Positions 1-64,000 of a DNA stretch of 64,000 nucleotides are shown one piece after another. Source of the stretch: Roseimaritima ulvae. GTDB lineage: Bacteria; Planctomycetota; Planctomycetia; Pirellulales; Pirellulaceae. The stretch's first letter is position 1. Each line of letters opens with the position of its first letter. The position numbers and the translations under genes were made by a program. The notes beneath the pieces are model-generated. The model saw only the letters and a program-made list of their open reading frames with translations, did not search any database and was not told the DNA's origin. The stretch lies in NCBI RefSeq assembly GCF_008065135.1, contig NZ_CP042914.1, positions 930,001 through 994,000 of the forward strand, written 5' to 3'.

Positions 1-537
1 GGTGACTACAACGAACGCAATTCGCAGTGGAACGGCTACCACGGCATGAGCGACTACAACGGTGCCATCGTCAGCATCGACAACCGCAATACGATGGCCG
101 TCCGGTTCGCATCGTTTACCGACGGAACCAGCAACACGTTGGCCGTGGGCGAACAGTCGGACCACATGCGAGTCCGGGAGAGCGATGGCAGCATCTCGAA
201 ATACGACCAGCGCGCGGGCAACTGGTGGGGCGGTGCCTGGTCTGGTGGTGGCGGTGGAAACAGCAACACGTCGGAAGGCTACTGGATGAATGTGGCCTCG
301 ACCCGTGTGGGCATCAACTACGTTTCGACGCAAGGCCGTTACACCCCGCATGGAATCGGCCCGTATTGGTACGGTCGCCCGGGACGTCACACTATCTTCG
401 TTTCCGCTCACCCCGGCGGAGCTCAGTTCTGTCGAGTGGACGGATCGGTGCGTTTCATTTCGGAGAACATTCGTTTCGACGTCTTCAGCTACTTGTCCAA
501 TCGTGAAGATGGCGAAGTCATCCCCGAAGGCTTTTAG
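1..537 (+). CDS. DUF1559 protein, C-terminal part (5' end outside window)
   Basis: Reading frame open from the first base, so the N-terminus lies upstream; 178 residues are visible. The C-terminal part is typical of the planctomycete DUF1559 family (type II secretion pseudopilin-like proteins). It has a region rich in Gly, Asn and Ser, the DGTSNTLAVGE segment near residue 42, and the family-defining end in which a His (AHPGG) is followed about nine residues later by DGSVRFI. Members usually start with a pilin-like cleavage/methylation signal and a TM helix; that part cannot be seen here. The family is highly expanded in planctomycetes and its function is unknown. The following lipoprotein gene is its usual partner. 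Confidence 0.9.
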   Translation, partial: GDYNERNSQWNGYHGMSDYNGAIVSIDNRNTMAVRFASFTDGTSNTLAVGEQSDHMRVRESDGSISKYDQRAGNWWGGAWSGGGGGNSNTSEGYWMNVASTRVGINYVSTQGRYTPHGIGPYWYGRPGRHTIFVSAHPGGAQFCRVDGSVRFISENIRFDVFSYLSNREDGEVIPEGF

Positions 538-588
538 GACGCGGTTCGCCGCCATGTCCCCTACCCTCTATTTTTGTATGAGAGACCC

Positions 589-1086
589 ATGACCAAGTTT
601 GCAAACTTCAATCGTCGATGGACTGTCGCTGTCGGTAGCTTGTGCCTGCTGGGCTTGTCGGTGCTGCCGGGGTGTGGCAACGGCGACATGCCGGAGTTGG
701 CCGAAGTCACCGGAACGCTGACCAAGGGCGGCCAGCCGGTCGTCAACGCTCGGGTGGAATTTTATCCCGACGGTCCGGGTGCTGCTTCGTATGGCAAGAC
801 CGACCAGGATGGTAAGTTCGAGTTGTATTATTCGACCGGCCCTGCCGGCGCCGCGATTGGTACTCACAAAGTTACCGTCATCGGCGGTAGTGTGGACGCC
901 AGCGAAGTGGAAGCCGAGCCGGTCGAAGGTGGCGAAGAAGCCGCCGAAGGTACGCTGGCACCGGTGGGTGGGCCCGGCGGTAATTCACGCAGCGGACCCG
1001 GGGGCGGAGCGCCAAAAGAAACCACTGGTCTAACGGCCGAAGTGGTCGCAGGCAGCAACGACATCCAGTTGGAAATGGAATCCTAG
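589..1086 (+). CDS. Small lipoprotein with carboxypeptidase-regulatory-like domain
   Basis: 165 residues from ATG 589; an in-frame TTG at 574 is possible but would lengthen the signal peptide. The N-terminus is a lipoprotein signal: basic start, hydrophobic stretch, then lipobox LPGC near residue 28. Next comes a beta-sandwich region (VTGTLTKGGQPVVNARVEFYP, then DQDGKFELYY) typical of the carboxypeptidase-regulatory-like/transthyretin fold, then a low-complexity Glu/Gly-rich tail. It lies 51 bp after the DUF1559 gene, a pairing repeated many times in planctomycete genomes. Probably an exported, lipid-anchored partner; the molecular role is unknown. Confidence 0.8.
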   Translation: MTKFANFNRRWTVAVGSLCLLGLSVLPGCGNGDMPELAEVTGTLTKGGQPVVNARVEFYPDGPGAASYGKTDQDGKFELYYSTGPAGAAIGTHKVTVIGGSVDASEVEAEPVEGGEEAAEGTLAPVGGPGGNSRSGPGGGAPKETTGLTAEVVAGSNDIQLEMES

Positions 1087-1124
1087 TACTTTGACACAGC
1101 ACTAGGCGGGCGGACGGAATAAGG

Positions 1125-2537
1125 TCAGTCCGTATCCACCCAATCGGTCTCCAAGACCCGCTGGCGATACGATGCGTCGCGGTGCAGTTTCACGATCGTG
1201 CGGTAGCTGTCCGACAGCAGTTGGCGGCTACGCACATCGTCAAACGCCCGCTTCGATTCTCGCCGCAGGCTGCCGGCCAGTCGGACTAGTAACCGCCGTT
1301 GGTGGTCGTCCGATGCGGCCAGCATGATGGCTTGCAGCATTCGCATCATGTGCAGCGAAGCGTTGCGATCGGCGGCCACGTAAGGCCGTAATTGGTCAAA
1401 CACCATGCAGGCAAAGGAGTCGAACGTGTCCGGTTCGGCCACGATCCGCAGTTGCTGCTGGTCATCCAAGCGATGCGCGTCGGGCATTTCTCGCGAAGCC
1501 AGGTTTTCCAGACCGGTCTGCAGCCAGTCCATGCAGTTGAGGGCAGTGAAAGGATCATTGACCCCCGGCGACAGCGCTCGCATGGCCACCTCGACCAATT
1601 GGTTGAGGACAAAGCGTAGGTTCTGATGGGCCGTACGCTGGGCCCCGCAGTAGAACATGCCTTGGATCTGAGTCCGCATCTGATCGTCGACGCGATCGCG
1701 CGGCGCGGCCAGCAGCAGCACGTTGTTCTCGGAGACAAAGTCGCCGGGGCGCTGCTGCAGCTTAAGCACCAAGTCGTGTTGTTTCGCCAACTGTAACAAA
1801 CCGTCGCTGTCGACAAATTCAATGTAACCCGGACACGAAGCGCCGACCTTGGTAGCCGTCCGGTAGAACGAATCGGGTAGGTCGGCCCTTGGTTCACGCT
1901 GCTGGGGATCTTGGTGCGGGATGCCGATTTTGGTGGGGAACTGTTGGGCGATCTGGACGTTCAAGTCGTGCCCCACGCCGGCCACGATGTTCGAGACGTG
2001 AATGCTTTCGGGAATGTGATGGATGAAATAAATCAGCACACCGACGCTGGCGATGGCCAGCAGCAAGCCGACCACGATGGCAATGTGCGGGACAAACGCC
2101 GCCGCCAATTCTACATTCTCGGCTCCGCCGACCGGCGGGGAATCCGCATTTCGCACCGTCCGCAAAACCATCAGGCAATACAGAAAGGTAGAAATGAAAA
2201 CGCCCAGCGTGAATTGATTGCCGCGGTCCCGCATAAAATTGCGCAGCAACCGCGGGCCGACCTGCGAGGTGGTCGAAGAGATCGAGAGGATGGTCATCGA
2301 AAACGTGACACCCGCCACGGTAATCATCGATCCGGCCACGGTCGACAGCACGGCTCGAGCCCCAGCCGGTTTGTTGGCATACAACCAAGTGATCTCCTCC
2401 AGCCATTCCGAGCCCACCGCGTTGTCCAACGCCGTGGTCAGAAACGATAACACAATGGCACCGATCGCCATCAACGAGGGGACGAACCAATAGCTTTCAC
2501 GCAGGTGCGTCCAGGTGGTGACCAGCAGAACTTTCAT
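1125..2537 (-). CDS. DUF2254 family integral membrane protein
   Basis: 470 residues. The N-terminal third holds four predicted TM helices (about residues 18-38, 60-80, 105-128, 150-172), including the motif GVTFSMTILSISSTTSQVGP characteristic of DUF2254. The remaining 300 residues form a soluble domain with a conserved ALSPGVNDPFTALNCMDWL segment. Family members are predicted inner-membrane proteins of unknown function. The neighbouring gene upstream is divergent, so it is probably transcribed alone. The family call is firm; nothing here points to a substrate. Confidence 0.85.
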   Translation of the reverse strand: MKVLLVTTWTHLRESYWFVPSLMAIGAIVLSFLTTALDNAVGSEWLEEITWLYANKPAGARAVLSTVAGSMITVAGVTFSMTILSISSTTSQVGPRLLRNFMRDRGNQFTLGVFISTFLYCLMVLRTVRNADSPPVGGAENVELAAAFVPHIAIVVGLLLAIASVGVLIYFIHHIPESIHVSNIVAGVGHDLNVQIAQQFPTKIGIPHQDPQQREPRADLPDSFYRTATKVGASCPGYIEFVDSDGLLQLAKQHDLVLKLQQRPGDFVSENNVLLLAAPRDRVDDQMRTQIQGMFYCGAQRTAHQNLRFVLNQLVEVAMRALSPGVNDPFTALNCMDWLQTGLENLASREMPDAHRLDDQQQLRIVAEPDTFDSFACMVFDQLRPYVAADRNASLHMMRMLQAIMLAASDDHQRRLLVRLAGSLRRESKRAFDDVRSRQLLSDSYRTIVKLHRDASYRQRVLETDWVDTD

Positions 2538-2753
2538 GCGGGCAGCCTTTCAGGCCTTGCGGGGCCGAGCTGGTTGCCGGGCCTGATGCTTTGGTCAGGT
2601 GCGGCACAGAATAGAGGAATCGAAACGGACTGTCGGTAGTTTTCATCGTAGCGGCTTGTCCAGGCCGCGGCTGCCGGCGAACTAACCTGGTGGCCGCTGC
2701 GTACAAGCCGGTTGCCGCTCGGCCCCTTTGTTCGCAATCGCAGGTTCTCGTCC

Positions 2754-3458
2754 ATGGAATCGAAGTCCGAATCGCCCGTGTTTTCCGTCGCAGCACAAGA
2801 AATTCCCACATCTCCGGTGCGGCCGTCCGGGTTCGTGGCCTTGTTTTTGGGCCTGTTGAGTAGTGTGGTTTTGCTGTCCGCCGCGCTGCTGATCGTCCCC
2901 ATCTTCGCCATCGCGATCGGTCTTTTTGCCCTCCGTCCAGCACCCTTGGGAGCCCCCGTAGGCCGTCGCTTTGCCATGGCCGGGATCCTGTTGGCCGTGT
3001 TGTTTGCCACCTGGTCGGTGGTCGGCAACCGCGTGCGAAGCGAAGAGCTGGCGGCCAATGGTCAACGGTTTGCGGCCCATTGGCTGGAGTTGGCCAGCAT
3101 GGGGGAATGGGAAGTCGTGCTGGAACTGATGAAGTGGCCCGAACGCCGGCAAAGTCCCAAGATGCCTCTGGAACCCTACTACGCTAATACCGACGCGCGG
3201 GTCGAAGAGATGGCCAGCTTCAAAGAACGGCAGGGCTTCAGCCGGCTGGTCGAGGCAGGCGACACGGCTCGCTGGGCCGTGTTCGGAACGCCTCATGTCT
3301 TTTCCGACCGCGGGGAACAATGCGTGCGGGTGCGGTTCGTGGATCAGTCCGCAGCGGCCGTCGGGGGCGTCTGGGTGGAACTGCAGCGGAGAGTCGAAGA
3401 GGACGCGGAAGCGGGCGAGTGGAAGGTCCGCGATTACGGAATCTTCGACGAGCGGTGA
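2754..3458 (+). CDS. Uncharacterised membrane-anchored protein
   Basis: 234 residues from ATG 2754 (an in-frame ATG at 2712 would add 14 residues). Two closely spaced hydrophobic segments (about residues 30-62 and 73-92) form a membrane hairpin of the DUF4190 type, with the short linker LRPAPLGAPVGRR. An approximately 140-residue soluble domain follows, ending in mixed beta strands (WKVRDYGIFDER). I recognise no catalytic motif. The topology, small TM hairpin plus extracytoplasmic domain, is common among planctomycete orphans. Divergent from the DUF2254 gene with about 215 bp between them. Confidence 0.6.
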   Translation: MESKSESPVFSVAAQEIPTSPVRPSGFVALFLGLLSSVVLLSAALLIVPIFAIAIGLFALRPAPLGAPVGRRFAMAGILLAVLFATWSVVGNRVRSEELAANGQRFAAHWLELASMGEWEVVLELMKWPERRQSPKMPLEPYYANTDARVEEMASFKERQGFSRLVEAGDTARWAVFGTPHVFSDRGEQCVRVRFVDQSAAAVGGVWVELQRRVEEDAEAGEWKVRDYGIFDER

Positions 3459-3553
3459 GGGGACCGGAAAGGACGAGAAGGACCAACAGGACGGTTTCGT
3501 CCCTTACGTCCTTTTGGTCCCTTCCGTCCTTTTCTGCACAACAACCAACCCCC

Positions 3554-5254
3554 TTACCGGTGTCGGTAATAAACCTCCAGCGACAGCGCCCCCAGGGCGG
3601 TGGTGTAGACGCGGCCGCCATAGCCGCCCCAGACGCTGTCGGTGGGCCAGCTGCCGTCGGCTTGTTGGGTTCGCAGCAGTTCCTGTTTTAGACGCGCGTT
3701 CCAGGTATCCCAAGCAGGGCTTTGCAGCTGATGCAGGGCCAGCGAAGCGTAGTACCAGTAGTAGTAGTTGGCTTGGCCGTCGCCGGGTAACTCTTCCAGC
3801 AACGATGCTTCGGCTTCGCGGATTTCGGCGGCGGGAACCGGTTCATCGAGCAGCAGTCGAATCGCCAGGGCTTCGGCCGTCATCGTCCGCGACTCGGCTT
3901 GTCCGGGACGGTATCGTGCCAGCCCGCCCTGTTGGCCACCGCGGACGCTGCGAAGAAACTCGTGGATCAGCGGCATCGTCCGCGGATTCAGCGCGATGTC
4001 GGCTTGTTGGGCGCTGTGCAACGCCATGGCTTGCCAGCCCAGTTGACTGGTGTCGCCGGTTTCGCCGCGGCGGTATCGCCAGCCACCGGTGGTCGGGTGT
4101 TGTTGCCGTTGGCTGTAAGCGATCGCTGCTCGGGCCGCCGCGATGGCTTGCGGATCTTTGGTCATCGCCGCCGCTTCGCACATCGCCAGCGTGGCCATGC
4201 CGTGGCTGTAGGTGCGAGCGAATTGGGTGGCGCGACCGGCTAGCGATCCATCGGGGGCTTGGTTGCGGATCAGGTAGCTGAGTCCGGCGTGGACGTTTGC
4301 GGCGTAGGGGCCTTCACGATGGGTGTTGCCGCTGCCCAGCATCGACAGCAGTGCCAGGCCGGTGATCGCCGACGTGCAGCGGCGGCCCGCGCCGCCGCGG
4401 GCCTCTCCCAGCGGGGCGCGTTCCTGCCCCGCTCCACTGGCCGTCGGATCCCAAGACCCGTCGGGGCGTTGGTAGTGCGCCAACCATCGCAGAGCGGCCT
4501 CGACCGCCGCTTCGGTGTGTTCGTCGCCCCCGCGCCGCCGCAGCGCCGCGGCTTTGGCGTCCCCGCTGCGGTTGGCAAAGTCGTCGGTCGGGCCGCCGAC
4601 CACACGAGCCGAGGCGGCGATGGCGGGGATGGCGGGGACCGTGGGCGTTGGGGCCGGTTCGTCGACGTGAGCCGGTTCGCTGGCCGGTGCGGCTGCGACG
4701 GGCGACGAAGCGACCGGTCGCGGAGCCGCCGGGGCGTCGCTGCGGATCGCCGCGGTCGGGGCATCGTCGAGCAGTAAATCGTTCAGCAGATCATCCAGGC
4801 CGGCGTCGACCAGATCGTCGGTCAGAGCAGGTGGGGCGGCCAAACTGGCGACGTCTGGCGTCAACGTCTCGATGGTTTTCGGAGGCGGTTCCACTGGCGA
4901 GGGCGGTTCGGGCTCGACGGGTGCCGCGGGGGACGGCATCGGCAGCGGCGGCGCGGCCAAGGCGTCTCCAGCGGACGAACTATCGGCCAGCGGTTCGGTG
5001 GTGAAGTCGGAAATCGAGATTTCGGCGACCGGAGCCGGTTGCTGGCCGTCGCCTTCGTCGGAGCCGCCGGCCGGCTGCGTGATCAGCGGAACCAACCAAA
5101 ACAAGAGCACGTGCAGGACCACCGAAAACACAATACAGACCGCCGCCGCGCGGGGACGACGCTTGCGACCGCGGCGCAGCAACCACCAAGTCGCCAACAT
5201 CAGGATGATGGCGAGTGCAGCTATCGGCCAGACAACTCGCGGGTCATTCCACAT
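3554..5254 (-). CDS. TonB-like anchored protein with squalene-cyclase/prenyltransferase-type toroid domain
   Basis: 566 residues. The start is ATG 5254, 10 bp after the exbD stop; the frame is open further upstream, but that part overlaps exbD. Visible order: TM1 (residues about 8-26); a basic loop; TM2 (about 38-56) containing S44-x3-H48 in FSVVLHVLLFW; a long Pro/Ala/Glu-rich linker (about 60-245, with EPPSPVEPPP); then repeats resembling prenyltransferase/squalene-oxidase alpha/alpha toroids (QRPDGSWDP near 262, NQAPDGSLAG, TTGGWRYRRG, QQADGSWPTDS). The S-x3-H helix and the Pro-rich arm are how TonB and TolA couple to ExbBD/TolQR. With exbB and exbD in the same unit, I infer that the toroid replaces the TonB C-terminal domain in the periplasm. 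No DxDD cyclase catalytic motif was noticed, so terpene cyclisation is unlikely. Confidence 0.8.
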   Translation of the reverse strand: MWNDPRVVWPIAALAIILMLATWWLLRRGRKRRPRAAAVCIVFSVVLHVLLFWLVPLITQPAGGSDEGDGQQPAPVAEISISDFTTEPLADSSSAGDALAAPPLPMPSPAAPVEPEPPSPVEPPPKTIETLTPDVASLAAPPALTDDLVDAGLDDLLNDLLLDDAPTAAIRSDAPAAPRPVASSPVAAAPASEPAHVDEPAPTPTVPAIPAIAASARVVGGPTDDFANRSGDAKAAALRRRGGDEHTEAAVEAALRWLAHYQRPDGSWDPTASGAGQERAPLGEARGGAGRRCTSAITGLALLSMLGSGNTHREGPYAANVHAGLSYLIRNQAPDGSLAGRATQFARTYSHGMATLAMCEAAAMTKDPQAIAAARAAIAYSQRQQHPTTGGWRYRRGETGDTSQLGWQAMALHSAQQADIALNPRTMPLIHEFLRSVRGGQQGGLARYRPGQAESRTMTAEALAIRLLLDEPVPAAEIREAEASLLEELPGDGQANYYYWYYASLALHQLQSPAWDTWNARLKQELLRTQQADGSWPTDSVWGGYGGRVYTTALGALSLEVYYRHR

Positions 5255-5264
5255 CAACCAAGCC

Positions 5265-5672
5265 CTACCGCCGCTGCGGTTGGACAGCGATCCCGAGATT
5301 TTCGACACCGCTGGAACGGCAAATATGAAGGATTTCAGTAAACTTGCTGAGTGATTCGCTGGCGTCCGCACGGACCGTTACCCGCAGGTCGGGATACGAC
5401 GCATGAGCCGCTTCCAATTCACCCCGCAACTCCAACATGCTGACGGCGCGACCGTCGAGCGATAGTTGGCCGCTGGGAGCCAGTTCGACCGTGCGTTGAT
5501 CCGGGCCGCGGACCATCGGGTTCAACTGACCCACGCCCGGCACGTTGACTTCGATGCGACTTTCTTGATCGGTGAATTTGGCACCCACCATGAAAAAAAT
5601 TACCAGCAGAAACACGACGTCGATCATCGGCGTCAAGTTCAACGTCGCTTCTTCGGCAGGTCGTCTACGCAT
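5265..5672 (-). CDS. exbD: ExbD/TolR-family biopolymer transport protein
   Basis: 135 residues from ATG 5672; the frame extends upstream to 5729, but only through a repeat element. The N-terminus is cytoplasmic and basic (MRRRPAEEATLNLTP). It is followed by the single TM helix PMIDVVFLLVIFFMV, whose Asp18 is the conserved proton-relay residue of ExbD/TolR. The rest is the periplasmic ExbD fold with a final strand near VENLGIAVQP. It should form a proton channel with the ExbB encoded upstream and drive the TonB-like protein encoded 10 bp downstream. Length and motifs are normal for the family. Confidence 0.92.
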   Translation of the reverse strand: MRRRPAEEATLNLTPMIDVVFLLVIFFMVGAKFTDQESRIEVNVPGVGQLNPMVRGPDQRTVELAPSGQLSLDGRAVSMLELRGELEAAHASYPDLRVTVRADASESLSKFTEILHICRSSGVENLGIAVQPQRR

Positions 5673-5700
5673 GAGGTTGGCTGTTAGGAGTGAGGTACAA

Positions 5701-5806
5701 GGTCGTTTTTCGCTCCGCGAAAACAACATCGCGTTGGCTGTTTCGTTTTGTTCGCGGAGCGAACAGCGATCTTTTCGTTATGTTCGCGGAGCGAACAACG
5801 ACCATG
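5701..5806. repeat. Palindromic repeat cluster (TTCGCTCCGCGAA family), exbB-exbD gap
   Basis: Three copies of a short GC-rich palindrome fill the gap between the exbB and exbD genes: one as TTCGCTCCGCGAA and two in the opposite orientation as TTCGCGGAGCGAA, bounded by GGTCGT and ACGACC. The first and last copies are inverted, so the whole block could fold into a hairpin in the mRNA. The same family occurs at 11331, 33046 and 37303. Confidence 0.85.
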
Positions 5807-5807
5807 G

Positions 5808-6719
5808 CTACGCCGCGCGTCGGGACTTGCGACTGCGGGGGGAACTGGTTTCGAGGCCTTCGGCACTGATCGAATCGATCACCTTCTGACACAGACTGTC
5901 GATGTCTCCCAAGTACTTGTCGGCTTTGCTGGTGAAGTACATGTAGGCCAGGTAAGCCGGGATGGCGACGCACAGCCCGCCCGCGGTCGTCACCAAGGCC
6001 ACGCTGATGCCCGAGGCCAGCAGTTCCGGCCGTCCCATCGATTCCGGTGACGCCATCGTGTCGAAGGCTTGGATCATGCCCAGCACGGTGCCCAGCAGGC
6101 CGAGCAGCGGGGCGATGTTGCTGATCGCGTGAAACACTCGCAGGAATTTCCGCAGGCTATCGGTGACGCGGTCGCCGGCGTCCATCACGGCTTGTTCGAT
6201 TTCGATCACCGGGCGTCCCCAACGTTTGACCGCGGCGTGGAAGACTTCGGCAACCGGGCAGTCAAAGTCGTCGCAGATCTGCGCCGCTTCGTCGTAGCTC
6301 AACTGTCCGTCTTCCACACACTCGGTAAACCGCCGCACAAAGGGACGCGGGATCACGCGGCTGCGGCGGAGCGCGATCAGCCGTTCCAGCGAGAGGGCCA
6401 GGACAATCAGCGAACAAACGCCCAAGGGGATCATCAACGGACCACCCTGGCTCAAGCGGTTCAGGAAGCCGGGCAGTTTCGCTTCCGCGGTTTCGGTTTC
6501 CTCGGCCGCCGCCGCAGGGGGACTTTCGACCGGAGCCGCTTGTGGCATCGCCGCCGAGGGAATCATCGGCGCGGGCGAAAAGTTCTGCATGCCGTTGCCT
6601 GCCGGCGGTGGCGGGTATTGTGTCTGAGCCGTTGCGGGCACCACCGAACAGAACACACCTGCCAATACGACGAAGGCGGCGAGCGAAACGGGGCGCAGAT
6701 ACGAATGAGAACGTTTCAT
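5808..6719 (-). CDS. exbB: MotA/TolQ/ExbB proton channel family protein
   Basis: 303 residues with an N-terminal signal peptide (cleavage plausible after ATAQ near residue 32) and a Pro/Ala-rich periplasmic stretch. This longer ExbB form is common outside enteric bacteria. Three TM helices follow: about 93-115 (LMIPLGVCSLIVLALSLE), about 195-220 (NIAPLLGLLGTVLGMIQAF, the signature containing the conserved pore Thr) and about 232-262 (GISVALVTTAGGLCVAIPAY). It forms the pentameric channel scaffold that uses proton motive force with ExbD. Upstream is the secreted TPR protein, downstream exbD and the TonB-like gene, all on one strand. Confidence 0.93.
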   Translation of the reverse strand: MKRSHSYLRPVSLAAFVVLAGVFCSVVPATAQTQYPPPPAGNGMQNFSPAPMIPSAAMPQAAPVESPPAAAAEETETAEAKLPGFLNRLSQGGPLMIPLGVCSLIVLALSLERLIALRRSRVIPRPFVRRFTECVEDGQLSYDEAAQICDDFDCPVAEVFHAAVKRWGRPVIEIEQAVMDAGDRVTDSLRKFLRVFHAISNIAPLLGLLGTVLGMIQAFDTMASPESMGRPELLASGISVALVTTAGGLCVAIPAYLAYMYFTSKADKYLGDIDSLCQKVIDSISAEGLETSSPRSRKSRRAA

Positions 6720-6753
6720 GGCAGGTGGATTAGGGGGAATGCGAGCGGACGGC

Positions 6754-6788
6754 TTGAGATTTGAGATTTGAGATTTGAGATTTGAGAT
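6754..6788. repeat. Heptanucleotide tandem repeat (TTGAGAT)5
   Basis: Five perfect copies of the 7-mer TTGAGAT lie just upstream of the exbB start, between it and the TPR gene. Period and unit are exact. It is a candidate slipped-strand site that could change spacing in the leader of exbB. Confidence 0.9.
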
Positions 6789-6890
6789 TGGCCAGCGGCG
6801 TTAGGGGCGGCACACGGTTTGGCCGGCGCCTGCGACTTCGGGGGTAACAATTCGCTTCTTGTCTCTTCCCAATAATTAACAACTAACAAC

Positions 6891-8885
6891 CTACCGCCGT
6901 TGGTTGCCGTTGCGGATCACGGCCAAGCGATCGCGGGCTACCAGGGCGTGTTCGGTATCGGCAAAGCGTTGCAACAGACCGCCGTAGCAAATGGCGGCGT
7001 CGCGGGGCCGCCCCATCTGTTCGAAGGCCTTGCCGGCTTGCACCAGAGCCACGGCCGTCCAGTTGCCGGCCGGCGTGTCGAAGGATTCGACCAGTCGATA
7101 GGCCTCGACAGCTTCGTTAAAGCGGTGTTGCAGCAGGAAGGTTTCGCCCACCAGCCACTGGGCGCGGCAGCGGACTTGGGATTCGGTACGTTCCAGTCGC
7201 ACGACGCGTTGCAGGATCGATCGGGCTTGCTCCAGGCGAGCTTGACGGATGGCCAATTCGGCACGGAGCACTTCGATCAACGTCCCGTCCGAACCTTCGG
7301 GCTGCTGGACGGCATCGGCGGCGGTTTGCCATTTGGCGGTTGCGGTTTCCAGGTCATCGAGCGCCACGGCCAGTTCCGCGCGACGGATCAGCGTCGCAAA
7401 ATCGGTTGCTCCGGCGTCCGCGGCGGCATCGAACCAACGCTGTGCCGCTGTGGCACGTTTGGTTTGCATCAAAGCTTCGGCCAGCAACCGCACGCTGGTC
7501 GGCGACAGCCGTGCGATGGCTTGGTCGGTGGCGACGTGTTCGGCGGAAAGGGCCAGCATCGTCCAACGTCCCGATTCCGCCGCCCAGCGACACACCGCGT
7601 CGCAGGCCGCCGGGAAGTTGTCCGCTGGAGCGTTGTCTGCTGGCGCGTTGTCTGCCACAGATTCGGGGGGCGCCTCGGATTCGATCTGGCGGAGCACGGT
7701 GGCGGCCAAACGTTCGGCCGCGGCGTCTTGGCCGGCAGCGCTCAACCGCTGCAAGGCGGCGGCGACAATCGTTCCGTTGTGCGGGTGATGGAGAGATTGT
7801 GTGACGCAGGCCTGCCAGTAGTTTTCATTATCTCCCTGGGCGGCGTCCAGCATGGCGGCGGCAAGCAGCTGCACGCCCAGTTCGCACGCAACCGGTTCGT
7901 TCGGTCCCAGCGTGCCATCGAGCACGATCCGCTGTCGAGCGGCGGTTAATGCGGGCGGGGCCGGGCGATCGTTTGGTGCCGAAAGTTCTTCTGCTGCGGC
8001 GATCGCCATCGCGGCCGATGCCGCGTCGTCGCGACCGGCCGTGGCTTGCAGAATGGTCAGCAACACCTCATGCACTTTGTCGACATTGCCGGCCTGACGC
8101 CAGCAAGTCGCTTCGGCTCGCAAGGCGCGGAGGGCATCGGGATCTTCTGGGTATCGTTCCGAGAAAGCTCGCAGGCGAGCGGCGGCGTCGGCCGGCGGTT
8201 GGGCGCCCAAGGCCGCAGCCCAAGCGATGCCCAGTTGGGCTTGCCGCTGCAAGGCGGCTGAGTCGGCGTGGTCGGCGAGCCACTGATAGGTCTGTTCGGC
8301 GATCCCCGGCTGGGGGCGAGTCAGGGCAGCGGCGCCGATTTGATTCGCTAGGTCGGTCAGTTTGCTGGCAAAGGCTGCATCGGCAGACCGCAGAGTTTCC
8401 CAAGCCGCCTTGGCATCGCCGCCGGATAGTTGGCTGGCGATCTGGATCCGCGTCGCCAGTAAACGTTGGCGAGCATCGCTGGATTGCGCCAGCACTTGGC
8501 TGCTCCACTGCATCGCCTGATCGGTCTGTCCGCTGCGATAGGCCGCGTCGGCTGCGATGACCTGCAACATCCCGCTGTCGGATTCGGGAGGAGTTTGTTG
8601 CAGAGCGCGTTCGTATTGTTTTAAGGCGGCGGCGTGTTGCTGCAGTTTGCTGAGCGACTTGCCGTTGGCGATCAGGGCCGCGGTGAGCGTGGCCGGCGGC
8701 GGGGACTGATCGATCAAGTTTTGGAGAGTCTGGTGAGCCTGTTGGTAATCGCCGGCGGCCAGCAAAGCCAGACCGCTGCGAAGCTGAGGATCGCTGGCCC
8801 TCGACTGCGCACGGAGCTCTCCTGTTACCGGAATCCATCCCAGAAACAACGCGATAAACAGTCCGATCGGCGCCTTGCTGCGCAT
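6891..8885 (-). CDS. Secreted TPR-repeat protein
   Basis: 664 residues from ATG 8885, chosen because it gives a clean signal peptide (MRSKAPIGLFIALFLGWIP, cleavage near ELRAQ); the frame extends upstream to 8939. The mature part is almost all helical with tetratricopeptide-type pairs, e.g. SGLALLAAGDYQQAHQTLQ near residue 35 and FLLQHRFNEAVEAYRLVE and GRPRDAAICYGGLLQRF near the C-terminus. A small internal repeat (ADNAPADNAPADN) lies near residue 430. It is the first gene of the unit leading into exbB, exbD and the TonB-like protein. A periplasmic TPR protein beside a TolQR-like motor recalls CpoB/YbgF of the Tol-Pal system; that parallel is inference. Confidence 0.75.
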   Translation of the reverse strand: MRSKAPIGLFIALFLGWIPVTGELRAQSRASDPQLRSGLALLAAGDYQQAHQTLQNLIDQSPPPATLTAALIANGKSLSKLQQHAAALKQYERALQQTPPESDSGMLQVIAADAAYRSGQTDQAMQWSSQVLAQSSDARQRLLATRIQIASQLSGGDAKAAWETLRSADAAFASKLTDLANQIGAAALTRPQPGIAEQTYQWLADHADSAALQRQAQLGIAWAAALGAQPPADAAARLRAFSERYPEDPDALRALRAEATCWRQAGNVDKVHEVLLTILQATAGRDDAASAAMAIAAAEELSAPNDRPAPPALTAARQRIVLDGTLGPNEPVACELGVQLLAAAMLDAAQGDNENYWQACVTQSLHHPHNGTIVAAALQRLSAAGQDAAAERLAATVLRQIESEAPPESVADNAPADNAPADNFPAACDAVCRWAAESGRWTMLALSAEHVATDQAIARLSPTSVRLLAEALMQTKRATAAQRWFDAAADAGATDFATLIRRAELAVALDDLETATAKWQTAADAVQQPEGSDGTLIEVLRAELAIRQARLEQARSILQRVVRLERTESQVRCRAQWLVGETFLLQHRFNEAVEAYRLVESFDTPAGNWTAVALVQAGKAFEQMGRPRDAAICYGGLLQRFADTEHALVARDRLAVIRNGNQRR

Positions 8886-8969
8886 AGCATCCCAACCCGG
8901 TAGGGCCCTCCGTGAGCCGGAGCATACCGATTCAGGCAACCGCGAAACAATACCGAACCGCCCCGCCCC

Positions 8970-9315
8970 GTAGCCGAAGTCGCCAGACTTTGGAAAGACA
9001 GGCCCAAGGCAAACTCGCAGGGTCTGTCCCCGCGCGTACTTTGCGGCTGAAGCCAGCTAGCAAAACAAACGCGCAGGGACTGTCCCCGCGCATGCTATTT
9101 GGTGTGATTTTGCAGCACCCGGGGCAGCGCCGCTTGCGCGCATCGGCCCCTCCCCCTAACCCCCTCCCCCAAATATTTCGCGATCAGGTTTGGGGGCGGT
9201 AGAGGACGTAGTGCGCGAAATATTTGGGGGAGGGGGGACCGGATGCGGAGTGGGGTGCGCAGGGACTGTCCCCGCGCGGCGGTCCCCGCGCGGCGGTCCC
9301 CGCGCGGCGGGGTCG
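8970..9315. repeat. Intergenic cluster of short palindromic repeats upstream of the microcompartment operon
   Basis: The 558-bp gap between the TPR and deoR genes holds no gene. It contains one GTAGCCGAAGTCGCCAGAC element (about 8970-8993), three copies of CGCAGGGACTGTCCCCGCG or a one-base variant (about 9016, 9072, 9258), and a tandem run of three CGGTCCCCGCGCGG-like units (about 9279-9312). Interleaved with these is the large inverted-repeat element at 9161-9237. The units are internally palindromic. They look like REP-type extragenic repeats. Confidence 0.75.
9161..9237. repeat. Inverted-repeat element, copy 1 (arms CCCCCAAATATTTCGCG)
   Basis: Two arms of about 22 bp (9161-9182 and 9214-9235), each with a C5/G5 run next to AAATATTT and CGCG, are exact reverse complements around a 31-bp centre. 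A second copy at 19212-19294 has the same arms, and its centre is related to this one in the opposite orientation. These are the only copies I found in the window. Confidence 0.85.
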
Positions 9316-9443
9316 TGAAAGAAAATTGCCATTTGATGATTGATTTCTGTCAGGATCCTGCGACAATCTGGCGAAACGCGGTAGATTGCGGTCACTTTTT
9401 GTTTGTTTACGCAGCTTGTGGTGCTTAGGTAGGTGTTTCCCGC
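9316..9443 (+). promoter_or_regulatory. Probable promoter/operator region of the microcompartment operon
   Basis: About 128 bp between the repeat cluster and the deoR start are clearly more AT-rich than the surroundings (e.g. GAAAGAAAATTGCCATTTG, then TTTTTGTTTGTTTACG close to the gene). This is the only non-repeat sequence before the first gene, so the promoter and a DeoR operator should be here. I could not define -35/-10 boxes or a convincing operator by eye. Confidence 0.4.
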
Positions 9444-10262
9444 ATGGCAACATTGAGCGGAAATGAGCAGAGTCGGCTGGAGTCACGGCGGCAGGAATTG
9501 CGTCGCACGCTGCAGACCCACGGGTTTGTGGCCTTGGGCGATCTGGCCTCGCGACTGGACGTCAGCGAGTCGACGATTCGTCGGGATTTGGACTTCTTGG
9601 AGGAACAAGGAGACGCTCGACGGACCCATGGTGGGGTGTTTTGGACCGGATCTCCGACCAGCATGCGGTTGTTCGAAACCCGCGAAGATTCGCTTTGGCA
9701 GCAAAAGCGTTCGATCGCGATCGCCGCCGCACGGCTGGTGGCGGACAACGAGACGATCCTCCTGGATGGAGGCAGCACGACCTACGAGTTGGCTCGGCAG
9801 TTAGTCGGCCGGCCGTTGCAGGTGGTGACCAACAGTTTGCCGGTGGCCAACCTATTTGCCGCCAGTGATACGGCGGATTTGATTCTGATTGGCGGTTACG
9901 TGCACGGCCGCACCGGCGTGACGATCGGAACGCTAGCCAACCAGGTGCTGCAGAGTTTGAACGTTAGTCAGGCGTTTTTGTCGGTCGCGGGCGTGGATTC
10001 GCGGGGGTTTTACAACAGCAATTTGTTGTTGGTGGAAACCGAGCGGATGATGATGGCGACCGCCGACCGAGCCGTGGTGATCGCCGACAGCAGCAAGTTT
10101 GGCCGGGCCAGCTTGTCGCGGTTGTGCGGATTGGGTGAGGTGCACACGGTGGTAACCGACCAGAAATTGAGCGACACCTGGCGTCAGCGGCTGCTGGACG
10201 CCGGGCCGCAATTAATATCGAGCGAAAACGAAGTCCCTATTGAACCAGTGACCCCTTCATGA
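9444..10262 (+). CDS. DeoR-family transcriptional regulator of the microcompartment operon
   Basis: 272 residues. The N-terminal DeoR helix-turn-helix is about residues 18-70 (recognition helix in [16 protein letters not shown]), followed by the RTHGGVFW hinge typical of the family. The C-terminal sugar-phosphate sensing domain contains [27 protein letters not shown] and the terminal [10 protein letters not shown] motif. DeoR repressors respond to phosphorylated sugar intermediates, here plausibly fuculose- or rhamnulose-phosphate or DHAP. Its stop overlaps the start of pduL (ATGA), so it is translated with the operon and probably autoregulates it. A DeoR gene opens the characterised Planctopirus limnophila-type locus as well. 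Confidence 0.92.
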
Positions 10263-10966
10263 CAAATCAAAGCGTGATTGAATCCCTCGTCCGCCAAGCG
10301 GTCCGCGGCGTCTTGCAGGCCACTCCGGCCGCCGGCGTCCAGCCGCCCGGTTGGGTCGATGGCAAACCAAATTTGCGGGTCAGCATTTCGGCTCGGCACT
10401 GCCATCTGACCGATGAGCACGTTGAGATCCTGTTTGGCAAAGGTGCCAAGCTGGAGCCGGAGAAGCCCTTGTATCAGGATGGCTTTTATGCCGCGGCCCA
10501 GACCGTGATGGTGGTCGGGCCACGACGCCGAATGCTTCCCAGCGTCCGCGTGCTCGGTCCGACACGCTCGCACAGCCAGGTCGAATTGGCCCTGACCGAT
10601 TCGATCTCCCTGGGCATCGACGCCCCAACTCGCCACAGCGGCGACATCGACGGCACGCCGGGTTGCGTGTTGGTCGGTCCGGCCGGCACGGTGCAGTTGG
10701 AACGCGGCGTGATCCGCGCCGCCCGCCACGTGCATATGAATCTCCATGATTGTCAGTATTACGGCGTCGAAAACGGCGACCTGATGAAGCTGGTCGTCAA
10801 AAGTCCCGCGTGCAGTGTGACCTTTGACGATTTGTTGGTACGTGCCGACGAGGCCGCCAAGCTGGAGGTGCATATCGACACCGACGAAGGCAACGCCTGC
10901 AATCTGGAGGCCGCCGAACAGGTGGAACTGCAGAAACAAACCGATTCGTGCAAGTGCCACGGATAG
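10259..10966 (+). CDS. pduL: PduL-type phosphate acyltransferase of the microcompartment
   Basis: 235 residues. PduL moves an acyl group from CoA to phosphate, here probably lactyl-CoA to lactyl-phosphate, and frees CoA inside the shell. Two His motifs of the family that bind the two zinc ions are present: SARHCHLT near residue 44 and AARHVHMN near 158. The N-terminus ([16 protein letters not shown]) is an amphipathic helix followed by a Pro/Ala/Gly linker, which is the form of an encapsulation peptide. The C-terminus ends in a Cys-containing tail (DSCKCHG). Length matches the family. It overlaps deoR by 4 bp. Confidence 0.94.
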
Positions 10967-11025
10967 GTCGGAACCCGGAATATTTAGTTCATAGTTAAAG
11001 CTCCTCAACTCGAAAGGTAATTCGA

Positions 11026-11319
11026 ATGGCAAACAATAATGAAGCGCTAGGCATGATCGAAACCAAAGGCTTTGTGTCTTTGGTCGAAGCGGCCGACGCA
11101 ATGATGAAAGCCGCCAACGTCAAGTTCCTCGGCTGGGACAACGTCGGCAGCGGTTTGGTCAGCGCCTTTGTGTCCGGTGATGTGGCGGCGGTCAAAGCGG
11201 CCACCGACGCCGGTGCCGCGGCAGCCGGCCGCATCGGCGAAGTGGTCAGCGTGCAAGTCATCGCGCGACCGCACGACGACATCAACAAAGTCCTGAAAGC
11301 CAAAATGGTCTCCGCCTAA
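11026..11319 (+). CDS. BMC-H hexameric shell protein 1
   Basis: 97 residues, a single Pfam BMC domain. It opens with [20 protein letters not shown], the canonical first strand and helix, and continues with the central [19 protein letters not shown] segment and the [10 protein letters not shown]-like last strand ([14 protein letters not shown]). The segment that normally lines the central hexamer pore is VGSGL. A good ribosome site (GAAAGG) precedes ATG 11026. It forms the flat hexamer tiles of the polyhedral shell. A second BMC-H follows after a repeat-filled gap. Assignment is certain; which of the two is the bulk tile is not. Confidence 0.96.
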
Positions 11320-11330
11320 CCGCGAGCCAG

Positions 11331-11426
11331 TGTCGCCTTTCGCTCCGCGAAAGTAGCGTTCTTACAATCTTTCGCGGAGCGAAAGCAGTGTCTTAAACAA
11401 TCTTTCGCGGAGCGAAAGACGACCAT
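11331..11426. repeat. Palindromic repeat cluster (TTCGCTCCGCGAA family), BMC-H gap
   Basis: One TTCGCTCCGCGAA unit and two TTCGCGGAGCGAA units separate the two BMC-H genes. The opposite orientation of the outer copies permits a long stem in the mRNA. Same family as at 5701, 33046 and 37303. Confidence 0.85.
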
Positions 11427-11472
11427 GAAAGCCGCTCGATGTTGAAAAGCAGACGGCGAAAACGAGCAAACG

Positions 11473-11820
11473 ATGGCAAAAAAAGCAGCCACTCCGAAAG
11501 CGGACAAAAAACAAGCGTCCTTATCCCCTACAGTTCAAAGAGTCATTGAGATGAATCAAGCAATCGGTCTGATTGAAACCAAAGGTTTGTTGGCATTGGT
11601 CGAAGCCACCGACGCCATGGCCAAAGCGGCCAACGTGGCGATCGTCAAGCGCGTCGACGTGGGCGGTGGTCTGGTCACCACGGTCGTCAGCGGCGACGTC
11701 GGCAGCGTTCGCGCCGCGGTTGAATCCGGTTCGGCCGCCGCCGCCCAAGTTGGTGAACTGGTCAGCAGCCACATCATCCCGCGTCCCGCCGAAGGCTTGG
11801 CCGAAGCCTTCCTGAAATAG
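11473..11820 (+). CDS. BMC-H hexameric shell protein 2 with Lys-rich N-terminal extension
   Basis: 115 residues from ATG 11473. The BMC domain starts at about residue 28 (AIGLIETKGLLALVEATDAM) and ends with VSSHIIPRPAEGLAEAFLK. Compared with the first BMC-H it has about 26 extra residues at the N-terminus (MAKKAATPKADKKQ), rich in Lys and Ala and probably disordered. An internal ATG at 11551 would give a standard-size protein; neither start has an obvious ribosome site, so the extension is probable, not certain. It is a paralogue of the preceding gene. The pore-region segment is VGGGL instead of VGSGL. Confidence 0.93.
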   Translation: MAKKAATPKADKKQASLSPTVQRVIEMNQAIGLIETKGLLALVEATDAMAKAANVAIVKRVDVGGGLVTTVVSGDVGSVRAAVESGSAAAAQVGELVSSHIIPRPAEGLAEAFLK

Positions 11821-11828
11821 TCGTATTG

Positions 11829-11849
11829 CACCCTCCCGGAGGGAGGGTG
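11829..11849 (+). promoter_or_regulatory. Stable intercistronic hairpin after BMC-H2
   Basis: CACCCTCCC (11829-11837) pairs perfectly with GGGAGGGTG (11841-11849) across a 3-nt loop, 9 bp downstream of the BMC-H2 stop. No T-run follows, so it is not a classical terminator. It more likely protects the 3' end of a processed shell-protein mRNA or attenuates transcription into ackA. Confidence 0.55.
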
Positions 11850-11920
11850 AAGTGAGTCCGTTTACAAATTGATGCTACGAAAGTTAGACGTCGCCATATC
11901 GCGTTAGGAACATCGGAACC

Positions 11921-13123
11921 ATGAAGGTATTAGTTGCAAATCTCGGATCAACCAGTTTTAAGTACCGGTTGTTGGACATGACCGACGAGTCCTGTCTGGC
12001 ACGCGGTGCGGTGGATCGTATCGGCGAACCTGTCAGTCAGTGTTCGGTCACGATCGGCGATTGGTCGGATTCCCAGCAACAATCGGTTCCCGATCATGGC
12101 GTCGCGGTTGAGGCTTGTTTGCAGCAATTGACGGATCCCGAGCACGGTTGCTTAAGCAGCCCCAGCGACGTTTCTGCGATTGGGTTTAAAGCGGTTCACG
12201 GGGGACGCATTTCCGGCGTGCACGTGGTCGACGATGATGTGCTGAGCGCGATGTCGGAGATGAATTCCGCGGCCCCGGCGCACAACCCGCCGTACATCGC
12301 GGCGATGCGAACGCTGGCGGAAAAGGTCTCGGACATTCCGCTGGTCGCCGCCTTTGAAACCGGATTCCATCTGTCGATCCCCGAGGCTCGACGGACCTAC
12401 GCCATTCCCAGCGAATGGACCGAAGCTTTGAACATTCAGAAGTGGGGATTTCACGGTGCCAGTCATCGTTACATCGCCACGCGAATGTCCGAGATTCTGG
12501 GACGCTCCGATGCCCGCGTGATCTCGTGTCACCTGGGAGGGAGCAGCAGTTTATGTGCGATTGAAAACGGGCAAAGCGTGGCCACCACGATGGGCATGAC
12601 GCCGCAGACCGGTTTGCCGCAAAACAATCGGGTCGGAGATTTTGACCCCTTTGCGTTGCCTTTGATCATGCAGCACACCGGTCAGTCGCTGGAGCAGGTG
12701 TTGCAGCGTTTGGCTAACGAATGTGGGCTACTGGGACTGAGTGGTCGCAGCGCCGACATCCGCGACATCGAAGTCGCGGCGGCCGAGGGCGACGCGCGTT
12801 GCCAACGGGCACTGGATGTGTATGTGGCGGAAATCCGTCGGCATCTGGGCGGCATGCTGGTGGCTTTGGGCGGCGCCGATGCGATCTGCTTTACCGCCGG
12901 GATTGGTGAAAACGGAGCGACCATCCGCGAAGCCGTTTGCGCCGGACTGGGGGACTTGGGAATCGAACTGGATGCCGCTCGAAACGCCGATCCCTCAACC
13001 AACGAACTGGGCGAAGCCACCGTGCATGGTGAGGCCAGTCGTACGCAGGTTTGGATCGTACCGACCAACGAAGAATTGATTGTGGCCCGGCAATGTTGCC
13101 AGTTGTTGCAAGCCAACGAGTAA
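11921..13123 (+). CDS. ackA: Acetate/propionate kinase family enzyme of the microcompartment pathway
   Basis: 400 residues. It converts acyl-phosphate plus ADP to acid plus ATP, here most likely lactyl-phosphate to lactate. Family motifs in order: NLGSTSFKYRLLD at the N-terminus, AVHGG, ETGFH, HGASHRYIA, the phosphate-binding CHLGGSSSLCAIENGQS, TTMGMTPQTGLP (canonical enzymes have DTSMGFTPLEG), and FTAGIGENG near the C-terminus. The altered TTMGMTPQTG loop may reflect another acyl substrate. No encapsulation-like helix is seen, so it probably acts outside the shell, giving the ATP of the pathway. It lies 100 bp after BMC-H2 and 38 bp before BMC-P1. Confidence 0.94.
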   Translation: MKVLVANLGSTSFKYRLLDMTDESCLARGAVDRIGEPVSQCSVTIGDWSDSQQQSVPDHGVAVEACLQQLTDPEHGCLSSPSDVSAIGFKAVHGGRISGVHVVDDDVLSAMSEMNSAAPAHNPPYIAAMRTLAEKVSDIPLVAAFETGFHLSIPEARRTYAIPSEWTEALNIQKWGFHGASHRYIATRMSEILGRSDARVISCHLGGSSSLCAIENGQSVATTMGMTPQTGLPQNNRVGDFDPFALPLIMQHTGQSLEQVLQRLANECGLLGLSGRSADIRDIEVAAAEGDARCQRALDVYVAEIRRHLGGMLVALGGADAICFTAGIGENGATIREAVCAGLGDLGIELDAARNADPSTNELGEATVHGEASRTQVWIVPTNEELIVARQCCQLLQANE

Positions 13124-13161
13124 ACCTTTTTAAAATTTAAAACCGTCGTTATTGAGTTCCT

Positions 13162-13470
13162 ATGTTTATCGCCCGTGTGACCGGATCGGTCGTCAGCACT
13201 CAGAAAGTCGCGTCGATGACCGGCCACAAGCTGTTGGTCGTCGAACCGTATCGACTGAACGGCGAAACACGCGACGAACTGGTCACGACCGGGCGGACGT
13301 TTATCGCCGTCGACACCTTGGGCGCCGGCGAAGATGACTACGTGTTAATCGTTCAGGGCAGCAGCGCCAGGCTGACGCCCGAAACCAGCAAACTGCCCAT
13401 CGATGCCGTGATCATCGGCATCGTCGATAGCGTTCACATCGGCAAACAAAACGTTTACGACCGCGAGTAA
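13162..13470 (+). CDS. BMC-P pentameric vertex protein 1 (EutN/CcmL family)
   Basis: 102 residues covering the whole EutN/CcmL domain: MFIARVTGSVVSTQKVASM, then LLVVEP, DTLGAGEDDYVLIVQGSSAR and the closing IDAVIIGIVDSVHI. The GAGEDDYVLIVQGSSAR-type segment is diagnostic. Pentamers close the 12 vertices of the shell. This is the longest and most canonical of the three vertex genes here. Preceded by an AT-rich stretch (TTTTTAAAATTTAAAA) and followed 84 bp later by the aldehyde dehydrogenase. Confidence 0.95.
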   Translation: MFIARVTGSVVSTQKVASMTGHKLLVVEPYRLNGETRDELVTTGRTFIAVDTLGAGEDDYVLIVQGSSARLTPETSKLPIDAVIIGIVDSVHIGKQNVYDRE

Positions 13471-13554
13471 GTAGTCCATAACTCCTCTTGTCCTTTGGCC
13501 CCGTCAGGCAGCAAACCGCGGGGAACAGAGGAAGCCTTTTTTCGAGTTAATTAT

Positions 13555-15018
13555 ATGCAATTTGACGAAAACCTGATTCGCAACGTAGTGGCTCAAGTGA
13601 TGGCCGAAGTGGGCCCGATCCCGGAATTGAAAACCGGCACCAACGGCTCGCCCGCCACCGCCGCGTCGGCCGCCGGACGCCACGGCGTGTTCACCGATGC
13701 CGATGAAGCGGTCGCCGCCGCGCGGCAAGCGTTTGAGGAGTTCTCGCGGTTCACGATGGAACAACGCCGGCGCGTGATTTCGATCATTCGCGACATCGCC
13801 ATCAGCCAGTGCGAAGAACTGGGCACGATGGAAATGGAAGAAACCCAGATCGGCCGTCTGGAGCATAAAATCGAAAAACTCAAGGCGTTGGGGGAGCTGA
13901 GTCCGGGGACGGAGTTCTTCACCACCCAGGCGTTTAGTGGCGACCACGGGTTGGCGATTATTGAACGAGCCCCGTTTGGCGTGATCGGCGCGATCACCCC
14001 CGTCACACACAGCTTGCCGACGATCACCGGCAACGCCGTCAGCATGCTGGCCGGCGGCAACACCGTGGTGGTCAATCCGCATCCCTCAGGCAAACGCGTG
14101 GCCACCGAAGGGGTTCGTCGCTACAACGAAGCCATCCATCGCGAAATGGGCATCGACAACTTGATCTGTGTGATTGCCGAACCCACTTTGGAATCGGCTA
14201 ACGCCATGTTTGCCAATCGCGATATCGCGTTGATCTGTGTGACCGGTGGACCAGCCGTCGGTCGTGCCGCGCTCCGCAGCGGCAAACGAGCGATCGTCGC
14301 CGGCCCCGGCAATCCTCCCGTGGTGGTCGACGAAACCGCGGATCTGGATCGCGCCGCCGAGTCGATCATTCAGGGTGGCGCGTACGACAACAACCTGCTG
14401 TGTATCGCCGAAAAAGAAGTCTTTGTGGTGGACAGCGTGTTCGACGCCATGATGGCCGCCATGCAGCGTGCTGGAGCGGTCAAGTTGGACGCTTCGCAAA
14501 TCGATCAACTGACCAGTAAGGCGATCGTCCAAGTCGGCGACGACAACCACGACGCGGCTTGCAAAGATTTTATTGGTCGCGACGCCTCAGTGCTGGCCGC
14601 CGCTGCCGGAGTGCATGTGCCCGATTCGGTCGAATTGTTGTTTGGTGAAACCGACGAACACCATCCGTTTGTCTCCGTCGAACAGATGATGCCCTTCATC
14701 CCCTTCGTGCGAGCTCGCGACGTCGATCACGCCATCGACATGGCCAAGCAGTACGAACACGGGTTCCGGCATACGGCGATCATTCATTCACGCAACATCC
14801 GCAACATGACCAAGATGGGCCGTGCTCTGGACACCACGCTGTTCGTCAAAAACGGTCCCTGCATGGCCAGCTTGGGGCTCGGTGGCGAAGGCTACCTGTC
14901 GTTCTCCATCGCCGGCCCCACCGGTGAAGGCGTTACCAGCCCGGTCACGTTCACCCGCGAACGACGCTGCAGCATGATCGACGACCTGAACGTCGTCGGC
15001 AGCCCCGACATGGTTTGA
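13555..15018 (+). CDS. CoA-acylating aldehyde dehydrogenase (PduP-like), encapsulated
   Basis: 487 residues from ATG 13555; the frame is open from 13495, but ATG 13555 starts exactly at an encapsulation-type helix ([18 protein letters not shown]) followed by a Pro/Gly/Ala linker. The rest is an aldehyde dehydrogenase fold: cofactor region [42 protein letters not shown], and the catalytic Cys in [15 protein letters not shown] as in PduP/EutE. Expected reaction: L-lactaldehyde + CoA + NAD to lactyl-CoA + NADH inside the shell. The product goes to PduL. Length is typical for PduP. Confidence 0.95.
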
Positions 15019-15155
15019 AGTTTGAAGTTTGCCCATCGCGTGTGAGGCCGTGGTCGGTGAGCAGCCCGTTGCAGTGGTGGACGTATTCGCCGGCGCCTGC
15101 GGCTACGGGTTAAACGATCACTGTCCCACTCACCAACAACCAACAACCAACAACC

Positions 15156-15413
15156 ATGCAACCTGCACTCGTCCTCGGATCGGCTCGCGCGACCGTCAAG
15201 CATGACAGCTTGAACGGCGAGCGGTTATTGGTCTTGCAGCCCTTGGGCGTGGACGACGCCGCAGATGGTCCGCCGCTGCTGGGACTCGATCACCTGGGCG
15301 CCCGCAAGGGCGACCGCGTGATGCTGACCAGCGACGGGGCCTACACCCGCGAGATACTCAATCACGACAACACGCCCGCACGCTGGACCGTGCTAGGGTT
15401 AATCGACGGATAA
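15156..15413 (+). CDS. BMC-P pentameric vertex protein 2 (short)
   Basis: 85 residues with the EutN/CcmL pattern: ALVLGSARATVKHDSLNGER, LLVLQPLG, GARKGDRVMLTSDGAY and the closing WTVLGLIDG. The nucleating GAxxGDxV(L)ΨxxG core and the final V(L/I)GΨΨD strand place it in the family despite low similarity to the other two. It lacks the C-terminal tail seen in BMC-P1. A 137-bp gap containing short AACAACC/TTGAAGT repeats separates it from the aldehyde dehydrogenase. Three distinct vertex genes is the number described for planctomycete-type loci. Confidence 0.9.
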   Translation: MQPALVLGSARATVKHDSLNGERLLVLQPLGVDDAADGPPLLGLDHLGARKGDRVMLTSDGAYTREILNHDNTPARWTVLGLIDG

Positions 15414-15416
15414 AAA

Positions 15417-15521
15417 GTACGTCAGCCTTTCCAGGCTGACATCCCACAAGCCACGTACACGCCCAAGCATCACACACCGAGTAACCGGACACTGCTGTCA
15501 GGCTAAAAAAGCCGGACGTAC
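15417..15521. repeat. Hairpin repeat (GTCAGCCTTTCCAGGCTGAC family) in the BMC operon
   Basis: Most of the 112-bp gap after BMC-P2 is a repeat unit. GTCAGCCT (15421-15428) pairs with AGGCTGAC (15433-15440) as a tight hairpin, and outer GTAC ends flank 15417 and 15521, the latter after a second CAGGCTAAAAAAGCC stem. Related elements are at 29249-29378 and 38864-38920. Confidence 0.75.
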
Positions 15522-15525
15522 AACG

Positions 15526-16182
15526 ATGAACCATTCCTCTGACACGATCGATCCACGCATGGTCCAAGGGATCGTGCGCGAAGTGTTGGAGCGGTTACGT
15601 CCGGAGGTGGCCGCTGAGTCGCCAGCGGCGCCCGAGATCTTTCCGCATCGCTTGATTACCGTGGAAACGCTGCAACAAGTTGGGCCCGGGCAGTCGCGGA
15701 TTGTCGTTCCTGCTCGGGCGATCGTGACGCCCGCAGCGGCCGACGAAGCCAAGCTTCGCAATCTGGTCATCGAACGGGCTTGTCCGGCGGCCAGCGAGAT
15801 CGCCGCGGCGCCCGTTCGGGCATCGCTGTGGTTGGTCGATGCGGATCCACAACAACGCGACGCAACGATTAGTAGGCAATTGAATTCCCGTGGTGTGAAC
15901 CTTGCCTCGCGATCGTTGGCCGATGCCATCGACGGCCTGGCAGCTGGCGAAGTCAACACCGTGGTGGTGTTGGCCGATCTGCCGGCCACCGTGGTCTGCA
16001 AATCTTGCCGGAACCCAAAAGTTCGCGCTGCAGCGATTCGCACAGTGGATGAATTGCAACGGATCGAACTGGCCCTGCATCCCAATCTGTGGGTGTTGGA
16101 CATGCATTCGATGGCGCTGCCTCAAGCGGTGGCGTTGGTGGAGCGTTGTGTTCGTCTATCGACAACGGGAGCCCTGTCATGA
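15526..16182 (+). CDS. Microcompartment-associated RpiB/LacA-like protein without catalytic Cys
   Basis: 218 residues; usually called hypothetical. It starts with an amphipathic helix (DPRMVQGIVREVLERLRPEV) plus Ala/Pro linker, the form of an encapsulation peptide. The middle has an IVTPAAADEAKLRN stretch recalling the TPAARD segment of other BMC-associated proteins. Residues from about 142 align without gaps to the C-terminal half of ribose-5-phosphate isomerase B as I recall it: AAGEVNTVVVLADLP against the family's GEVDGGILICGTG, then KVRAA for GIRA and HPNLWVL for the DTNVL segment. The catalytic Cys of RpiB corresponds to Ala here, and the GTG loop is lost. A structural or regulatory lumen protein derived from RpiB is inferred. 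Its stop overlaps BMC-P3 (ATGA). Confidence 0.65.
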   Translation: MNHSSDTIDPRMVQGIVREVLERLRPEVAAESPAAPEIFPHRLITVETLQQVGPGQSRIVVPARAIVTPAAADEAKLRNLVIERACPAASEIAAAPVRASLWLVDADPQQRDATISRQLNSRGVNLASRSLADAIDGLAAGEVNTVVVLADLPATVVCKSCRNPKVRAAAIRTVDELQRIELALHPNLWVLDMHSMALPQAVALVERCVRLSTTGALS

Positions 16183-16460
16183 AGATCGCGCGTGTGATCG
16201 GTACCGTCACGCTGGCACGCATGCATCCGGCGATGCAAGGCGCTCGGCTGCGTTGTGTCGAACAGTTGGCCACGATCGACGACCTTGACCAGCCCGTCTA
16301 CGGCGGTGAGACGATTGTCGCCTGGGACCTGTGCGGTTCAGGGCTCGACGATTGTGTCGCCATGGCCGAAGGCCCCGAAGCCGCTCAACCCTTGAAGCCC
16401 CGAACCGTACCGATCGACGCCTCAATCGTGGCCGTGCTCGATCACGTCGACGTCGATTAA
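16179..16460 (+). CDS. BMC-P pentameric vertex protein 3
   Basis: 93 residues from ATG 16179, which overlaps the preceding stop by 4 bp; the frame is open upstream but only inside that gene. The EutN/CcmL domain is clear: MKIARVIGTVTLARMHPAM, then VAWDLCGSGLDDCVAMAEG (the GAGxGDxVLxAxG core in a variant form) and IDASIVAVLDHVDVD at the end. Translational coupling with the RpiB-like gene suggests stoichiometric production of the two. Confidence 0.93.
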   Translation: MKIARVIGTVTLARMHPAMQGARLRCVEQLATIDDLDQPVYGGETIVAWDLCGSGLDDCVAMAEGPEAAQPLKPRTVPIDASIVAVLDHVDVD

Positions 16461-16518
16461 TTTTCCAAACCAACTCGCCCCCTCCCCAATTCAAATCCTT
16501 TTCGACCGGAGCAACGCA

Positions 16519-17382
16519 ATGCAGAGCCTACATAAGCTGAAACAAGAAATCTGTGATATCGGCCAGCGGATTTACAACCGCCAGTTCGCCGCCGCCAACG
16601 ATGGCAACATCACGGTTCGCGTGAGTGAAAACGAATTTCTCTGCACGCCCACGATGCACTGCAAGGGCTACCTGAAACCCGACGACATCGCGCTGATCGA
16701 CGGTACGGGCAAGCAGATTTCGGGCCGTAAAAAACGCTCCAGCGAAGCTTTGTTGCACTTGGAAATCTACAAGCAACGCGAGGACGTCCGCAGCGTGGTG
16801 CACTGCCATCCGCCCCACGCTACCGCGTTTGCAATCGCTCGCGAGCCGATTCCGCAGTGCGTGTTGCCCGAGGTGGAAGTGTTTCTCGGCGACGTGCCGA
16901 TCACCAAGTACGAGACGCCCGGCGGACAAGCCTTTGCCGACACCATTATCCCCTTTGTCGACAAGACCAACGTGATGATTCTGGCCAACCACGGCACGGT
17001 CAGCTACGGCGAAAACGTCGAACGCGCTTACTGGTGGACCGAGATCCTGGACTCGTACTGCCGGATGCTGCTGTTGGCGCGGCAATTGGGCAACGTGTCG
17101 TACTTGAACGAAGAAAAGTCGCGTGAGTTGCTGGAGCTGAAGGACAAGTGGGGCTTCAAAGATCCTCGCAATACCGAGGACTACAAGGACTGCGACATCT
17201 GCGCCAACGACATCTTCCGCGACAGTTGGGAAGGTGCCGGCGTGCAGCGTCGGGCGTTCGATGCTCCGCCCGCGGCCAAGTCCGCCAGCAGCGCCACCAA
17301 ACCGGCGGCTGCCGGCGGCATGAGCGAAGAGCAACTGGTCAAACTGATCACCGCCGAAGTCATGCGTCAAATGCAAAAGTAG
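16519..17382 (+). CDS. Class II aldolase (L-fuculose/rhamnulose-phosphate type) with C-terminal encapsulation peptide
   Basis: 287 residues. It should split L-fuculose-1-P or L-rhamnulose-1-P into DHAP and L-lactaldehyde. The aldolase/adducin domain spans about residues 1-210: NDGNITVRVSENEFLCTP (phosphate site), RSSEALLHLEIYK with the catalytic Glu, zinc ligands HCHPPHA near residue 95, and ILANHGTVSYG near 155. After the fold comes a long Ala/Lys/Pro linker (about 240-268) and a final helix MSEEQLVKLITAEVMRQMQK, an encapsulation peptide at the C-terminus instead of the N-terminus. Family members are usually about 215 residues, so the tail is the extra part. Confidence 0.94.
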   Translation: MQSLHKLKQEICDIGQRIYNRQFAAANDGNITVRVSENEFLCTPTMHCKGYLKPDDIALIDGTGKQISGRKKRSSEALLHLEIYKQREDVRSVVHCHPPHATAFAIAREPIPQCVLPEVEVFLGDVPITKYETPGGQAFADTIIPFVDKTNVMILANHGTVSYGENVERAYWWTEILDSYCRMLLLARQLGNVSYLNEEKSRELLELKDKWGFKDPRNTEDYKDCDICANDIFRDSWEGAGVQRRAFDAPPAAKSASSATKPAAAGGMSEEQLVKLITAEVMRQMQK

Positions 17383-17405
17383 CATGGGCCCCCGGCCCGT
17401 GTCCC

Positions 17406-17472
17406 GTAGCCGAACTCGCCAGAGTTTGGAGGCTCCCGTATTTGTGTCCAAAGTCTGGCGACTTCGGCTACG
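17406..17472. repeat. Inverted repeat (GTAGCCGAAGTCGCCAGAC family) between aldolase and dehydrogenase
   Basis: GTAGCCGAACTCGCCAGAGT at the left and its near reverse complement, ending CTTCGGCTAC, at the right enclose about 25 bp. This fills the centre of the 134-bp gap. Related units lie at 8970, 29278 and 41304. Confidence 0.8.
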
Positions 17473-17516
17473 TGAATCCACGCACCTAATTCAAACTACA
17501 AGATATTGAGCAACCC

Positions 17517-18452
17517 ATGAAAGTTTCGATTATCGGGGGCGGCGGTTTGGTCGGCTCCTGTGCCGGCTATGCCTTGCAGTGTGGCGGGATTGTCCGCGAG
17601 ATCGCGATGTTGGACGTCAACGAAGAATTGGCGGTCGGCCAAGCCCTGGACCTGATGCATGGCGGGCCGAGTGTCGCCGATCAGAACATCGTCGGCGGTG
17701 GCTATGAGCACATTCCTGATTCCGATGTGATCTGTATCACGGCCGGTCTGCGTCGCAAGCCCGATGAGTCGCGGTTGGATTTGATCAATCGCAACACCGA
17801 CCTATTCGTGTCGATTTTGAACGAAGTCGCCGCCGCGGGGCCCAAGTCCTCGGCGATCGTATTGGTGGTTTCCAACCCCGTCGACATTCTCACCTACGTC
17901 GCTGCCGAGCGTTTGAACTTGCCCAGCAGCCAGGTGATCGGACTGGGCACGCAGCTCGATACGATTCGGTTCTGCAGCTTGATCGCTCAGGAGTTAAAAG
18001 CTCCGCCGACGCAAACCAAGGCCTTGATTCTGGGCGAACACGGCGATTCGATGGTGCCGATTTGGAGCAGTGCCACGATCGCTGGCCTGCCTCTGGACAA
18101 ATATCCAGGTTGGAATCCCGGGATGGCCAATCAGTTGTTCAAACGGACGCGGGGCAGCGGAGCGGAAGTGATCAAACGCAAAGGCGGCGCTGGGTTTGCT
18201 GTAGGGATCGCCATCCGCGACTGCATCGAAGCAATCGCCTTGGACCGCCGCTGCGTGCTGCCGGTCAGCAGCGTCCAAAATGGATGTTACGGTATCCGCG
18301 ACGTGGCCCTGTCGGTGCCCACGGTGGTCGGCCGCAGCGGGGTCGTGGACCGGCTGGAAATGGACTTATGGCCTAAGGAAGTCCAGGGAATCCGCTCCAG
18401 CGGTACCAATCTGCGAAAAACCTTGGATGTGGTTTCGCAACGAATCGGCTAA
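17517..18452 (+). CDS. Malate/lactate dehydrogenase family protein of the microcompartment operon
   Basis: 311 residues. Rossmann start MKVSIIGGGGLVGSCAGYAL, dinucleotide Asp in AMLDVNEE, active-site loop TAGLRRKPDESRLDLINRN, VVSNPVD and catalytic His in LGEHGDSMVP. Loop Arg at the position that is Gln102 in lactate dehydrogenases is the malate-type residue. In this pathway the enzyme is thought to recycle NADH from the aldehyde dehydrogenase, either by reducing lactaldehyde to 1,2-propanediol or by acting on malate/oxaloacetate; the Arg favours the second, which is inference. No encapsulation peptide is visible. Last gene of the operon. Confidence 0.9.
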   Translation: MKVSIIGGGGLVGSCAGYALQCGGIVREIAMLDVNEELAVGQALDLMHGGPSVADQNIVGGGYEHIPDSDVICITAGLRRKPDESRLDLINRNTDLFVSILNEVAAAGPKSSAIVLVVSNPVDILTYVAAERLNLPSSQVIGLGTQLDTIRFCSLIAQELKAPPTQTKALILGEHGDSMVPIWSSATIAGLPLDKYPGWNPGMANQLFKRTRGSGAEVIKRKGGAGFAVGIAIRDCIEAIALDRRCVLPVSSVQNGCYGIRDVALSVPTVVGRSGVVDRLEMDLWPKEVQGIRSSGTNLRKTLDVVSQRIG

Positions 18453-18471
18453 TGCAGCCGCGGATCGAGGC

Positions 18472-18605
18472 CCGTAGCTCGACTCTCCGAGGCGAGTATT
18501 CTGACTGCCTTGTAGCTCGACTCTCTGAGGCGAGTATTCTGACTGCCCGACTCGGAGAGTCAGGCTACGGGGGGCAGGCTACGGGGGCGACGGGCTACGC
18601 CGAGC
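18472..18605. repeat. Repeat block at the end of the microcompartment operon, with strong hairpin
   Basis: The 347-bp gap to infA contains two direct copies of GTAGCTCGACTCTCCGAGGC-type sequence (about 8472+10000 and 40 bp later), followed by GACTCGGAGAGTCAGGCTACGG. GACTCTCCGAG (18481-18491) is the perfect reverse complement of CTCGGAGAGTC (18551-18561). It may act as the operon's 3' end structure, though no T-run follows. The remaining part, 18606-18799, shows nothing I recognise except the infA leader. Confidence 0.7.
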
Positions 18606-18799
18606 CGTTGTTCCTTTTCCGACGCGTCTTCGCCCCTATGTTTGCGACGCGGCACTGTTAAAATTGGGCGATTGACTCAACTTCGCTGGACCCGTTGCGG
18701 GTTCTTGGTATAAAACCTGCTTATAGAAGTTAAGCCATCATTAGCAGACTGCCACTTCGGCAGGGGCATCCACCGATTCATACATTGAAGGTAGGCGTT

Positions 18800-19021
18800 T
18801 TGGGAAAGAAAGAAGATGCATTCGAGATCGACGGGACCGTCACTCAGGCCCTGGCCAACACACGCTTTCGCGTGCAGTTGGAAACAGGCAATGAGGTGTT
18901 GGCTCACGTCGCCGGCCGCATGCGAAAGCACTTTATCCGTATCGTTCCGGGCGACAAAGTTCGCGTGGAGTTGTCGCCGTACGACCTAACCAAGGGTCGG
19001 ATCGTTTACCGCGAGCGTTAA
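18800..19021 (+). CDS. infA: Translation initiation factor IF-1
   Basis: 73 residues from TTG 18800, giving an N-terminus [14 protein letters not shown] that matches the usual IF-1 start and length (about 72); a GAAGG ribosome site lies about 8 bases upstream. Another TTG at 18785 would add five residues. The OB-fold is complete: [54 protein letters not shown]. It occupies the ribosomal A site during initiation. It is a housekeeping gene unrelated to the upstream operon. Confidence 0.97.
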
Positions 19022-19211
19022 ACAACACGGTCGTCGTCTTGGAGATGCGATCCTTCTTTCCGCGAACGCTCGCGTGAATCGGCTGGCTGCTGCCCGGTCG
19101 TTGCCTTCTCGTAGCATGGGCCCCTGGCCTGGCCTGGTAAAAATCCGTAACCCTTTGTCGTGGTCGCCCCGAACCAATCTGGCTTTATCGTGGGTACGCG
19201 AGCGAATTCCG

Positions 19212-19294
19212 GTCCCCCCTCCCCCAAATATTTCGCGCACTAAGTCCTCTATCAACCCAGATTCATGACGCGAAATATTTGGGGGAGGGGGGAC
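19212..19294. repeat. Inverted-repeat element, copy 2, in the infA-DUF819 gap
   Basis: Perfect arms (19213-19237 and 19269-19293) contain the same CCCCCAAATATTTCGCG core as copy 1 at 9161, around a 31-bp centre (CACTAAGTCCTCTAT...) that resembles the reverse complement of the copy 1 centre. The 428-bp gap 19022-19449 also holds two GGGCCCCTGGCC-type motifs (about 19118 and 19390) and no gene. Confidence 0.85.
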
Positions 19295-19449
19295 ACGTGT
19301 CGCCCAGACGTTTCTAAACCGCCTAGACAACCACCACGCAATCATTTTTATCAGGCCACCCCCTGGCCCGTGTCACACCGTAGCGTAGGGCCCCGGACCG
19401 TGTAAGATTTCCTGGTCAAGCAACACCCTCTGCCATAGGCCTTGTCGCT

Positions 19450-20745
19450 ATGAACCCAGAGTTGATCCTGGCCGCCGTGGAATCCACGCTCCATCGTTCC
19501 TCGCCCTTGATCACCAACGACGCCGTGGTGTTCGGCATGTTGATGGCCATCTTGGGGTTCGTGTTTTGGAGTTCTAGCAGCGACTGGTCGGGCTTTCAGC
19601 GATTCTACAAGATCGTGCCGATGCTGCTGATGTGCTACTTCCTACCCTCGCTGCTGACGCTGTTGGGGATCGTCGATCCGGAAGTTTCGCAGCTGTATTA
19701 TGTCGCCTCACGTTATCTGTTGCCGGCTTGCCTGGTGCTGCTGACGTTGAGCATCGATCTGCGTGAAATCTTGCGGTTGGGTCCGAAGGCCTTGATCATG
19801 TTTTTGACCGGCACCTTCGGAGTGGTCGTGGGCGGCCCCTTGGCGGTGTTGCTGGTCGGTTCGGTGCGTCCCGATTTGGTGGGTGGCCAGGATGCCGAAG
19901 CCGTGTGGCGGGGACTGGCCACCGTGGCGGGCAGCTGGATCGGGGGCGGAGCGAATCAGGCGGCCATGGAGGGCATTTTTCAACCTTCGGCAGAACTGTA
20001 CAGCGTGATGGTTTCGGTGGACGTGATTGTCGCCGAAGTCTGGATGTTCTTTTTATTGTTGGGTGTGGGGCAAAGCGATCGCATCGACAAATGGATGAAA
20101 GCCGACGCGTCGAGCATTGAAAGGCTGAAGGAAAAACTGCACCAGCGACAGCAGGCCGAGCAGCGGATTCCGACCACAACCGACTACATGCGGATTGGCG
20201 GAGTGGCGTTTGGGACGGTGGCGGTTTGTCATTTCATTGCCGATCGGCTGGCACCGATGATCGGCGAATCGTATCCGTATTTGACCAACCTTAGTCTGGA
20301 TTCGTCGTTCTTTTGGTTGATCATTCTGGCAACCACCATGGGGGTAGTGTTTTCGTTTACTCGAGTTCGCAATCTGGAGGCCGTGGGGGCGTCGAAGGTC
20401 GGCACGCTGTTCATCTTTATTCTGGTCGCCACGATCGGTTTAAAGATGGACGTCAGCGCACTGTTGCGGAGGCCCGAGATGTTTGTCGTGGGCGGCGTGT
20501 GGATGCTGATCCATGTCGTGTTGTTGGTGTTTGTGGGCTGGTTAATTCGAGCTCCCTATTTCTTTTTGGCTGTGGGCAGTAAAGCCAATATCGGCGGAGC
20601 GGCCAGTGCGCCAGTGGTGGCCGGCGCGTTCCATCCCTCGCTGGCCCCGGTGGGGGTCTTGCTGGCCGTGGTCGGGTATGCGTTGGGAACCTACTGCGCG
20701 TATGGAGGTGCGATCATGATGCGGGCCGTGTCGCAGGCGGGTTAA
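19450..20745 (+). CDS. DUF819 family integral membrane protein
   Basis: 431 residues with about eleven predicted TM helices. The family signature is visible in the middle: GLATVAGSWIGGGANQAAMEGIF, and a second related half near the C-terminus with VGSKANIGGAASAPVVAGAFHPSLAPVGVLLAVVGY split over two helices. The repeated GGGAN / NIGGAASAP elements suggest an inverted-repeat carrier fold. DUF819 proteins (YjcL-like) are predicted transporters of unknown substrate. It stands alone between infA and the helicase gene. Confidence 0.87.
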   Translation: MNPELILAAVESTLHRSSPLITNDAVVFGMLMAILGFVFWSSSSDWSGFQRFYKIVPMLLMCYFLPSLLTLLGIVDPEVSQLYYVASRYLLPACLVLLTLSIDLREILRLGPKALIMFLTGTFGVVVGGPLAVLLVGSVRPDLVGGQDAEAVWRGLATVAGSWIGGGANQAAMEGIFQPSAELYSVMVSVDVIVAEVWMFFLLLGVGQSDRIDKWMKADASSIERLKEKLHQRQQAEQRIPTTTDYMRIGGVAFGTVAVCHFIADRLAPMIGESYPYLTNLSLDSSFFWLIILATTMGVVFSFTRVRNLEAVGASKVGTLFIFILVATIGLKMDVSALLRRPEMFVVGGVWMLIHVVLLVFVGWLIRAPYFFLAVGSKANIGGAASAPVVAGAFHPSLAPVGVLLAVVGYALGTYCAYGGAIMMRAVSQAG

Positions 20746-20797
20746 ACGATTACTCGGACCTTTTCGGTTTCGGTTCTGATCGGTACGATTCGCGGCT

Positions 20798-22801
20798 ATG
20801 ACACACGGACTCAACCCGGCTCAGAAACAGGCCGTCGAAACGCTCTCGGGCCCCATGTTAGTGCTGGCGGGGGCCGGTACCGGAAAAACCCGCGTGGTGA
20901 CTTTCCGGATCGCTAATCTGATCCGCCACGGAACGGCTCCGGATCGGATTTTGGCCGTTACCTTTACCAACAAAGCCGCCGGCGAAATGCAGGAGCGCAT
21001 TGGGGAGCTGATCGGTACCGCCAAGGGGCCGAAAAAACGCAAGCGGAAAGGCGAGGCGGAACCGCCCAAGCCCACCATCGGTACGTTTCACTCGCAGTGT
21101 GTCCGCATCCTGCGACGGCACGCCAAACGGATCGGATTCCCCACCAAATTTGCGATCTATGATCGCAGCGACCAGGAGTCTTTGGCTCGCGGCGTGCTCC
21201 GCGAATTGCGGCTACCCAATACGGCGCTGAAGCCCAGCGATCTGCTGAACATTATCGGCGGCTGGAAAAACCAATCGATCCTGCCCGCCGACGCCGGCGC
21301 CGTGGCCCAGACCGACAAGGAACATCTGGCCGCCAGCGCCTACCGCCGCTACCAGGACGGCCTGCGGTCGTGCGGGGCAATGGACTTTGATGACCTGTTG
21401 GTGCACACCGAATTGCTGCTGCAGTCCGACCAGGAAGTCCGCGAGATCGAAGCGGGTAAGTACGACCACGTGTTGGTGGACGAATATCAGGACACCAACG
21501 GCAGCCAGTATCGGATCATCAAGTCGCTGGCCGAGGCACACCGCAATCTGTGCGTGGTGGGTGACGACGATCAATCCATCTATGGCTGGCGCGGTGCCGA
21601 CGTGACTCACATTCTGAATTTCCGCAATGACTGGCCCGACGCGACCGTGGTGCGATTGGAAGAAAACTATCGTTCCAGCGGTCAGATTTTGGAAATGGCC
21701 AACCGCCTGATTCGCTTCAACACCACGCGGCATGACAAGATGCTGAAAGCGGTCCGCAGCACCGGCCAGCGTCCGCGGATTCTGCAGCTGAAAGATGAAA
21801 CGGAAGAGTCCAATCTGGTGGTCGGCGAAATCGCTCGCCTGCTCGACCGCGATCGTTACGAACCCCGCGATGTGGCGATCCTGTTTCGCACCAACGAACA
21901 GCCGCGATTGTTCGAGACCGAGCTGCGGAAGATGAACGTGCCCTACGTGATGTTGGGCAGTCAGTCGTTTTTCGATCGTCGCGAAATCCGCGACCTGTTG
22001 GCTTACCTGAAATGGATCGACCAACCCGACGATGAAATTTCGCTGCTTCGCGTGATCAATACACCGCCGCGCGGATTGGGCAACAAGTCCGTCCAGGAGA
22101 TCATCGCGCGGGCGGTTAAAGCCGGACAGCCGGCCTGGAAGGTGATGTGCGACGATTCCGCGATCGCCGATCTGCCGCCAGCGGCGCGGCGCGGGATCGA
22201 CGCGCTGCGAGAATTGTTTACCGACGTTCGCGAAGCCACGCTGCAGTCGTTGGCCGGAGCGGTTTCGACGCTGATCGAACGCACTCAGTACTTCGCCGAA
22301 ATTCGGCGGTTGTACAACGAACCCGAAGAGGTCGAAGCCCGCACCAATTCGATCCAGGAATTGATCAATGCCGTGGCCGCTTACGAGGACCGCGATAAAG
22401 AAACCGACCTGGCGGGCTTCCTGTCCGAAACCGCGCTGGCCGGTCGCGAGATGGGCAACGAGAAAGACAAGCTGGCACAGCGCAATGCCGTGTGGCTGCT
22501 GACCATGCACGCCGCCAAGGGATTGGAATTCCCCGTGGTCTATATGGTGGGGATGGAGGAAGGCTTGCTGCCGCACAACCGCAGTGTGAAGAGCGGCGAT
22601 GAGAACGACATCGCCGAAGAACGGCGGTTATGCTACGTCGGCGTGACCCGCGCCCAGGAAACCCTGACGCTGTCGATGGCGCTGACACGCCGTCGCTGGG
22701 GGAAACCGCGGCCGACCACGCCCAGCCGATTCCTCTACGAGATCACAGGCAAAGCCGAAAATCCCAACAAATACCGTAAGCAAAAGAAACGGCGGGTTTG
22801 A
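20798..22801 (+). CDS. UvrD/PcrA/Rep-type superfamily 1 DNA helicase
   Basis: 667 residues. Motifs in order: Q motif LNPAQKQAV; Walker A LAGAGTGKTRV (residue about 30); Ia AVTFTNKAAGEM; II VDEYQDTNGSQY; III VGDDDQSIYGWRGAD; IV EENYRSSGQIL; V LTMHAAKGLEFPVVYMVGMEEGLLPH across the last third; VI EERRLCYVGVTRAQETL. This is the complete SF1A set, so a 3'-5' helicase in repair or replication restart. It is shorter than E. coli UvrD (720) and lacks a long C-terminal tail, which is common in Rep/PcrA variants. A Lys/Arg-rich insertion (KKRKRKGE) follows the Ia region. Confidence 0.95.
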   Translation: MTHGLNPAQKQAVETLSGPMLVLAGAGTGKTRVVTFRIANLIRHGTAPDRILAVTFTNKAAGEMQERIGELIGTAKGPKKRKRKGEAEPPKPTIGTFHSQCVRILRRHAKRIGFPTKFAIYDRSDQESLARGVLRELRLPNTALKPSDLLNIIGGWKNQSILPADAGAVAQTDKEHLAASAYRRYQDGLRSCGAMDFDDLLVHTELLLQSDQEVREIEAGKYDHVLVDEYQDTNGSQYRIIKSLAEAHRNLCVVGDDDQSIYGWRGADVTHILNFRNDWPDATVVRLEENYRSSGQILEMANRLIRFNTTRHDKMLKAVRSTGQRPRILQLKDETEESNLVVGEIARLLDRDRYEPRDVAILFRTNEQPRLFETELRKMNVPYVMLGSQSFFDRREIRDLLAYLKWIDQPDDEISLLRVINTPPRGLGNKSVQEIIARAVKAGQPAWKVMCDDSAIADLPPAARRGIDALRELFTDVREATLQSLAGAVSTLIERTQYFAEIRRLYNEPEEVEARTNSIQELINAVAAYEDRDKETDLAGFLSETALAGREMGNEKDKLAQRNAVWLLTMHAAKGLEFPVVYMVGMEEGLLPHNRSVKSGDENDIAEERRLCYVGVTRAQETLTLSMALTRRRWGKPRPTTPSRFLYEITGKAENPNKYRKQKKRRV

Positions 22802-22854
22802 CCTGCCGTGGACGTAGATTTGGTACCAGCTCGGTGCGGACGTTATACTACTTG

Positions 22855-23211
22855 GGGAGCGTCCTCAAATAAGTTACCGAATCGAATTGTAGCGGCAGGG
22901 CGCAAGCCCTCCGGTTTTACGTCACCGGACGGCTTGCGCCGTTCCGCTGAGAGCGTTACGGCACCGGACGGCTTGCGCCGTTCCGCTGAGAACGTTATGG
23001 CACCGGACGGCTTGCGCCGTTCCGCTGAGAACGTTACGTCACCGGACGGCTTGCGCCGTTCCGCTGCGAACGTTACGGCACCGGACGGCTTGCGCCGTTC
23101 CGCTGAGAACGTTATGGCACCGGACGGCTTGCGCCGTTCCGCTGAGAGCGTTACGTCACCGGACGGCTTGCGCCGTTCCGCTAAGACGGTAACTTATTTG
23201 TGGACGGTCCC
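22855..23211. repeat. 39-bp minisatellite (7 units) enclosed by 25-bp inverted repeats
   Basis: Seven units of exactly 39 bp begin at 22923, 22962, 23001, 23040, 23079, 23118 and 23157, each starting CACCGGACGGCTTGCGCCGT. The core ACGGC-TTGC-GCCGT is itself a hairpin. One further unit in opposite orientation (AGCGGCAGGGCGCAAGCC) lies at about 22892-22916. The whole block is bracketed by 22855-22879 and 23187-23211, which are reverse complements at 23 of 25 positions and contain CAAATAAGTTACCG / CGGTAACTTATTTG. The array stays in frame for translation, but nothing suggests it is coding. No spacers, so not CRISPR. Confidence 0.93.
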
Positions 23212-23258
23212 TTAGTTCCTCCTCCCCGCCCCTATCGCCACTGTCTCCCTGCCTGCTT

Positions 23259-26200
23259 ATGACCGCTCGACCGTTGACGATCTGTTGCTGCGCCCTGTGG
23301 GCGACCGTGTTCCTGGTGACGCTGCCGACCGCCCGGGCTGCCGACAAGGTTTCGTACAGCCAGCAGGTCCGTCCGATTCTGTCCGACAAATGTTTCTTTT
23401 GTCATGGGCCGGACCCCAACACCCGCGAAGCCGATTTGCGGCTCGACACCGAACAGGGACTGTATGACGACCTGGGCGGTTACGCGGCAGTAGTGCCGGG
23501 CGACATCCAGCAGTCCGAAGCCTTGCGGCGGATTTTGAGCGATGATCCCGACTTGCGGATGCCGCCGGCCGCGGCGCACAAAGAGTTGACCGAGCAGGAA
23601 ATTGAGATCCTCACCCGCTGGGTCGAACAGGGGGCGGAGTTTGAAATGCATTGGGCGTACCGTCCTCTGCAACGTCCGCCGGTGCCCGAGACGAGAGCTG
23701 CGTCTGGGCAGCCCGCGCGGGCCACGCAGCCGATCGACGCTTTCATCGAAGCTCCGTGGGCTGCCCGCAACATTCACCCTGCCCCGCCCGCCGAACCGGC
23801 GACGTTGGTACGGCGGCTGTACCTGGATCTGCTGGGCGTGCCGCCAACGCCGGCCGAAGTGGACGAATTCGTCGCCGACCCCTCAGAGGCTGCGTACCAA
23901 CATCTGGTCGCCAAACTTTTAAACGATCCCCGCTACGGCGAACGGATGGCGGTGTATTGGTTGGACCTGGTCCGCTACGCCGATACGGTGGGCTACCACG
24001 CCGACAACGCCATGGAGGTTTCGGCCTATCGCGATTATGTGATCGAAGCCTTCAATCGCAACATGCCGTTTGACCAGTTCACCATCGAACAGTTGGCCGG
24101 GGATCTGCTGCCCGAGGCAAGCGAAAGCCAACTTGTGGCTTCGGGTTACAATCGCCTGTTGCAAACCACGCAGGAAGGCGGCGCGCAACCCAAAGAGTAT
24201 ATCGCCATCTATGCGGCCGACCGTGTTCGCAACGTGTCGAGCGTTTGGATGGGATCGACGCTGGGGTGTGCCCAGTGCCACGACCACAAATACGACCCGT
24301 TCAGCGCCAAAGATTTTTACTCTATGGCGGCCTTCTTTGCGGACATCAAAGAAACCGCCGTGGGCAAGCAACAACCCAACCTAAAATTGCTAAGCGATCA
24401 GCAACGTGACGATATCGCGGCCCTCGATCACAAAATCGCTGATCTGCAATCGGCCATGCAGCTCGACGCCGAATCAGCTCTGGCGGCACAAATTGCAGCC
24501 GGCCAAGTGACCTGGGAACAGTCGCTGAAAGACAGTTCCGAAGCGGCGAACGGCGGTTGGCAGACGCCGGAGATCGAAGAGCTAACCGCGGGCGGTGGGG
24601 CGATCCTCAAGCTGCAACCCGATGGGGCGATCCTGCATACCGGAGCCACGCCGGCGAAGACCGATTTTCAGATTTCGCTCCGCACCTCCGGCACCGTGCA
24701 CGCCATTCGTTTGGAAGCCCTGGCCGATGAAAGCTTTCCCGGTCCCGGTCGGCTGTCCCGGGGCAATGGGAATTTTGTGTTGACCGGTTTCGAAGCTTCG
24801 GTGGATGGCAAACCGTTGCCGATCGCCAAAGCGGAGGCCGATCATCAGCAACCCGGTTTCCCTGTCGCCGCCGCGATCGACGACGACGCTCAGTCAGGCT
24901 GGGCGGTCAGCGGACATGCGCAAAAAGCGGAACGTCGTGTTGCCGTGTTCACGCTGAAGGAACCCTGGAAAGCGGAGCAAGGCGAAGGCCTCTTGCGGAT
25001 CACCATGCGGCATCAATCCCCGCATACCAAACACGCCGTCGGCCGGTTTCGGATCAGCCTCACCGACGACCCCACCGCTGGACTGGACGGACCGCTGGTG
25101 GTTCCCGAATCGATCCGAGCCATCGTGGCGGTTCCTGCTTCCGAACGCAGTGCCGAACAGCGCGAGCGTTTGGCAGCGTTTTATCGGCCTTTGTCGCCGG
25201 AACTGCAGGCCGCCGAAGCACAACTTAAAACACTGCGGGAACAGCGGAACAAGATTCAGGACAGCGGTCGGCCGATGTTGATTACCGAACGCCTGCCCAA
25301 GCCGCGGATGACACGCATCCTGCCACGCGGCAATTGGCTGGACGAAACCGGCGAAGTCGTCCAGCCGGCGGTGCCCGAGTTTATGACGGGTGCGGAGACG
25401 GCTACGGAACCACGCGTGCTCAACCGGCTGGATTTGGCAAACTGGTTGGTCGAGGAATCCAACCCGTTGACCGCTCGAGCATTGGTCAATCGGTTGTGGA
25501 GTCTGTTCTACGGACGCGGGTTGTCTCGCAACCTGGAAGACCTGGGCGGTCAAGGCCAGCCGCCCACGCATCCCGAGTTACTGGATTGGCTGGCCGTCGA
25601 ATTGCAGGACAGCGGTTGGGACATCAAGTACTTGGTGACGTTGATGGTCAACGCCGAAGCCTACCGTCGCAGTTCCGTCCCCACGTCAGAATTAAAAGCC
25701 GCCGATGCCACTAACCAGTGGTTTGCCCGGCAGGGACGCTGGCGACTGGATGCCGAATTCGTGCGAGACACAGCGTTGCAGCTGAGCGGGTTGTTGGTCG
25801 ATGAAACCATCGGCGGTCCCAGTGTCAAACCCTATCAGCCGGCCGGTTATTGGCAACACTTAAACTTTCCCAAACGCAGCTGGCAAGCCGATCGCGACCA
25901 GGGACTGTACCGCCGCAGTCTGTACACGTTCTGGTGCCGCACGTTTTTGCATCCCTCGATGTTGGCCTTTGATGCGCCTTCGCGGGAAGAATGTACGGCC
26001 CAACGATCGCGTTCGAATATTCCTCAACAGGCTTTGGTGCTGCTGAACGATCCCATTTTTGTGGAAGCCTCACGCGGGTTCGCTCAGCGGATCGTGGCAC
26101 AGGACGGCACGCCGCGGGACCGCATCGTTTGGGCGTGTCAGCAAGCCTTCACCCGTCCCGCCAACGACCAAGAGGTCGAACTATTGCTGGGGCTGTATGA

Positions 26201-26363
26201 GGCCCAGTTGCAACGCTACAGCGACGACCCGGACGCCGCCAAAGCGTTGTTGGAAGTTGGCCAGTCTGCGGCCGCCGCGACCGTGCCAACGGCCGAGTTG
26301 GCCGCTTGGACTCAAGTGGCACGGGCGATTATCAACGCATACGAAACGATCTCGAGGTACTAG
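23259..26363 (+). CDS. PSD1 / planctomycete cytochrome c domain protein (DUF1549-DUF1553)
   Basis: 1034 residues. Signal peptide at the N-terminus (cleavage near TARA-AD), then the PSCyt1 domain with one heme-binding CFFCH motif near residue 46 and a distal Met-containing region (DPDLRMPPAA). DUF1549 follows (about 150-370, LYLDLLGVPPTPAEVDEF and CAQCHDHKYDPFSAKDFY, giving a second CxxCH), a carbohydrate-binding-like beta region (about 430-620), and DUF1553 at the C-terminus (NRLDLANWLVEESNPLTARALVNRLW). These secreted proteins are massively expanded in planctomycetes and thought to serve extracellular or periplasmic redox processing of polymers. Paired with the DUF1501 gene 3 bp downstream. 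Confidence 0.95.
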   Translation: MTARPLTICCCALWATVFLVTLPTARAADKVSYSQQVRPILSDKCFFCHGPDPNTREADLRLDTEQGLYDDLGGYAAVVPGDIQQSEALRRILSDDPDLRMPPAAAHKELTEQEIEILTRWVEQGAEFEMHWAYRPLQRPPVPETRAASGQPARATQPIDAFIEAPWAARNIHPAPPAEPATLVRRLYLDLLGVPPTPAEVDEFVADPSEAAYQHLVAKLLNDPRYGERMAVYWLDLVRYADTVGYHADNAMEVSAYRDYVIEAFNRNMPFDQFTIEQLAGDLLPEASESQLVASGYNRLLQTTQEGGAQPKEYIAIYAADRVRNVSSVWMGSTLGCAQCHDHKYDPFSAKDFYSMAAFFADIKETAVGKQQPNLKLLSDQQRDDIAALDHKIADLQSAMQLDAESALAAQIAAGQVTWEQSLKDSSEAANGGWQTPEIEELTAGGGAILKLQPDGAILHTGATPAKTDFQISLRTSGTVHAIRLEALADESFPGPGRLSRGNGNFVLTGFEASVDGKPLPIAKAEADHQQPGFPVAAAIDDDAQSGWAVSGHAQKAERRVAVFTLKEPWKAEQGEGLLRITMRHQSPHTKHAVGRFRISLTDDPTAGLDGPLVVPESIRAIVAVPASERSAEQRERLAAFYRPLSPELQAAEAQLKTLREQRNKIQDSGRPMLITERLPKPRMTRILPRGNWLDETGEVVQPAVPEFMTGAETATEPRVLNRLDLANWLVEESNPLTARALVNRLWSLFYGRGLSRNLEDLGGQGQPPTHPELLDWLAVELQDSGWDIKYLVTLMVNAEAYRRSSVPTSELKAADATNQWFARQGRWRLDAEFVRDTALQLSGLLVDETIGGPSVKPYQPAGYWQHLNFPKRSWQADRDQGLYRRSLYTFWCRTFLHPSMLAFDAPSREECTAQRSRSNIPQQALVLLNDPIFVEASRGFAQRIVAQDGTPRDRIVWACQQAFTRPANDQEVELLLGLYEAQLQRYSDDPDAAKALLEVGQSAAAATVPTAELAAWTQVARAIINAYETISRY

Positions 26364-26366
26364 GTA

Positions 26367-27791
26367 ATGAAAATGTTCCCACGTATGGCACCGGTTTTGA
26401 ATCGGCGAACGTTTCTCAATCGCGGTACCCTGGGGATCGGCGCTGTGGCGTTGGCCACGCAGTTGTCCGCCGAACAAGCGGGCGTGAGCCCCACAGCGCC
26501 GCGCGTGCTGCACCATCCGCCGCGAGCCAAACGTGTCATCTTCCTGTGTATGGCCGGCGGGCCCTCGCATCTGGAAACGCTGGACTACAAGCCCAAGTTG
26601 GCCGAGATGAACGGGCAACCGATGCCGGCCTCGTTAACCGCCGGCCAACCCATCGCTCAGCTGCAGGGCAAGGCGCTCAAGTGCTTGGGCCCGCAGCACG
26701 CGTTCCAAAAATTCGGCGATTCGGGGCAGGAGATTTCCACCGCCCTGCCCAACATCGGCAAACTGGCGGATGACATCGCCATCGTCCGCTCGATGACCAC
26801 CCAGCAGATCAATCACGATCCAGCTCATACGTTCATGAATTGCGGGACCCAGATATCAGGGCGGCCCTGCATGGGGGCATGGATTCAGTATGGTTTGGGC
26901 AGCGAAGCCAAAGACCTGCCGGGGTTTGTGGTGCTGACGTCGGTCGGTGGCGGCCAGTCGCAGCCCATCGCTTCGCGGCAATGGCACAGCGGTTTTTTGC
27001 CCAGCCGTCATCAGGGCGTGCACTTCCATTCCAAGGGAGACCCGGTGCTGTATGTCGGCAACCCGCCGGGCGTGTCCCGCGACGACCAGCAGCAGGTGAT
27101 CGCCGCCGCCAACGGATTGAATCGCCTGCGTCGCTCGGCAGTCGACAATCCCGAAATCGCCACCAGCATCGCGCAGTATGAATTGGCTTTTCAGATGCAG
27201 GCCAGTGTGCCCGAGTTGGTCGATTTGGCCGATGAACCGCAACACGTGTTGGATATGTACGGCGCGAAGCCCGGCGACGGCTCCTTCGCCAGTAACTGTC
27301 TGTTGGCTCGTCGCCTGGCCGAACGCGGTGTGCGTTTTATCCAGCTGTACCATCGCGGTTGGGATCACCACGGCGGCGTCAAAAATGGGGTGGCGACCAC
27401 CGGCAAGTTGGTCGATCGCGGTAGTTGGGCGTTGATCGAAGACCTCAAACAACGCGGCATGCTGAAAGACACGCTGGTGGTTTGGAGTGGCGAATTCGGC
27501 CGCACGCCGATGTCTCAGGGTGGGGGCAAAAACCCTGGACGCGATCATCACATCAAAGGGTTTTCGATGTGGATGGCCGGTGGGGGGATTCGCCCCGGTA
27601 TGTCCTACGGGGCGACGGATGAACTGGGCTACAACGCTGTCGAGGATGTCGTCACGGTGCACGATTTTCACGCTACGATGTTGCACTTGCTGGGTATCGA
27701 TCACCAGCGATTCAGCTATAAATTCCAGGGTTTGGACATGAAGTTAACCGGCGTCGAACCGGCAAATGTAATTCACCCCATCTTGGCATGA
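26367..27791 (+). CDS. DUF1501 domain protein (sulfatase-like fold), Tat-exported
   Basis: 474 residues. A twin-arginine signal is present (LNRRTFLNRGTLGIGAVAL), so export in folded form is likely. The DUF1501 domain includes FLCMAGGPSHLETLDYKP, DDIAIVRSM, RLAERGVRFIQLYHRGWDHHGG and the C-terminal VWSGEFGRTPMSQGGGKNPGRDHH metal-site-like motifs. The fold is related to alkaline phosphatase/sulfatase enzymes. It nearly always follows a PSD1-type gene, as here, and the two probably work together on an unknown substrate. Its stop overlaps the next gene's ATG by 4 bp. Confidence 0.94.
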   Translation: MKMFPRMAPVLNRRTFLNRGTLGIGAVALATQLSAEQAGVSPTAPRVLHHPPRAKRVIFLCMAGGPSHLETLDYKPKLAEMNGQPMPASLTAGQPIAQLQGKALKCLGPQHAFQKFGDSGQEISTALPNIGKLADDIAIVRSMTTQQINHDPAHTFMNCGTQISGRPCMGAWIQYGLGSEAKDLPGFVVLTSVGGGQSQPIASRQWHSGFLPSRHQGVHFHSKGDPVLYVGNPPGVSRDDQQQVIAAANGLNRLRRSAVDNPEIATSIAQYELAFQMQASVPELVDLADEPQHVLDMYGAKPGDGSFASNCLLARRLAERGVRFIQLYHRGWDHHGGVKNGVATTGKLVDRGSWALIEDLKQRGMLKDTLVVWSGEFGRTPMSQGGGKNPGRDHHIKGFSMWMAGGGIRPGMSYGATDELGYNAVEDVVTVHDFHATMLHLLGIDHQRFSYKFQGLDMKLTGVEPANVIHPILA

Positions 27792-29254
27792 CAAACTCTC
27801 CCCCGGTCGCTCGGATGCGACGCGCCACCACGGTCCTACAGGATGTCTTTGGATACCCCCGATTCCGTGGCATGCAACAAGCGGTGATCCAGCACCTGCT
27901 GGAGGATCAACATGCTCTGGTGTTGATGCCCACCGGCGGTGGGAAATCGCTGTGTTATCAGATTCCCGCGTTGCTCGATGAGACCGATCCATCGGAGATC
28001 GTGCTGGTGCTCAGCCCGCTGATCGCGCTGATGAAAGACCAGGTCGACGCCCTGACGCGAAAAGGAATCGATGCCACGTTTGTCAATTCGTCGCTGGATC
28101 GGCAACAGCGGACGCAGCGTTATCAGGGCATCGCCGATGGCCAGTATCGCTTACTGTACGTGACTCCCGAACGTTTTCGCAAATCCGATTTTTGCGAGGT
28201 GCTGCAAGCCCGACGGGTGAGTTTATTGGCCGTCGACGAGGCGCATTGTGTGAGTCAGTGGGGGCATGATTTTCGACCCGACTACACGCGGTTGGCCGAC
28301 ATCCGCCAACTGCTCGGCAACCCCACCACCGTGGCGCTGACCGCCACGGCCACACCCGAGTGCCAGCAGGACATTTTGCAGCAGCTCGGTTTGAGCGAGG
28401 GCTCGGCGCGGATCTTTAATTCCGGTATCGAGCGGGAAAACCTGGAATTGCAAGTCGCCGAAGTCTGGGACGAGTCCGAGAAACTGGATCAAATCCAAAC
28501 CATCGTCGACGATCCGCTGTACTCCGCATCCGGCAGCGGTATCGTGTACTTCGCTTTGATCAAATCCCTGCAGCGGATCAGCGACCAACTGCGGCAGCGC
28601 GGCATTGATCACCTGTGTTATCACGGCGATCTAGAGCGGCGCGAACGGCGACGGATCCAGGAACGCTTCATGAGCGACGACTGTCCGCTGGTGCTGGCCA
28701 CCAACGCGTTTGGCATGGGCATCGACAAAGAAGACATCCGCTTTGTGATCCATGCCGAAGTGCCCGGTTCCTTGGAAGCCTATTATCAGGAGATCGGTCG
28801 GGCCGGACGCGACGGCTTGCCCTCGGTCTGCCGTCTGCTGTACGCACAGTCCGATCTAATGACTCAGATGCAATTCATCGATTGGCGAAACCCCGATACG
28901 GATTTCTACGGCCGCCTGTTCCATCATCTGGGCGAACGCGGCGAAGAGGTGCGGGCCTACGGCTTCGATTGGTTAAACGAACAGCTGCAGTCGGTCAGTC
29001 GGCATGATCACCGCTTATCGACCGCCCTCTCGATGCTCGACCGACACGGCATCGTAGCCGGGCCCCATCCCCCCGAAGCCTTGCAGTTGCAGGTGCCGGC
29101 TGATCCGATTCCCGCCCCGTTCGGTGACAAGGCGACGCTGGAGCAGAAGCGGAAGTCCGACCAGCAGCGGCTGTACGCGTTGGTGGAGTACACCCAAGCC
29201 GAAGACCGCAAAGCGTTTTTGGAGCGGTATTTTGGAGTGGCTCAAGTCCGTTAA
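27788..29254 (+). CDS. RecQ-family helicase lacking the zinc-binding end
   Basis: 488 residues. Helicase motifs are complete: LMPTGGGKSLCYQIPALL, VVDEAHCVSQWGHDFRP (as AVDEAHCVSQ), ALTATATPE, YHGDLERRERRRIQ, ATNAFGMGIDKEDIRFVIHAE and EIGRAGRDGLPS. The accessory region that follows aligns with RecQ up to EYTQAEDRKAFLERYFG, where homologues have a Cys (CRKAF) and continue with a CxxCxxC zinc site; here the Cys is Asp and the protein ends seven residues later. The stop lies inside a repeat element (29249-29378), so 3' loss through repeat insertion is plausible. Overlaps the DUF1501 gene. Confidence 0.9.
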   Translation: MTNSPPVARMRRATTVLQDVFGYPRFRGMQQAVIQHLLEDQHALVLMPTGGGKSLCYQIPALLDETDPSEIVLVLSPLIALMKDQVDALTRKGIDATFVNSSLDRQQRTQRYQGIADGQYRLLYVTPERFRKSDFCEVLQARRVSLLAVDEAHCVSQWGHDFRPDYTRLADIRQLLGNPTTVALTATATPECQQDILQQLGLSEGSARIFNSGIERENLELQVAEVWDESEKLDQIQTIVDDPLYSASGSGIVYFALIKSLQRISDQLRQRGIDHLCYHGDLERRERRRIQERFMSDDCPLVLATNAFGMGIDKEDIRFVIHAEVPGSLEAYYQEIGRAGRDGLPSVCRLLYAQSDLMTQMQFIDWRNPDTDFYGRLFHHLGERGEEVRAYGFDWLNEQLQSVSRHDHRLSTALSMLDRHGIVAGPHPPEALQLQVPADPIPAPFGDKATLEQKRKSDQQRLYALVEYTQAEDRKAFLERYFGVAQVR

Positions 29255-29378
29255 CCTTTCCAGGCTGACAAATCTCGTAGCCGAAGTCGCCAGACTACGG
29301 AGCTGCGGGGATTGGTCCAAACTCTGGCGAGTTCGGTTACGCCCGATCGCTTGTGTCAGACTGGATAGCCTGACGTAC
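29249..29378. repeat. Nested inverted-repeat element between recQ-like gene and membrane-protein gene
   Basis: Outer arms CCTTTCCAGGCTGACA (left) and TGTCAGACTGGATAGCC (right) are imperfect reverse complements. Within them is a GTAGCCGAAGTCGCCAGAC...GGCGAGTTCGG inverted repeat at 29278-29340. The left arm includes the stop codon of the first RecQ gene, and the right arm encodes the last residues of the minus-strand membrane protein. Confidence 0.7.
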
Positions 29379-30125
29379 GTTCACCCGCACCAATTGATAC
29401 CCCAAGGCTCGGATGGCAACCAGCGAAATGGCCACGAACGAGGCTTCGACCAGCAGCGTGGTGAGAACGCGAGCAGCCATCACATAGGAACCCGTATTGG
29501 TGTATCCAATCCACGCCCTGGCTGCGGCCACCACCAGGACTCCACCGATGGTGACGGCCGCACTGGTCGCCTTCCATTGGCTGAGCGATGCCAGCGAAGT
29601 CAGCAGCGACGCCAAGGAACCAGCAGCTCCGAGCAGCAGTACCATCAAGAACAATAGCAGTTCGTAGGCGCTGCCCGCGTAGCGATCCAGCAAACGCATT
29701 AACGCAATCAAGCTGGCGCAGACGAACGTGGCGCCCAACAGATGAACGAGTTTGATTTGCAGCAGGTGGATGTCGCTGTGGGCTGCGGAGCGTCGTAGTC
29801 GAAGTTGCTGTCGATGGCATATCCAGCCAAGTACTGTGCCTACGACCAGCAGTCGCATTGCCGCCAATAACAGTTCCCAGGGATTGAAGTTGCTGGTGAA
29901 GGCGGCTGCGGCGCAGAGGCCTGAGGTGAACAATACGGCCTCTATGATTTCCTGAAGCGTTGGCCGGTCACCGCTGGCAAGCCACACGCCGATGAGAGCA
30001 AATTGGGCGGACAAGATGCTCTGAAAAAGGGCTGCGGGCCAGGACGCTTGGGGGGCCTGCAGGAATACTGCTAGGATCAAAACGGTAAGTTGGCCACAGA
30101 GAAAGATGAGGCGACGGGAAGTCAT
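29337..30125 (-). CDS. Uncharacterised polytopic membrane protein
   Basis: 262 residues with about seven predicted TM helices (roughly 8-24, 32-50, 62-80, 88-104, 127-145, 152-178, 190-208 and 220-242). No family motif was recognised. Charged loops are short, with one basic cytoplasmic-type segment (HRQQLRLRRSA). The last 15 or so residues (VNVRQAIQSDTSDRA) are encoded by a repeat element, so the natural C-terminus may have been replaced. It lies between two RecQ genes and is transcribed with the second one's direction (45 bp downstream of its stop is the start of this gene's neighbour on the same strand). Confidence 0.6.
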   Translation of the reverse strand: MTSRRLIFLCGQLTVLILAVFLQAPQASWPAALFQSILSAQFALIGVWLASGDRPTLQEIIEAVLFTSGLCAAAAFTSNFNPWELLLAAMRLLVVGTVLGWICHRQQLRLRRSAAHSDIHLLQIKLVHLLGATFVCASLIALMRLLDRYAGSAYELLLFLMVLLLGAAGSLASLLTSLASLSQWKATSAAVTIGGVLVVAAARAWIGYTNTGSYVMAARVLTTLLVEASFVAISLVAIRALGYQLVRVNVRQAIQSDTSDRA

Positions 30126-30169
30126 GGCGGCTGATTGGATACGCGTGGTTCCCAGGCTGGAAGCCTAGG

Positions 30170-32095
30170 CTACGTGAGAGCATTTAGGACGGTTTCGAAG
30201 GGGATATGATTGCAGACACCGAAGTGCGGCTCGCGGGTCAGGCGTTTGGATACGAACACGGGGGAACTGAGCCCGCACAGAAATCGAGCTTGGGCGCGGG
30301 GCGTGTCCAGCAGATCCGGGTACTGTTTGCGAAGGTTGTGGACGGCGTCGCTGGCGCTGCGTCCGATGCCACGGTTTTGGGGCTTGGGCAACTCAAACGG
30401 GCCTTCTCCCAAGCAGGCGGTGCAGCGGCCACAGGTTTGGTCTAACTGTTCGCCAAAATGAGCCGACAACGTTGCCGCTTGGCAACTGCTGGCGGTTGCT
30501 AACTGCAGCACGTCGTCCAGGCGACGGATATCGGTCGCTTCACGCTGCTGCAGTCGATCGAAGAACCGGTCTGCCAGGGCGTCCAGGTCGCCAAAGTCGT
30601 TGTGTTTCTCGAAGCCGTGGACGAGGCCCGCGACTTTGACTTCCATCCAGCCGCGTTCGGCCATGTAGTCGATCGCTTTGACGATCCGCTCGCGCGGCGC
30701 TTGCAAACGACGAGCGGTAACGGGCAGCGGGATCGTGAACCAGACTTTTCCCCTGACGCTTGAAGATAGGATCCCGGCGACAAATTCGCGTTGCTCGCCC
30801 TTGAAGTTGCGGAGGATGTTTTGGGACGTGACAAACGGGCGGAACTGATAGTTGTCGTACCGCGGCGAGGTGGCTTTGATGAAGCCGTCCAGTTCCAGGT
30901 AGGTCAGCAGGGTCCGCACGACCAGGATGCGGATGTCGGTTTCGGCGGCCAGCCGGTAATGGCTGACATGAAACCGCTCGCTCTGGCCGGCGATCAATTC
31001 GATCAACAGTTTCACCGCCGCTCGCGTGGGCGTGTCGCCATAAGTGAAGTTCTGCAGCACCACGCGGTCTTCCGGGACCAGCAAGGTTTCACAAATCGAA
31101 TCTTTGCCGTCTCGTCCAGCCCGACCGATTTCCTGAGCGTATGACTCCAGCGACTTGGCTGGGTTGTAGTGGTACACATAGCGGATATCGGACTTATCGA
31201 TGCCCATCCCAAAGGCGATCGTGGCCACTACGATCCCGTCGGTCGATTCCAAAAACCACTGTTGGATTTCCGCTCGCACCTCCGACTCCATGCCGGCGTG
31301 GTAGGCGCGGGCGTTCAGGCCGGCGTCGGCCAGTCGCTCGGCAACCTCTTCGGCCGCTTTCTGGACCGTCACATACACCAGCGTCGGGCCGGGGGGACGC
31401 GATTCAAGGCGGTCCAGCAAAGTGTCGTAGTGTCGATCGCTGGTCAGGATCGTACTGCGCAATTGCAAATTGGCGCGGAAAAACGGCGTGCGAACCGCAT
31501 CGGCGGGCTGGATGTCAAACGCCGTGCGGATATCGTCCAGCACCTCCGGCGTGGCCGTGGCGGTGAGGGCCAGCACCCGTGGCACCTGTAGCTCTTTGGT
31601 CAGTTCCGCCAGCTTCAGATAGTCGGGGCGGAAGTTATGTCCCCACTGACTAATGCAGTGCGCTTCGTCGATGGCGAACAGCGATATCGACAGCGAGGAA
31701 ATGGCGGCGCGAAAACGTTCATTGAAAAACCGCTCCGGGGCCACGTACAGGATCTTTGTCGCGCCGTCACGAACGTTCTGCATGGCGCGATGCAGCTCGC
31801 CGGCCGTAAGGCTTGAATCCAGTCGGGCAGCGGGAATTCCGCGAGAGAGCAGCGCGTCGCACTGGTCCTTCATCAACGCGATCAGCGGCGAAACCACCAG
31901 CGTGGTGCCCTCGAAAATCTGGCTGGGCAGCTGGTAACACAGCGACTTGCCGCCCCCGGTGGGAAATACGGCCGCCGCGCTGCGGCCGGCCAGCAACGTT
32001 TCGATCACCGCCTGCTGGCCGGGTTTAAAATCGTCCAGCCCAAACCGGTCCTGGAGTAGCTGGTGGGCCGCTGATAAATCGGCAACTTGACTCAT
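30170..32095 (-). CDS. recQ: RecQ family ATP-dependent DNA helicase with complete zinc site
   Basis: 641 residues from ATG 32095; the frame runs upstream to 32269 but without RecQ similarity. Helicase core: FPTGGGKSLCYQLPSQIF, AIDEAHCISQWGHNFRPDY, ALTATATPEVLDD, YHAGMESEVRAEIQQWF, ATIAFGMGIDKSDIRYVYHYN, EIGRAGRDGKDS. A winged-helix-like section follows, then near the C-terminus the zinc cysteines (SSCQAATLSAHFGEQLDQ, then CGRCTAC). The order, with the Cys cluster after the winged-helix part, is the minor RecQ arrangement seen in several bacterial phyla. It is a normal, probably active 3'-5' helicase and may cover for the shortened paralogue 900 bp away. Confidence 0.93.
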   Translation of the reverse strand: MSQVADLSAAHQLLQDRFGLDDFKPGQQAVIETLLAGRSAAAVFPTGGGKSLCYQLPSQIFEGTTLVVSPLIALMKDQCDALLSRGIPAARLDSSLTAGELHRAMQNVRDGATKILYVAPERFFNERFRAAISSLSISLFAIDEAHCISQWGHNFRPDYLKLAELTKELQVPRVLALTATATPEVLDDIRTAFDIQPADAVRTPFFRANLQLRSTILTSDRHYDTLLDRLESRPPGPTLVYVTVQKAAEEVAERLADAGLNARAYHAGMESEVRAEIQQWFLESTDGIVVATIAFGMGIDKSDIRYVYHYNPAKSLESYAQEIGRAGRDGKDSICETLLVPEDRVVLQNFTYGDTPTRAAVKLLIELIAGQSERFHVSHYRLAAETDIRILVVRTLLTYLELDGFIKATSPRYDNYQFRPFVTSQNILRNFKGEQREFVAGILSSSVRGKVWFTIPLPVTARRLQAPRERIVKAIDYMAERGWMEVKVAGLVHGFEKHNDFGDLDALADRFFDRLQQREATDIRRLDDVLQLATASSCQAATLSAHFGEQLDQTCGRCTACLGEGPFELPKPQNRGIGRSASDAVHNLRKQYPDLLDTPRAQARFLCGLSSPVFVSKRLTREPHFGVCNHIPFETVLNALT

Positions 32096-32195
32096 AATTC
32101 CTCGCCCCCACAGATAAGCTGTTTGATTTGCCCAGTCGGTGTAGTGTACGCGTGGGCAGGTGCGTGTCAAGCAAGATTCCGGAGGCGAGCATGAA

Positions 32196-33014
32196 TTACT
32201 GATAGACCCGCACGTAATCGACCTCCATTTTCCTGGGCCAGGGCGTGGTGTCATCGGGTGGCCCGACAAATCCCCCGCCCACAGCCAGGTTCAGCAGCAG
32301 GTGGAAGCGGCGGTCGAAGGGAGCCGGGAAATCGCCGCCGGTGGAGTGCCACTTGGTTTGGGTTTGGACCCGCCGGCCGTCGATCCACCACTCGATCTGA
32401 CCGGGCTGCCAGACCACGGCAAAGGTGTGAAAGGCGTCGGCAAAGCTGCCTTCGGGAAGCTGGTAGGGTTGGCCGGAGTGAGTATTTTTGGGCCAGGTGG
32501 CGCCGTAGTGCAGCGTGCCTAGCACGGTATCGGGTTGCTGCCCCCGCATTTCCATGATGTCGATTTCGCCACTGGCCGCCCAGGTTCCATAGGCATCGTC
32601 GGTGGGCAGCATCCAGATCGCCGGCCACACACCTTGGCCGTCGGGCAGTTTCGCGCGGACTTCGATGCGGCCGTATTTCCAGTCGCCGCGGTGTTTGGTG
32701 CGAACGCGGCCCGACGAATATTCCCGGGACACGCCGCTGACGGCCGCCCGGTCGCGATGGGCTTCGAGCACCAAATGTCCATCTTCGACTCGCACGTTTT
32801 CCGGGCGGTCGGTGTAGATTTGCAGTTCCCCGTTGCCGCCACCAAAGGCGTTCACTTCCACGCCCCACTTGCTGTAATCCAGTGCGTCGCCATTGAACTC
32901 GTCTTGCCAGACCAGTTTCGTGAACCGGGGCGTGGGGTCTTCGGCGACCACGGGCTGAGGCCAAGTGGCGGCTAGCATTAAGGGCAGCAAGAGGCAAAAG
33001 GGACGCAGCAGCAT
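32196..33014 (-). CDS. Secreted glycoside hydrolase family 16 (laminarinase-type)
   Basis: 272 residues from ATG 33014, which gives a signal peptide (LLLPLMLAATWPQPVVA); the upstream frame crosses a repeat block and is not coding. The GH16 beta-jelly-roll includes LVWQDEFNGDALDYSKW, GNGELQIYTDRPENVRV, the catalytic signature GEIDIMEMRG with nucleophile and acid/base Glu near residues 155 and 160, and WQPGQIEWWIDGRRV. The sequence type is that of bacterial beta-1,3(4)-glucanases; agarase or carrageenase activity cannot be excluded. The likely role is hydrolysis of algal laminarin, consistent with marine or algal-associated planctomycetes. Confidence 0.93.
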   Translation of the reverse strand: MLLRPFCLLLPLMLAATWPQPVVAEDPTPRFTKLVWQDEFNGDALDYSKWGVEVNAFGGGNGELQIYTDRPENVRVEDGHLVLEAHRDRAAVSGVSREYSSGRVRTKHRGDWKYGRIEVRAKLPDGQGVWPAIWMLPTDDAYGTWAASGEIDIMEMRGQQPDTVLGTLHYGATWPKNTHSGQPYQLPEGSFADAFHTFAVVWQPGQIEWWIDGRRVQTQTKWHSTGGDFPAPFDRRFHLLLNLAVGGGFVGPPDDTTPWPRKMEVDYVRVYQ

Positions 33015-33045
33015 TGAGAGATCTCCGGAAAAGGGATGCGGGGGC

Positions 33046-33154
33046 ATGGTCGTCGTTCGCTCCGCGAACGTAGCGAAAGCATGGTCGTCGTTCGCTCCGC
33101 GAACGCTACGAAAGAAAAGACGGCGTTGCGTTCGCGGAGCGAACGACGACCATG
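33046..33154. repeat. Palindromic repeat cluster (TTCGCTCCGCGAA family) between GH16 and YTV genes
   Basis: Two GGTCGTCGTTCGCTCCGCGA units followed by one inverted unit ending GAACGACGACCAT. The outer copies form a long potential stem. Same family as at 5701, 11331 and 37303. Confidence 0.88.
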
Positions 33155-33164
33155 GTCGAGCATG

Positions 33165-33201
33165 AAAAAGCCCCCGGGGAGTTTTGCAACTTCCCGGGGG
33201 C
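33165..33201 (-). terminator. Rho-independent terminator of the YTV-protein gene
   Basis: On the minus strand GCCCCCGGG... pairs with CCCGGGGGC (33193-33201 with 33170-33178), extended by two further pairs, and is followed by five T residues (A-run at 33165-33169). It lies 34 bp after the YTV stop. Confidence 0.85.
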
Positions 33202-33234
33202 ATTCGTTTATTGGGGATCGATCGAGACTATCGA

Positions 33235-35076
33235 TTAACCACCACAAGCGGCACAGCCGGCAGCGGGAGCGGCTTGGACCGTTCCGCCGTAGCTGGCGCC
33301 ACCGCAAGCCGAGCAACCGCTGGCGGCACCGCCACCGTACACGGGCACGGTGATGGTTTCGGGAACGCGAACGCATTCGGTGACCTGAACTTCACGCTGC
33401 GTGGTGACGGGCACACACACGGTGTAGGTTTCAGGAACCTGTTCTTCGACGGTGTTGTAGACCGTAACGTTGTACTCACGAGTACGCTCTTCGGGAACGT
33501 AGGTCGTGTGGCTGACCGTACGGGTACGCTCTTGCGGCTCCATACGGGTCTTTTGCACGGTGCGAGTACGTTCTTCGGTGGTCATCGTGGTCACGGGAAC
33601 CATGCGAGTGCGGGTTTCCATCTTGGTACGCGTCACAGGCACGCTTTGCGTACGCTGTTCGATACGGCAACGGGTGACCGAACGAGTGCGTTCTTCTTGG
33701 CGAGTGCGACGCACGTTGACGGTGCGGGTACGCTCTTGCGTTTCGTAACGGCAAACCATCCGCTTGCGGGTTTCGGTCCGCGTGCGGGTCACGGGAACCT
33801 GACGCGTGCGTTGCTGCGTTTCGTAGCGAGTCACGTTGACCATTCGCTGGCGGGTTTCCGTGGTGTAGGTGGTCACGGGAACTTCGCGAGTACGGGTCTG
33901 CATCTCGTTGACCGTAACGGTGTACTCGTAAGGCACTTCTTGGGTCTGACGTTGGTAGGTCGTGTGAGGGACCTGAGTCGTGACCGGGTTGCTGACATAA
34001 CGGCGACGCGTCACGGTGCAGCCTGCACCGGCAACCGCAGCACCACCACATCCAGCAGCTCCACCGCAGCCGGCGGACGAACCGCAGCCACCGCAGCCAG
34101 CTGCCGAACCACAACCGCCACAGCCCGAGGCTGCACCACAGCCACCGCAACCGGCGGACGATCCGCAACCGCCACAGCCACCGCTGTAAGCCACGCCACC
34201 GCATCCGGCGCTGCTGCCGTAACTGGCGGCGACAGGAACTTCTTCGGTAACCCAGTGCCCTTGGTCCACGGTGACTTCACGCATGGTGGTCACGGGAACG
34301 CACTTCGAGACGGTTCGCGTCGCGGTGCGGGTTTCCTGGCGGGGCACGCAGACCTGGTACTCCTTGGTCACCATTTCGGTGTGAGGAACCTGAACGGTAT
34401 AGTCCTGCGAGACCTGTTCGGTCACGGGCACCTGGACCGAGTAGGTCTGGTCGACCATTTCGGTGTAAGGCACGTTGACTTGGTATTCTTCTTCCACCTG
34501 GACGGGCACCTGAACCGTGTAGGTTTGCTCAACCGGTTCGTAGTAGCAGACCGTGACGGTGTAAGGAACTTCCTCGGTGTAAGGAACGCGAACCGAGTAG
34601 GTGCGTTCGACGTTCTCGGTGTAGGGCACGCAGACCTGGTAGCTCTGCTCCTGTTCGGTCGTGACCGGCACCTGAACGGTGTAGGTTTCTTCTTCGGTGT
34701 AAGGCACCGCGACGTTGACCGTGTAGGTTTCTTCACGCTGTTCCGTCTTGGGAACGTTCACGGTGTAGGTCTGGGTCTTGGTTTCCACCGAGGCCACGCA
34801 GCGACGGACGGTCCGCATGCGGGTCTGGGTCTGACGCTCGTAGGTGGTTACAGGAACCATTTTGGTGCTGGTCACCATTTGGTTGCGGTAAACCGTTCGT
34901 TCTTGGTAAGTGACTTCGGGGCCACAGGCGGCACTGCCTGCGGCGACGACTTCACCACCAACACATCCGGAGCCGGCTGAACAGCCGCTGCAATCTCCGC
35001 ATTGGGCAAAGGCTTGCGATGCAACCATAACGGTCGCCAACAAACCAAATGCCACGCTTAATAACCGTGATCTCAT
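33235..35076 (-). CDS. YTV-repeat cell-wall protein
   Basis: 613 residues with a signal peptide (cleavage at AFA-QC). Nearly the whole mature protein is repeats of 9-12 residues such as YTVNVPKTEQ, YTVQVPVTTEQ, YSVRVPYTEEV (residues about 95-270) and, in the second half, RTRxV-type repeats (RTRTVSHTTY). A Cys/Gly-rich block (GCGGCGS units, about residues 290-350) splits the two halves, and Cys clusters lie at both ends (CGDCSGCSAGSGC; CSACGG; CAACGG). YTV proteins were identified as part of the insoluble wall of Rhodopirellula baltica; the Cys blocks could cross-link. The gene has its own terminator and a long leader, as expected for high expression. Confidence 0.95.
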   Translation of the reverse strand: MRSRLLSVAFGLLATVMVASQAFAQCGDCSGCSAGSGCVGGEVVAAGSAACGPEVTYQERTVYRNQMVTSTKMVPVTTYERQTQTRMRTVRRCVASVETKTQTYTVNVPKTEQREETYTVNVAVPYTEEETYTVQVPVTTEQEQSYQVCVPYTENVERTYSVRVPYTEEVPYTVTVCYYEPVEQTYTVQVPVQVEEEYQVNVPYTEMVDQTYSVQVPVTEQVSQDYTVQVPHTEMVTKEYQVCVPRQETRTATRTVSKCVPVTTMREVTVDQGHWVTEEVPVAASYGSSAGCGGVAYSGGCGGCGSSAGCGGCGAASGCGGCGSAAGCGGCGSSAGCGGAAGCGGAAVAGAGCTVTRRRYVSNPVTTQVPHTTYQRQTQEVPYEYTVTVNEMQTRTREVPVTTYTTETRQRMVNVTRYETQQRTRQVPVTRTRTETRKRMVCRYETQERTRTVNVRRTRQEERTRSVTRCRIEQRTQSVPVTRTKMETRTRMVPVTTMTTEERTRTVQKTRMEPQERTRTVSHTTYVPEERTREYNVTVYNTVEEQVPETYTVCVPVTTQREVQVTECVRVPETITVPVYGGGAASGCSACGGASYGGTVQAAPAAGCAACGG

Positions 35077-35575
35077 GAAGTGAACCCTTTTTGATGGTCC
35101 TGCCGATGCAGGACTGAGTAACGAGGAAGTTTAACGGCTGCGCAAAATAGGCTGACTAGGCCCCGCGACGTGCAATTTAGACCCCCAGGTTAAGGTGTCA
35201 ACCCAATTTCTGGTTTCGGACTTTAGGAAAAATAGAAAAACTGTAGGCCGTTTCCGAAAGTGGCTGGAAACTGCCCAGACTGACAAAAGAACTGTGCTTT
35301 TTGCGGTCACTTTGGTCGATTTCTGAACAGCCGTTGCGGGGGGCGCACGGCGTCGACGCGTTTCCCCCACCATGGCTGTGATGGAATAATGATCTTGCCC
35401 GCAAACCGGGCAGGATTCTACGATCGCCAGAATTCGATAAATAAATACCGGATAAGTGATCGAATCGAGACGATGTGGGATAGCGGTGGACGAAATGTCG
35501 CGTATTATCCGATGGGGGCTGCTATCGTAGCGGGAAGCGACACGAAGGCACTTTGGGGTTGGGGTGAGTTTGGTG
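35077..35575. other. 499-bp divergent intergenic region between YTV and PAS-GAF-receiver genes
   Basis: No gene recognised. The region is more AT-rich than its neighbours, particularly 35200-35300 and 35420-35460 (e.g. GATAAATAAATACCGGATAAG). It must hold the promoter of the highly expressed YTV gene on the minus strand and of the sensor gene on the plus strand. I could not fix promoter boxes. Confidence 0.4.
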
Positions 35576-37300
35576 ATGAACGCACCACGAATTCTCTGTA
35601 TTGGCGACCGTCTTAGCGACGGCCATCAGGCCGCCGAGGCTGAGATTGTGCAGGTCCAGACCGCCAGCGAAGCGATGCAACGGCTGAGCGACGAAGCGTT
35701 TGACGCGATTTGGATCGACCGCGACCGCTTGCCCGATGGCAGCGAGTTCTTGAGGTTGCAGCACAGCGCGGCGATGCTGCGGGATATCCCCGAGGGCGTG
35801 GCCCTGCTCGATCAGACCTTCCAGGTCCTGTGGGCCAACGCGCGGATGGTCCAGTGGGCCGATCCCGCGGTGTTGGATGAATCCGGGGCTTTGGCCCCCG
35901 GGGTCAACTTCTACGCGATGTTGGCGCAGCCCGAAATCATGGGCCCCGACTTCTGTCCTTTCCACACCGCCCTGGCCACCGATCAGGAAAGCAGCAGCAC
36001 GCTGCTGACCAAAGACAATCGCTACTTCCACGTTCACGCCGGTCCGCTCCGCGACGCCCAGTCGCCCAACCAATTGATCGTGACGGTCAGCGAGATCACC
36101 GACGAGATCCTGCAGCAACAAAAGCTGGCGGCGATTCACAAAGCCGGACGCGAACTGGCCGATTTGCGACCCGACGAAATCTTCCTGATGGAAGTCGACG
36201 AGCGGATCGAGTTGCTGAAAGAAAACATCCGCGTCTATCTGAGCGATCTGCTGAGCTTTGAAGTCATCGAGATCCGCTTGTTGGAACAGGCTACCGGCGT
36301 CTTGATGCCGCTGTTGAGCGTGGGAATTGACCAGGACGCCGCCGACCGCCAACTGTTCGCGCATCCTCAGGGCAACGGCGTGACCGGCTTTGTGGCCTCC
36401 CGCGGAATCAGTTACATCTGCCACGACGTGGCCAACGACCCGCTGTTTATTCCCGGCGTGGCCGAAGCTAAAAGTTCACTCACCGTGCCGCTGATCCTGC
36501 ACGATCAAGTGCTCGGCACCATCAATATCGAAAGCCCCGATCCGGCCGCGTTCAGCGAAGACGATTTGCAGTTTCTGGAAATCTTTGCCCGCGACGTGGC
36601 CTTCGCGCTGAACACCTTGGAGTTGTTGGTCGCCCAGAAAGCCAACACCGCACAGCAAAGTTGTGACGCGATCCATAGCGCCGTGGCGTTGCCGGTCGAC
36701 GAAATCCTCAACGATGCCGTCAACGTGATGGAGTCCTACATCGGTCACTCGCCCGAGATGATCGAACGCATTCGCCGGATCCTGCAGAACGCGCGGGACA
36801 TCAAGCAGACGATTCAGCAGATCGGGCAACGCATGACGCCGCTGGAAGCCGTGCCGGCCGGTGCCCAGGGCCCCCAACACGCCAGCTTGCGGGGCAAACA
36901 TATCCTCGTCGTCGACGCTGACGATACCGTCCGCAACGACGCCCACAACTTGCTGGAACGCTACGGCTGCATCGTGGAAACGGCGCACGAGGGCAAGGAG
37001 GCCGTGGCGATGGTCCGCAGCAGTATCGGCCAGGTCGACTACGACGTGATCATCAGCGACATTCGGCTGTCAGACTTCAGCGGCTACCAGGTCATGCGAA
37101 GGCTGGGCGAAATCATGAACCACGTGCCGATGGTCTTGATGACCGGCTTCGGCTACGACCCCGGCCACTCAATCGTCAAAGCTCGCCAGGCCGGGCTGCA
37201 TCCTAAGGGCGTATTGTTCAAACCCTTCCGCCTGGACCAGCTGATCGACGTCGTGGAAACCATTCTAGAAGCCACCGACAACGCCAAAACCAAGGCCTAA
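35576..37300 (+). CDS. PAS-GAF-receiver signalling protein without kinase ATPase domain
   Basis: 574 residues from ATG 35576 (a TTG at 35564 would add four). Order: short receiver-like or degenerate N-terminal region (4-60, RILCIGDR...DAIWIDRD), PAS (about 72-175, IPEGVALLDQTFQVLWAN), GAF (about 205-375, NGVTGFVASRGISYICHDV, then LTVPLILHDQVLGTINIE), a helical region (about 385-430) like the dimerisation part of histidine kinases but without a clear phospho-His or any HATPase motifs, and a full C-terminal receiver (about 447-565) with phosphoacceptor Asp in DVIISDIRLSDFSG. It probably receives phosphate from another kinase and modulates it through its GAF input. Partner not visible nearby. 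Confidence 0.8.
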   Translation: MNAPRILCIGDRLSDGHQAAEAEIVQVQTASEAMQRLSDEAFDAIWIDRDRLPDGSEFLRLQHSAAMLRDIPEGVALLDQTFQVLWANARMVQWADPAVLDESGALAPGVNFYAMLAQPEIMGPDFCPFHTALATDQESSSTLLTKDNRYFHVHAGPLRDAQSPNQLIVTVSEITDEILQQQKLAAIHKAGRELADLRPDEIFLMEVDERIELLKENIRVYLSDLLSFEVIEIRLLEQATGVLMPLLSVGIDQDAADRQLFAHPQGNGVTGFVASRGISYICHDVANDPLFIPGVAEAKSSLTVPLILHDQVLGTINIESPDPAAFSEDDLQFLEIFARDVAFALNTLELLVAQKANTAQQSCDAIHSAVALPVDEILNDAVNVMESYIGHSPEMIERIRRILQNARDIKQTIQQIGQRMTPLEAVPAGAQGPQHASLRGKHILVVDADDTVRNDAHNLLERYGCIVETAHEGKEAVAMVRSSIGQVDYDVIISDIRLSDFSGYQVMRRLGEIMNHVPMVLMTGFGYDPGHSIVKARQAGLHPKGVLFKPFRLDQLIDVVETILEATDNAKTKA

Positions 37301-37302
37301 TG

Positions 37303-37469
37303 GTCGTCGTTCGCTCCGCGAACGCAACGGGTAAAGGTCGTCGTTCGCTCCGCGAACGCAACGCAAAGATAGGCAAGGTTTCCGTTTTGTTCGCGGAGCG
37401 AACAACGACCAACGTTTTGTTCGCGGAGCGAACAACGACCATGTGTTCGCGGAGCGAACAACGACCATG
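37303..37469. repeat. Palindromic repeat cluster (TTCGCTCCGCGAA family) upstream of hisH
   Basis: Five units: two GGTCGTCGTTCGCTCCGCGA and three in reverse (TTCGCGGAGCGAACAACGACC), arranged head to head around about 37390. This is the densest cluster of the family in the window and fills most of the gap before hisH. Confidence 0.9.
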
Positions 37470-37579
37470 GAAAATGGTTGGTCTGAATCGATTGGGGCCG
37501 CCCGTGACTTGCCGACTTGCGGCATCGCGTTAGGATCTTTACTTCATCTGTTTTAGGACTGCCTACCCACGATCGGTTT

Positions 37580-38206
37580 ATGATCACGATTGTAGATTAC
37601 CAGATGGGCAACTTGCGGAGTGTCCAGAAGGCCATTGAACATGTCGGCTACGAAGCCCGGATCAGCTCCGACGCTCACGAAATTGCCAACGCCGAAAAAC
37701 TGATCCTGCCCGGCGTGGGCGGATTTGGCGACGCGATGGCCGAGTTGCAACGACGCGATCTGGTCCAGCCGATCCGAGACTTTATCGCCACCGATCGACC
37801 TTTTTTGGGGATTTGCCTGGGCTTGCAACTGCTGTTCGAAAAAGGCTACGAGGGCGGCAGCTACGACGGCTTGGGCGTGTTGCCTGGTGAAGTGGTGCGG
37901 TTCGAATGCCCCGCTCCGCTGAAAGTGCCCCACATGGGCTGGAACACCGTGCAGGTGCAGCGGCAGCCACCGATCCTGGAATCCGACGTGGACGGCGCCT
38001 ACTTCTACTTTGTGCACTCCTATTACGTGGTCCCCGAAGATCCCTCGGTGGTGGCTCTCTCGACCGATTATGGCGGCCCGTTCTGCGCCATGGTCTGGCG
38101 CGACAATCTGTTCGCCACTCAGTTCCACCCCGAAAAAAGCCAAGCCAACGGCCTGCGGCTGCTCGAACGCTTCGCCCTGCTGGAAACGGCGGTGGGACAT
38201 GGCTGA
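37580..38206 (+). CDS. hisH: Imidazole glycerol phosphate synthase, glutaminase subunit
   Basis: 208 residues from ATG 37580 (MITIVDYQMGNLRSV), the usual HisH start; the open frame upstream to 37517 has no family similarity. Class I glutamine amidotransferase triad: Cys in FLGICLGLQLLFE, His and Glu in TQFHPEKSQANG near the C-terminus. It supplies ammonia to HisF in step five of histidine synthesis. HisF and other his genes are not in the window, so the pathway genes are dispersed as is common in planctomycetes. The stop overlaps the next gene's start by 8 bp. Confidence 0.96.
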   Translation: MITIVDYQMGNLRSVQKAIEHVGYEARISSDAHEIANAEKLILPGVGGFGDAMAELQRRDLVQPIRDFIATDRPFLGICLGLQLLFEKGYEGGSYDGLGVLPGEVVRFECPAPLKVPHMGWNTVQVQRQPPILESDVDGAYFYFVHSYYVVPEDPSVVALSTDYGGPFCAMVWRDNLFATQFHPEKSQANGLRLLERFALLETAVGHG

Positions 38207-38861
38207 TTCCATCCTCCCGGTCGGGGAAGCGGCCGCGGTACAGCAGATCGAGGTCGTCAACCGTCGCGGCCTGGGACTGGTCGCTCAATTCGCCTGGGTG
38301 GACGATCGCTTTCGGCACACGATCGGAATGTTCGCCCCGGGAACCCCGCAAAACGCCGCTCCGCAAGTCTTGCTAGCATCCGATTCGGCAGACGGCGACG
38401 CTGGCGGTGGCGACAGCGAAGCGTGGCCGGCTGACCCGCCGCTGCAACAGTTGTCGGTCGAGCCGATCGGGGCGGATGCCAGCGATGCGGTCCTGGCGGT
38501 CGGACAGGCAGGCTGTGGGCACTGGAGCAGCAGCGTCGAAGCGATTCTGCGAGACGAACAGCCGACGTTGAAGTTTGACATCGCCTGCCGCTTCTCTAAG
38601 CCCGCCGATTACCTGGGCAGTCAGTATCGGCTGGCCGATCCCCGGCTGTCGCTGCAGCCACAGGGTGAGAATCTATTGCTAGCGTTGGCGGATCATCGTT
38701 TGCAGCTGGCTGCGGTTGCCCCGGCGACGGCCGCTGTCGAAGCCACCGCCTTGGCTTGGCAGCTCGACGCGGAAGGCCAACGGTTGCGGTTGAGCGTGCC
38801 GGACACGGGCGGCTCGACGCCCCGCACGGTCCGCTGGCAGTTCACCATCACGCTGAGCTAA
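38199..38861 (+). CDS. Uncharacterised protein overlapping hisH
   Basis: 220 residues from ATG 38199, overlapping the hisH end by 8 bp, which suggests coupled translation. No signal peptide, TM helix or known motif. Composition is rich in Ala, Asp and Gln with alternating beta-like stretches (QQIEVVNRRGLGLVAQFAWVDDRF at the start, split by an acidic loop SADGDAGGGDSE; C-terminal RTVRWQFTITLS). The long fifth-strand region suggests a beta-sandwich. It could simply be a conserved planctomycete orphan; a link to histidine synthesis is not shown. Confidence 0.6.
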   Translation: MADSILPVGEAAAVQQIEVVNRRGLGLVAQFAWVDDRFRHTIGMFAPGTPQNAAPQVLLASDSADGDAGGGDSEAWPADPPLQQLSVEPIGADASDAVLAVGQAGCGHWSSSVEAILRDEQPTLKFDIACRFSKPADYLGSQYRLADPRLSLQPQGENLLLALADHRLQLAAVAPATAAVEATALAWQLDAEGQRLRLSVPDTGGSTPRTVRWQFTITLS

Positions 38862-38863
38862 CC

Positions 38864-38920
38864 GTACGTCAGCCCATCCAAGCCGAGCGGCTAACGGTCA
38901 GGCCGAAAAGCCTGACGTAC
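38864..38920. repeat. Inverted repeat with GTACGTCAG / CTGACGTAC ends
   Basis: Nine-base perfect inverted ends (38864-38872 and 38912-38920) with inner CATCCAAGCCGAG and CAGGCCGAAAAGCCTG hairpins. Member of the family at 15417 and 29249. It follows the stop of the gene after hisH and could serve as its 3' structure. The rest of the 253-bp gap shows nothing recognised. Confidence 0.75.
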
Positions 38921-39114
38921 TGCGATGTTAAACTTTACCGCTCGGGGGGGGGCTCCCGGATGAGTGGAGTCTTTCTGTTTTGCCGCATGGTCCGCCCGCT
39001 CCGGACCTAACGGACCGAGCAACAGCATAATCGGTCAATGCGGCATAAGCCGTTGGACGATTCGCAAGGTAGTCGATCGATCGCTCGATCGTTCGAGCTT
39101 TGTTATTCGTTCAA

Positions 39115-39999
39115 ATGGTTGTTACCGTGCGAAACTGTCAGCCCCTGGTGCTTGCCCTGCTGTGCGGTTCAATGCTGCAAGGTTTGGTCGGTTGCGCTCG
39201 CTGGGACTGCAACTCGCGACGCGAAAGCTGGGAAACCGAATTACGGACGCTCGCCGACGCCGCTTATCAAAGCCACTTTGGCGAAGCCGCTGAGGGCTGC
39301 AGCGACGATTATGGCGACGGCTGGACCGAAGGCTACTACCAGGTGCTCGGGGGCCATTCGGGTGAACCGCCGGTCGTGCCCAACAGCCGCTACTGGGAAC
39401 CTCAGACACGGCATGTCGATCAATTGCATCGCGTGGCCCAGTGGCGCCGCGGCTTTACCGATGGCGCCGCGGCGGCCCATGCTTGCGGGCAACACGGTTA
39501 TGCGACCGTCCCGGCCGCCGCGCCGGCCGCTCCGCAGCATGTCGATCGGCCGATCTATACGGTGGATTGCTTTACCAGCCTGGCTCCCGATGGCATGCTG
39601 AACGCCCCGGCCGGCGAGTTGCCGCCGATGCCGATGCCGCTGCCGCCGACACAGGAACGTTTGGATGGGCAACCGGGAATCAATCCGCAACCGGAAGTCC
39701 ACGCTCCACCGGAAACCGAACGCCTGCCGGAAATCGAACGGCTGCCGGAACTCGATTATCAACCCGACAGCCAGGACCTGTTGCCTTCGCCGAGCGACCT
39801 GCCGCGAACGCCGCTGGAAGCTCAGCCGGCTCCCGACGACCCGTTGTTAGGAACCGTGGGGGCTCCGTTGGATGCGGCCTTTGCCCGCTTGCAGACGGCT
39901 TCGCGGCGGATGCGGCAAGCCGCCCCCGTGCAATCCCAGAACGCGCCGCGACGGTTGCCTCGCGTGGCGGAAGCTTCCAACACGGCGGTGGTGCGGTGA
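39115..39999 (+). CDS. Uncharacterised planctomycete lipoprotein upstream of export gene
   Basis: 294 residues from ATG 39115 (TTG 39100 possible). Lipobox LVGC near residue 27 after a hydrophobic stretch, so a lipid-anchored envelope protein. The N-terminal half has a conserved-looking Asp/Tyr/Trp-rich portion (DDYGDGWTEGYYQVLGG, HVDQLHRVAQWRRGFTDGA). The second half is a Pro-rich low-complexity linker with ERLPEIERLPEL repeats. The stop overlaps the GTG start of the polysaccharide export gene, so they form one translational unit and the lipoprotein probably belongs to the same envelope complex. Confidence 0.7.
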   Translation: MVVTVRNCQPLVLALLCGSMLQGLVGCARWDCNSRRESWETELRTLADAAYQSHFGEAAEGCSDDYGDGWTEGYYQVLGGHSGEPPVVPNSRYWEPQTRHVDQLHRVAQWRRGFTDGAAAAHACGQHGYATVPAAAPAAPQHVDRPIYTVDCFTSLAPDGMLNAPAGELPPMPMPLPPTQERLDGQPGINPQPEVHAPPETERLPEIERLPELDYQPDSQDLLPSPSDLPRTPLEAQPAPDDPLLGTVGAPLDAAFARLQTASRRMRQAAPVQSQNAPRRLPRVAEASNTAVVR

Positions 40000-41303
40000 A
40001 CCAATCGATAAACCCCATACCTGCTCGCTTGACTGCTCGCGTCTACCAGCTGGTGACCGTGTTGCTGGCCGTCGCTTGTCTGCTGCCCACCGGCTGTGCG
40101 ATCCGCGGCGCGGTGCCGGCTTCGCAGTTGCCCGATATGTTGCGGGCTCCGCGGCGGGAGGACAAGATTCCGCTGGACCTATCGTTGCTGAGCCAGCCCA
40201 AGCCGGCCGAACATGTGGTCCAACCGGGCGACGTGTTGGGGATCTATATCGAAGACATCTTTGGCGGCCGCAATCAACTGCCAGCGGTGGCTTATCTGCC
40301 GGGCAACAACGGGGCGGCCAATCTGCTTCGCGAGCCCGCTGTGGGGCAGCCCGTGGAAGTCATGGCCGATGGCACGATTCGGTTGCCGATGGCCGACCCC
40401 ATTTACGTGGCCGGTCTGTCGCTTCCCCAAGTCCACGATCGCATCCATCAGGTGTATGTGCGGCAGCGCAAACTATTGCGAGCCGGCAAGGACAACATCA
40501 GCGTGAACCTGATCCGTTCGCGCAGTCAGCGGGTGATGGTGATTCGCGAAGACAGCAGCGCTTTGTCGCCGACGGTGACGCGTGACGACACGCGGCTGGT
40601 AACCCGTCGCGGATCGGCGGAGCTGTTGGAGCTGCCTGCCTATGAAAACGACGTCCTGCACGCGCTGGTCGGTTCCGGCGGCTTGCCCGGACTGGATGGC
40701 TTGGACGAAGTCTGGATATTGCGGGCTCGGCAAACGGGCTCCGAGCAGATGCAACAGGCCGTGGCGATGCTGACCAACGGCGAAAGTATGGATGCGGTCA
40801 GCCAATGTGTGGGCGGCGCCGGCCATGTGCTCCGCATCCCGTTGCGTTTGCGTCCCCAGGAGCCACTGCCCTTTGGCCCGCAGGACGTGTTGCTGTACGA
40901 CAACGATGTGTTGTTCGTGCCGGCTCGCGACGACGAGTACTTCCTCACCGGGGGGCTGCTGAGCGGGGCCAAGATTCCGCTGCCTCGAGACCACGATGTC
41001 GATGTGCTGGAAGCCATCGCGATTGCCAACGGGCATGTCGATGGACCGGTGGCCGCGACGACCAGTTTCGTCAACGGACCCGGCAACATCTTCCCCCCCA
41101 GCCGCGTGTTGTTGGTGCGACGTTGGGGCCGAGATCAACAGATGAAAATCGAAGTCGACATCAATGTGGCGATCGACGATCCTCGCGAACGGGTGATCAT
41201 CCAGCCGGGGGACTTGTTAATCCTGAAATACACGCCCAGCGAAATCCTGCTCAACGCCGCCCTCAATACGGTCAACTTCAACTACTCGCTGAATAATAAC
41301 TAG
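39996..41303 (+). CDS. Polysaccharide biosynthesis/export lipoprotein (Wza/BexD family)
   Basis: 435 residues from GTG 39996, overlapping the preceding stop; the frame is open from 39441 but that part is a shadow of the lipoprotein gene. Signal peptide with lipobox PTGC near residue 29. The poly_export domain follows: VVQPGDVLGIYIEDIFGG (the PGD motif), IRLPMADPIYVAGLSLPQV and VRQRKLL...; then SLBB-type segments (TRRGSAELLELPAYENDVLHAL, split here, and EYFLTGGLLSG). It forms an outer-membrane conduit for exopolysaccharide. No glycosyltransferase or Wzc partner is visible in the window. Confidence 0.9.
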   Translation: MNQSINPIPARLTARVYQLVTVLLAVACLLPTGCAIRGAVPASQLPDMLRAPRREDKIPLDLSLLSQPKPAEHVVQPGDVLGIYIEDIFGGRNQLPAVAYLPGNNGAANLLREPAVGQPVEVMADGTIRLPMADPIYVAGLSLPQVHDRIHQVYVRQRKLLRAGKDNISVNLIRSRSQRVMVIREDSSALSPTVTRDDTRLVTRRGSAELLELPAYENDVLHALVGSGGLPGLDGLDEVWILRARQTGSEQMQQAVAMLTNGESMDAVSQCVGGAGHVLRIPLRLRPQEPLPFGPQDVLLYDNDVLFVPARDDEYFLTGGLLSGAKIPLPRDHDVDVLEAIAIANGHVDGPVAATTSFVNGPGNIFPPSRVLLVRRWGRDQQMKIEVDINVAIDDPRERVIIQPGDLLILKYTPSEILLNAALNTVNFNYSLNNN

Positions 41304-41350
41304 GCTACGGGGGTGGGAGGGACCAAACTCTGGCGAGTTCGGCTACGGGT
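41304..41350. repeat. Single-arm copy of the GTAGCCGAA...CCAGAG family
   Basis: GGGACCAAACTCTGGCGAGTTCGGCTAC lies directly after the export gene stop, here written in parts: CCAAACTCTGGCGAG then TTCGGCTAC. The sister arm is missing, so this is a half element of the family at 17406 and 29278. Confidence 0.6.
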
Positions 41351-41413
41351 GATGGTGGCGGCGAATCGCTATACTGTCGCCTTTGGGGGCGATTGTATAC
41401 ATCGGGGAGTTCT

Positions 41414-43507
41414 ATGAAACGTTGGGCGACCGTCGCGGCTTGTGTGGTGCTGGCGATCGGTTTGGCCGTGATGCTGGGGTGGCATCTGCAGCAGGTGCGG
41501 TTGGTGCATATGTACCTAAGTTCGGTGCCGATGCAGTACAACGCGGCCCTGGGGTTCGTCCTGCTCGGGGCAGCTTTATGCGGCGTGTTCTCGCAGTGGC
41601 GGTGGGTGCCCCTGACGGCAGCCGGGACTCTGCTGATCCTGGCGTCGCTGACTTTGCTGCAGTATCTGTTGGGCATTTCGCTAGCCATCGATCAAGCGTT
41701 GATGGATCATTCGCTGGTCGTCGACGTTCCGGATCCGGGCCGGATGGCTCCTAACACGGCCGTCTGTTTTGTGCTGATGGGCGCAGCCATCGTATGCACG
41801 TCGTTGGGGAATTCGGCGAGCTGTTCGGCGACGGCGGCGATCATCGCGGCGCTGGCGTTTTCGTTGGCGTTGGTCGCCTTTGTGGGCTACCTGATGGCGA
41901 TGCCAACCGCCTATGGCTGGGGCCAGCTGACGCGGATGGCGTTGCACACCGCGGTGGCATTTTTGCTGGCTTCGTCGGCGTTGGTGGCCTGGCATTGGCA
42001 GCGGGCCGAGCAGCCGTTGCCCGTCTGGTTGCCGACGCTGGTGGCCATCGCGGCGATGACTACCAGCGTGCTGTTTGGTCAAAGTTTGCTGGCTCAGCAG
42101 GACGAGCAGTTGCGCGCCAATGCTACGGGCTTTCAAATTACTTTGAACCATCGCATGCTGGATTTACAGAAAGCCCTGGAACGTATGGCCGGGCGGTTGC
42201 AACGCGACGAGCTCGGCGTTGCGGAGAGGCTATGGCGGCACGACGCCGATCTGTACCGCCGTCATTTTCCTGAAATTAAAGGTTTGGCGATCCTCGCCGC
42301 TAATGGGCAACCTGTACACAGCAGCCCGCCGCAGCACCGCGCCAGGGCGACAGAGGATTGCTGTGGGCGTCCGCTTTCGATCGCCCATCCCATGGCCGCC
42401 AGCGACATCAATGCCGAGGGCGAGTTCTTGTTGGTGCTTGCTGTCGTGCAGGATGACCAGAAGAGCTTCTCCCAATTGGTAGCCACCTGCGACTTTCAGC
42501 GATTTTTGCAAGGTACCCCGGCGCTGCTGGAACACTTTGATGTGCAGTGGGGGACCGCAGCGGATGGCACCCCTTCGGGTTTTCAGAGGATGTTGCAGTT
42601 GGCCAATGCGTCTTATCGGTTGCGGTTACGCCCGTTGCCCGGACAGGGCCAAAACCGCGCCGCGGTGGTGATGGTGTTGTTGGCCGGCTTCGCGGTTTCG
42701 GGGCTGCTGTATTGGCTGGTGACCTCGCGGCAGAAGGTCAGCCAAACGATGCAGACATTGCAGGTCTACGCGTCCTCGCTTGATCGTAGCAACCAGGAAC
42801 TGCAACAGTTCGCTTACGTGGCGGCACACGATCTGCGTTCGCCGCTACGAGGTCTGACGCACCTAACCCGTTTTATTCGTGAAGACGTGGCTGATGCGGG
42901 AGGCACGCTGCCCGATAGCCTGCAGCAATACATGGCCGAGCTGGATGCTCAGGTGCAACGCATGCAAGGTTTGTTGTCGGGGCTGCTCGATTACTCACGC
43001 GTCGGTCGCGATGACCAGCCGGCGACCCAGGTTGATCTGTGCAAACTGGTCGACGATGCGATCGCCATGGCCGATGTGCCCGCAGGGTTTTGCGTGACCA
43101 AGCCCGAGCACTATCCGACTTTGCAAACGCGACCCGACGCGCTGGCTCGAGTGCTGCAGAATTTGATCGACAACGCAGTCAAGCATCATGACAAATCCAG
43201 CGGACGGATTGTTATCGATGTGAAAGAGCGTCCCCAGCACGTCTGGTTGCGAATTGCCGACGATGGCCCCGGGATCCCGGCGGGCGCGCGCGCAAAGGTG
43301 TTCCAGATTTTTCAAACCCTCCAACCCAAGTCCAAATCGAAGACCGCGAACTCCGGTATCGGTTTGGCGATCGTTCGCAAGTTGGTCGTGGACGCGGGCG
43401 GAACGATTGAGATTCAAGACAGCCACTGGGGCGGGGCGGAGTTTCATATCTTCTGGCCCAAAAAACTGGCCCAACGAGTGGGGCCAGTGGGCAGTAAAGT
43501 CCCGTAA
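41414..43507 (+). CDS. Membrane sensor histidine kinase
   Basis: 697 residues from ATG 41414, preceded by a strong GGGGAG ribosome site. Seven predicted TM helices in the first 225 residues form a membrane sensor region of the MASE type. An extracytoplasmic CHASE-like domain follows (about 230-420), then one TM helix (about 425-447). The kinase core comprises the HisKA with phospho-His in FAYVAAHDLRSPLRGL (near residue 472) and the HATPase with N box NLIDNAVKHH, G1 DDGPGIP and G2 SGIGLAIV. The core is of the phytochrome-like HisKA subgroup. The response regulator starting 121 bp downstream is its probable partner. Confidence 0.92.
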   Translation: MKRWATVAACVVLAIGLAVMLGWHLQQVRLVHMYLSSVPMQYNAALGFVLLGAALCGVFSQWRWVPLTAAGTLLILASLTLLQYLLGISLAIDQALMDHSLVVDVPDPGRMAPNTAVCFVLMGAAIVCTSLGNSASCSATAAIIAALAFSLALVAFVGYLMAMPTAYGWGQLTRMALHTAVAFLLASSALVAWHWQRAEQPLPVWLPTLVAIAAMTTSVLFGQSLLAQQDEQLRANATGFQITLNHRMLDLQKALERMAGRLQRDELGVAERLWRHDADLYRRHFPEIKGLAILAANGQPVHSSPPQHRARATEDCCGRPLSIAHPMAASDINAEGEFLLVLAVVQDDQKSFSQLVATCDFQRFLQGTPALLEHFDVQWGTAADGTPSGFQRMLQLANASYRLRLRPLPGQGQNRAAVVMVLLAGFAVSGLLYWLVTSRQKVSQTMQTLQVYASSLDRSNQELQQFAYVAAHDLRSPLRGLTHLTRFIREDVADAGGTLPDSLQQYMAELDAQVQRMQGLLSGLLDYSRVGRDDQPATQVDLCKLVDDAIAMADVPAGFCVTKPEHYPTLQTRPDALARVLQNLIDNAVKHHDKSSGRIVIDVKERPQHVWLRIADDGPGIPAGARAKVFQIFQTLQPKSKSKTANSGIGLAIVRKLVVDAGGTIEIQDSHWGGAEFHIFWPKKLAQRVGPVGSKVP

Positions 43508-43628
43508 CGGGGTGGTTTAGGGCGGCGGGTGCGATGCTGGGCGCTTGTCACCTTGTCGCTATCGAGTGCCGCGGGATAATCCGTGCCCTTGGCGCTTACT
43601 CCGCTGTTCCTTCAACGGTCCGAAATGC

Positions 43629-44060
43629 ATGCCCGACGCCGTAACGATTCTGTTGGTGGAAGATGAGCCGCTTGATGTGATGGCGCTACAGCGGGGCCTG
43701 AAGAAACATCAGGTTTCCAGTCCGATCGTGGTCGCCGAAGACGGTCAGCAGGCCTTGGATCGGTTGCGCGGCATCAATGGCCAGCCCAAGCTGCCAGAGC
43801 CCTACATCATTCTGTTGGATATCAATATGCCGGTGATGACGGGGCTGGAGTTTCTGCACGAGCTGCGGAGTGACGAGCACTTGGCTCGCAGCGTGGTGTT
43901 TGTGCTGACCAGTTCCGACCACGTGTCCGATATTGCCACGGCTTATGAAAAGAACGTCGCCGGTTATATCCTTAAGCACAACCTAGGCGATGCCTGCGTC
44001 AACATCGCCAACCTCTTAAAATCCTACACGCAGATCGTCGAGATTTACGCGGGTACCTGA
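43629..44060 (+). CDS. Single-domain response regulator (Rcp1-like)
   Basis: 143 residues, one receiver domain. Acidic pocket ILLVEDEPLD, phosphoacceptor Asp in IILLDINMPVMTGLEFL, Thr/Ser in FVLTSSD, Lys in GYILKH. The length and the insert after the second strand resemble the Rcp1 type that pairs with phytochrome-like kinases, which fits the kinase gene just upstream. There is no output domain, so it acts through protein-protein contact or relay. Start ATG 43629 chosen; an overlapping ATG at 43625 is out of frame. Confidence 0.92.
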   Translation: MPDAVTILLVEDEPLDVMALQRGLKKHQVSSPIVVAEDGQQALDRLRGINGQPKLPEPYIILLDINMPVMTGLEFLHELRSDEHLARSVVFVLTSSDHVSDIATAYEKNVAGYILKHNLGDACVNIANLLKSYTQIVEIYAGT

Positions 44061-44134
44061 GCGATGGCCAGCTCTGCGACTGCTTTCTGCAGTCTCCTGG
44101 TCTCGATTGAAAAGCCACGGTGGATACTTCTTCG

Positions 44135-46492
44135 TTAGTGCAGAATGCGGCAATTGGGCAATTCGGAACGCAGCCTGGCAATTCCACGTGAAGAGATCCC
44201 AGAACCCTGCACGTTCAACCTTTGAAGGTTTGGGAATTGGACCAGGGTGTCCACAGATTCGTCTGCAATCGGTGTGCTTGCCAAACTTAACTGCAGCAGC
44301 GAATCGTGGCAGGTGAGCTGTCCCATACCTTTGCCGCTCACATTGGTTCCGTCGAGTACAAGGGAATGCAATTCTTTCCATTCAGCCAAATGCGCGAGGC
44401 CGGCATCGTCGATCCCGCAATTGGTCAATGTCAGTGAATGCACATGTCTGAGTTGCGAAAGCGGCCGTAAGTCATCGCCCTGCAGTTGGGACTCCGTAAT
44501 CTCCAGTTCCTGTAGACCGGGATAGTTTTTTAAGAATGCGATCCCTTGGCCGGTGATTTGCCGAGCATCCAGCAGATGTAAAAAACTTAGGTGCGGCAGG
44601 TCGTTTAGTTGTTGCAAGCCTTCATCGGTCACCAGTGGAATTTCGTTGCCGAAGTAACTTAAGCGTTGCAGTTGTGACACGGATTGAATGCCTTCGTTGG
44701 TAATCTGAGGAGCATTCATCCTTAAGGTTTGAAGCTTTTTCAAGGCGGTGAGCGATTGGATTCCATCGTCACTGATCGGCGATCGGTCGCTTCGCTGAAG
44801 AGTGATGTGCAGCAGTTTCAGGGACTTGATGGTGGCGATGGCGTTTAACTGTCGATCGGTGAAGTTTCGATTGGCGTTGATCGCCAACGACACCAAATAC
44901 TTCAATTGCAGGACGCGATCCAAGTATGCTTGGTCGAAGAACTGTCCAGCGGAATCGACGCCTAGGATGCGAAACGGCCCGGGTGGTAATGCTTCGCTGG
45001 CTCGAACGCGGCGAATCTCGCCGGAGGGGCTCTGTTCAAGATATACAATCACGCTGCCTCCGCGTTGCCGAATCCAAGCAGCGATCTCCTGCTCGTTCCA
45101 CTGCGGATTGTCATTGGCGATTGGTTCGGCATGAGGCTTGGAGAGCACCGCGGTCGCATCGGACAGTCCAATTTCCACACCGGCAACGCGCTCAGAGTCG
45201 ATCCGGATGGTGGTCTCGTTTCCGTCACGGTCTTTGATTTTTAGCGAGATGATGGTCAGTAGGAGCAACGCCATTGCGCCGGCAGCGAGCGACCACAACG
45301 GAAACGATCGCGGTGGTTTGGTTCGGTCGATCCGATCGAGTGCGGCGAGTAATTGATCGGCGGACTGAAACCGATCCTGTGGGCGTTTTTCGCATAAGCG
45401 TTTTACGATCCGAGACAAAGATTTGGGAATCGTGCGATCGTACAAGTGCGGTGGTGGCAGGCTGTCCTTGGTTACCGAAACCATACACTCGAACGCAGTG
45501 CTTCCGCCAAAGGCCGGACGGCCGGTCAGCATCCGGTAGAGCATGCTCCCCAGACTGAACAGATCGCTGCGGTGGTCGACGTGCTTTGAAACGATCTGTT
45601 CGGGGGCCATGTACCGAGGGGTCCCCATCGTCTCCATAGGGCTGGTGATTTCCGCATCGGATTCCGGATCCGAGGCAATCCCAAAATCGATGATTTGAAC
45701 TCGGTCGGTGGGCGTTTCCAACCAAATATTGTCCGGCTTGATATCGCGATGCACCAAGGAGACGCGATCGATGGCCGCCAAGCCCATCGCAATTTGACGA
45801 ACCATTTCGAGCGCCGCCTGCGGTGTCAGACGGTCGACGCGCTCCAATCGTGTCTGCAATGATTCCCCTTGCAAATGCGGCATCACTACAAAAGGCAGGT
45901 CCTTCCAACTGCCCACCTCGTGGATTCCCAGCACATGCTCGTGACGTACCGAGGCCATCGCGCGGGCACCTCGTAGAAACCGTTTGCGGTGCTTGGCAAC
46001 GGTTGCGCAGCTCGGCCGCAGAAACTTGACGGCCACCACTCGGGACAAGTCGGTATCAACGGCTGCGAAAACCAATCCCGTGCCGCCGGCGCCGATGAAC
46101 GCACGCAGGCGATACTTGCCAAAGCAGGCAAGGTCGTCCTTCGATTGCGGGCGTTCGAGCGCAGCCAAACAGGCAGCGCGATCCTTGTCGACACTTGAAT
46201 CGACCAACGCTCCGAGCGTCTGACCTTCGAACGCAGTGTCGTCCGCGCTTGTTCGTTGGGTCAGCCCGTGAGCAATCGCTTGGATGAGATGTGGTTCAAC
46301 CATGGCGAGACTTGCCGGCGTTGTGGCTAAGTCTTCAATCAATCGATCATTCACCTCCATCTCGTCCGCTGCAGCCAAACACCGTGGGCAGCTGGCAAAA
46401 TGGGCATCCAGATCCTCGGCAGCCGTACCGCACATTTGGCCCATTAAATAGGGACGCAGTGTTTCGGCATTGGGGCAGATTTGTATTTTCAC
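44135..46492 (-). CDS. Membrane Ser/Thr protein kinase with N-terminal zinc-finger-like segment and C-terminal leucine-rich repeats
   Basis: 785 residues. N-terminus: HFASCPRCLAAADE near residue 30 has the H-x3-C-x2-C form of zinc-binding anti-sigma domains. Kinase domain about 122-385: glycine loop IGAGGTGLV, Lys in VAVKFLR, HRDIKPDN, DFG in IIDFGIAS, and MAPEQ in place of APE. A TM helix follows at about 402-420 (LWSLAAGAMALLLLTIISL). The outer part carries a ring of leucine-rich repeats (about 540-780), such as DDGIQSLTALKKLQTL and DAGLAHLAEWKELHSL. An ECF sigma factor is divergent 200 bp away. Planctomycete STK-type ECF groups show this pairing; here the kinase may sequester or phosphorylate the sigma factor. 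Confidence 0.93.
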   Translation of the reverse strand: MKIQICPNAETLRPYLMGQMCGTAAEDLDAHFASCPRCLAAADEMEVNDRLIEDLATTPASLAMVEPHLIQAIAHGLTQRTSADDTAFEGQTLGALVDSSVDKDRAACLAALERPQSKDDLACFGKYRLRAFIGAGGTGLVFAAVDTDLSRVVAVKFLRPSCATVAKHRKRFLRGARAMASVRHEHVLGIHEVGSWKDLPFVVMPHLQGESLQTRLERVDRLTPQAALEMVRQIAMGLAAIDRVSLVHRDIKPDNIWLETPTDRVQIIDFGIASDPESDAEITSPMETMGTPRYMAPEQIVSKHVDHRSDLFSLGSMLYRMLTGRPAFGGSTAFECMVSVTKDSLPPPHLYDRTIPKSLSRIVKRLCEKRPQDRFQSADQLLAALDRIDRTKPPRSFPLWSLAAGAMALLLLTIISLKIKDRDGNETTIRIDSERVAGVEIGLSDATAVLSKPHAEPIANDNPQWNEQEIAAWIRQRGGSVIVYLEQSPSGEIRRVRASEALPPGPFRILGVDSAGQFFDQAYLDRVLQLKYLVSLAINANRNFTDRQLNAIATIKSLKLLHITLQRSDRSPISDDGIQSLTALKKLQTLRMNAPQITNEGIQSVSQLQRLSYFGNEIPLVTDEGLQQLNDLPHLSFLHLLDARQITGQGIAFLKNYPGLQELEITESQLQGDDLRPLSQLRHVHSLTLTNCGIDDAGLAHLAEWKELHSLVLDGTNVSGKGMGQLTCHDSLLQLSLASTPIADESVDTLVQFPNLQRLNVQGSGISSRGIARLRSELPNCRILH

Positions 46493-46694
46493 GGCACAAG
46501 ACTTATTGCGAATGCGGCGAATCCAGTGACTCCACTGGCAAAGCGATCGAAGTACTAGGTTCTACGGTTAGTGTTGCGAAAATCTGTCCACGAATGTCCG
46601 CAAATTTCAGATAAATCGAAAGTTTCGCGGTTTGGTCTGGCCCCCACGACGTGTCTGGTTTGCTGGCAACACCGCTTCTTGCGACTTTGCTACG
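46493..46694. promoter_or_regulatory. Divergent promoter region of kinase and sigma factor genes
   Basis: 202 bp shared by the kinase (minus) and the sigma factor (plus). The centre (46555-46625) is AT-rich relative to the flanks (TCTACGGTTAGTGTTGCGAAAATC, read in parts). An autoregulated ECF promoter would be expected here. I could not align a -35/-10 pair with confidence. Confidence 0.4.
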
Positions 46695-47300
46695 ATGGCA
46701 AAGGTCCCGTTTCCCTGGCGCAGTGGGTGCATTTTGGAAACCACATCGGCAACCTTGCTGAATCGTTTGCACGACAAGCCGGACCAAGCGGCATGGCAAG
46801 ATTTTGCGCAGTTGTATTCCCCCATGGTGTATGCCTGGGGACGTCGCCTGGGCTTGTCGGACGCGGATGCGAACGATTTGACACAGGACGTATTGCTCAC
46901 TTTGCTGCGGCAGATGCCCGAGTTTCGTTATGACCCGCAGAAAAGCTTTCGTGGTTGGCTGCGGACCGTTGCGGTCAACCGGGCGCGTGACTTTCTTCGT
47001 CGTGCGCATCACAAAAACCAACCTCTGGAGGGAGCGGAGTACCGGGTTGCGGAAGATTTTGACGAGGTCGCATTTATTTCTGACCGCGAGTACGAGCAGG
47101 CGTTGTCGCAGCGTGTGTTGGCGTTTATTCGAACGGCATTTGAAGAGACCACCTGGAAGGCCTGTTGGTTGACGGTGGTTGAGGGCCGCCTGCCGGCCGA
47201 TGTGGCCGGCGAACTGGGCATCACCGTCAATGCGGTCTACCTTGCCAAAGCGCGCGTCCTGCGACGGTTGCGTCTGGAACTGGCTGTCTGGCTCGACTAA
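46695..47300 (+). CDS. ECF-type sigma factor (planctomycete STK-associated)
   Basis: 201 residues from ATG 46695; a TTG at 46734 (LETTSATLLNRL) would give the more typical N-terminus, so the start is uncertain. Region 2: AWQDFAQLYSPMVYAWGRRL, DADANDLTQDVLLTLLRQMPEF and FRGWLRTVAVNRARDFLRR. Region 4: RVLAFIRTAFEETTWKACWL, then LPADVAGELGITVNAVYLAKARVLRRL with the HTH. The partner kinase is divergent, and the stop lies 3 bp before the end of the convergent VHL-domain gene. Probably responds to an envelope signal through the kinase. Confidence 0.93.
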   Translation: MAKVPFPWRSGCILETTSATLLNRLHDKPDQAAWQDFAQLYSPMVYAWGRRLGLSDADANDLTQDVLLTLLRQMPEFRYDPQKSFRGWLRTVAVNRARDFLRRAHHKNQPLEGAEYRVAEDFDEVAFISDREYEQALSQRVLAFIRTAFEETTWKACWLTVVEGRLPADVAGELGITVNAVYLAKARVLRRLRLELAVWLD

Positions 47301-47303
47301 GCC

Positions 47304-48488
47304 CTATTTCGGCGGCGAGATAAAGTGCCCCGGCGAGAACATGTAGTATTCGTCGTCTTCGGGCCCGCGCACCGTCGCGATACCGTTGTATAACCGCACC
47401 GTGACCGGTTCAGTCGAGCTGCTCAGGATCACGTATTGGTTGGTTTTCTTGTGCAGCCGCATGCGGTCTTGCTCACCGTCTTGATCGCGGACGACCCAGA
47501 CGCCGTCGCCTTGCTGTCGTACCGTCAGGCCCTGTGCCTGGGGGCCCGTCGCTTTCCAATGGGTTGTCGTTCTATCCGCTGGCTTCACCACGGCACGGCC
47601 GGTCACCCAGGTACCGTACAACCACTCGATCTGCTTTTCACCGGGTTCATCCGGCCCAATCAGGGCCACCCCATCACAGAGCGTTAGCTTCATGCCATCG
47701 CTGTCGATCAAGCTGATCGTGTGAGCGGTTCGTGCTTGTTCGCGATAACGGTGTTGGTGTTCATTCGCAAGCATTTCACTCCACGAACCATCGGGTTGCT
47801 TCCTCAACGATAGCTCTTCGCCATCGCTCCAGACATTGTAGGCAACCTTCGCTGGCTGCGGCGTGGCAGGGGGCGCAAGCGGGGTGCCGCTGCCAGGCGG
47901 GCGGCGAGGCAACATGGCTGCCCGCGGTGGTGGCGGCGCGGTTCCGCTTGCCCCTGGCGGGGGCGGCAGCCCAGGGGCCTTGGGCGAGGCTGCTGGCGGT
48001 GGAGCGGGTTTCGTCGTCCGCACCTGCGGTCGCGGCGGTGGTGCAGGAGCTGGTTTCAGCGTTGGCTTGGGCCGTGCTGCGGCCGCCTGCGGCTTAATGC
48101 TGTAGACCTGTTCGGCTTTGCCATTGGCAACGTATTGACCAACAACCTGTTTGCCTTCGCGGAATCGAAACAGACTTTTGGTGGACGAATCGATTTCCAC
48201 GTTTGCCCCGGCGGCAATTTTGCCCATCTCCACCTCCTTGCCGTCGTAGTCGACCCACAGCAACGCGACCTCTTTATTCCGATCGTTTTGGAAGCGGATG
48301 CAAATGGTGACGTTGTTAACATGGATCGAACGATCTTGTTCCGGTTTGGGCGACGACTTAGGAGGCGGCGGCGGAGTCTGTGCCCGTGCGGTTTGCCCCC
48401 CCATGCAGACGATCGCACAGAACATGCCCAGTCCAACGGCTGGCAGGATTCGCCAGCAAACGATTCGATGGCGGGTTACGTTTTTCAT
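47304..48488 (-). CDS. Secreted Pro-rich protein with VHL beta-like domain
   Basis: 394 residues with signal peptide (cleavage near ARA-QTPP). After a short Pro stretch comes a beta-domain (about residues 53-115) with NVTICIRFQNDRNKEVALLW, VDYDGKEVEMGKIAAGANVE and the end SLFRFREGKQVVG; this strand order and the W-x-D-Y-D-G-x-E pattern match the beta domain of von Hippel-Lindau protein. A Pro/Ala-rich linker (about 130-215) follows, then two beta segments with repeated DGxWxE/VW motifs. The elongin-binding alpha domain of VHL is absent. Paralogue of the next gene in its first part. Function unknown; extracellular location follows from the signal peptide. Confidence 0.75.
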   Translation of the reverse strand: MKNVTRHRIVCWRILPAVGLGMFCAIVCMGGQTARAQTPPPPPKSSPKPEQDRSIHVNNVTICIRFQNDRNKEVALLWVDYDGKEVEMGKIAAGANVEIDSSTKSLFRFREGKQVVGQYVANGKAEQVYSIKPQAAAARPKPTLKPAPAPPPRPQVRTTKPAPPPAASPKAPGLPPPPGASGTAPPPPRAAMLPRRPPGSGTPLAPPATPQPAKVAYNVWSDGEELSLRKQPDGSWSEMLANEHQHRYREQARTAHTISLIDSDGMKLTLCDGVALIGPDEPGEKQIEWLYGTWVTGRAVVKPADRTTTHWKATGPQAQGLTVRQQGDGVWVVRDQDGEQDRMRLHKKTNQYVILSSSTEPVTVRLYNGIATVRGPEDDEYYMFSPGHFISPPK

Positions 48489-48608
48489 CGTAGGAACTTT
48501 GAGGTTGGAGAGCGAAACGATTCAGCGGGCACCGTGGGGCGACGGCACCGCGGCCAAGCTCAAGCGAGCTTGACGGTCGATCAATCGGCACGGGCCGTTG
48601 TGATAGCC

Positions 48609-50120
48609 CTACTGGATCGGTTTGGATCCGGGATAGGGAGGCTCACCCGTCATGTTTCCACCGGGGCGATAGCGACCCACGATAAACACGCCGCCGGAAG
48701 CACTGCGGGCCACTCCAATGCCTACTTGTTTGCTGCCATGCCAGACCATTTGGGTGTAGTGTCCGGTATCTCCTGCACCGTTTTGTTCCCAGATTGGCCG
48801 TTCTTCCAGCCAATCCTTGGCACCGTATTCGGCACCTGCATTGCCGCCGGATACCCAAGAGAGATTTTCGCCATCGCCATCATTCCCTAGAGATGGATCG
48901 TGGTTTAATCCGTTATCCGCTTGGGCCAGTCTTTCCGCGTAAGCCTGGGCATCGCGAGCCAGTTCGGCCGACCATTGCAGCGGTTGCACGCGGACGCGTT
49001 GCCGGGCGTCGTTGTGAACTTTTAGGGCCGCGGCGGCATCGGCGGGTGACACACTGGAGCCGGTTGCTCCGCCCGCTGTGGGGGCCGCGCCGGCGGCGCC
49101 TAGATCGATCTGACCGGGTTGAAATCGCTGGGCCTGCATTTCAGGACCCGCGGTCGGGCCGCCATCGGGGGTGATCGTGGCGGATTGCCATTGGCCTGTC
49201 GCCAGCGTCCTGGTGCGACTTTCGCCGTCAGGGGAATCGTCTACCGAATAGGGTTGTTCGATCGAGTTCGCGGTGACGATGTATTGGCTTCCATCCTTCG
49301 AGGTCAACGTCACGTTGTTGCCTTGTTGGGCGACCACCCGCAATTGCAGTTGGCCTCCGGTGTAGGCCATCACCCAGTTTCCGCCAGCGCCTTCACGCAA
49401 GGTGATTTGATCGGGATTGTCGGGATTGGCGTCGCTTTGCCAGACTCGGTTCGTTACGGTCCCGTCGTTCGGTTGACGGTTAGCGTGTGCGGCATTCGAC
49501 GCCCGCTTCGTGAACCGTCCCTCCTCGATCAGCTGCCAGACTTCGCCGTCGGTTTGGTATAGGCCTGAGTTATTGAGCAAGGTGTATTCTCCATTCGGGG
49601 AGACCAATGTGAGATTTTCGCCGTTCAGCTCATGGACGCGGTAGCCAAGTGCCGCACCGTCTGGCGTCCGGTCACTCCATGTACCATCCGCTTCGAGTAC
49701 AAATTTTCGCTGTGTGCGGACGGACTGCCACGCTTGAGGACCGCTGGCTGCGGCAACCCTTCCACCCCCATCGCCGCCCATCCCCGGCCGCACGGGCACG
49801 CGAGCTAAGGGAGCGTCGGAAGCCACATAGTCGCCCAACACGACATCGCCCGCTTTCAGCCGCCAGCGGTGCCCCGCATAGGATTGCTGCTCGATCGTTT
49901 CACCCGCTGGAATCTCACCGTACAGCGTTTCCGCCCCCTGTTCGTCCACGAAATACAATTGAGCATCCGCTCGGTGCTCGTTGGCGAACACGATTCGCTT
50001 CACCGCCTGGTCGACTCCAGTATCCTGAGCAGGCAACGCACCAGCGTGCGAGACGAGGATGCCGAAGGTGCCGACGATGAAAAGGTACATCAGCAAGCGA
50101 TAGAGGAGGTGGCGCGACAT
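48609..50120 (-). CDS. Secreted protein with VHL beta-like domain and C-terminal CAP/SCP domain
   Basis: 503 residues from ATG 50120; ATG 50168 would add 16 and is also possible. Signal peptide, then a VHL beta-like domain (about 40-100: VKRIVFANEHRADAQLYF, EQGAETLYGEIPAGETIEQQ, HRWRLKAGDVVLGDYV). Two or three beta units of about 80 residues follow, sharing ADGTWSDR and SDANPD-type motifs with its neighbour. The last 150 residues are a CAP domain: LKVHNDARQRVRVQPLQW, catalytic-type His in NHDPSL, Glu in GENLSW, GHYTQMVWHGSKQVGIGVA and FIVGRYRPGGN. CAP domains bind or cleave small ligands or peptides outside the cell. The combination with VHL is uncommon. Confidence 0.85.
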   Translation of the reverse strand: MSRHLLYRLLMYLFIVGTFGILVSHAGALPAQDTGVDQAVKRIVFANEHRADAQLYFVDEQGAETLYGEIPAGETIEQQSYAGHRWRLKAGDVVLGDYVASDAPLARVPVRPGMGGDGGGRVAAASGPQAWQSVRTQRKFVLEADGTWSDRTPDGAALGYRVHELNGENLTLVSPNGEYTLLNNSGLYQTDGEVWQLIEEGRFTKRASNAAHANRQPNDGTVTNRVWQSDANPDNPDQITLREGAGGNWVMAYTGGQLQLRVVAQQGNNVTLTSKDGSQYIVTANSIEQPYSVDDSPDGESRTRTLATGQWQSATITPDGGPTAGPEMQAQRFQPGQIDLGAAGAAPTAGGATGSSVSPADAAAALKVHNDARQRVRVQPLQWSAELARDAQAYAERLAQADNGLNHDPSLGNDGDGENLSWVSGGNAGAEYGAKDWLEERPIWEQNGAGDTGHYTQMVWHGSKQVGIGVARSASGGVFIVGRYRPGGNMTGEPPYPGSKPIQ

Positions 50121-50285
50121 GACATTGATTCCGAAAAAGCGAATGGAGAGGGAGCGTTTCAAAAACATTACGAGTCCCAGGGCCCAAATCTGTCAGCATC
50201 GAAGAATTATTTTCGGAAAATCCACGAGGATTGTGGCGGAACGTAGGATGAGCGTTTTCGTGCCAGCGTTGCGACGGTTCTGCAA

Positions 50286-51302
50286 ATGAAAAAGAAACGC
50301 CCTCCTCTGCCTTGGCAACGCGAAACGCTGCGAAGGGCTGCCGCGTGGCATGTGGCGAAGTTGCTGGGGATGGTTGCCTGCGCCGCGGTGTTATGCGTGG
50401 TGATCGAGCGGTTTGCCGATCACGCCCGTTGGATCGGCGCGGGCGTGAAGCAACAGCTCAGTAGCGGTTGTGTCATCTTGGGGCTCGCGTTGGTCGCAAT
50501 GTATGTCAGTTTGTCGGCGCTGTGGGGCGTGCTGGGGACCGGGAGTTGGTGGCTGCGGATGACCGGCATCTGGCTCATCTTTCACTTAGCCATCATCGCC
50601 TCTGTGCAGGCTGCCGCAGCGCTGGGACTATCCGATCCGATGTCATGGCGAGTGAAACTGGCGTATGTCGCGGGTACCTCATACGCGCTGACAGGCCAGG
50701 TTCTAGTTTTTATGTTTTTGACTTGGCTGCTCAAAGCGATGCGCTGGCGGCTGATCTACTTGCACGATCCTGCGTCGTATCCACATCCGCGCGAAGGGGC
50801 GACTCTGACGACCGAGCGAAGCGGGAGCACGTTACTGAGCAATCGCCTGTCGCTGCTTGACCTGCTGATTCTGACCACCCTGATCGCCGCTTATCTCGGC
50901 GCCTGGAAACCGCTCATGACGACCTTGCCCGATGATACTTTTTTTGGGCCGGGGTTTTTGTTCGTGGTTGTGATCGCTGGTTTGAGCATGGGAGCGATTG
51001 CCACGCTGGTCGTGTTCTTGCTCACCTGTGTGACCATGCAGGACCGCTGGGGCAAACGCGTGCAGTTGGCCGTGCATGGGCTGTTGTTTGTGGGGGCTCT
51101 GGTCACGGCGATTGCTTTTTGTTGGTTTTTCGCAGAACCTGAACAATATGCCGCCGTGGGCATAGGCTTGGCGACGTTGCTGGGCGTTCAGCTGCTGCTG
51201 TATGGGTTACATCGCAAACCAAGTCCGCAATTTCGCTTCCGCTTAGTGATCATAAAAAAACCTTCGCGATTGATCGGGGGATCAAACGCGAAGGCTTCAT
51301 GA
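50286..51302 (+). CDS. Uncharacterised polytopic membrane protein; 3' end overlaps a terminator
   Basis: 338 residues with about eight predicted TM helices (roughly 23-44, 60-83, 88-108, 126-150, 186-206, 215-245, 255-275, 283-303). No family motif recognised. The N-terminus is strongly basic (MKKKRPPLPWQRETLRR), so the first loop is cytoplasmic. The last 16 or so residues (KKPSRLIGGSNAKAS) are encoded by the hairpin and T-run of the minus-strand terminator belonging to the beta-barrel gene, so the natural C-terminus may be shorter or extended. Start ATG 50286 is close to a Lys codon run. Confidence 0.6.
   Translation: MKKKRPPLPWQRETLRRAAAWHVAKLLGMVACAAVLCVVIERFADHARWIGAGVKQQLSSGCVILGLALVAMYVSLSALWGVLGTGSWWLRMTGIWLIFHLAIIASVQAAAALGLSDPMSWRVKLAYVAGTSYALTGQVLVFMFLTWLLKAMRWRLIYLHDPASYPHPREGATLTTERSGSTLLSNRLSLLDLLILTTLIAAYLGAWKPLMTTLPDDTFFGPGFLFVVVIAGLSMGAIATLVVFLLTCVTMQDRWGKRVQLAVHGLLFVGALVTAIAFCWFFAEPEQYAAVGIGLATLLGVQLLLYGLHRKPSPQFRFRLVIIKKPSRLIGGSNAKAS
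51254..51294 (-). terminator. Rho-independent terminator of the outer-membrane protein gene
   Basis: On the minus strand CCTTCGCG (51294-51287) pairs with CGCGAAGG (51268-51261), with an inner TTGATC/GATCAA stem and CCCCG loop, then seven T residues (A-run 51254-51260). It lies within the 3' end of the converging plus-strand gene and 38 bp after the barrel gene stop. Confidence 0.9.
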
Positions 51303-51331
51303 TGCGATGGAGAGAATCGCTGCTGAACCGT

Positions 51332-52357
51332 TTAGAAGCGGTATTCGACGCGACCAACAAAGCCGTCGAAAGTGAACTCGTCGTCGAGGTCACGATAGTT
51401 GTCGGCGTTGTTGCGAACCGCGTCGATCCAGTCGGCCGTCTTGACGGTGTTCAACCACGAGCTGAACGTGTAGCCGCCCGAGACGCGCCAGCCCGAGCAG
51501 TGCTGCCAGCCAACGCCCAGTTCCAGATCGATAATCGACATCAGACGCCCGGCTTCCCAGTTGGAAGCGACTCGTACCGGGTCGGCGGTGCTGGAATGCA
51601 GGTAGGTGGCGTCAAATTCACCGGCCAAGAAACTGGCGCTGGTCTTGCCGTACACAAACAGACCACGATGACCGTGGTGTTCGATGTCAAAGCCCAAGCG
51701 TGCTCCCACACCGTCGAAATCGATGTCGGTGGTGATCGTTTCGGTCAAGCCGGCACCGGCGTAAACTACGCTCAGTTCTTGGTCCAGGTTGCCGTAACGA
51801 GCGCCAATGGTCACGTTGGCTGCGGTGCGGCTATTGGACAAAACGACAAATCGGTAGTCCAGGTCGGCAAACTGGAAGTCGATCTCATATTCGCCAGCGG
51901 CGGACAGCACATTGGTGCCGGCATTGGCTTCGTTGGGATGCACCAGGTTTTTGGTCAACGACAATGGGGCCGCTGTATCCAAACTGTCGTTCTGCTCGCT
52001 GAAGAAGCCGGTGTAGGACAGGCTGAGACTGCTGCAATTGTCGAGCGCTTTGGCCAACCCGAGGCGGAACCCAAAGTCGTATTCGGGATCGAGGATTCCC
52101 ACCCGACCTTCGGGGACGTTGCCGTTGACGGTCGAGGCGAAGCCGACCTCTGCGTCGCGAGCACGCAGAATCAGCAGATCCCCGAACACGCCCGAACGAT
52201 GGGCCCAGGGCGGCACGCAGCAAACCGTGGGGCAGGTTTCGCAGGAAGCCAGCTGAACGGCGGAGCCGTCGACCGCCAGCGGTTCGGCTGCCGAAGCAAT
52301 GCCGAAGTTTAAAGCGAGCATTCCGAGCATCGCTCCAAAGAGTGTTTTGATCTTCAT
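51332..52357 (-). CDS. Outer-membrane beta-barrel protein (Lpg1974-like)
   Basis: 341 residues with signal peptide (cleavage at ASA-AEP). A Cys-containing start of the mature chain (CETCPTVCCVPPW) is followed by alternating amphipathic strands with aromatic ends: FGDLLILRARDAEVGF, YDFGFRLGLAKAL, YEIDFQFADLDYRFVVL, VGARLGFDIEHHGHRGLFVYGK and the C-terminal FVGRVEYRF ending in Phe, the Omp insertion signal. This layout matches Lpg1974/BBP7-type pore-forming outer membrane proteins of planctomycetes. Probable porin or structural barrel in the outer membrane. Ends at a strong terminator. Confidence 0.85.
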   Translation of the reverse strand: MKIKTLFGAMLGMLALNFGIASAAEPLAVDGSAVQLASCETCPTVCCVPPWAHRSGVFGDLLILRARDAEVGFASTVNGNVPEGRVGILDPEYDFGFRLGLAKALDNCSSLSLSYTGFFSEQNDSLDTAAPLSLTKNLVHPNEANAGTNVLSAAGEYEIDFQFADLDYRFVVLSNSRTAANVTIGARYGNLDQELSVVYAGAGLTETITTDIDFDGVGARLGFDIEHHGHRGLFVYGKTSASFLAGEFDATYLHSSTADPVRVASNWEAGRLMSIIDLELGVGWQHCSGWRVSGGYTFSSWLNTVKTADWIDAVRNNADNYRDLDDEFTFDGFVGRVEYRF

Positions 52358-52668
52358 GATTTCATCCCTGGGTTATGTTCCAATCTATTGTTCCGTGCTT
52401 TCTCGGCATTCTTCGCCTGGTATTCTCTCTTATCGGTCGGCAAATTGGGGGGCATACAGCCCACGCAGTTTTCACCTTGCAATCGCATTAATCGGCCGAG
52501 TCGCAGTGACGCACGGGGTCCCCCCAAGTGGTAAGGTTTAGCCCCCGTTTTGTTGACGCAGACGGATTAACTGTTAAACTGCACGAGTTGGTGGGGCATC
52601 CTCTCGACGGATTTAGGGGCGGTGGGAAGGGAAAGGAGTCCTCAGACCTACATCCTGCTGAGGCGCCG

Positions 52669-53763
52669 ATGTCCGATTCAGCCCACATGCGTGGCCCCGC
52701 GGCAGTATCTTGCGGCGATGTTTCCCGTTCTTCTTCCCTGGCAGGCTGTTCAGGCATCTTGGGCCGCTCGGCGTGGGCGGGCGGAGTTCGCCGTAAAATC
52801 GCCAGGGTCGCGCCTTCGACAAGCACGGTTTTGATTGTCGGTCCCACGGGCACAGGCAAGGAATTAATCGCTCGTTGCATTCATGAGCAGAGTCCGCGGC
52901 GGCGGGGCCCCTTTGTGCCGGTCGACTGCGCGTCGATTACCGGGACGTTGTGTTCCAGTCAGTTGTTTGGGCACGTCAAAGGCGCGTTTACGGGGGCCGA
53001 TTACGAATCGCTGGGGTGTTTTCGAGCTGCCGAGGGAGGCACGATTTTTTTGGATGAGATTGGCGAGTTAGAACCTTCCATCCAAGCCATGTTGCTGCGG
53101 ACCTTGCAGGAGCGGATTGTGGTTCCCGTGGGCAACCATCGTGAAATCCCCGTCGATGTCCGCGTCATTGCCGCCACCAATCGTGTTCTGGACGAGGAGG
53201 TACAAGCCGCTCGGTTCCGGATGGATCTGCTGTATCGCCTGCGAGTCATGACGATCCAAACCACCAGCCTGCGGCAACGCCTGGAAGACGTGAGCGTATT
53301 GGCGGAGCACTTTTTGACGCGGTTGTCCAAGGATAATGGGATCCCGGCCAAGGAGTTGTCGGTCGAGAGTTTGGCGGTCCTCCTAGCTCATGACTGGCCC
53401 GGCAACGTCCGAGAGCTCCAGAACGTGCTGGAATGCGCGGCAATCTTTTCCGATAGCGAATCGATTCAACCCTCGGCGCTGCGGATTCATAAGTCCCCCG
53501 CCGCGCAGCCGGAGGCGACTGCGGGGACGATTCCCGCCGCCCTACAGCCTTTCTCGCCGCATCAAGCCAGGGGCCCCGAACCGGCTGAATGTCTCGAAAC
53601 TTGGCTGACCCTGCCCGAAGTAGAAGCCCAGCATATCGCTCGCACGCTCGAGGTGGCCGGGTACAACCAAAGCGCCGCGGCCCGGATGTTGGCCATCGAC
53701 CGACACGTGTTGGCTCGCAAAATGAAAAAGTACGGGCTGCGAAAACCGGAAGGCCTGCAGTAG
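52669..53763 (+). CDS. Sigma-54-dependent activator without N-terminal receiver
   Basis: 364 residues from ATG 52669 (frame open to 52528). The AAA+ domain starts almost at once: Walker A LIVGPTGTGKELIARCIHEQ, GAFTGAD loop that contacts sigma-54, Walker B GGTIFLDEIGELE, and R-finger region VRVIAATNRVLDEEV. The C-terminal Fis-type HTH is AGYNQSAAARMLAIDRHVLA. The short N-terminus has no phosphoreceiver, so control must come from elsewhere; 298 bp downstream is a separate receiver-like gene with an altered phosphorylation site. No sigma-54 promoter was identified in the window. Confidence 0.93.
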   Translation: MSDSAHMRGPAAVSCGDVSRSSSLAGCSGILGRSAWAGGVRRKIARVAPSTSTVLIVGPTGTGKELIARCIHEQSPRRRGPFVPVDCASITGTLCSSQLFGHVKGAFTGADYESLGCFRAAEGGTIFLDEIGELEPSIQAMLLRTLQERIVVPVGNHREIPVDVRVIAATNRVLDEEVQAARFRMDLLYRLRVMTIQTTSLRQRLEDVSVLAEHFLTRLSKDNGIPAKELSVESLAVLLAHDWPGNVRELQNVLECAAIFSDSESIQPSALRIHKSPAAQPEATAGTIPAALQPFSPHQARGPEPAECLETWLTLPEVEAQHIARTLEVAGYNQSAAARMLAIDRHVLARKMKKYGLRKPEGLQ

Positions 53764-54061
53764 ACATGGGCCTTTGGGCTGGACGTCTTAGTTACTTTTC
53801 TCTGGTCTAGATCGCCCCTCCGGGACCTGGGGCGCAATGCACCAACATGGGAGTCATTTGCTCCTGAGCAACGATCCCGCCGGCCATCGCCTGGCCGCCT
53901 TCTCAAAATCTTATCTGCTGTCCTGACGGTCACTTGGGGCAGTGGGCGGGCCGTTATCTCACGACCGGCTTGCCAATTGCATTGCCAACAGCGTTGCGGC
54001 GGAGCAAGACCGGCGCGGTCCGCAGCCGTTGCGGCCGCGAGCATCCAACTTTGAGGAGTTG

Positions 54062-54493
54062 ATGGTGACGAATCGTGTTGTTCGTACAGTCATCGTGGAT
54101 GCACAGCTTGACGCCTATCGCGCCTTGCCGCTGGGCGAAGCGGAATCCAGCGGTTTGACACTGTTGGACAGCGGCCGAGCGGCGCTGCAGCATTCTGCCA
54201 TCGAACCCATTGAGCAGTGGTTGATCAACATCCATCTGCCGGACATGAGCGGCTTGGAGTTGTTTCGGATGCTTCATACACGACACCCCAAAGCTCGGTT
54301 CGTACTTGTCGGAGACGTTTACCAGGCGGAAGAGGAACGTCAGACGCGGACCTGGGGAGCGGCGGGGTATTTGTGCAAGCCGCCTCAGGCTTGGTGGCTG
54401 GAACCATTGCAAGCTGAACAGCGCAGCGACGACGGACACCCAGGAATTTCGAAACCCCAATCGGCATCACCCCATCGAAGGCAACAATCATGA
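54062..54493 (+). CDS. Receiver-domain protein with Asn at the phosphoacceptor position
   Basis: 143 residues from ATG 54062; frame open upstream to 53942 without similarity. The sequence follows a receiver fold: VIVDAQLDAYRAL (weak acidic pocket), then WLINIHLPDMSGLELFRML where the phosphoacceptor Asp of D-x-x-L-P is replaced by Asn, then RFVLVGDV in place of the usual Thr/Ser strand and AAGYLCKPPQ containing the conserved Lys-Pro. It cannot be phosphorylated normally, unless the Asn deamidates. It follows the sigma-54 activator and its stop overlaps the start of the giant surface-protein gene, suggesting a joint unit. The gap 53764-54061 shows no gene. Confidence 0.8.
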   Translation: MVTNRVVRTVIVDAQLDAYRALPLGEAESSGLTLLDSGRAALQHSAIEPIEQWLINIHLPDMSGLELFRMLHTRHPKARFVLVGDVYQAEEERQTRTWGAAGYLCKPPQAWWLEPLQAEQRSDDGHPGISKPQSASPHRRQQS

Positions 54494-57400
54494 GTATGTC
54501 CATCCAAACTTCACGGCATTCTTCACGTCGACGTCGCCATGCCGAAAAAAGGAATGCCAAACGACGTCTGTTTATGGAACCGCTGGAAGCCCGGCGGTTG
54601 CTGGCGATTGACTTCGCTGGGGTGACTAACTGGCTTGAGCAAGGTGCGCAGCCCATCACCGCGAGCAGTGCCATCGCGGACCCCGACAATCCTTCTTCCG
54701 GAGCGGTCGAAGACTTTGCCATCGATCCCAACGATCCGTCCCATATGTTTGCGGCGTCGGTCAACGGCGGCATTTGGCGAACGCATGACGGCGATCGGCC
54801 CTTTAATGGTGTGGACGACGACGCCGCCAACGGAATTGACGATCCCGATGAGCAACCGACGTGGGTGCCCGTCAGCGATCAGCTGTCCACGCTCAGTATG
54901 GGCGGTATTGCCTTTGATCCGCTCGACGCCAGCGGGAACACCGTGTACGCGGGGACGGGGTCGGCCAGCAGCCTCAGCAGTACCGGCGGACCGGCGATTG
55001 GTGTCTTAAAAACCACCGATGACGGTGAGACCTGGAGTGCGACACCGTTGACCGCTGGTGGTTTTCAACCTCAGGTGCGTGTGGTTGTACCCACCACCTA
55101 TGACTCCGCAGACAATCCCGCCGTTACCCAGGTGATCCTGGTGGGAACCGTTGGTAGCGGTCTGTTCCGCAGTACCGACGCCGGTGCCAGCTATACGCAA
55201 GTCTCGAACTCCGGCGTGGGGCTGCCTGCCGGATCGGTTACCGATATCGTGGTCGATCCCAACGACGACGATGTGTATTACGTTGGGGTTGTGGGCAGTG
55301 GCGTTTTTCGCAGCGGCGACGGTGGGGCGAGTTGGAATAGTGTCAACAACGCCACCTTGTCAACCAACGCGACGTTGGGATCATCCACCGCCGTAATGTT
55401 GACGGCTCATCCTGGTGGCGGGACGACTCGCCTCTACGCCATGATCTCCTACGACGACGATGGAGCCGGTGCGCCAGAAGTCCCTCAGGTTTTTACCACC
55501 ACGAATAATGGCGCTGTTTGGACGGAACTGGCTGCGGTAACCACGGGTTTCGAAAGTGGTAACGGCAACCTTTATACGGGAATGGCCAGCGATCAAATTA
55601 TCGTTGACCCCAGCAACGAGAACATCGTGTACATCGCCAAGGGGTATGGCGGAAGTCCGATGATTCTGCGGTATGACCCCGCCGGTGCGGGAGATTGGGA
55701 CCAGATCGAAAACGTGCCGGCGGTGGGCAATACCAGGCCGCATGTCGACCATCGCGATCTGCAGTTTGTCACAACCAACGGTGCGGACGTATTGATTAAC
55801 GTCAACGACGGGGGCACCTATTTTATGGTCGATCCTCAGAATCCAGGCGAATGGGTGAGCTTGCAAGGCGTGGGCGCCACGGGCATGGGCGTAATTGAAT
55901 TTACCAATGTCACCTGGGACAGCCGCTTTAACGTGGCCTTTGGAGGCGCCCAGGATAATGGCACCTCGGTGCAGACCGGCAGTGGGAATCGCGTTTGGCA
56001 AGGCTTCCGAGGGGCCGATGGCGGGGACGTCCAATTCGCCGATGCCGGAGGTGGCGATTCGTTTCGTTATACAGGTACCCAGAATTTCGGTTTACAACGT
56101 CATCGATTTGATTCGGCCACCAATCAGCCGATCGCGCCGGTCAGCTTGGTGCCTGCCGGAGGACTCGCTGGGTTCAGCAATTATTTCGTTCCTCAATACG
56201 AACTGAACCAAGTCAATCCCTCTCGTTTGATCGCCGGTGGTTCTGACGATGGAGCCGCCACGCTGGCGGACAATCCGGTCTACGAACTACTTAATGCGGA
56301 TACCGCCGCCAACGCCGCCGCGGCGAATTGGGTGCCCGTGCCGATCGGCGCCGGCTTCACCAATGTCAACAACAATGGCGACGCGGCCTTTGTGGTGGGC
56401 GGACGCATGGGGGGCGCGGACAATGAAGAGGTGCTGATCGTCGGCTCCAATGACGACGTCTTCATCCGCTCCACCGCCGGTGGGACGCTGACCGTGACGC
56501 CCACGCCCTTCCCCGGCAGCACCGTGCAGGCCATCGTTACCGATCCGGAAAATTGGCAACATATGTTCGTGGCCGATTCGTCACGGATCTGGGAAACGCC
56601 CGACGCCGGAATGACGTGGACCGAGATCACTCGCAACTTTGGTACCGTCAATAACCGCTTGCAGTCGCTCAGTTACGTTCCCACCGCCGATGATGCTGTG
56701 CTGTTGGCTGGCGGGAACCTGGGAGTGTCGCGGTTGGTCGTTAGCGATCCGGCGTCTCTATGGACCAGGTTGGGCACCAATTTGCCGAACGCGTTAGTCA
56801 ACGATCTTGAATACCATGCCGACGATGATGTCCTGCTGGCGGGAACTTTCGGACGTGGAGCATGGTTGGTCGACAATGCTTCATTGGTGGTCGATCAACA
56901 TCCCGTGCTGACCATTTGTGGCGACGAGGATCAAGTCAATCAAGACGATGTGATTCGGTTGATGCGAAACGCTGCCAACCCGTTGATCTTGGATGTGTTC
57001 CTGAATTCGGTGGTGCCGGTGTTTAGCGCTCCCTTGGCCGCGATCATGCAGATCAATGTGTTTGGCAACGGGGGAAATGACGAGCTGATCATCGATACCT
57101 CCAACGGTTTGATCGATGTGCCCGAAGGGATCCGCTACAACGGCGATGGTGCCTGCGACATAGAAGAAACCGTCGACAGCAACGGACACCAACATGGGCC
57201 GGGTTATGATCGTGGCTTCGATACCCTCACGATTACCAGCGACGATCTTTCCACCACGTTTGACAGCGAACAAGTGGGCGTGGGACAACTGCCCGGATCC
57301 GGCCAGCACACCATCACCGATGCCGCCGGCACGCAGACCGTGTGGTTCGAAGAACTCGAACCGGTGAACTCGATCGTCGCCGCGGCGTCCTTTGCGATCA

Positions 57401-60400
57401 CCAGCATTCCCGGTCTGGCAAGCCTCCTGCAGGATGACAACCACGTAACGTACGAAGCCGCTCAGATTCTGGCGTTACCCGCTGGCCGTGTCACGATCGA
57501 TAACTTCGAGCCCATCGAATTCTCTAACAAAACGGATGCCGTGTTTGACTTGGGGGCTGGCGATGACTTCTTCGTGGCCAACTACGCTGGTTTGCCCACT
57601 GGTTTGCAAACGATTACCGTCAATGGCGACGCTGGAGACGACTCGATTCAATTCGATGCCATTGCCGATGCATCGGTCACATCCTTTGTTTCGGTCAGCG
57701 CCAACGGTGGCGTCGGTGACGACTTGCTGGATGCCCGCAGCATTGATGTCGAGACACCCTTTACGCTGAGCGGCGACGAAGGGGATGATACGCTGATCGG
57801 TGGGCGAGGCGATGACACGCTCAACGGTGGTGAGGGCAGCGACTTGATGGCCGGCGGTGACCCACGTGCGTTTGTAGCGGGGATTCTGATCGGCGACAAC
57901 GTGTTTAACGGCGGCGCGGGCGTGGACGCGATGGCCATCTTCGGAACCGAACAACTGAATGTGTTTTTCGATGATGCGATCTTTGTCACCCAAACCAGCA
58001 CGACAACACTGACAAGAAACTTCAACGGCAATCTCTCCACTGAAACCTTTAGCGGTCTCGAAGAAGTACGGATCGAAGCGTTTTCCGGAGACGACCAAGT
58101 ATCCATTTCCATTGATGACGCCCTGTTTGATAACGCCAATGATCCTCGGCCCGATGTATTGCGGTACCGCGTGGTGGGCGGAGACTCACAGACCGGCGAC
58201 GTGTTGCGAGTCTTCGACGACGGACTAGGGGATACCATCCTGCAACGCATCGCTCAGGACATTACCGCCGGAACGTTTACCATTGCACCGGCTCATCCGT
58301 CCGTGGCGCCGATTGTCGTCCCGCCGCAAATTATCTATGAAGGCATCGAGTTTGCTGAAGTGCCGGGTGCCGATCCACTCACCGGCGCCACGGGAACCGA
58401 CGACGCCGGACGTTGGATTGTATTCAAACCCGATCCCTTCGAACCCAATAGCACGCTTCCCAATGCGACCTTCCTGGGCGCCGGCGAAACAATTAACGTC
58501 GATCCAACCGTCGAGGGGGGACTGCTAACGGACCGGGACTTTTATCAGGTCACCGCCGCGGAAACCGGGACATTGGATTATCGGATCTATTTTGAAGACT
58601 TGCCGACGTTGGCAAACGGTCGCGGCGGATTGCCTGGTAACGGTGACTTGCTGGTCACCGTTTATGACTCCGACGGAACGGCGATTGGAACCGGCACCGA
58701 TCTACTGGACGGTGCCCTAAATGTGATCGGGCTGCGGTTTACGCACGGAGCGGTCGAAGACCAAACCTACTACGTGCGGGTCAGTGGAGAAACAAACGCT
58801 GCGGTCAATGTCTACAACGTGACGGTGGAAAACGAAGCCGCTCCGGTGCCGGCGATCGTGGACCTGCAAGCGGCCTCCGACTCGGGACGTCACGACAGCG
58901 ATGATGTTACCAATGTCGTGACCTCCACATTCGACATCATTCTTGATGACGACAGGCTGGATAGCTTCTTGAATTTGGATTTGCTTCCCGACACCAGCGA
59001 TGACAACACCGCCAACGCTGCCTTTGACTACGGCGTGGAGGTTTTTAACAACGAGGTTTCCATCGGGTTTGCGTTCTATACCGGGGCCGGTAATACCTGG
59101 CAGTTCACCGCCGCCGCCGGAGATCTGCTGGAGGGCCACAACAACTTCATCGAAGCCGCTGTGTGGGTGCGCGATTCGGCCCTGCCTGAACAAATCGGCC
59201 GCGGCGAACTGGGCGGCACCCTGCAGATGACCTTGGATACCGTGGCGCCGGACCCGCCGAGTCTGTTGATCGATCCGGCTACCACCGATACCGGTGTCGG
59301 CTCGCAACCTGCCACTTTGGTGGATCATATTACCAGCGAGACCACGTCGGGCTTTGTGGGCAATGCCGAAGCGGACGCTATTGTGCGAATGTGGGCCGAT
59401 GGACCCGTGATATCAGCGGGGGTGGTCAATGCTTCGGACGTCTACCAGGGATTGACCGTCGCTCTGCCGCTCGATGGAGACGAAGCGTTCCCAGCAGGTT
59501 ACTGGAGCCATACGGGAACCTTTGATTTGAACGATCCCGCGGTGGGCTTCCCGCTCGATGGCTTGCGACAGATCGCCGTCAATGCGGAAGATTTGGCGGG
59601 AAACGTGTCCACGCTGACAACTCTGGATATGTTCATCGATACCCAGGGGCCGCAGGTCACCAACGTGCAAATTACCGGCTCGCCGGCCTACGATCTGTTC
59701 GACGTGAAACCTACGCAAGGCCCTACGCCAATCGTGAACTCGCTGTCGGTTTCGATTCAGGATCTGCCCAATCGCGTGGCGCTGTTTTTGTATGACGCTC
59801 TGCAAGCCGGTGCCGATGGCAACCCGGCGGAAAATCCGGGGCACTACCAGGTTGTCGGAGACCATAACGGGATCATCGATATCGACAGTATCGTGTTTGC
59901 GCCCGATCCGGTTGTCGCTGGCAGTCCGGCTAGCGGCACCGTTTTGATTCACTTTGCCCAACCCCTGCCCGATGATCGGTTCACGTTGACCATCTCCGAC
60001 GCCATCGTGGACCCGGCAGGCAATGCCTTGGATGGCGATTCCAACGCGGCTCAGCCCAATGAATCGCCCACTTTCCCCAGCGGCGACGGACAAACCGGGG
60101 GTGACTTTGTAGCTCGCTTTACCGTCGACACGCGAGCTGAAATCGGCGTGTTCGCTCTTGGCAGCGTGTACATCGACACCAACGGCAACAATCTGTTCGA
60201 TCCCGAGGCGGCCGGCAGCGACGATACCAATGAAGACATCGTCTACAAGCTGGGCTTCCAGACGGACAACACCTTCGCCGGTAACTTTGTCGCCGGGGCC
60301 GGAGATGTGGCCGATGGGTTTGACAAGCTGGGAACCTATGGCCAAGTCGCCGGACAGTTCCGCTGGCTGATCGATACCAACAACAACGGCGTACCCGATC

Positions 60401-61818
60401 TGGTCGTCGGCCAGGTCCCTCCGATAAATGGTCGTCCGGCGGCCGGCGATTTTGACGGCAACGCCGTCAATGGTGACGAAGTGGCATTAAAAGACGGCAC
60501 GAATTGGTTCTTGGATGCCAACCACGATTTTGTGGTGGAAACCACGCTGGCCGGCGACATGATCGGTCTGCCGATCGTCGGCGACTTTGATGGCGATGGA
60601 ATCGACGATCTGGGCGCCTGGGCCGACGATGTGTTTTCGCTGGACCTGAGCGGTGTCGATGGCGTCATCAACGGCTTTACCGATGTGCAGTTCACGTTTG
60701 GGTTCCCCGGCGTTCGTGAAATTCCTGTGGCGGCCGACTTCAACGGTGATGGTGTTGACGACTTGGGCTTGTACAACCCGGATGCCGCGGGCGTCGCCCC
60801 AGGCGAGCAATCCGACTGGATGATTTTGGTCAGCCAGCCCGACGCGCTGGCCGCATTGGATCAACAGTTCGGATTTCAATATGCCGGCAGCCAGTTCTTT
60901 AATGCTTATGGGGCGCAGGAAAAGTGGTTCTTTGACGCTGCCAATAACTGGCACTTCATCCTTCCCAATGGCGAAGTCTATGACTGGGACAACACGCCTG
61001 GGGTGGCTCAAGGAACCTTGGTGGGCGTGGTCGATCCCAGCGTCCACGCCAACCTCGATTTGCTTGTGCTGGCGGTTGAAAACGGCGGCCAGCCGGTGAT
61101 CCCGATCACCGACCGCATCGTGCCGGATCCTCAGGGCATCTTAGGTAACGTGATCGATTTCACTCCGGTGCCGTTCGGCCCGGATCTGTTCGCTAGTTTT
61201 GGCGACGAGCAGGCGCTGCCTGTGGTGGGCAACTTTGACCCGCCGGTGGTTCCCTCCAGCGGAACGGTGGATCCTGTGCAAGTGGTCGGCCTAAACGGGA
61301 CCAACACGGACAACGGGTACGACGTCGATGGCAATGGGTTGGTCGAGCCGCATGATGTGCTGATGGTGGTTAATCACCTGAACCGTCACGGCGTGGGGGC
61401 TTATGCGAGCGGGCTGCAAATCGAAGCCGGCGGTCAGCAGTGGAACAACGGTCCGCTGCCGGATGTTGACGCCGACGGCATGATCGAGCCCTACGATGTG
61501 CTTAGCGTGGTGAACCTGTTGAACCGCATGACTCGCGAGCGAGCAGCCCAGGGCGAAACTGCTGGGGCGGTTCCTGCATGGTTGGACTCCAACAAACCAT
61601 CCATAGTCGAATCACGCAGCGAAAGGCAGGCTGGCGGGCTTCCGGATGCTCCACCCACGGCCGCCGCGTCCTCCCGCGCGGCGGCTAACGACGCTGTCTT
61701 TGCCGATTGGGGCAATAACCCGCTCTGGATTCCCGGGATGGATCTGAGCGAGTCCGAGGAAGACGAGCAGGAAGACGATCCACTGGATCCGGACACCCGT
61801 CTCGGGGCGGTGCTGTGA
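54490..61818 (+). CDS. Giant secreted protein with LEPLEARRLLA start, beta-propeller and dockerin-like end
   Basis: 2442 residues. N-terminus: basic stretch then FMEPLEARRLLA, the planctomycete motif that precedes exported giant proteins. Next, BNR/sialidase-type propeller repeats (about 40-800: GLFRSTDAGASYTQVS, GVFRSGDGGASWNSV, IWETPDAGMTWTEI, GTFGRGAWLVD). Then a beta region with an RTX-like block near 1100 (DTLIGGRGDDTLNGGEGSDL), a pre-peptidase C-terminal region near 1310-1450, Ig-like segments, and FG-GAP-like repeats near 1940-2100 (GDFDGDGIDDLGAW, ADFNGDGVDDLGLY). Two EF-hand-like dockerin halves end the ordered part (YDVDGNGLVEPHDVLMVV near 2275, PDVDADGMIEPYDVLSVV near 2325). The tail is acidic (DLSESEEDEQEDDPLDPD). 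Surface adhesion or degradation is possible. Confidence 0.9.
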   Translation: MSMSIQTSRHSSRRRRHAEKRNAKRRLFMEPLEARRLLAIDFAGVTNWLEQGAQPITASSAIADPDNPSSGAVEDFAIDPNDPSHMFAASVNGGIWRTHDGDRPFNGVDDDAANGIDDPDEQPTWVPVSDQLSTLSMGGIAFDPLDASGNTVYAGTGSASSLSSTGGPAIGVLKTTDDGETWSATPLTAGGFQPQVRVVVPTTYDSADNPAVTQVILVGTVGSGLFRSTDAGASYTQVSNSGVGLPAGSVTDIVVDPNDDDVYYVGVVGSGVFRSGDGGASWNSVNNATLSTNATLGSSTAVMLTAHPGGGTTRLYAMISYDDDGAGAPEVPQVFTTTNNGAVWTELAAVTTGFESGNGNLYTGMASDQIIVDPSNENIVYIAKGYGGSPMILRYDPAGAGDWDQIENVPAVGNTRPHVDHRDLQFVTTNGADVLINVNDGGTYFMVDPQNPGEWVSLQGVGATGMGVIEFTNVTWDSRFNVAFGGAQDNGTSVQTGSGNRVWQGFRGADGGDVQFADAGGGDSFRYTGTQNFGLQRHRFDSATNQPIAPVSLVPAGGLAGFSNYFVPQYELNQVNPSRLIAGGSDDGAATLADNPVYELLNADTAANAAAANWVPVPIGAGFTNVNNNGDAAFVVGGRMGGADNEEVLIVGSNDDVFIRSTAGGTLTVTPTPFPGSTVQAIVTDPENWQHMFVADSSRIWETPDAGMTWTEITRNFGTVNNRLQSLSYVPTADDAVLLAGGNLGVSRLVVSDPASLWTRLGTNLPNALVNDLEYHADDDVLLAGTFGRGAWLVDNASLVVDQHPVLTICGDEDQVNQDDVIRLMRNAANPLILDVFLNSVVPVFSAPLAAIMQINVFGNGGNDELIIDTSNGLIDVPEGIRYNGDGACDIEETVDSNGHQHGPGYDRGFDTLTITSDDLSTTFDSEQVGVGQLPGSGQHTITDAAGTQTVWFEELEPVNSIVAAASFAITSIPGLASLLQDDNHVTYEAAQILALPAGRVTIDNFEPIEFSNKTDAVFDLGAGDDFFVANYAGLPTGLQTITVNGDAGDDSIQFDAIADASVTSFVSVSANGGVGDDLLDARSIDVETPFTLSGDEGDDTLIGGRGDDTLNGGEGSDLMAGGDPRAFVAGILIGDNVFNGGAGVDAMAIFGTEQLNVFFDDAIFVTQTSTTTLTRNFNGNLSTETFSGLEEVRIEAFSGDDQVSISIDDALFDNANDPRPDVLRYRVVGGDSQTGDVLRVFDDGLGDTILQRIAQDITAGTFTIAPAHPSVAPIVVPPQIIYEGIEFAEVPGADPLTGATGTDDAGRWIVFKPDPFEPNSTLPNATFLGAGETINVDPTVEGGLLTDRDFYQVTAAETGTLDYRIYFEDLPTLANGRGGLPGNGDLLVTVYDSDGTAIGTGTDLLDGALNVIGLRFTHGAVEDQTYYVRVSGETNAAVNVYNVTVENEAAPVPAIVDLQAASDSGRHDSDDVTNVVTSTFDIILDDDRLDSFLNLDLLPDTSDDNTANAAFDYGVEVFNNEVSIGFAFYTGAGNTWQFTAAAGDLLEGHNNFIEAAVWVRDSALPEQIGRGELGGTLQMTLDTVAPDPPSLLIDPATTDTGVGSQPATLVDHITSETTSGFVGNAEADAIVRMWADGPVISAGVVNASDVYQGLTVALPLDGDEAFPAGYWSHTGTFDLNDPAVGFPLDGLRQIAVNAEDLAGNVSTLTTLDMFIDTQGPQVTNVQITGSPAYDLFDVKPTQGPTPIVNSLSVSIQDLPNRVALFLYDALQAGADGNPAENPGHYQVVGDHNGIIDIDSIVFAPDPVVAGSPASGTVLIHFAQPLPDDRFTLTISDAIVDPAGNALDGDSNAAQPNESPTFPSGDGQTGGDFVARFTVDTRAEIGVFALGSVYIDTNGNNLFDPEAAGSDDTNEDIVYKLGFQTDNTFAGNFVAGAGDVADGFDKLGTYGQVAGQFRWLIDTNNNGVPDLVVGQVPPINGRPAAGDFDGNAVNGDEVALKDGTNWFLDANHDFVVETTLAGDMIGLPIVGDFDGDGIDDLGAWADDVFSLDLSGVDGVINGFTDVQFTFGFPGVREIPVAADFNGDGVDDLGLYNPDAAGVAPGEQSDWMILVSQPDALAALDQQFGFQYAGSQFFNAYGAQEKWFFDAANNWHFILPNGEVYDWDNTPGVAQGTLVGVVDPSVHANLDLLVLAVENGGQPVIPITDRIVPDPQGILGNVIDFTPVPFGPDLFASFGDEQALPVVGNFDPPVVPSSGTVDPVQVVGLNGTNTDNGYDVDGNGLVEPHDVLMVVNHLNRHGVGAYASGLQIEAGGQQWNNGPLPDVDADGMIEPYDVLSVVNLLNRMTRERAAQGETAGAVPAWLDSNKPSIVESRSERQAGGLPDAPPTAAASSRAAANDAVFADWGNNPLWIPGMDLSESEEDEQEDDPLDPDTRLGAVL

Positions 61819-61986
61819 ACAATCGGTTCGGGGGCGGGGTGGTGAACGTTTGTGCCGGTCCGGGTGGGTCGTTAAAAAACCACCATTTTAATTGACCGCA
61901 TAATCGCTTCAGCTTACCCTGTCCTCCCACCTGCCTGAGAATGCGCACGTTTCCTGTCCTTTCTGTATTGCCTTCGGAGTTTCCTC

Positions 61987-64000
61987 ATGCGTTATCGCAA
62001 ACTGCGCCGCCCCGTCACGAAAAACGCTAGTCGACGGAAGCTATCCAAGGTATTGGCAGGCGAGCGACTGGAGGATCGGCGGTTGTTGGCTGTGGTGCTG
62101 CCGGAGATCGGCACCGGATCGATCGGGTCGCTGCTGACCAATGTGGGCCTGACCGCTGCGCTGTCGTCGATCCCCTCTTCGACGCTGGATTCGACACCGC
62201 CGGACGATATTTCGGTGCTGTACCATGCCTTTCCGCAGGAAGCCAACGACGTCAAAGTCACGGGCGACTTGTTGAATCTGTTTCTGTATATCAATGAGCA
62301 GAACGACGACATCTTTGTGCAGCGGACGCTGCCAGCGTTTAATGACGACCTGTTGGAAGATTTTAACTTCACGTTGGAGTTTATTGCCGGTGTGGAGATT
62401 CCGGTGGCCCACCTGCTGGGGTTGGATTTCCCGGATGTGGAAGCCATCGTGCCCAACCCTGATGCGCTGTCGACCTTTATTCCTTCCGAGGTCCAGCAGG
62501 CGTTTGAAGCGGCGGATCAAGTTTTGGGAACCACGATCTTTCCGGAGTTGGAGATTTTCGACACCACGATCATTCCTTCCCTGGATGTTGGGGACTTGAT
62601 CGGTGGAGTGATTCCCGGCCCGGTCGATGACGTGCTGATCAAGGTGATCGATATCTTGGGCGGGGGCAGTCGTGGCGGCGTGCAGTTGCATCTGCTCGAC
62701 GGCAATGACACGGCCGATTTATCGGAGTTGTCCGGAGTGGTTCAAGAGGTTCACGGTGGGATCGGTAACGACGTGTTGATGGGAGGTGGTTCTCAGGACC
62801 CGTTGGACGTTCTGGGAGTCACCGCGATCGCCCCGCCGGTCAATCCGCGGATCGAGTTGTTTGGCGACGAGGGCCGCGACAAATTGATCGTCAACAATCG
62901 CTTTGACGTGGTCGACTATCGCGTGCACGGGGGCGCTGGCAACGACATTTTAGTCGTGCCCGGTTCGGACTTTAACGACATTATCCGGCTGGTTAGCGAC
63001 GCCGATGGCAACCTGCAGCGGATCGAATATTTGGCACCCAGTTCGACTGGCGGGTTGGCACAAAATGAAATTCAAACCGTGACTTTGCCCGCCGGGGCAA
63101 CCGGGACGTTTACGTTGACCTTTGACGGACAAACCACGGCTCCGATCGCTCATAACGCGTCGACCGGTGACGTCGAGTCGGCATTGGAAGCTTTGTCGTC
63201 GATTTCGGGCGTGAATGTCGGCGGCGTGCCCGGAGCCTGGACGGTGGAGTTTGACGGGGCTGGATTAGCCAACACGGATCAATTGAACATGGCGGCCAAT
63301 GGCACGGGACTAACGCTAATCGGCGGCCCTGTGACAGTGGATCCCACGCTGGTTGGCGGTTCGGTCAACTACAACGAAATCCAGCAAGTGGCCTTGCCGG
63401 CGGGCACGACCGGTGGCCAGTTTGCACTGCAATTGGGCGCTCAAATCACTGCCCTGCTGCCTGCCAACGCGGACTCCAGTGCCGTGCGTGCGGCGCTGGC
63501 CGCGCTACCCGGCGTCGGTAGCACGGACAATGTGATGGTCACCAGCCCCAATCCCAGCGGTGGGCCTTGGGATATCGAATTCACCGGGACGCTCAGCGGC
63601 AGCAATCAACCGCAACTCACGACGGTCAATTCCAGTCTGGTGGGGTTTGCGGCCGGTTCGAGCGTAGCGACCACGACCGCGGGGGTGCTGCGTGTTAATG
63701 AAGTGCAAACGGTTCAGGTCAATGCGGCTAGCGGCAGCTACACCCATACGTTCGGTGGATTCACGACTTCGGCGATTCCCGTTGGGGCTTCACCGCTGGC
63801 GATTCAAAACATTCTGGCTGCCCTGCCCTCCATAGGCCCCGGCAACGTCTCGGTCACGGGTGCGGCAAACAACTATCGAATTGAATATGTGGGGGCCCTT
63901 GGTGGCAGCAACCAACCTTTTATTGGTACCAATACTGCGGGACTTCCTGGGGGGGCCACGATTACAACCTCAGTAATTCAGCTCGCCGTGGCTGGGAACG
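61987..64000 (+). CDS. Second giant secreted protein, 5' part (runs off the window)
   Basis: Frame open from ATG 61987 to the window end with no stop (671 codons seen). N-terminus basic (MRYRKLRRPVTKNASRRK), then LEDRRLLAVVLPEIG, the same export-type motif as in the preceding gene. The first 300 residues are acidic, beta-rich and contain LLDGNDTADLSEL and GGIGNDVLMGGG, GAGNDILVVPG, RTX-like calcium repeats. After about residue 360 come at least three repeats of about 95 residues, each opening NEIQTVTLPAGATG / NEIQQVALPAGTTGG / NEVQTVQVNAASG and ending GxWxVEFxG-type strands. Such repeat arrays occur in planctomycete giant proteins. 168 bp after the previous gene, no terminator seen. Confidence 0.9.
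   Translation, partial: MRYRKLRRPVTKNASRRKLSKVLAGERLEDRRLLAVVLPEIGTGSIGSLLTNVGLTAALSSIPSSTLDSTPPDDISVLYHAFPQEANDVKVTGDLLNLFLYINEQNDDIFVQRTLPAFNDDLLEDFNFTLEFIAGVEIPVAHLLGLDFPDVEAIVPNPDALSTFIPSEVQQAFEAADQVLGTTIFPELEIFDTTIIPSLDVGDLIGGVIPGPVDDVLIKVIDILGGGSRGGVQLHLLDGNDTADLSELSGVVQEVHGGIGNDVLMGGGSQDPLDVLGVTAIAPPVNPRIELFGDEGRDKLIVNNRFDVVDYRVHGGAGNDILVVPGSDFNDIIRLVSDADGNLQRIEYLAPSSTGGLAQNEIQTVTLPAGATGTFTLTFDGQTTAPIAHNASTGDVESALEALSSISGVNVGGVPGAWTVEFDGAGLANTDQLNMAANGTGLTLIGGPVTVDPTLVGGSVNYNEIQQVALPAGTTGGQFALQLGAQITALLPANADSSAVRAALAALPGVGSTDNVMVTSPNPSGGPWDIEFTGTLSGSNQPQLTTVNSSLVGFAAGSSVATTTAGVLRVNEVQTVQVNAASGSYTHTFGGFTTSAIPVGASPLAIQNILAALPSIGPGNVSVTGAANNYRIEYVGALGGSNQPFIGTNTAGLPGGATITTSVIQLAVAGN

Follow-up and report, generated by a model that had tools for sequence, protein, structure and literature searches.

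A probable TonB/TolA-like transducer protein with a squalene-cyclase-like toroid encoded beside ExbB and ExbD in Roseimaritima ulvae

Introduction

Ton and Tol are the textbook routes by which energy of the inner membrane reaches the outer membrane. ExbBD powers TonB-type arms across the periplasm, and a Ser-x3-His (S-x3-H) pair is needed in TonB and TolA for coupling to ExbBD/TolQR. A related kind of machine was described by Williams-Jones et al. 2025, who report, in the part of the text available, transducers tipped with a vWA domain whose genes, in members of the PVC group, neighbour those for TPR, TolQ and TolR proteins (PMC12204202).

The locus from Roseimaritima ulvae presented here encodes, by its gene content, a candidate machine of the same kind. 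It differs from the vWA transducers, as far as the available part of that paper goes, in that a squalene-cyclase-like toroid is found instead of the vWA tip, the transducer has two TM helices, and one ExbD is present where a TolR pair occurs there (PMC12204202). The words 'squalene', 'toroid' and 'prenyltransferase' do not occur in the main text of PMC12204202, and among the literature matches listed, which are mainly non-subscription, no title or abstract opening names a toroid-tipped transducer. The preliminary description of this DNA was aware of no earlier account of such a machine. Among the listed matches this applies to the toroid tip, but a machine of this kind tipped by vWA was already in the literature, according to the available text of PMC12204202.

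The likeness to TonB-ExbB-ExbD comprises the S-x3-H pair in a TM helix, a Pro-rich arm, a putative D-box-like strand and the presence of ExbB and ExbD. Unlike TonB, the 566-aa protein has an extra TM helix in front, lacks the Leu and the last Ser of the SHLS motif and gives no Pfam match to TonB_C. By eye there is no receptor gene beside the cluster, and a separate TonB_C protein is encoded elsewhere in the genome. With Tol-Pal (TolQ-TolR-TolA-CpoB) the locus shares the clustering of TPR, TolQ-like, TolR-like and transducer genes, but no pal or tolB was seen by eye next to it, Pfam finds no TolA C-terminal domain and the equivalog scores stay below their cut-offs. Squalene-hopene cyclases and other class II terpene cyclases share the alpha/alpha toroid with Q-x-x-x-G-x-W repeats; here, however, a single toroid sits on a membrane arm and the DXDD motif is not conserved.

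Results

Gene set and motor subunits

The window, that is the whole stretch of 64,000 nucleotides analysed, corresponds to positions 930,001-994,000 of the forward strand of R. ulvae NZ_CP042914.1 (GCF_008065135.1), and the cluster lies at window positions 3554-8885. Gene calls and Pfam agree with the preliminary description on the four genes, in the order TPR protein, ExbB, ExbD and toroid protein, all on the minus strand (Table 1).

Table 1. Features of the four-gene cluster (window positions)
Feature	Position	Strand	Evidence
TPR protein, 664 aa, first gene of the cluster	6891..8885	-	TPR_2 1.8e-10
ExbB/TolQ-like subunit of the proton channel, N-terminally extended, 303 aa	5808..6719	-	PF01618 E 2.5e-28
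ExbD/TolR-like subunit, TM Asp in LTPMIDVVFLL	5265..5729, probable start 5672 by eye	-	PF02472 3.4e-24
Transducer-like protein, 566 aa: two TM helices, Pro-rich arm, toroid	3554..5254	-	
TM helix 1, residues 5-27 of the 566-aa protein	5174..5242	-	
Helix residues 30-59, including TM2	5078..5167	-	predicted
S44-x3-H48 in TM2, motor-contact pair of TonB/TolA type	5111..5125	-	
D-box-like strand ISISDFT (relaxed form), residues 79-85; candidate ExbD-binding site	5000..5020	-	
Arm, residues 60-225	4580..5077	-	33 Pro/166 residues, pLDDT mostly <50
Toroid of alpha/alpha type (residues 226-566), folded like a squalene cyclase; DXDD not conserved	3557..4579	-	

The first protein had been described as a secreted TPR protein. 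Its TPR repeats were recovered by Pfam, with further TPR models besides TPR_2, while 'secreted' refers to a signal-peptide-like N-terminus recognised by eye only. The top NCBIfam models were YbgF for the TPR protein (59.7 bits, cut-off 90.1), tolQ for ExbB (86.8 bits, cut-off 221) and tolR for ExbD, again below the cut-off. By eye, ExbB carries GTV and ALVTTAGGLCVAIP, and the Asp-containing stretch of ExbD was read in the same way. The GTV and ALxTT stretches of ExbB, which we take to be the pore Thr sites, are kept in 9/10 and 8/10, respectively, of the adjacent ExbB proteins of linked loci in the phylum sample. In the ExbB-ExbD motor, Asp25, Thr148 and Thr181 are essential, according to the available text of PMC12905483.

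The R. ulvae genome contains a second TPR-ExbB-ExbD-toroid operon. A check for phage origin with two proteins gave no match in PHROGs, and for a role in anti-phage defence the sole PADLOC match was that of ExbB to ZorA with 16 bits.

Neighbourhood and distribution

In the family, 49 loci were compared, made up of the 29 best matches and 20 hand-picked from lower ranks, and in 48 of them the toroid gene has ExbD directly upstream. A script recovered 47 of these, and L165, where a start far upstream masked ExbD, was added by eye. The fetched loci of the phylum sample hold 82 toroid ORFs. Twenty-two of these are linked, including some from near-identical genomes (e.g. L058/L059 and L057/L060), and 60 are unlinked; removal of 5 short soluble-type proteins, 2 at contig edges and 3 without TM left 50 unlinked proteins. 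ExbB is not directly adjacent in 12 of the 22 fetched linked loci. Where it is adjacent, Pfam found a TPR protein before ExbB in 8 of 10 phylum-sample loci, in addition to the window; the upstream proteins for this test were picked by their TPR look, and the denominator includes L047, where the gene before ExbB does not encode a TPR protein, and L082, which ends before that position.

The toroid version is near-core in the host family (140/149 genomes). ExbD was detected in 191 of 196 genomes, and its presence by genome therefore carries little information. Four of the five genomes without detected ExbD, which are 86-88% complete, have a toroid homologue. The sole Verrucomicrobiota relative looked at (L050) has no TM helix.

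The S-x3-H pair in TM2

S44-x3-H48 was confirmed to lie inside TM2, and co-located homologues keep the pair, as the preliminary description had proposed to check by alignment. It is present in 44/49 family loci, a count to which L127, L128 and L138 were added by eye after the hydrophobicity filter had missed them, and in 21/23 ExbD-adjacent proteins of the phylum sample. The TM2 His occurs in all 49 family loci, and the Ser position is Ser in 44 and Ala in 5. In an alignment of the window protein with 14 homologues of its clade, which omits the near-copies L059 and L060, the second linked clade and the linked proteins L082 and L090 without S-x3-H, S44 and H48 are the sole invariant TM2 residues (15 rows). 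As a background, S...H was found in 16/524 TM segments of 544 non-toroid ORFs from the same fetched loci, although the hydrophobicity filters differed between this count and the 21/23 of linked proteins. Three of the 16 segments are PSWxxSxxFH anchors resembling those of VWA proteins, two of which were tested with Pfam. The S-x3-H of linked toroid proteins is more than chance.

The pair was also expected to be lost away from exbBD, and here the expectation failed: 41/50 unlinked TM-bearing paralogues keep S-x3-H and 47/50 the His. Hence the TM motif is not in itself proof that a given motor drives the protein. L082, despite its adjacent ExbD, lacks a His-bearing TM2, and in L090, also ExbD-adjacent, Ala replaces Ser (A-x3-H). 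L064-L066 have a TM helix without His, though their genomes retain ExbD.

In the full SHLS motif (Ser-3X-His-6X-Leu-3X-Ser), the window protein has V55 and T59 at the last two positions. Leu at His+7 occurs in 7/21 linked versus 32/47 unlinked proteins, and 7/68 have all four SHLS positions (last Ser/Thr). For TonB, the available text of PMC12905483 describes the SHLS Leu as making no contact with ExbB.

The only TonB_C match of the R. ulvae genome has the same S-x3-H and adjoins a receptor-looking gene. A search of this genome with an anchor profile gave 19 matches at E<=10, four of the best being the profile's own rows. L120 and L121 were inspected among them; L121 matches weakly (E 0.07), and its S-x3-H was recognised by eye. 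The heads found on S-x3-H anchors in the genome include at least TonB_C (1), VWA (2) and toroid (5).

Arm and D-box-like strand

The Pro-rich arm is disordered in the model. The arm of the window protein (Table 1) compares with a median length of 325 in linked proteins (n=20) and 117 in unlinked ones. The strict published D-box form was found in 8/49 family loci (shuffle mean 1.0; 0/1000 shuffles as high), and a relaxed form, defined post hoc once the sequences had been inspected, in 33/49 (shuffle mean 3.9). The phylum-linked set gave 1/21 for the strict form (388/1000 shuffles as high) and 5/21 for the relaxed form, and the unlinked paralogues 2/47 for the latter (shuffle mean 6.0). At the level of sequence, the strand suggests coupling to the motor for the family loci and does so less clearly in the phylum sample. 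Neither a strand-propensity search for a motor box (11/68 arms at p<0.1) nor a test for alternating strand patterns (25/68 arms, shuffle mean 19.2, 36/500 shuffles as high) gave a clear excess.

Toroid domain

The fold proposed for the C-terminal part was upheld by an AlphaFold2 model (mean pLDDT 95.4, residues 218-566), for which the top Foldseek match was squalene-hopene cyclase 8pak_A (E 5.6e-07, TM 0.63). The charges around TM2 are +7 before and -4 after the helix, an asymmetry that predicts a periplasmic location for arm and toroid. The preliminary description had named three findings as evidence against its proposal: lack of S-x3-H conservation among co-located homologues, a toroid predicted in the cytoplasm, and catalytic terpene-cyclase residues shown to be present and active. 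None of the three was observed. DXDD is absent from the window protein and occurs in 5/66 alignment rows, at scattered positions; the thioester motif CGEQ is found in 0/66 toroid rows.

Discussion

We consider it probable that the 566-aa protein transmits force in the manner of TonB or TolA, with the ExbBD pair encoded beside it as motor and the toroid as its output domain. TM2 would dock outside the ExbB pentamer via S44 and H48, and the ExbD dimer may capture the strand at residues 79-85, just beyond the membrane. The passage of protons through ExbBD would then set the periplasmic arm in motion, and with the arm the toroid, which would substitute for the C-terminal domain of TonB or TolA and grip a partner, perhaps via conserved aromatics. 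We infer that this partner, or an adaptor, may be the TPR protein.

The same features allow other readings. The toroid protein could be an enzyme or a binding protein that stays static in the periplasm, placed or regulated beside ExbBD by its TonB-like anchor but not moved. Nine of the 17 invariant columns in the 66-row toroid alignment are Trp or Tyr, as for a ligand or active site, enzymes are among the relatives by fold (cyclases, GH76 mannanases) and by profile (pectate lyase, 1.8e-04), and S-x3-H is retained where no exbBD is nearby. However, the scattered DXDD fits such an enzyme poorly, and a TM His, a D-box-like strand and mostly long arms are costly for a plain anchor, so that we regard this as unlikely. 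A true cyclase, placed in the exbBD operon by chance, would account for the fold, for the SQHop_cyclase_C match (PF13243, 2.8e-08, 33.6 bits, cut-off 26.1) and for the squalene-hopene cyclase hit by profile (E 1.3e-17), but the toroid is predicted to be periplasmic and NCBIfam cyclase models reach 41.0 bits against a cut-off of 322.7. Terpene-cyclase activity was rejected for want of a conserved DXDD, and this reading seems highly improbable.

It is also conceivable, with quite a low probability, that the four proteins replace Tol-Pal. CpoB-like TPR, TolQ-, TolR- and TolA-like proteins would then hold the outer membrane at division, with the toroid gripping a Pal- or TolB-like partner. The top NCBIfam models of the three partner proteins are those of Tol components, and PD40 propeller repeats, which we take to be the repeat type of TolB, share a chain with the toroid in the linked homologues L082 and L090. 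Against this, all three scores miss the curated cut-offs, and the four genes have neither pal nor tolB as neighbours by eye nor a TolA C-terminal domain.

For the preferred reading of a toroid-tipped transducer, coupling to the motor can be tested directly through the Ser/His pair and the D-box-like strand. With its own ExbBD and a TonB-like arm ending in a toroid, the locus suggests that use of the motor may exceed nutrient import and outer-membrane upkeep. More tentatively, and at somewhat less than an even chance, ExbBD may serve in Planctomycetota as a general drive with swappable heads, the toroid acting mechanically at the outer membrane or the cell wall to remodel or load a ligand. If so, the toroid and vWA versions would form a further class of proton-driven trans-envelope machines beside Ton and Tol. 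Overall, such a machine, built like Ton and Tol but tipped by an unrelated domain and near-core across a bacterial family, would show ExbBD to be a drive of general use. It would also give a concrete handle on the role of this motor in the odd cell envelope of planctomycetes.

Gene cluster

The 566-residue toroid protein of Roseimaritima ulvae is most likely, judged by its sequence, a TonB/TolA-like transducer with a toroid tip, driven by its own ExbBD. The order that the preliminary description gave for the minus strand (TPR protein, ExbB, ExbD, toroid protein) was confirmed, all four genes being present in this 8.2 Mb, single-contig genome. TPR protein, ExbB and ExbD gave ordinary family matches in Pfam, and the toroid protein matched SQHop_cyclase_C above the Pfam cut-off; its scores against the NCBIfam cyclase models lay far under the cut-offs. 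A REP-like palindrome, TTCGCTCCGCGAAC, occurs in 14 copies with at most one mismatch (chance mean 0.07) in four clusters, one of them between exbB and exbD.

Features in the window and in related loci
Feature	Position	Strand	Remark
TPR protein gene	6891-8885	-	first of four
ExbB gene	5808-6719	-	after TPR gene
ExbD gene	5265-5729	-	after ExbB gene; probable start 5672
Toroid protein gene	3554-5254	-	last of four
TTCGCTCCGCGAAC clusters	5709-5795, 11339-11416, 33056-33143, 37310-37458		<=1 mismatch
GCGGGGACAGNCCCTGCG palindrome	9016-9275		3 copies, upstream of TPR gene
Tandem repeat	22917-23186		39-bp unit, 6.9 copies
Resembles planctomycete microcompartment locus	10259-15018	+	by eye: shell proteins, acetate kinase, aldehyde dehydrogenase
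L120, VWA protein with S-x3-H anchor	4791-6407		anchor profile E 8e-05; VWA under Pfam cut-off
L121, VWA protein with S-x3-H anchor	4148-6397		anchor profile E 0.07; VWA over Pfam cut-off
L082, PD40-toroid protein	1783-4176		PF07676 1.1e-25
L090, PD40-toroid protein	6014-9823		PF07676 4.6e-29
L012, 1441-aa ORF	13677-18002		by eye like bacterial alpha-2-macroglobulin; downstream of unlinked toroid anchor

The motor-contact pair and the arm

As had been proposed, co-located and other homologues were compared for the Ser and His of TM2; most co-located ones keep both. Among 22 fetched ExbD-adjacent proteins of the phylum and the window's own, 21 of 23 have S-x3-H, the exceptions being L090 (A-x3-H) and L082, which is without the second TM helix. 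In the family sample the His is present in 49/49 and its partner is Ser in 44 and Ala in 5; ExbD lies directly upstream in all but L141 (48/49), an A-x3-H protein. When the window's protein was aligned with 14 homologues of its clade, leaving out L082 and L090, S44 and H48 were the only invariant residues of TM2, and only T22 and W24 joined them ahead of the toroid. As a background figure, obtained with a somewhat different filter, S-x3-H was found in 16 of 524 TM segments of 544 other ORFs. The expected loss of the pair away from exbBD was not borne out: S-x3-H is still present in 41 of the 50 unlinked, TM-bearing proteins, A-x3-H stands in its place in 6, and 3 are without His. The anchor is thus general to the family and not bound to a local exbBD.

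In TonB, the D-box that binds ExbD lies just past the TM helix, flanked by prolines, and alternates hydrophobic and hydrophilic residues as P-z-P-z-P-P-z, according to Loll et al. 2024 (PMC10907165). The window has a similar strand, ISISDFT, which spans residues 79-85, lies 35 residues past S44 and is flanked by prolines at both ends. The published form occurs in 8/49 family arms (shuffle mean 1.0; 0/1000 shuffles as high) and in 1/21 phylum-linked arms, where there is no enrichment. A relaxed form, which leaves the fifth position open and was drawn up only after the sequences were read, is found in 33/49 family arms (mean 3.9), 5/21 phylum-linked arms (mean 1.9; 30/1000 shuffles as high) and 2/47 unlinked arms (mean 6.0); the arms are mutually related, and all these shuffle counts overstate independence. 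The genome's sole TonB_C protein likewise carries S-x3-H and has the relaxed form without the strict one. Linked arms have a median length of 325 (226-750, n=20), the window's being 166, and unlinked arms one of 117 (98-174, n=47).

Distribution

A toroid homologue (E<=1e-10) was found in 172/196 phylum genomes, a close one (E<=1e-65) in 140/149 family genomes and ExbD in 191/196 phylum genomes; four of the five genomes without ExbD, all 86-88% complete, have a toroid homologue. The window's genome gave nine toroid matches, five of them long proteins with the S-x3-H anchor, two of which stand in TPR-ExbB-ExbD-toroid operons. On a tree of 66 toroids the ExbD-adjacent label requires 3 changes, against 16.6 with shuffled labels. 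Two clades are linked: L013/L081/L097/L104, and the window's own, which holds 15 linked rows plus L067 (its locus starts at a contig end).

Of the 22 linked loci that were fetched, 10 have ExbB immediately before ExbD; L081 and the f3 genomes (L053-L063 except L056, and L068) do not. A TPR gene lies ahead of ExbB in 8 of these 10 (Pfam; two partial); L047 has unrelated divergent genes there, and the L082 locus ends first. A second toroid ORF, often in tandem, lies on the same strand near the unlinked anchors of L095, L096, L100, L102, L103, L107, L083, L084 and L089.

Relation to known systems

By strict membership the toroid protein is not a TonB or TolA, because it fails the test for their C-terminal domain and only half of the SHLS motif is retained; in its working it most likely resembles them. 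The claim that no such machine had been described stands for the toroid tip, of which we found no description in the open literature searched. It does not stand for the build, which is shared with the nearest published system, the vWA class of Williams-Jones et al. 2025 (PMC12204202). That class has a different tip and one TM helix, whereas the toroid protein has two; the words squalene, toroid and prenyltransferase are absent from the paper's main text.

This type of anchor also carries other heads. When the window's genome was searched with a profile built on 21 anchors, the matches included toroid proteins that are rows of the profile itself and, beyond these, two VWA-domain ORFs (L120 and L121). 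At L055 an S-x3-H VWA protein lies upstream of TPR-ExbB-ExbD-ExbD and at L057 a similar one upstream of ExbB and two ExbD, arrangements that resemble those in PMC12204202. In two ExbD-adjacent proteins (L082 and L090), PD40 repeats share the chain with the toroid.

The toroid

The proposed squalene-cyclase-type toroid is supported by a model of residues 218-566, built from 66 rows (pLDDT 95.4). Among PDB structures Foldseek ranks a squalene-hopene cyclase first for it (8pak_A; TM 0.63, E 5.6e-07); further alpha/alpha barrels, AprG and GH76 among them, come next. A profile of 66 toroids also matched squalene-hopene cyclase at 1.3e-17. The full-length model places helices at 5-27 and 30-59, then a stretch (about 60-225) mostly below pLDDT 50, then the toroid. 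Since the loop joining the helices has a strong positive charge (+7; after TM2 it is -4), TM2 is predicted to run outward like the helix of TonB, with the toroid in the periplasm; of the 68 anchors overall, 45 carry the higher charge ahead of the helix and 15 the lower, and 8 show no difference.

No conservation of the terpene-cyclase motif is seen in the toroid alignment. Trp or Tyr makes up 9 of its 17 invariant columns, which suggests a conserved aromatic pocket. We favour a role in binding rather than as a cyclase, and the ligand or partner would lie at the cell wall or outer membrane.
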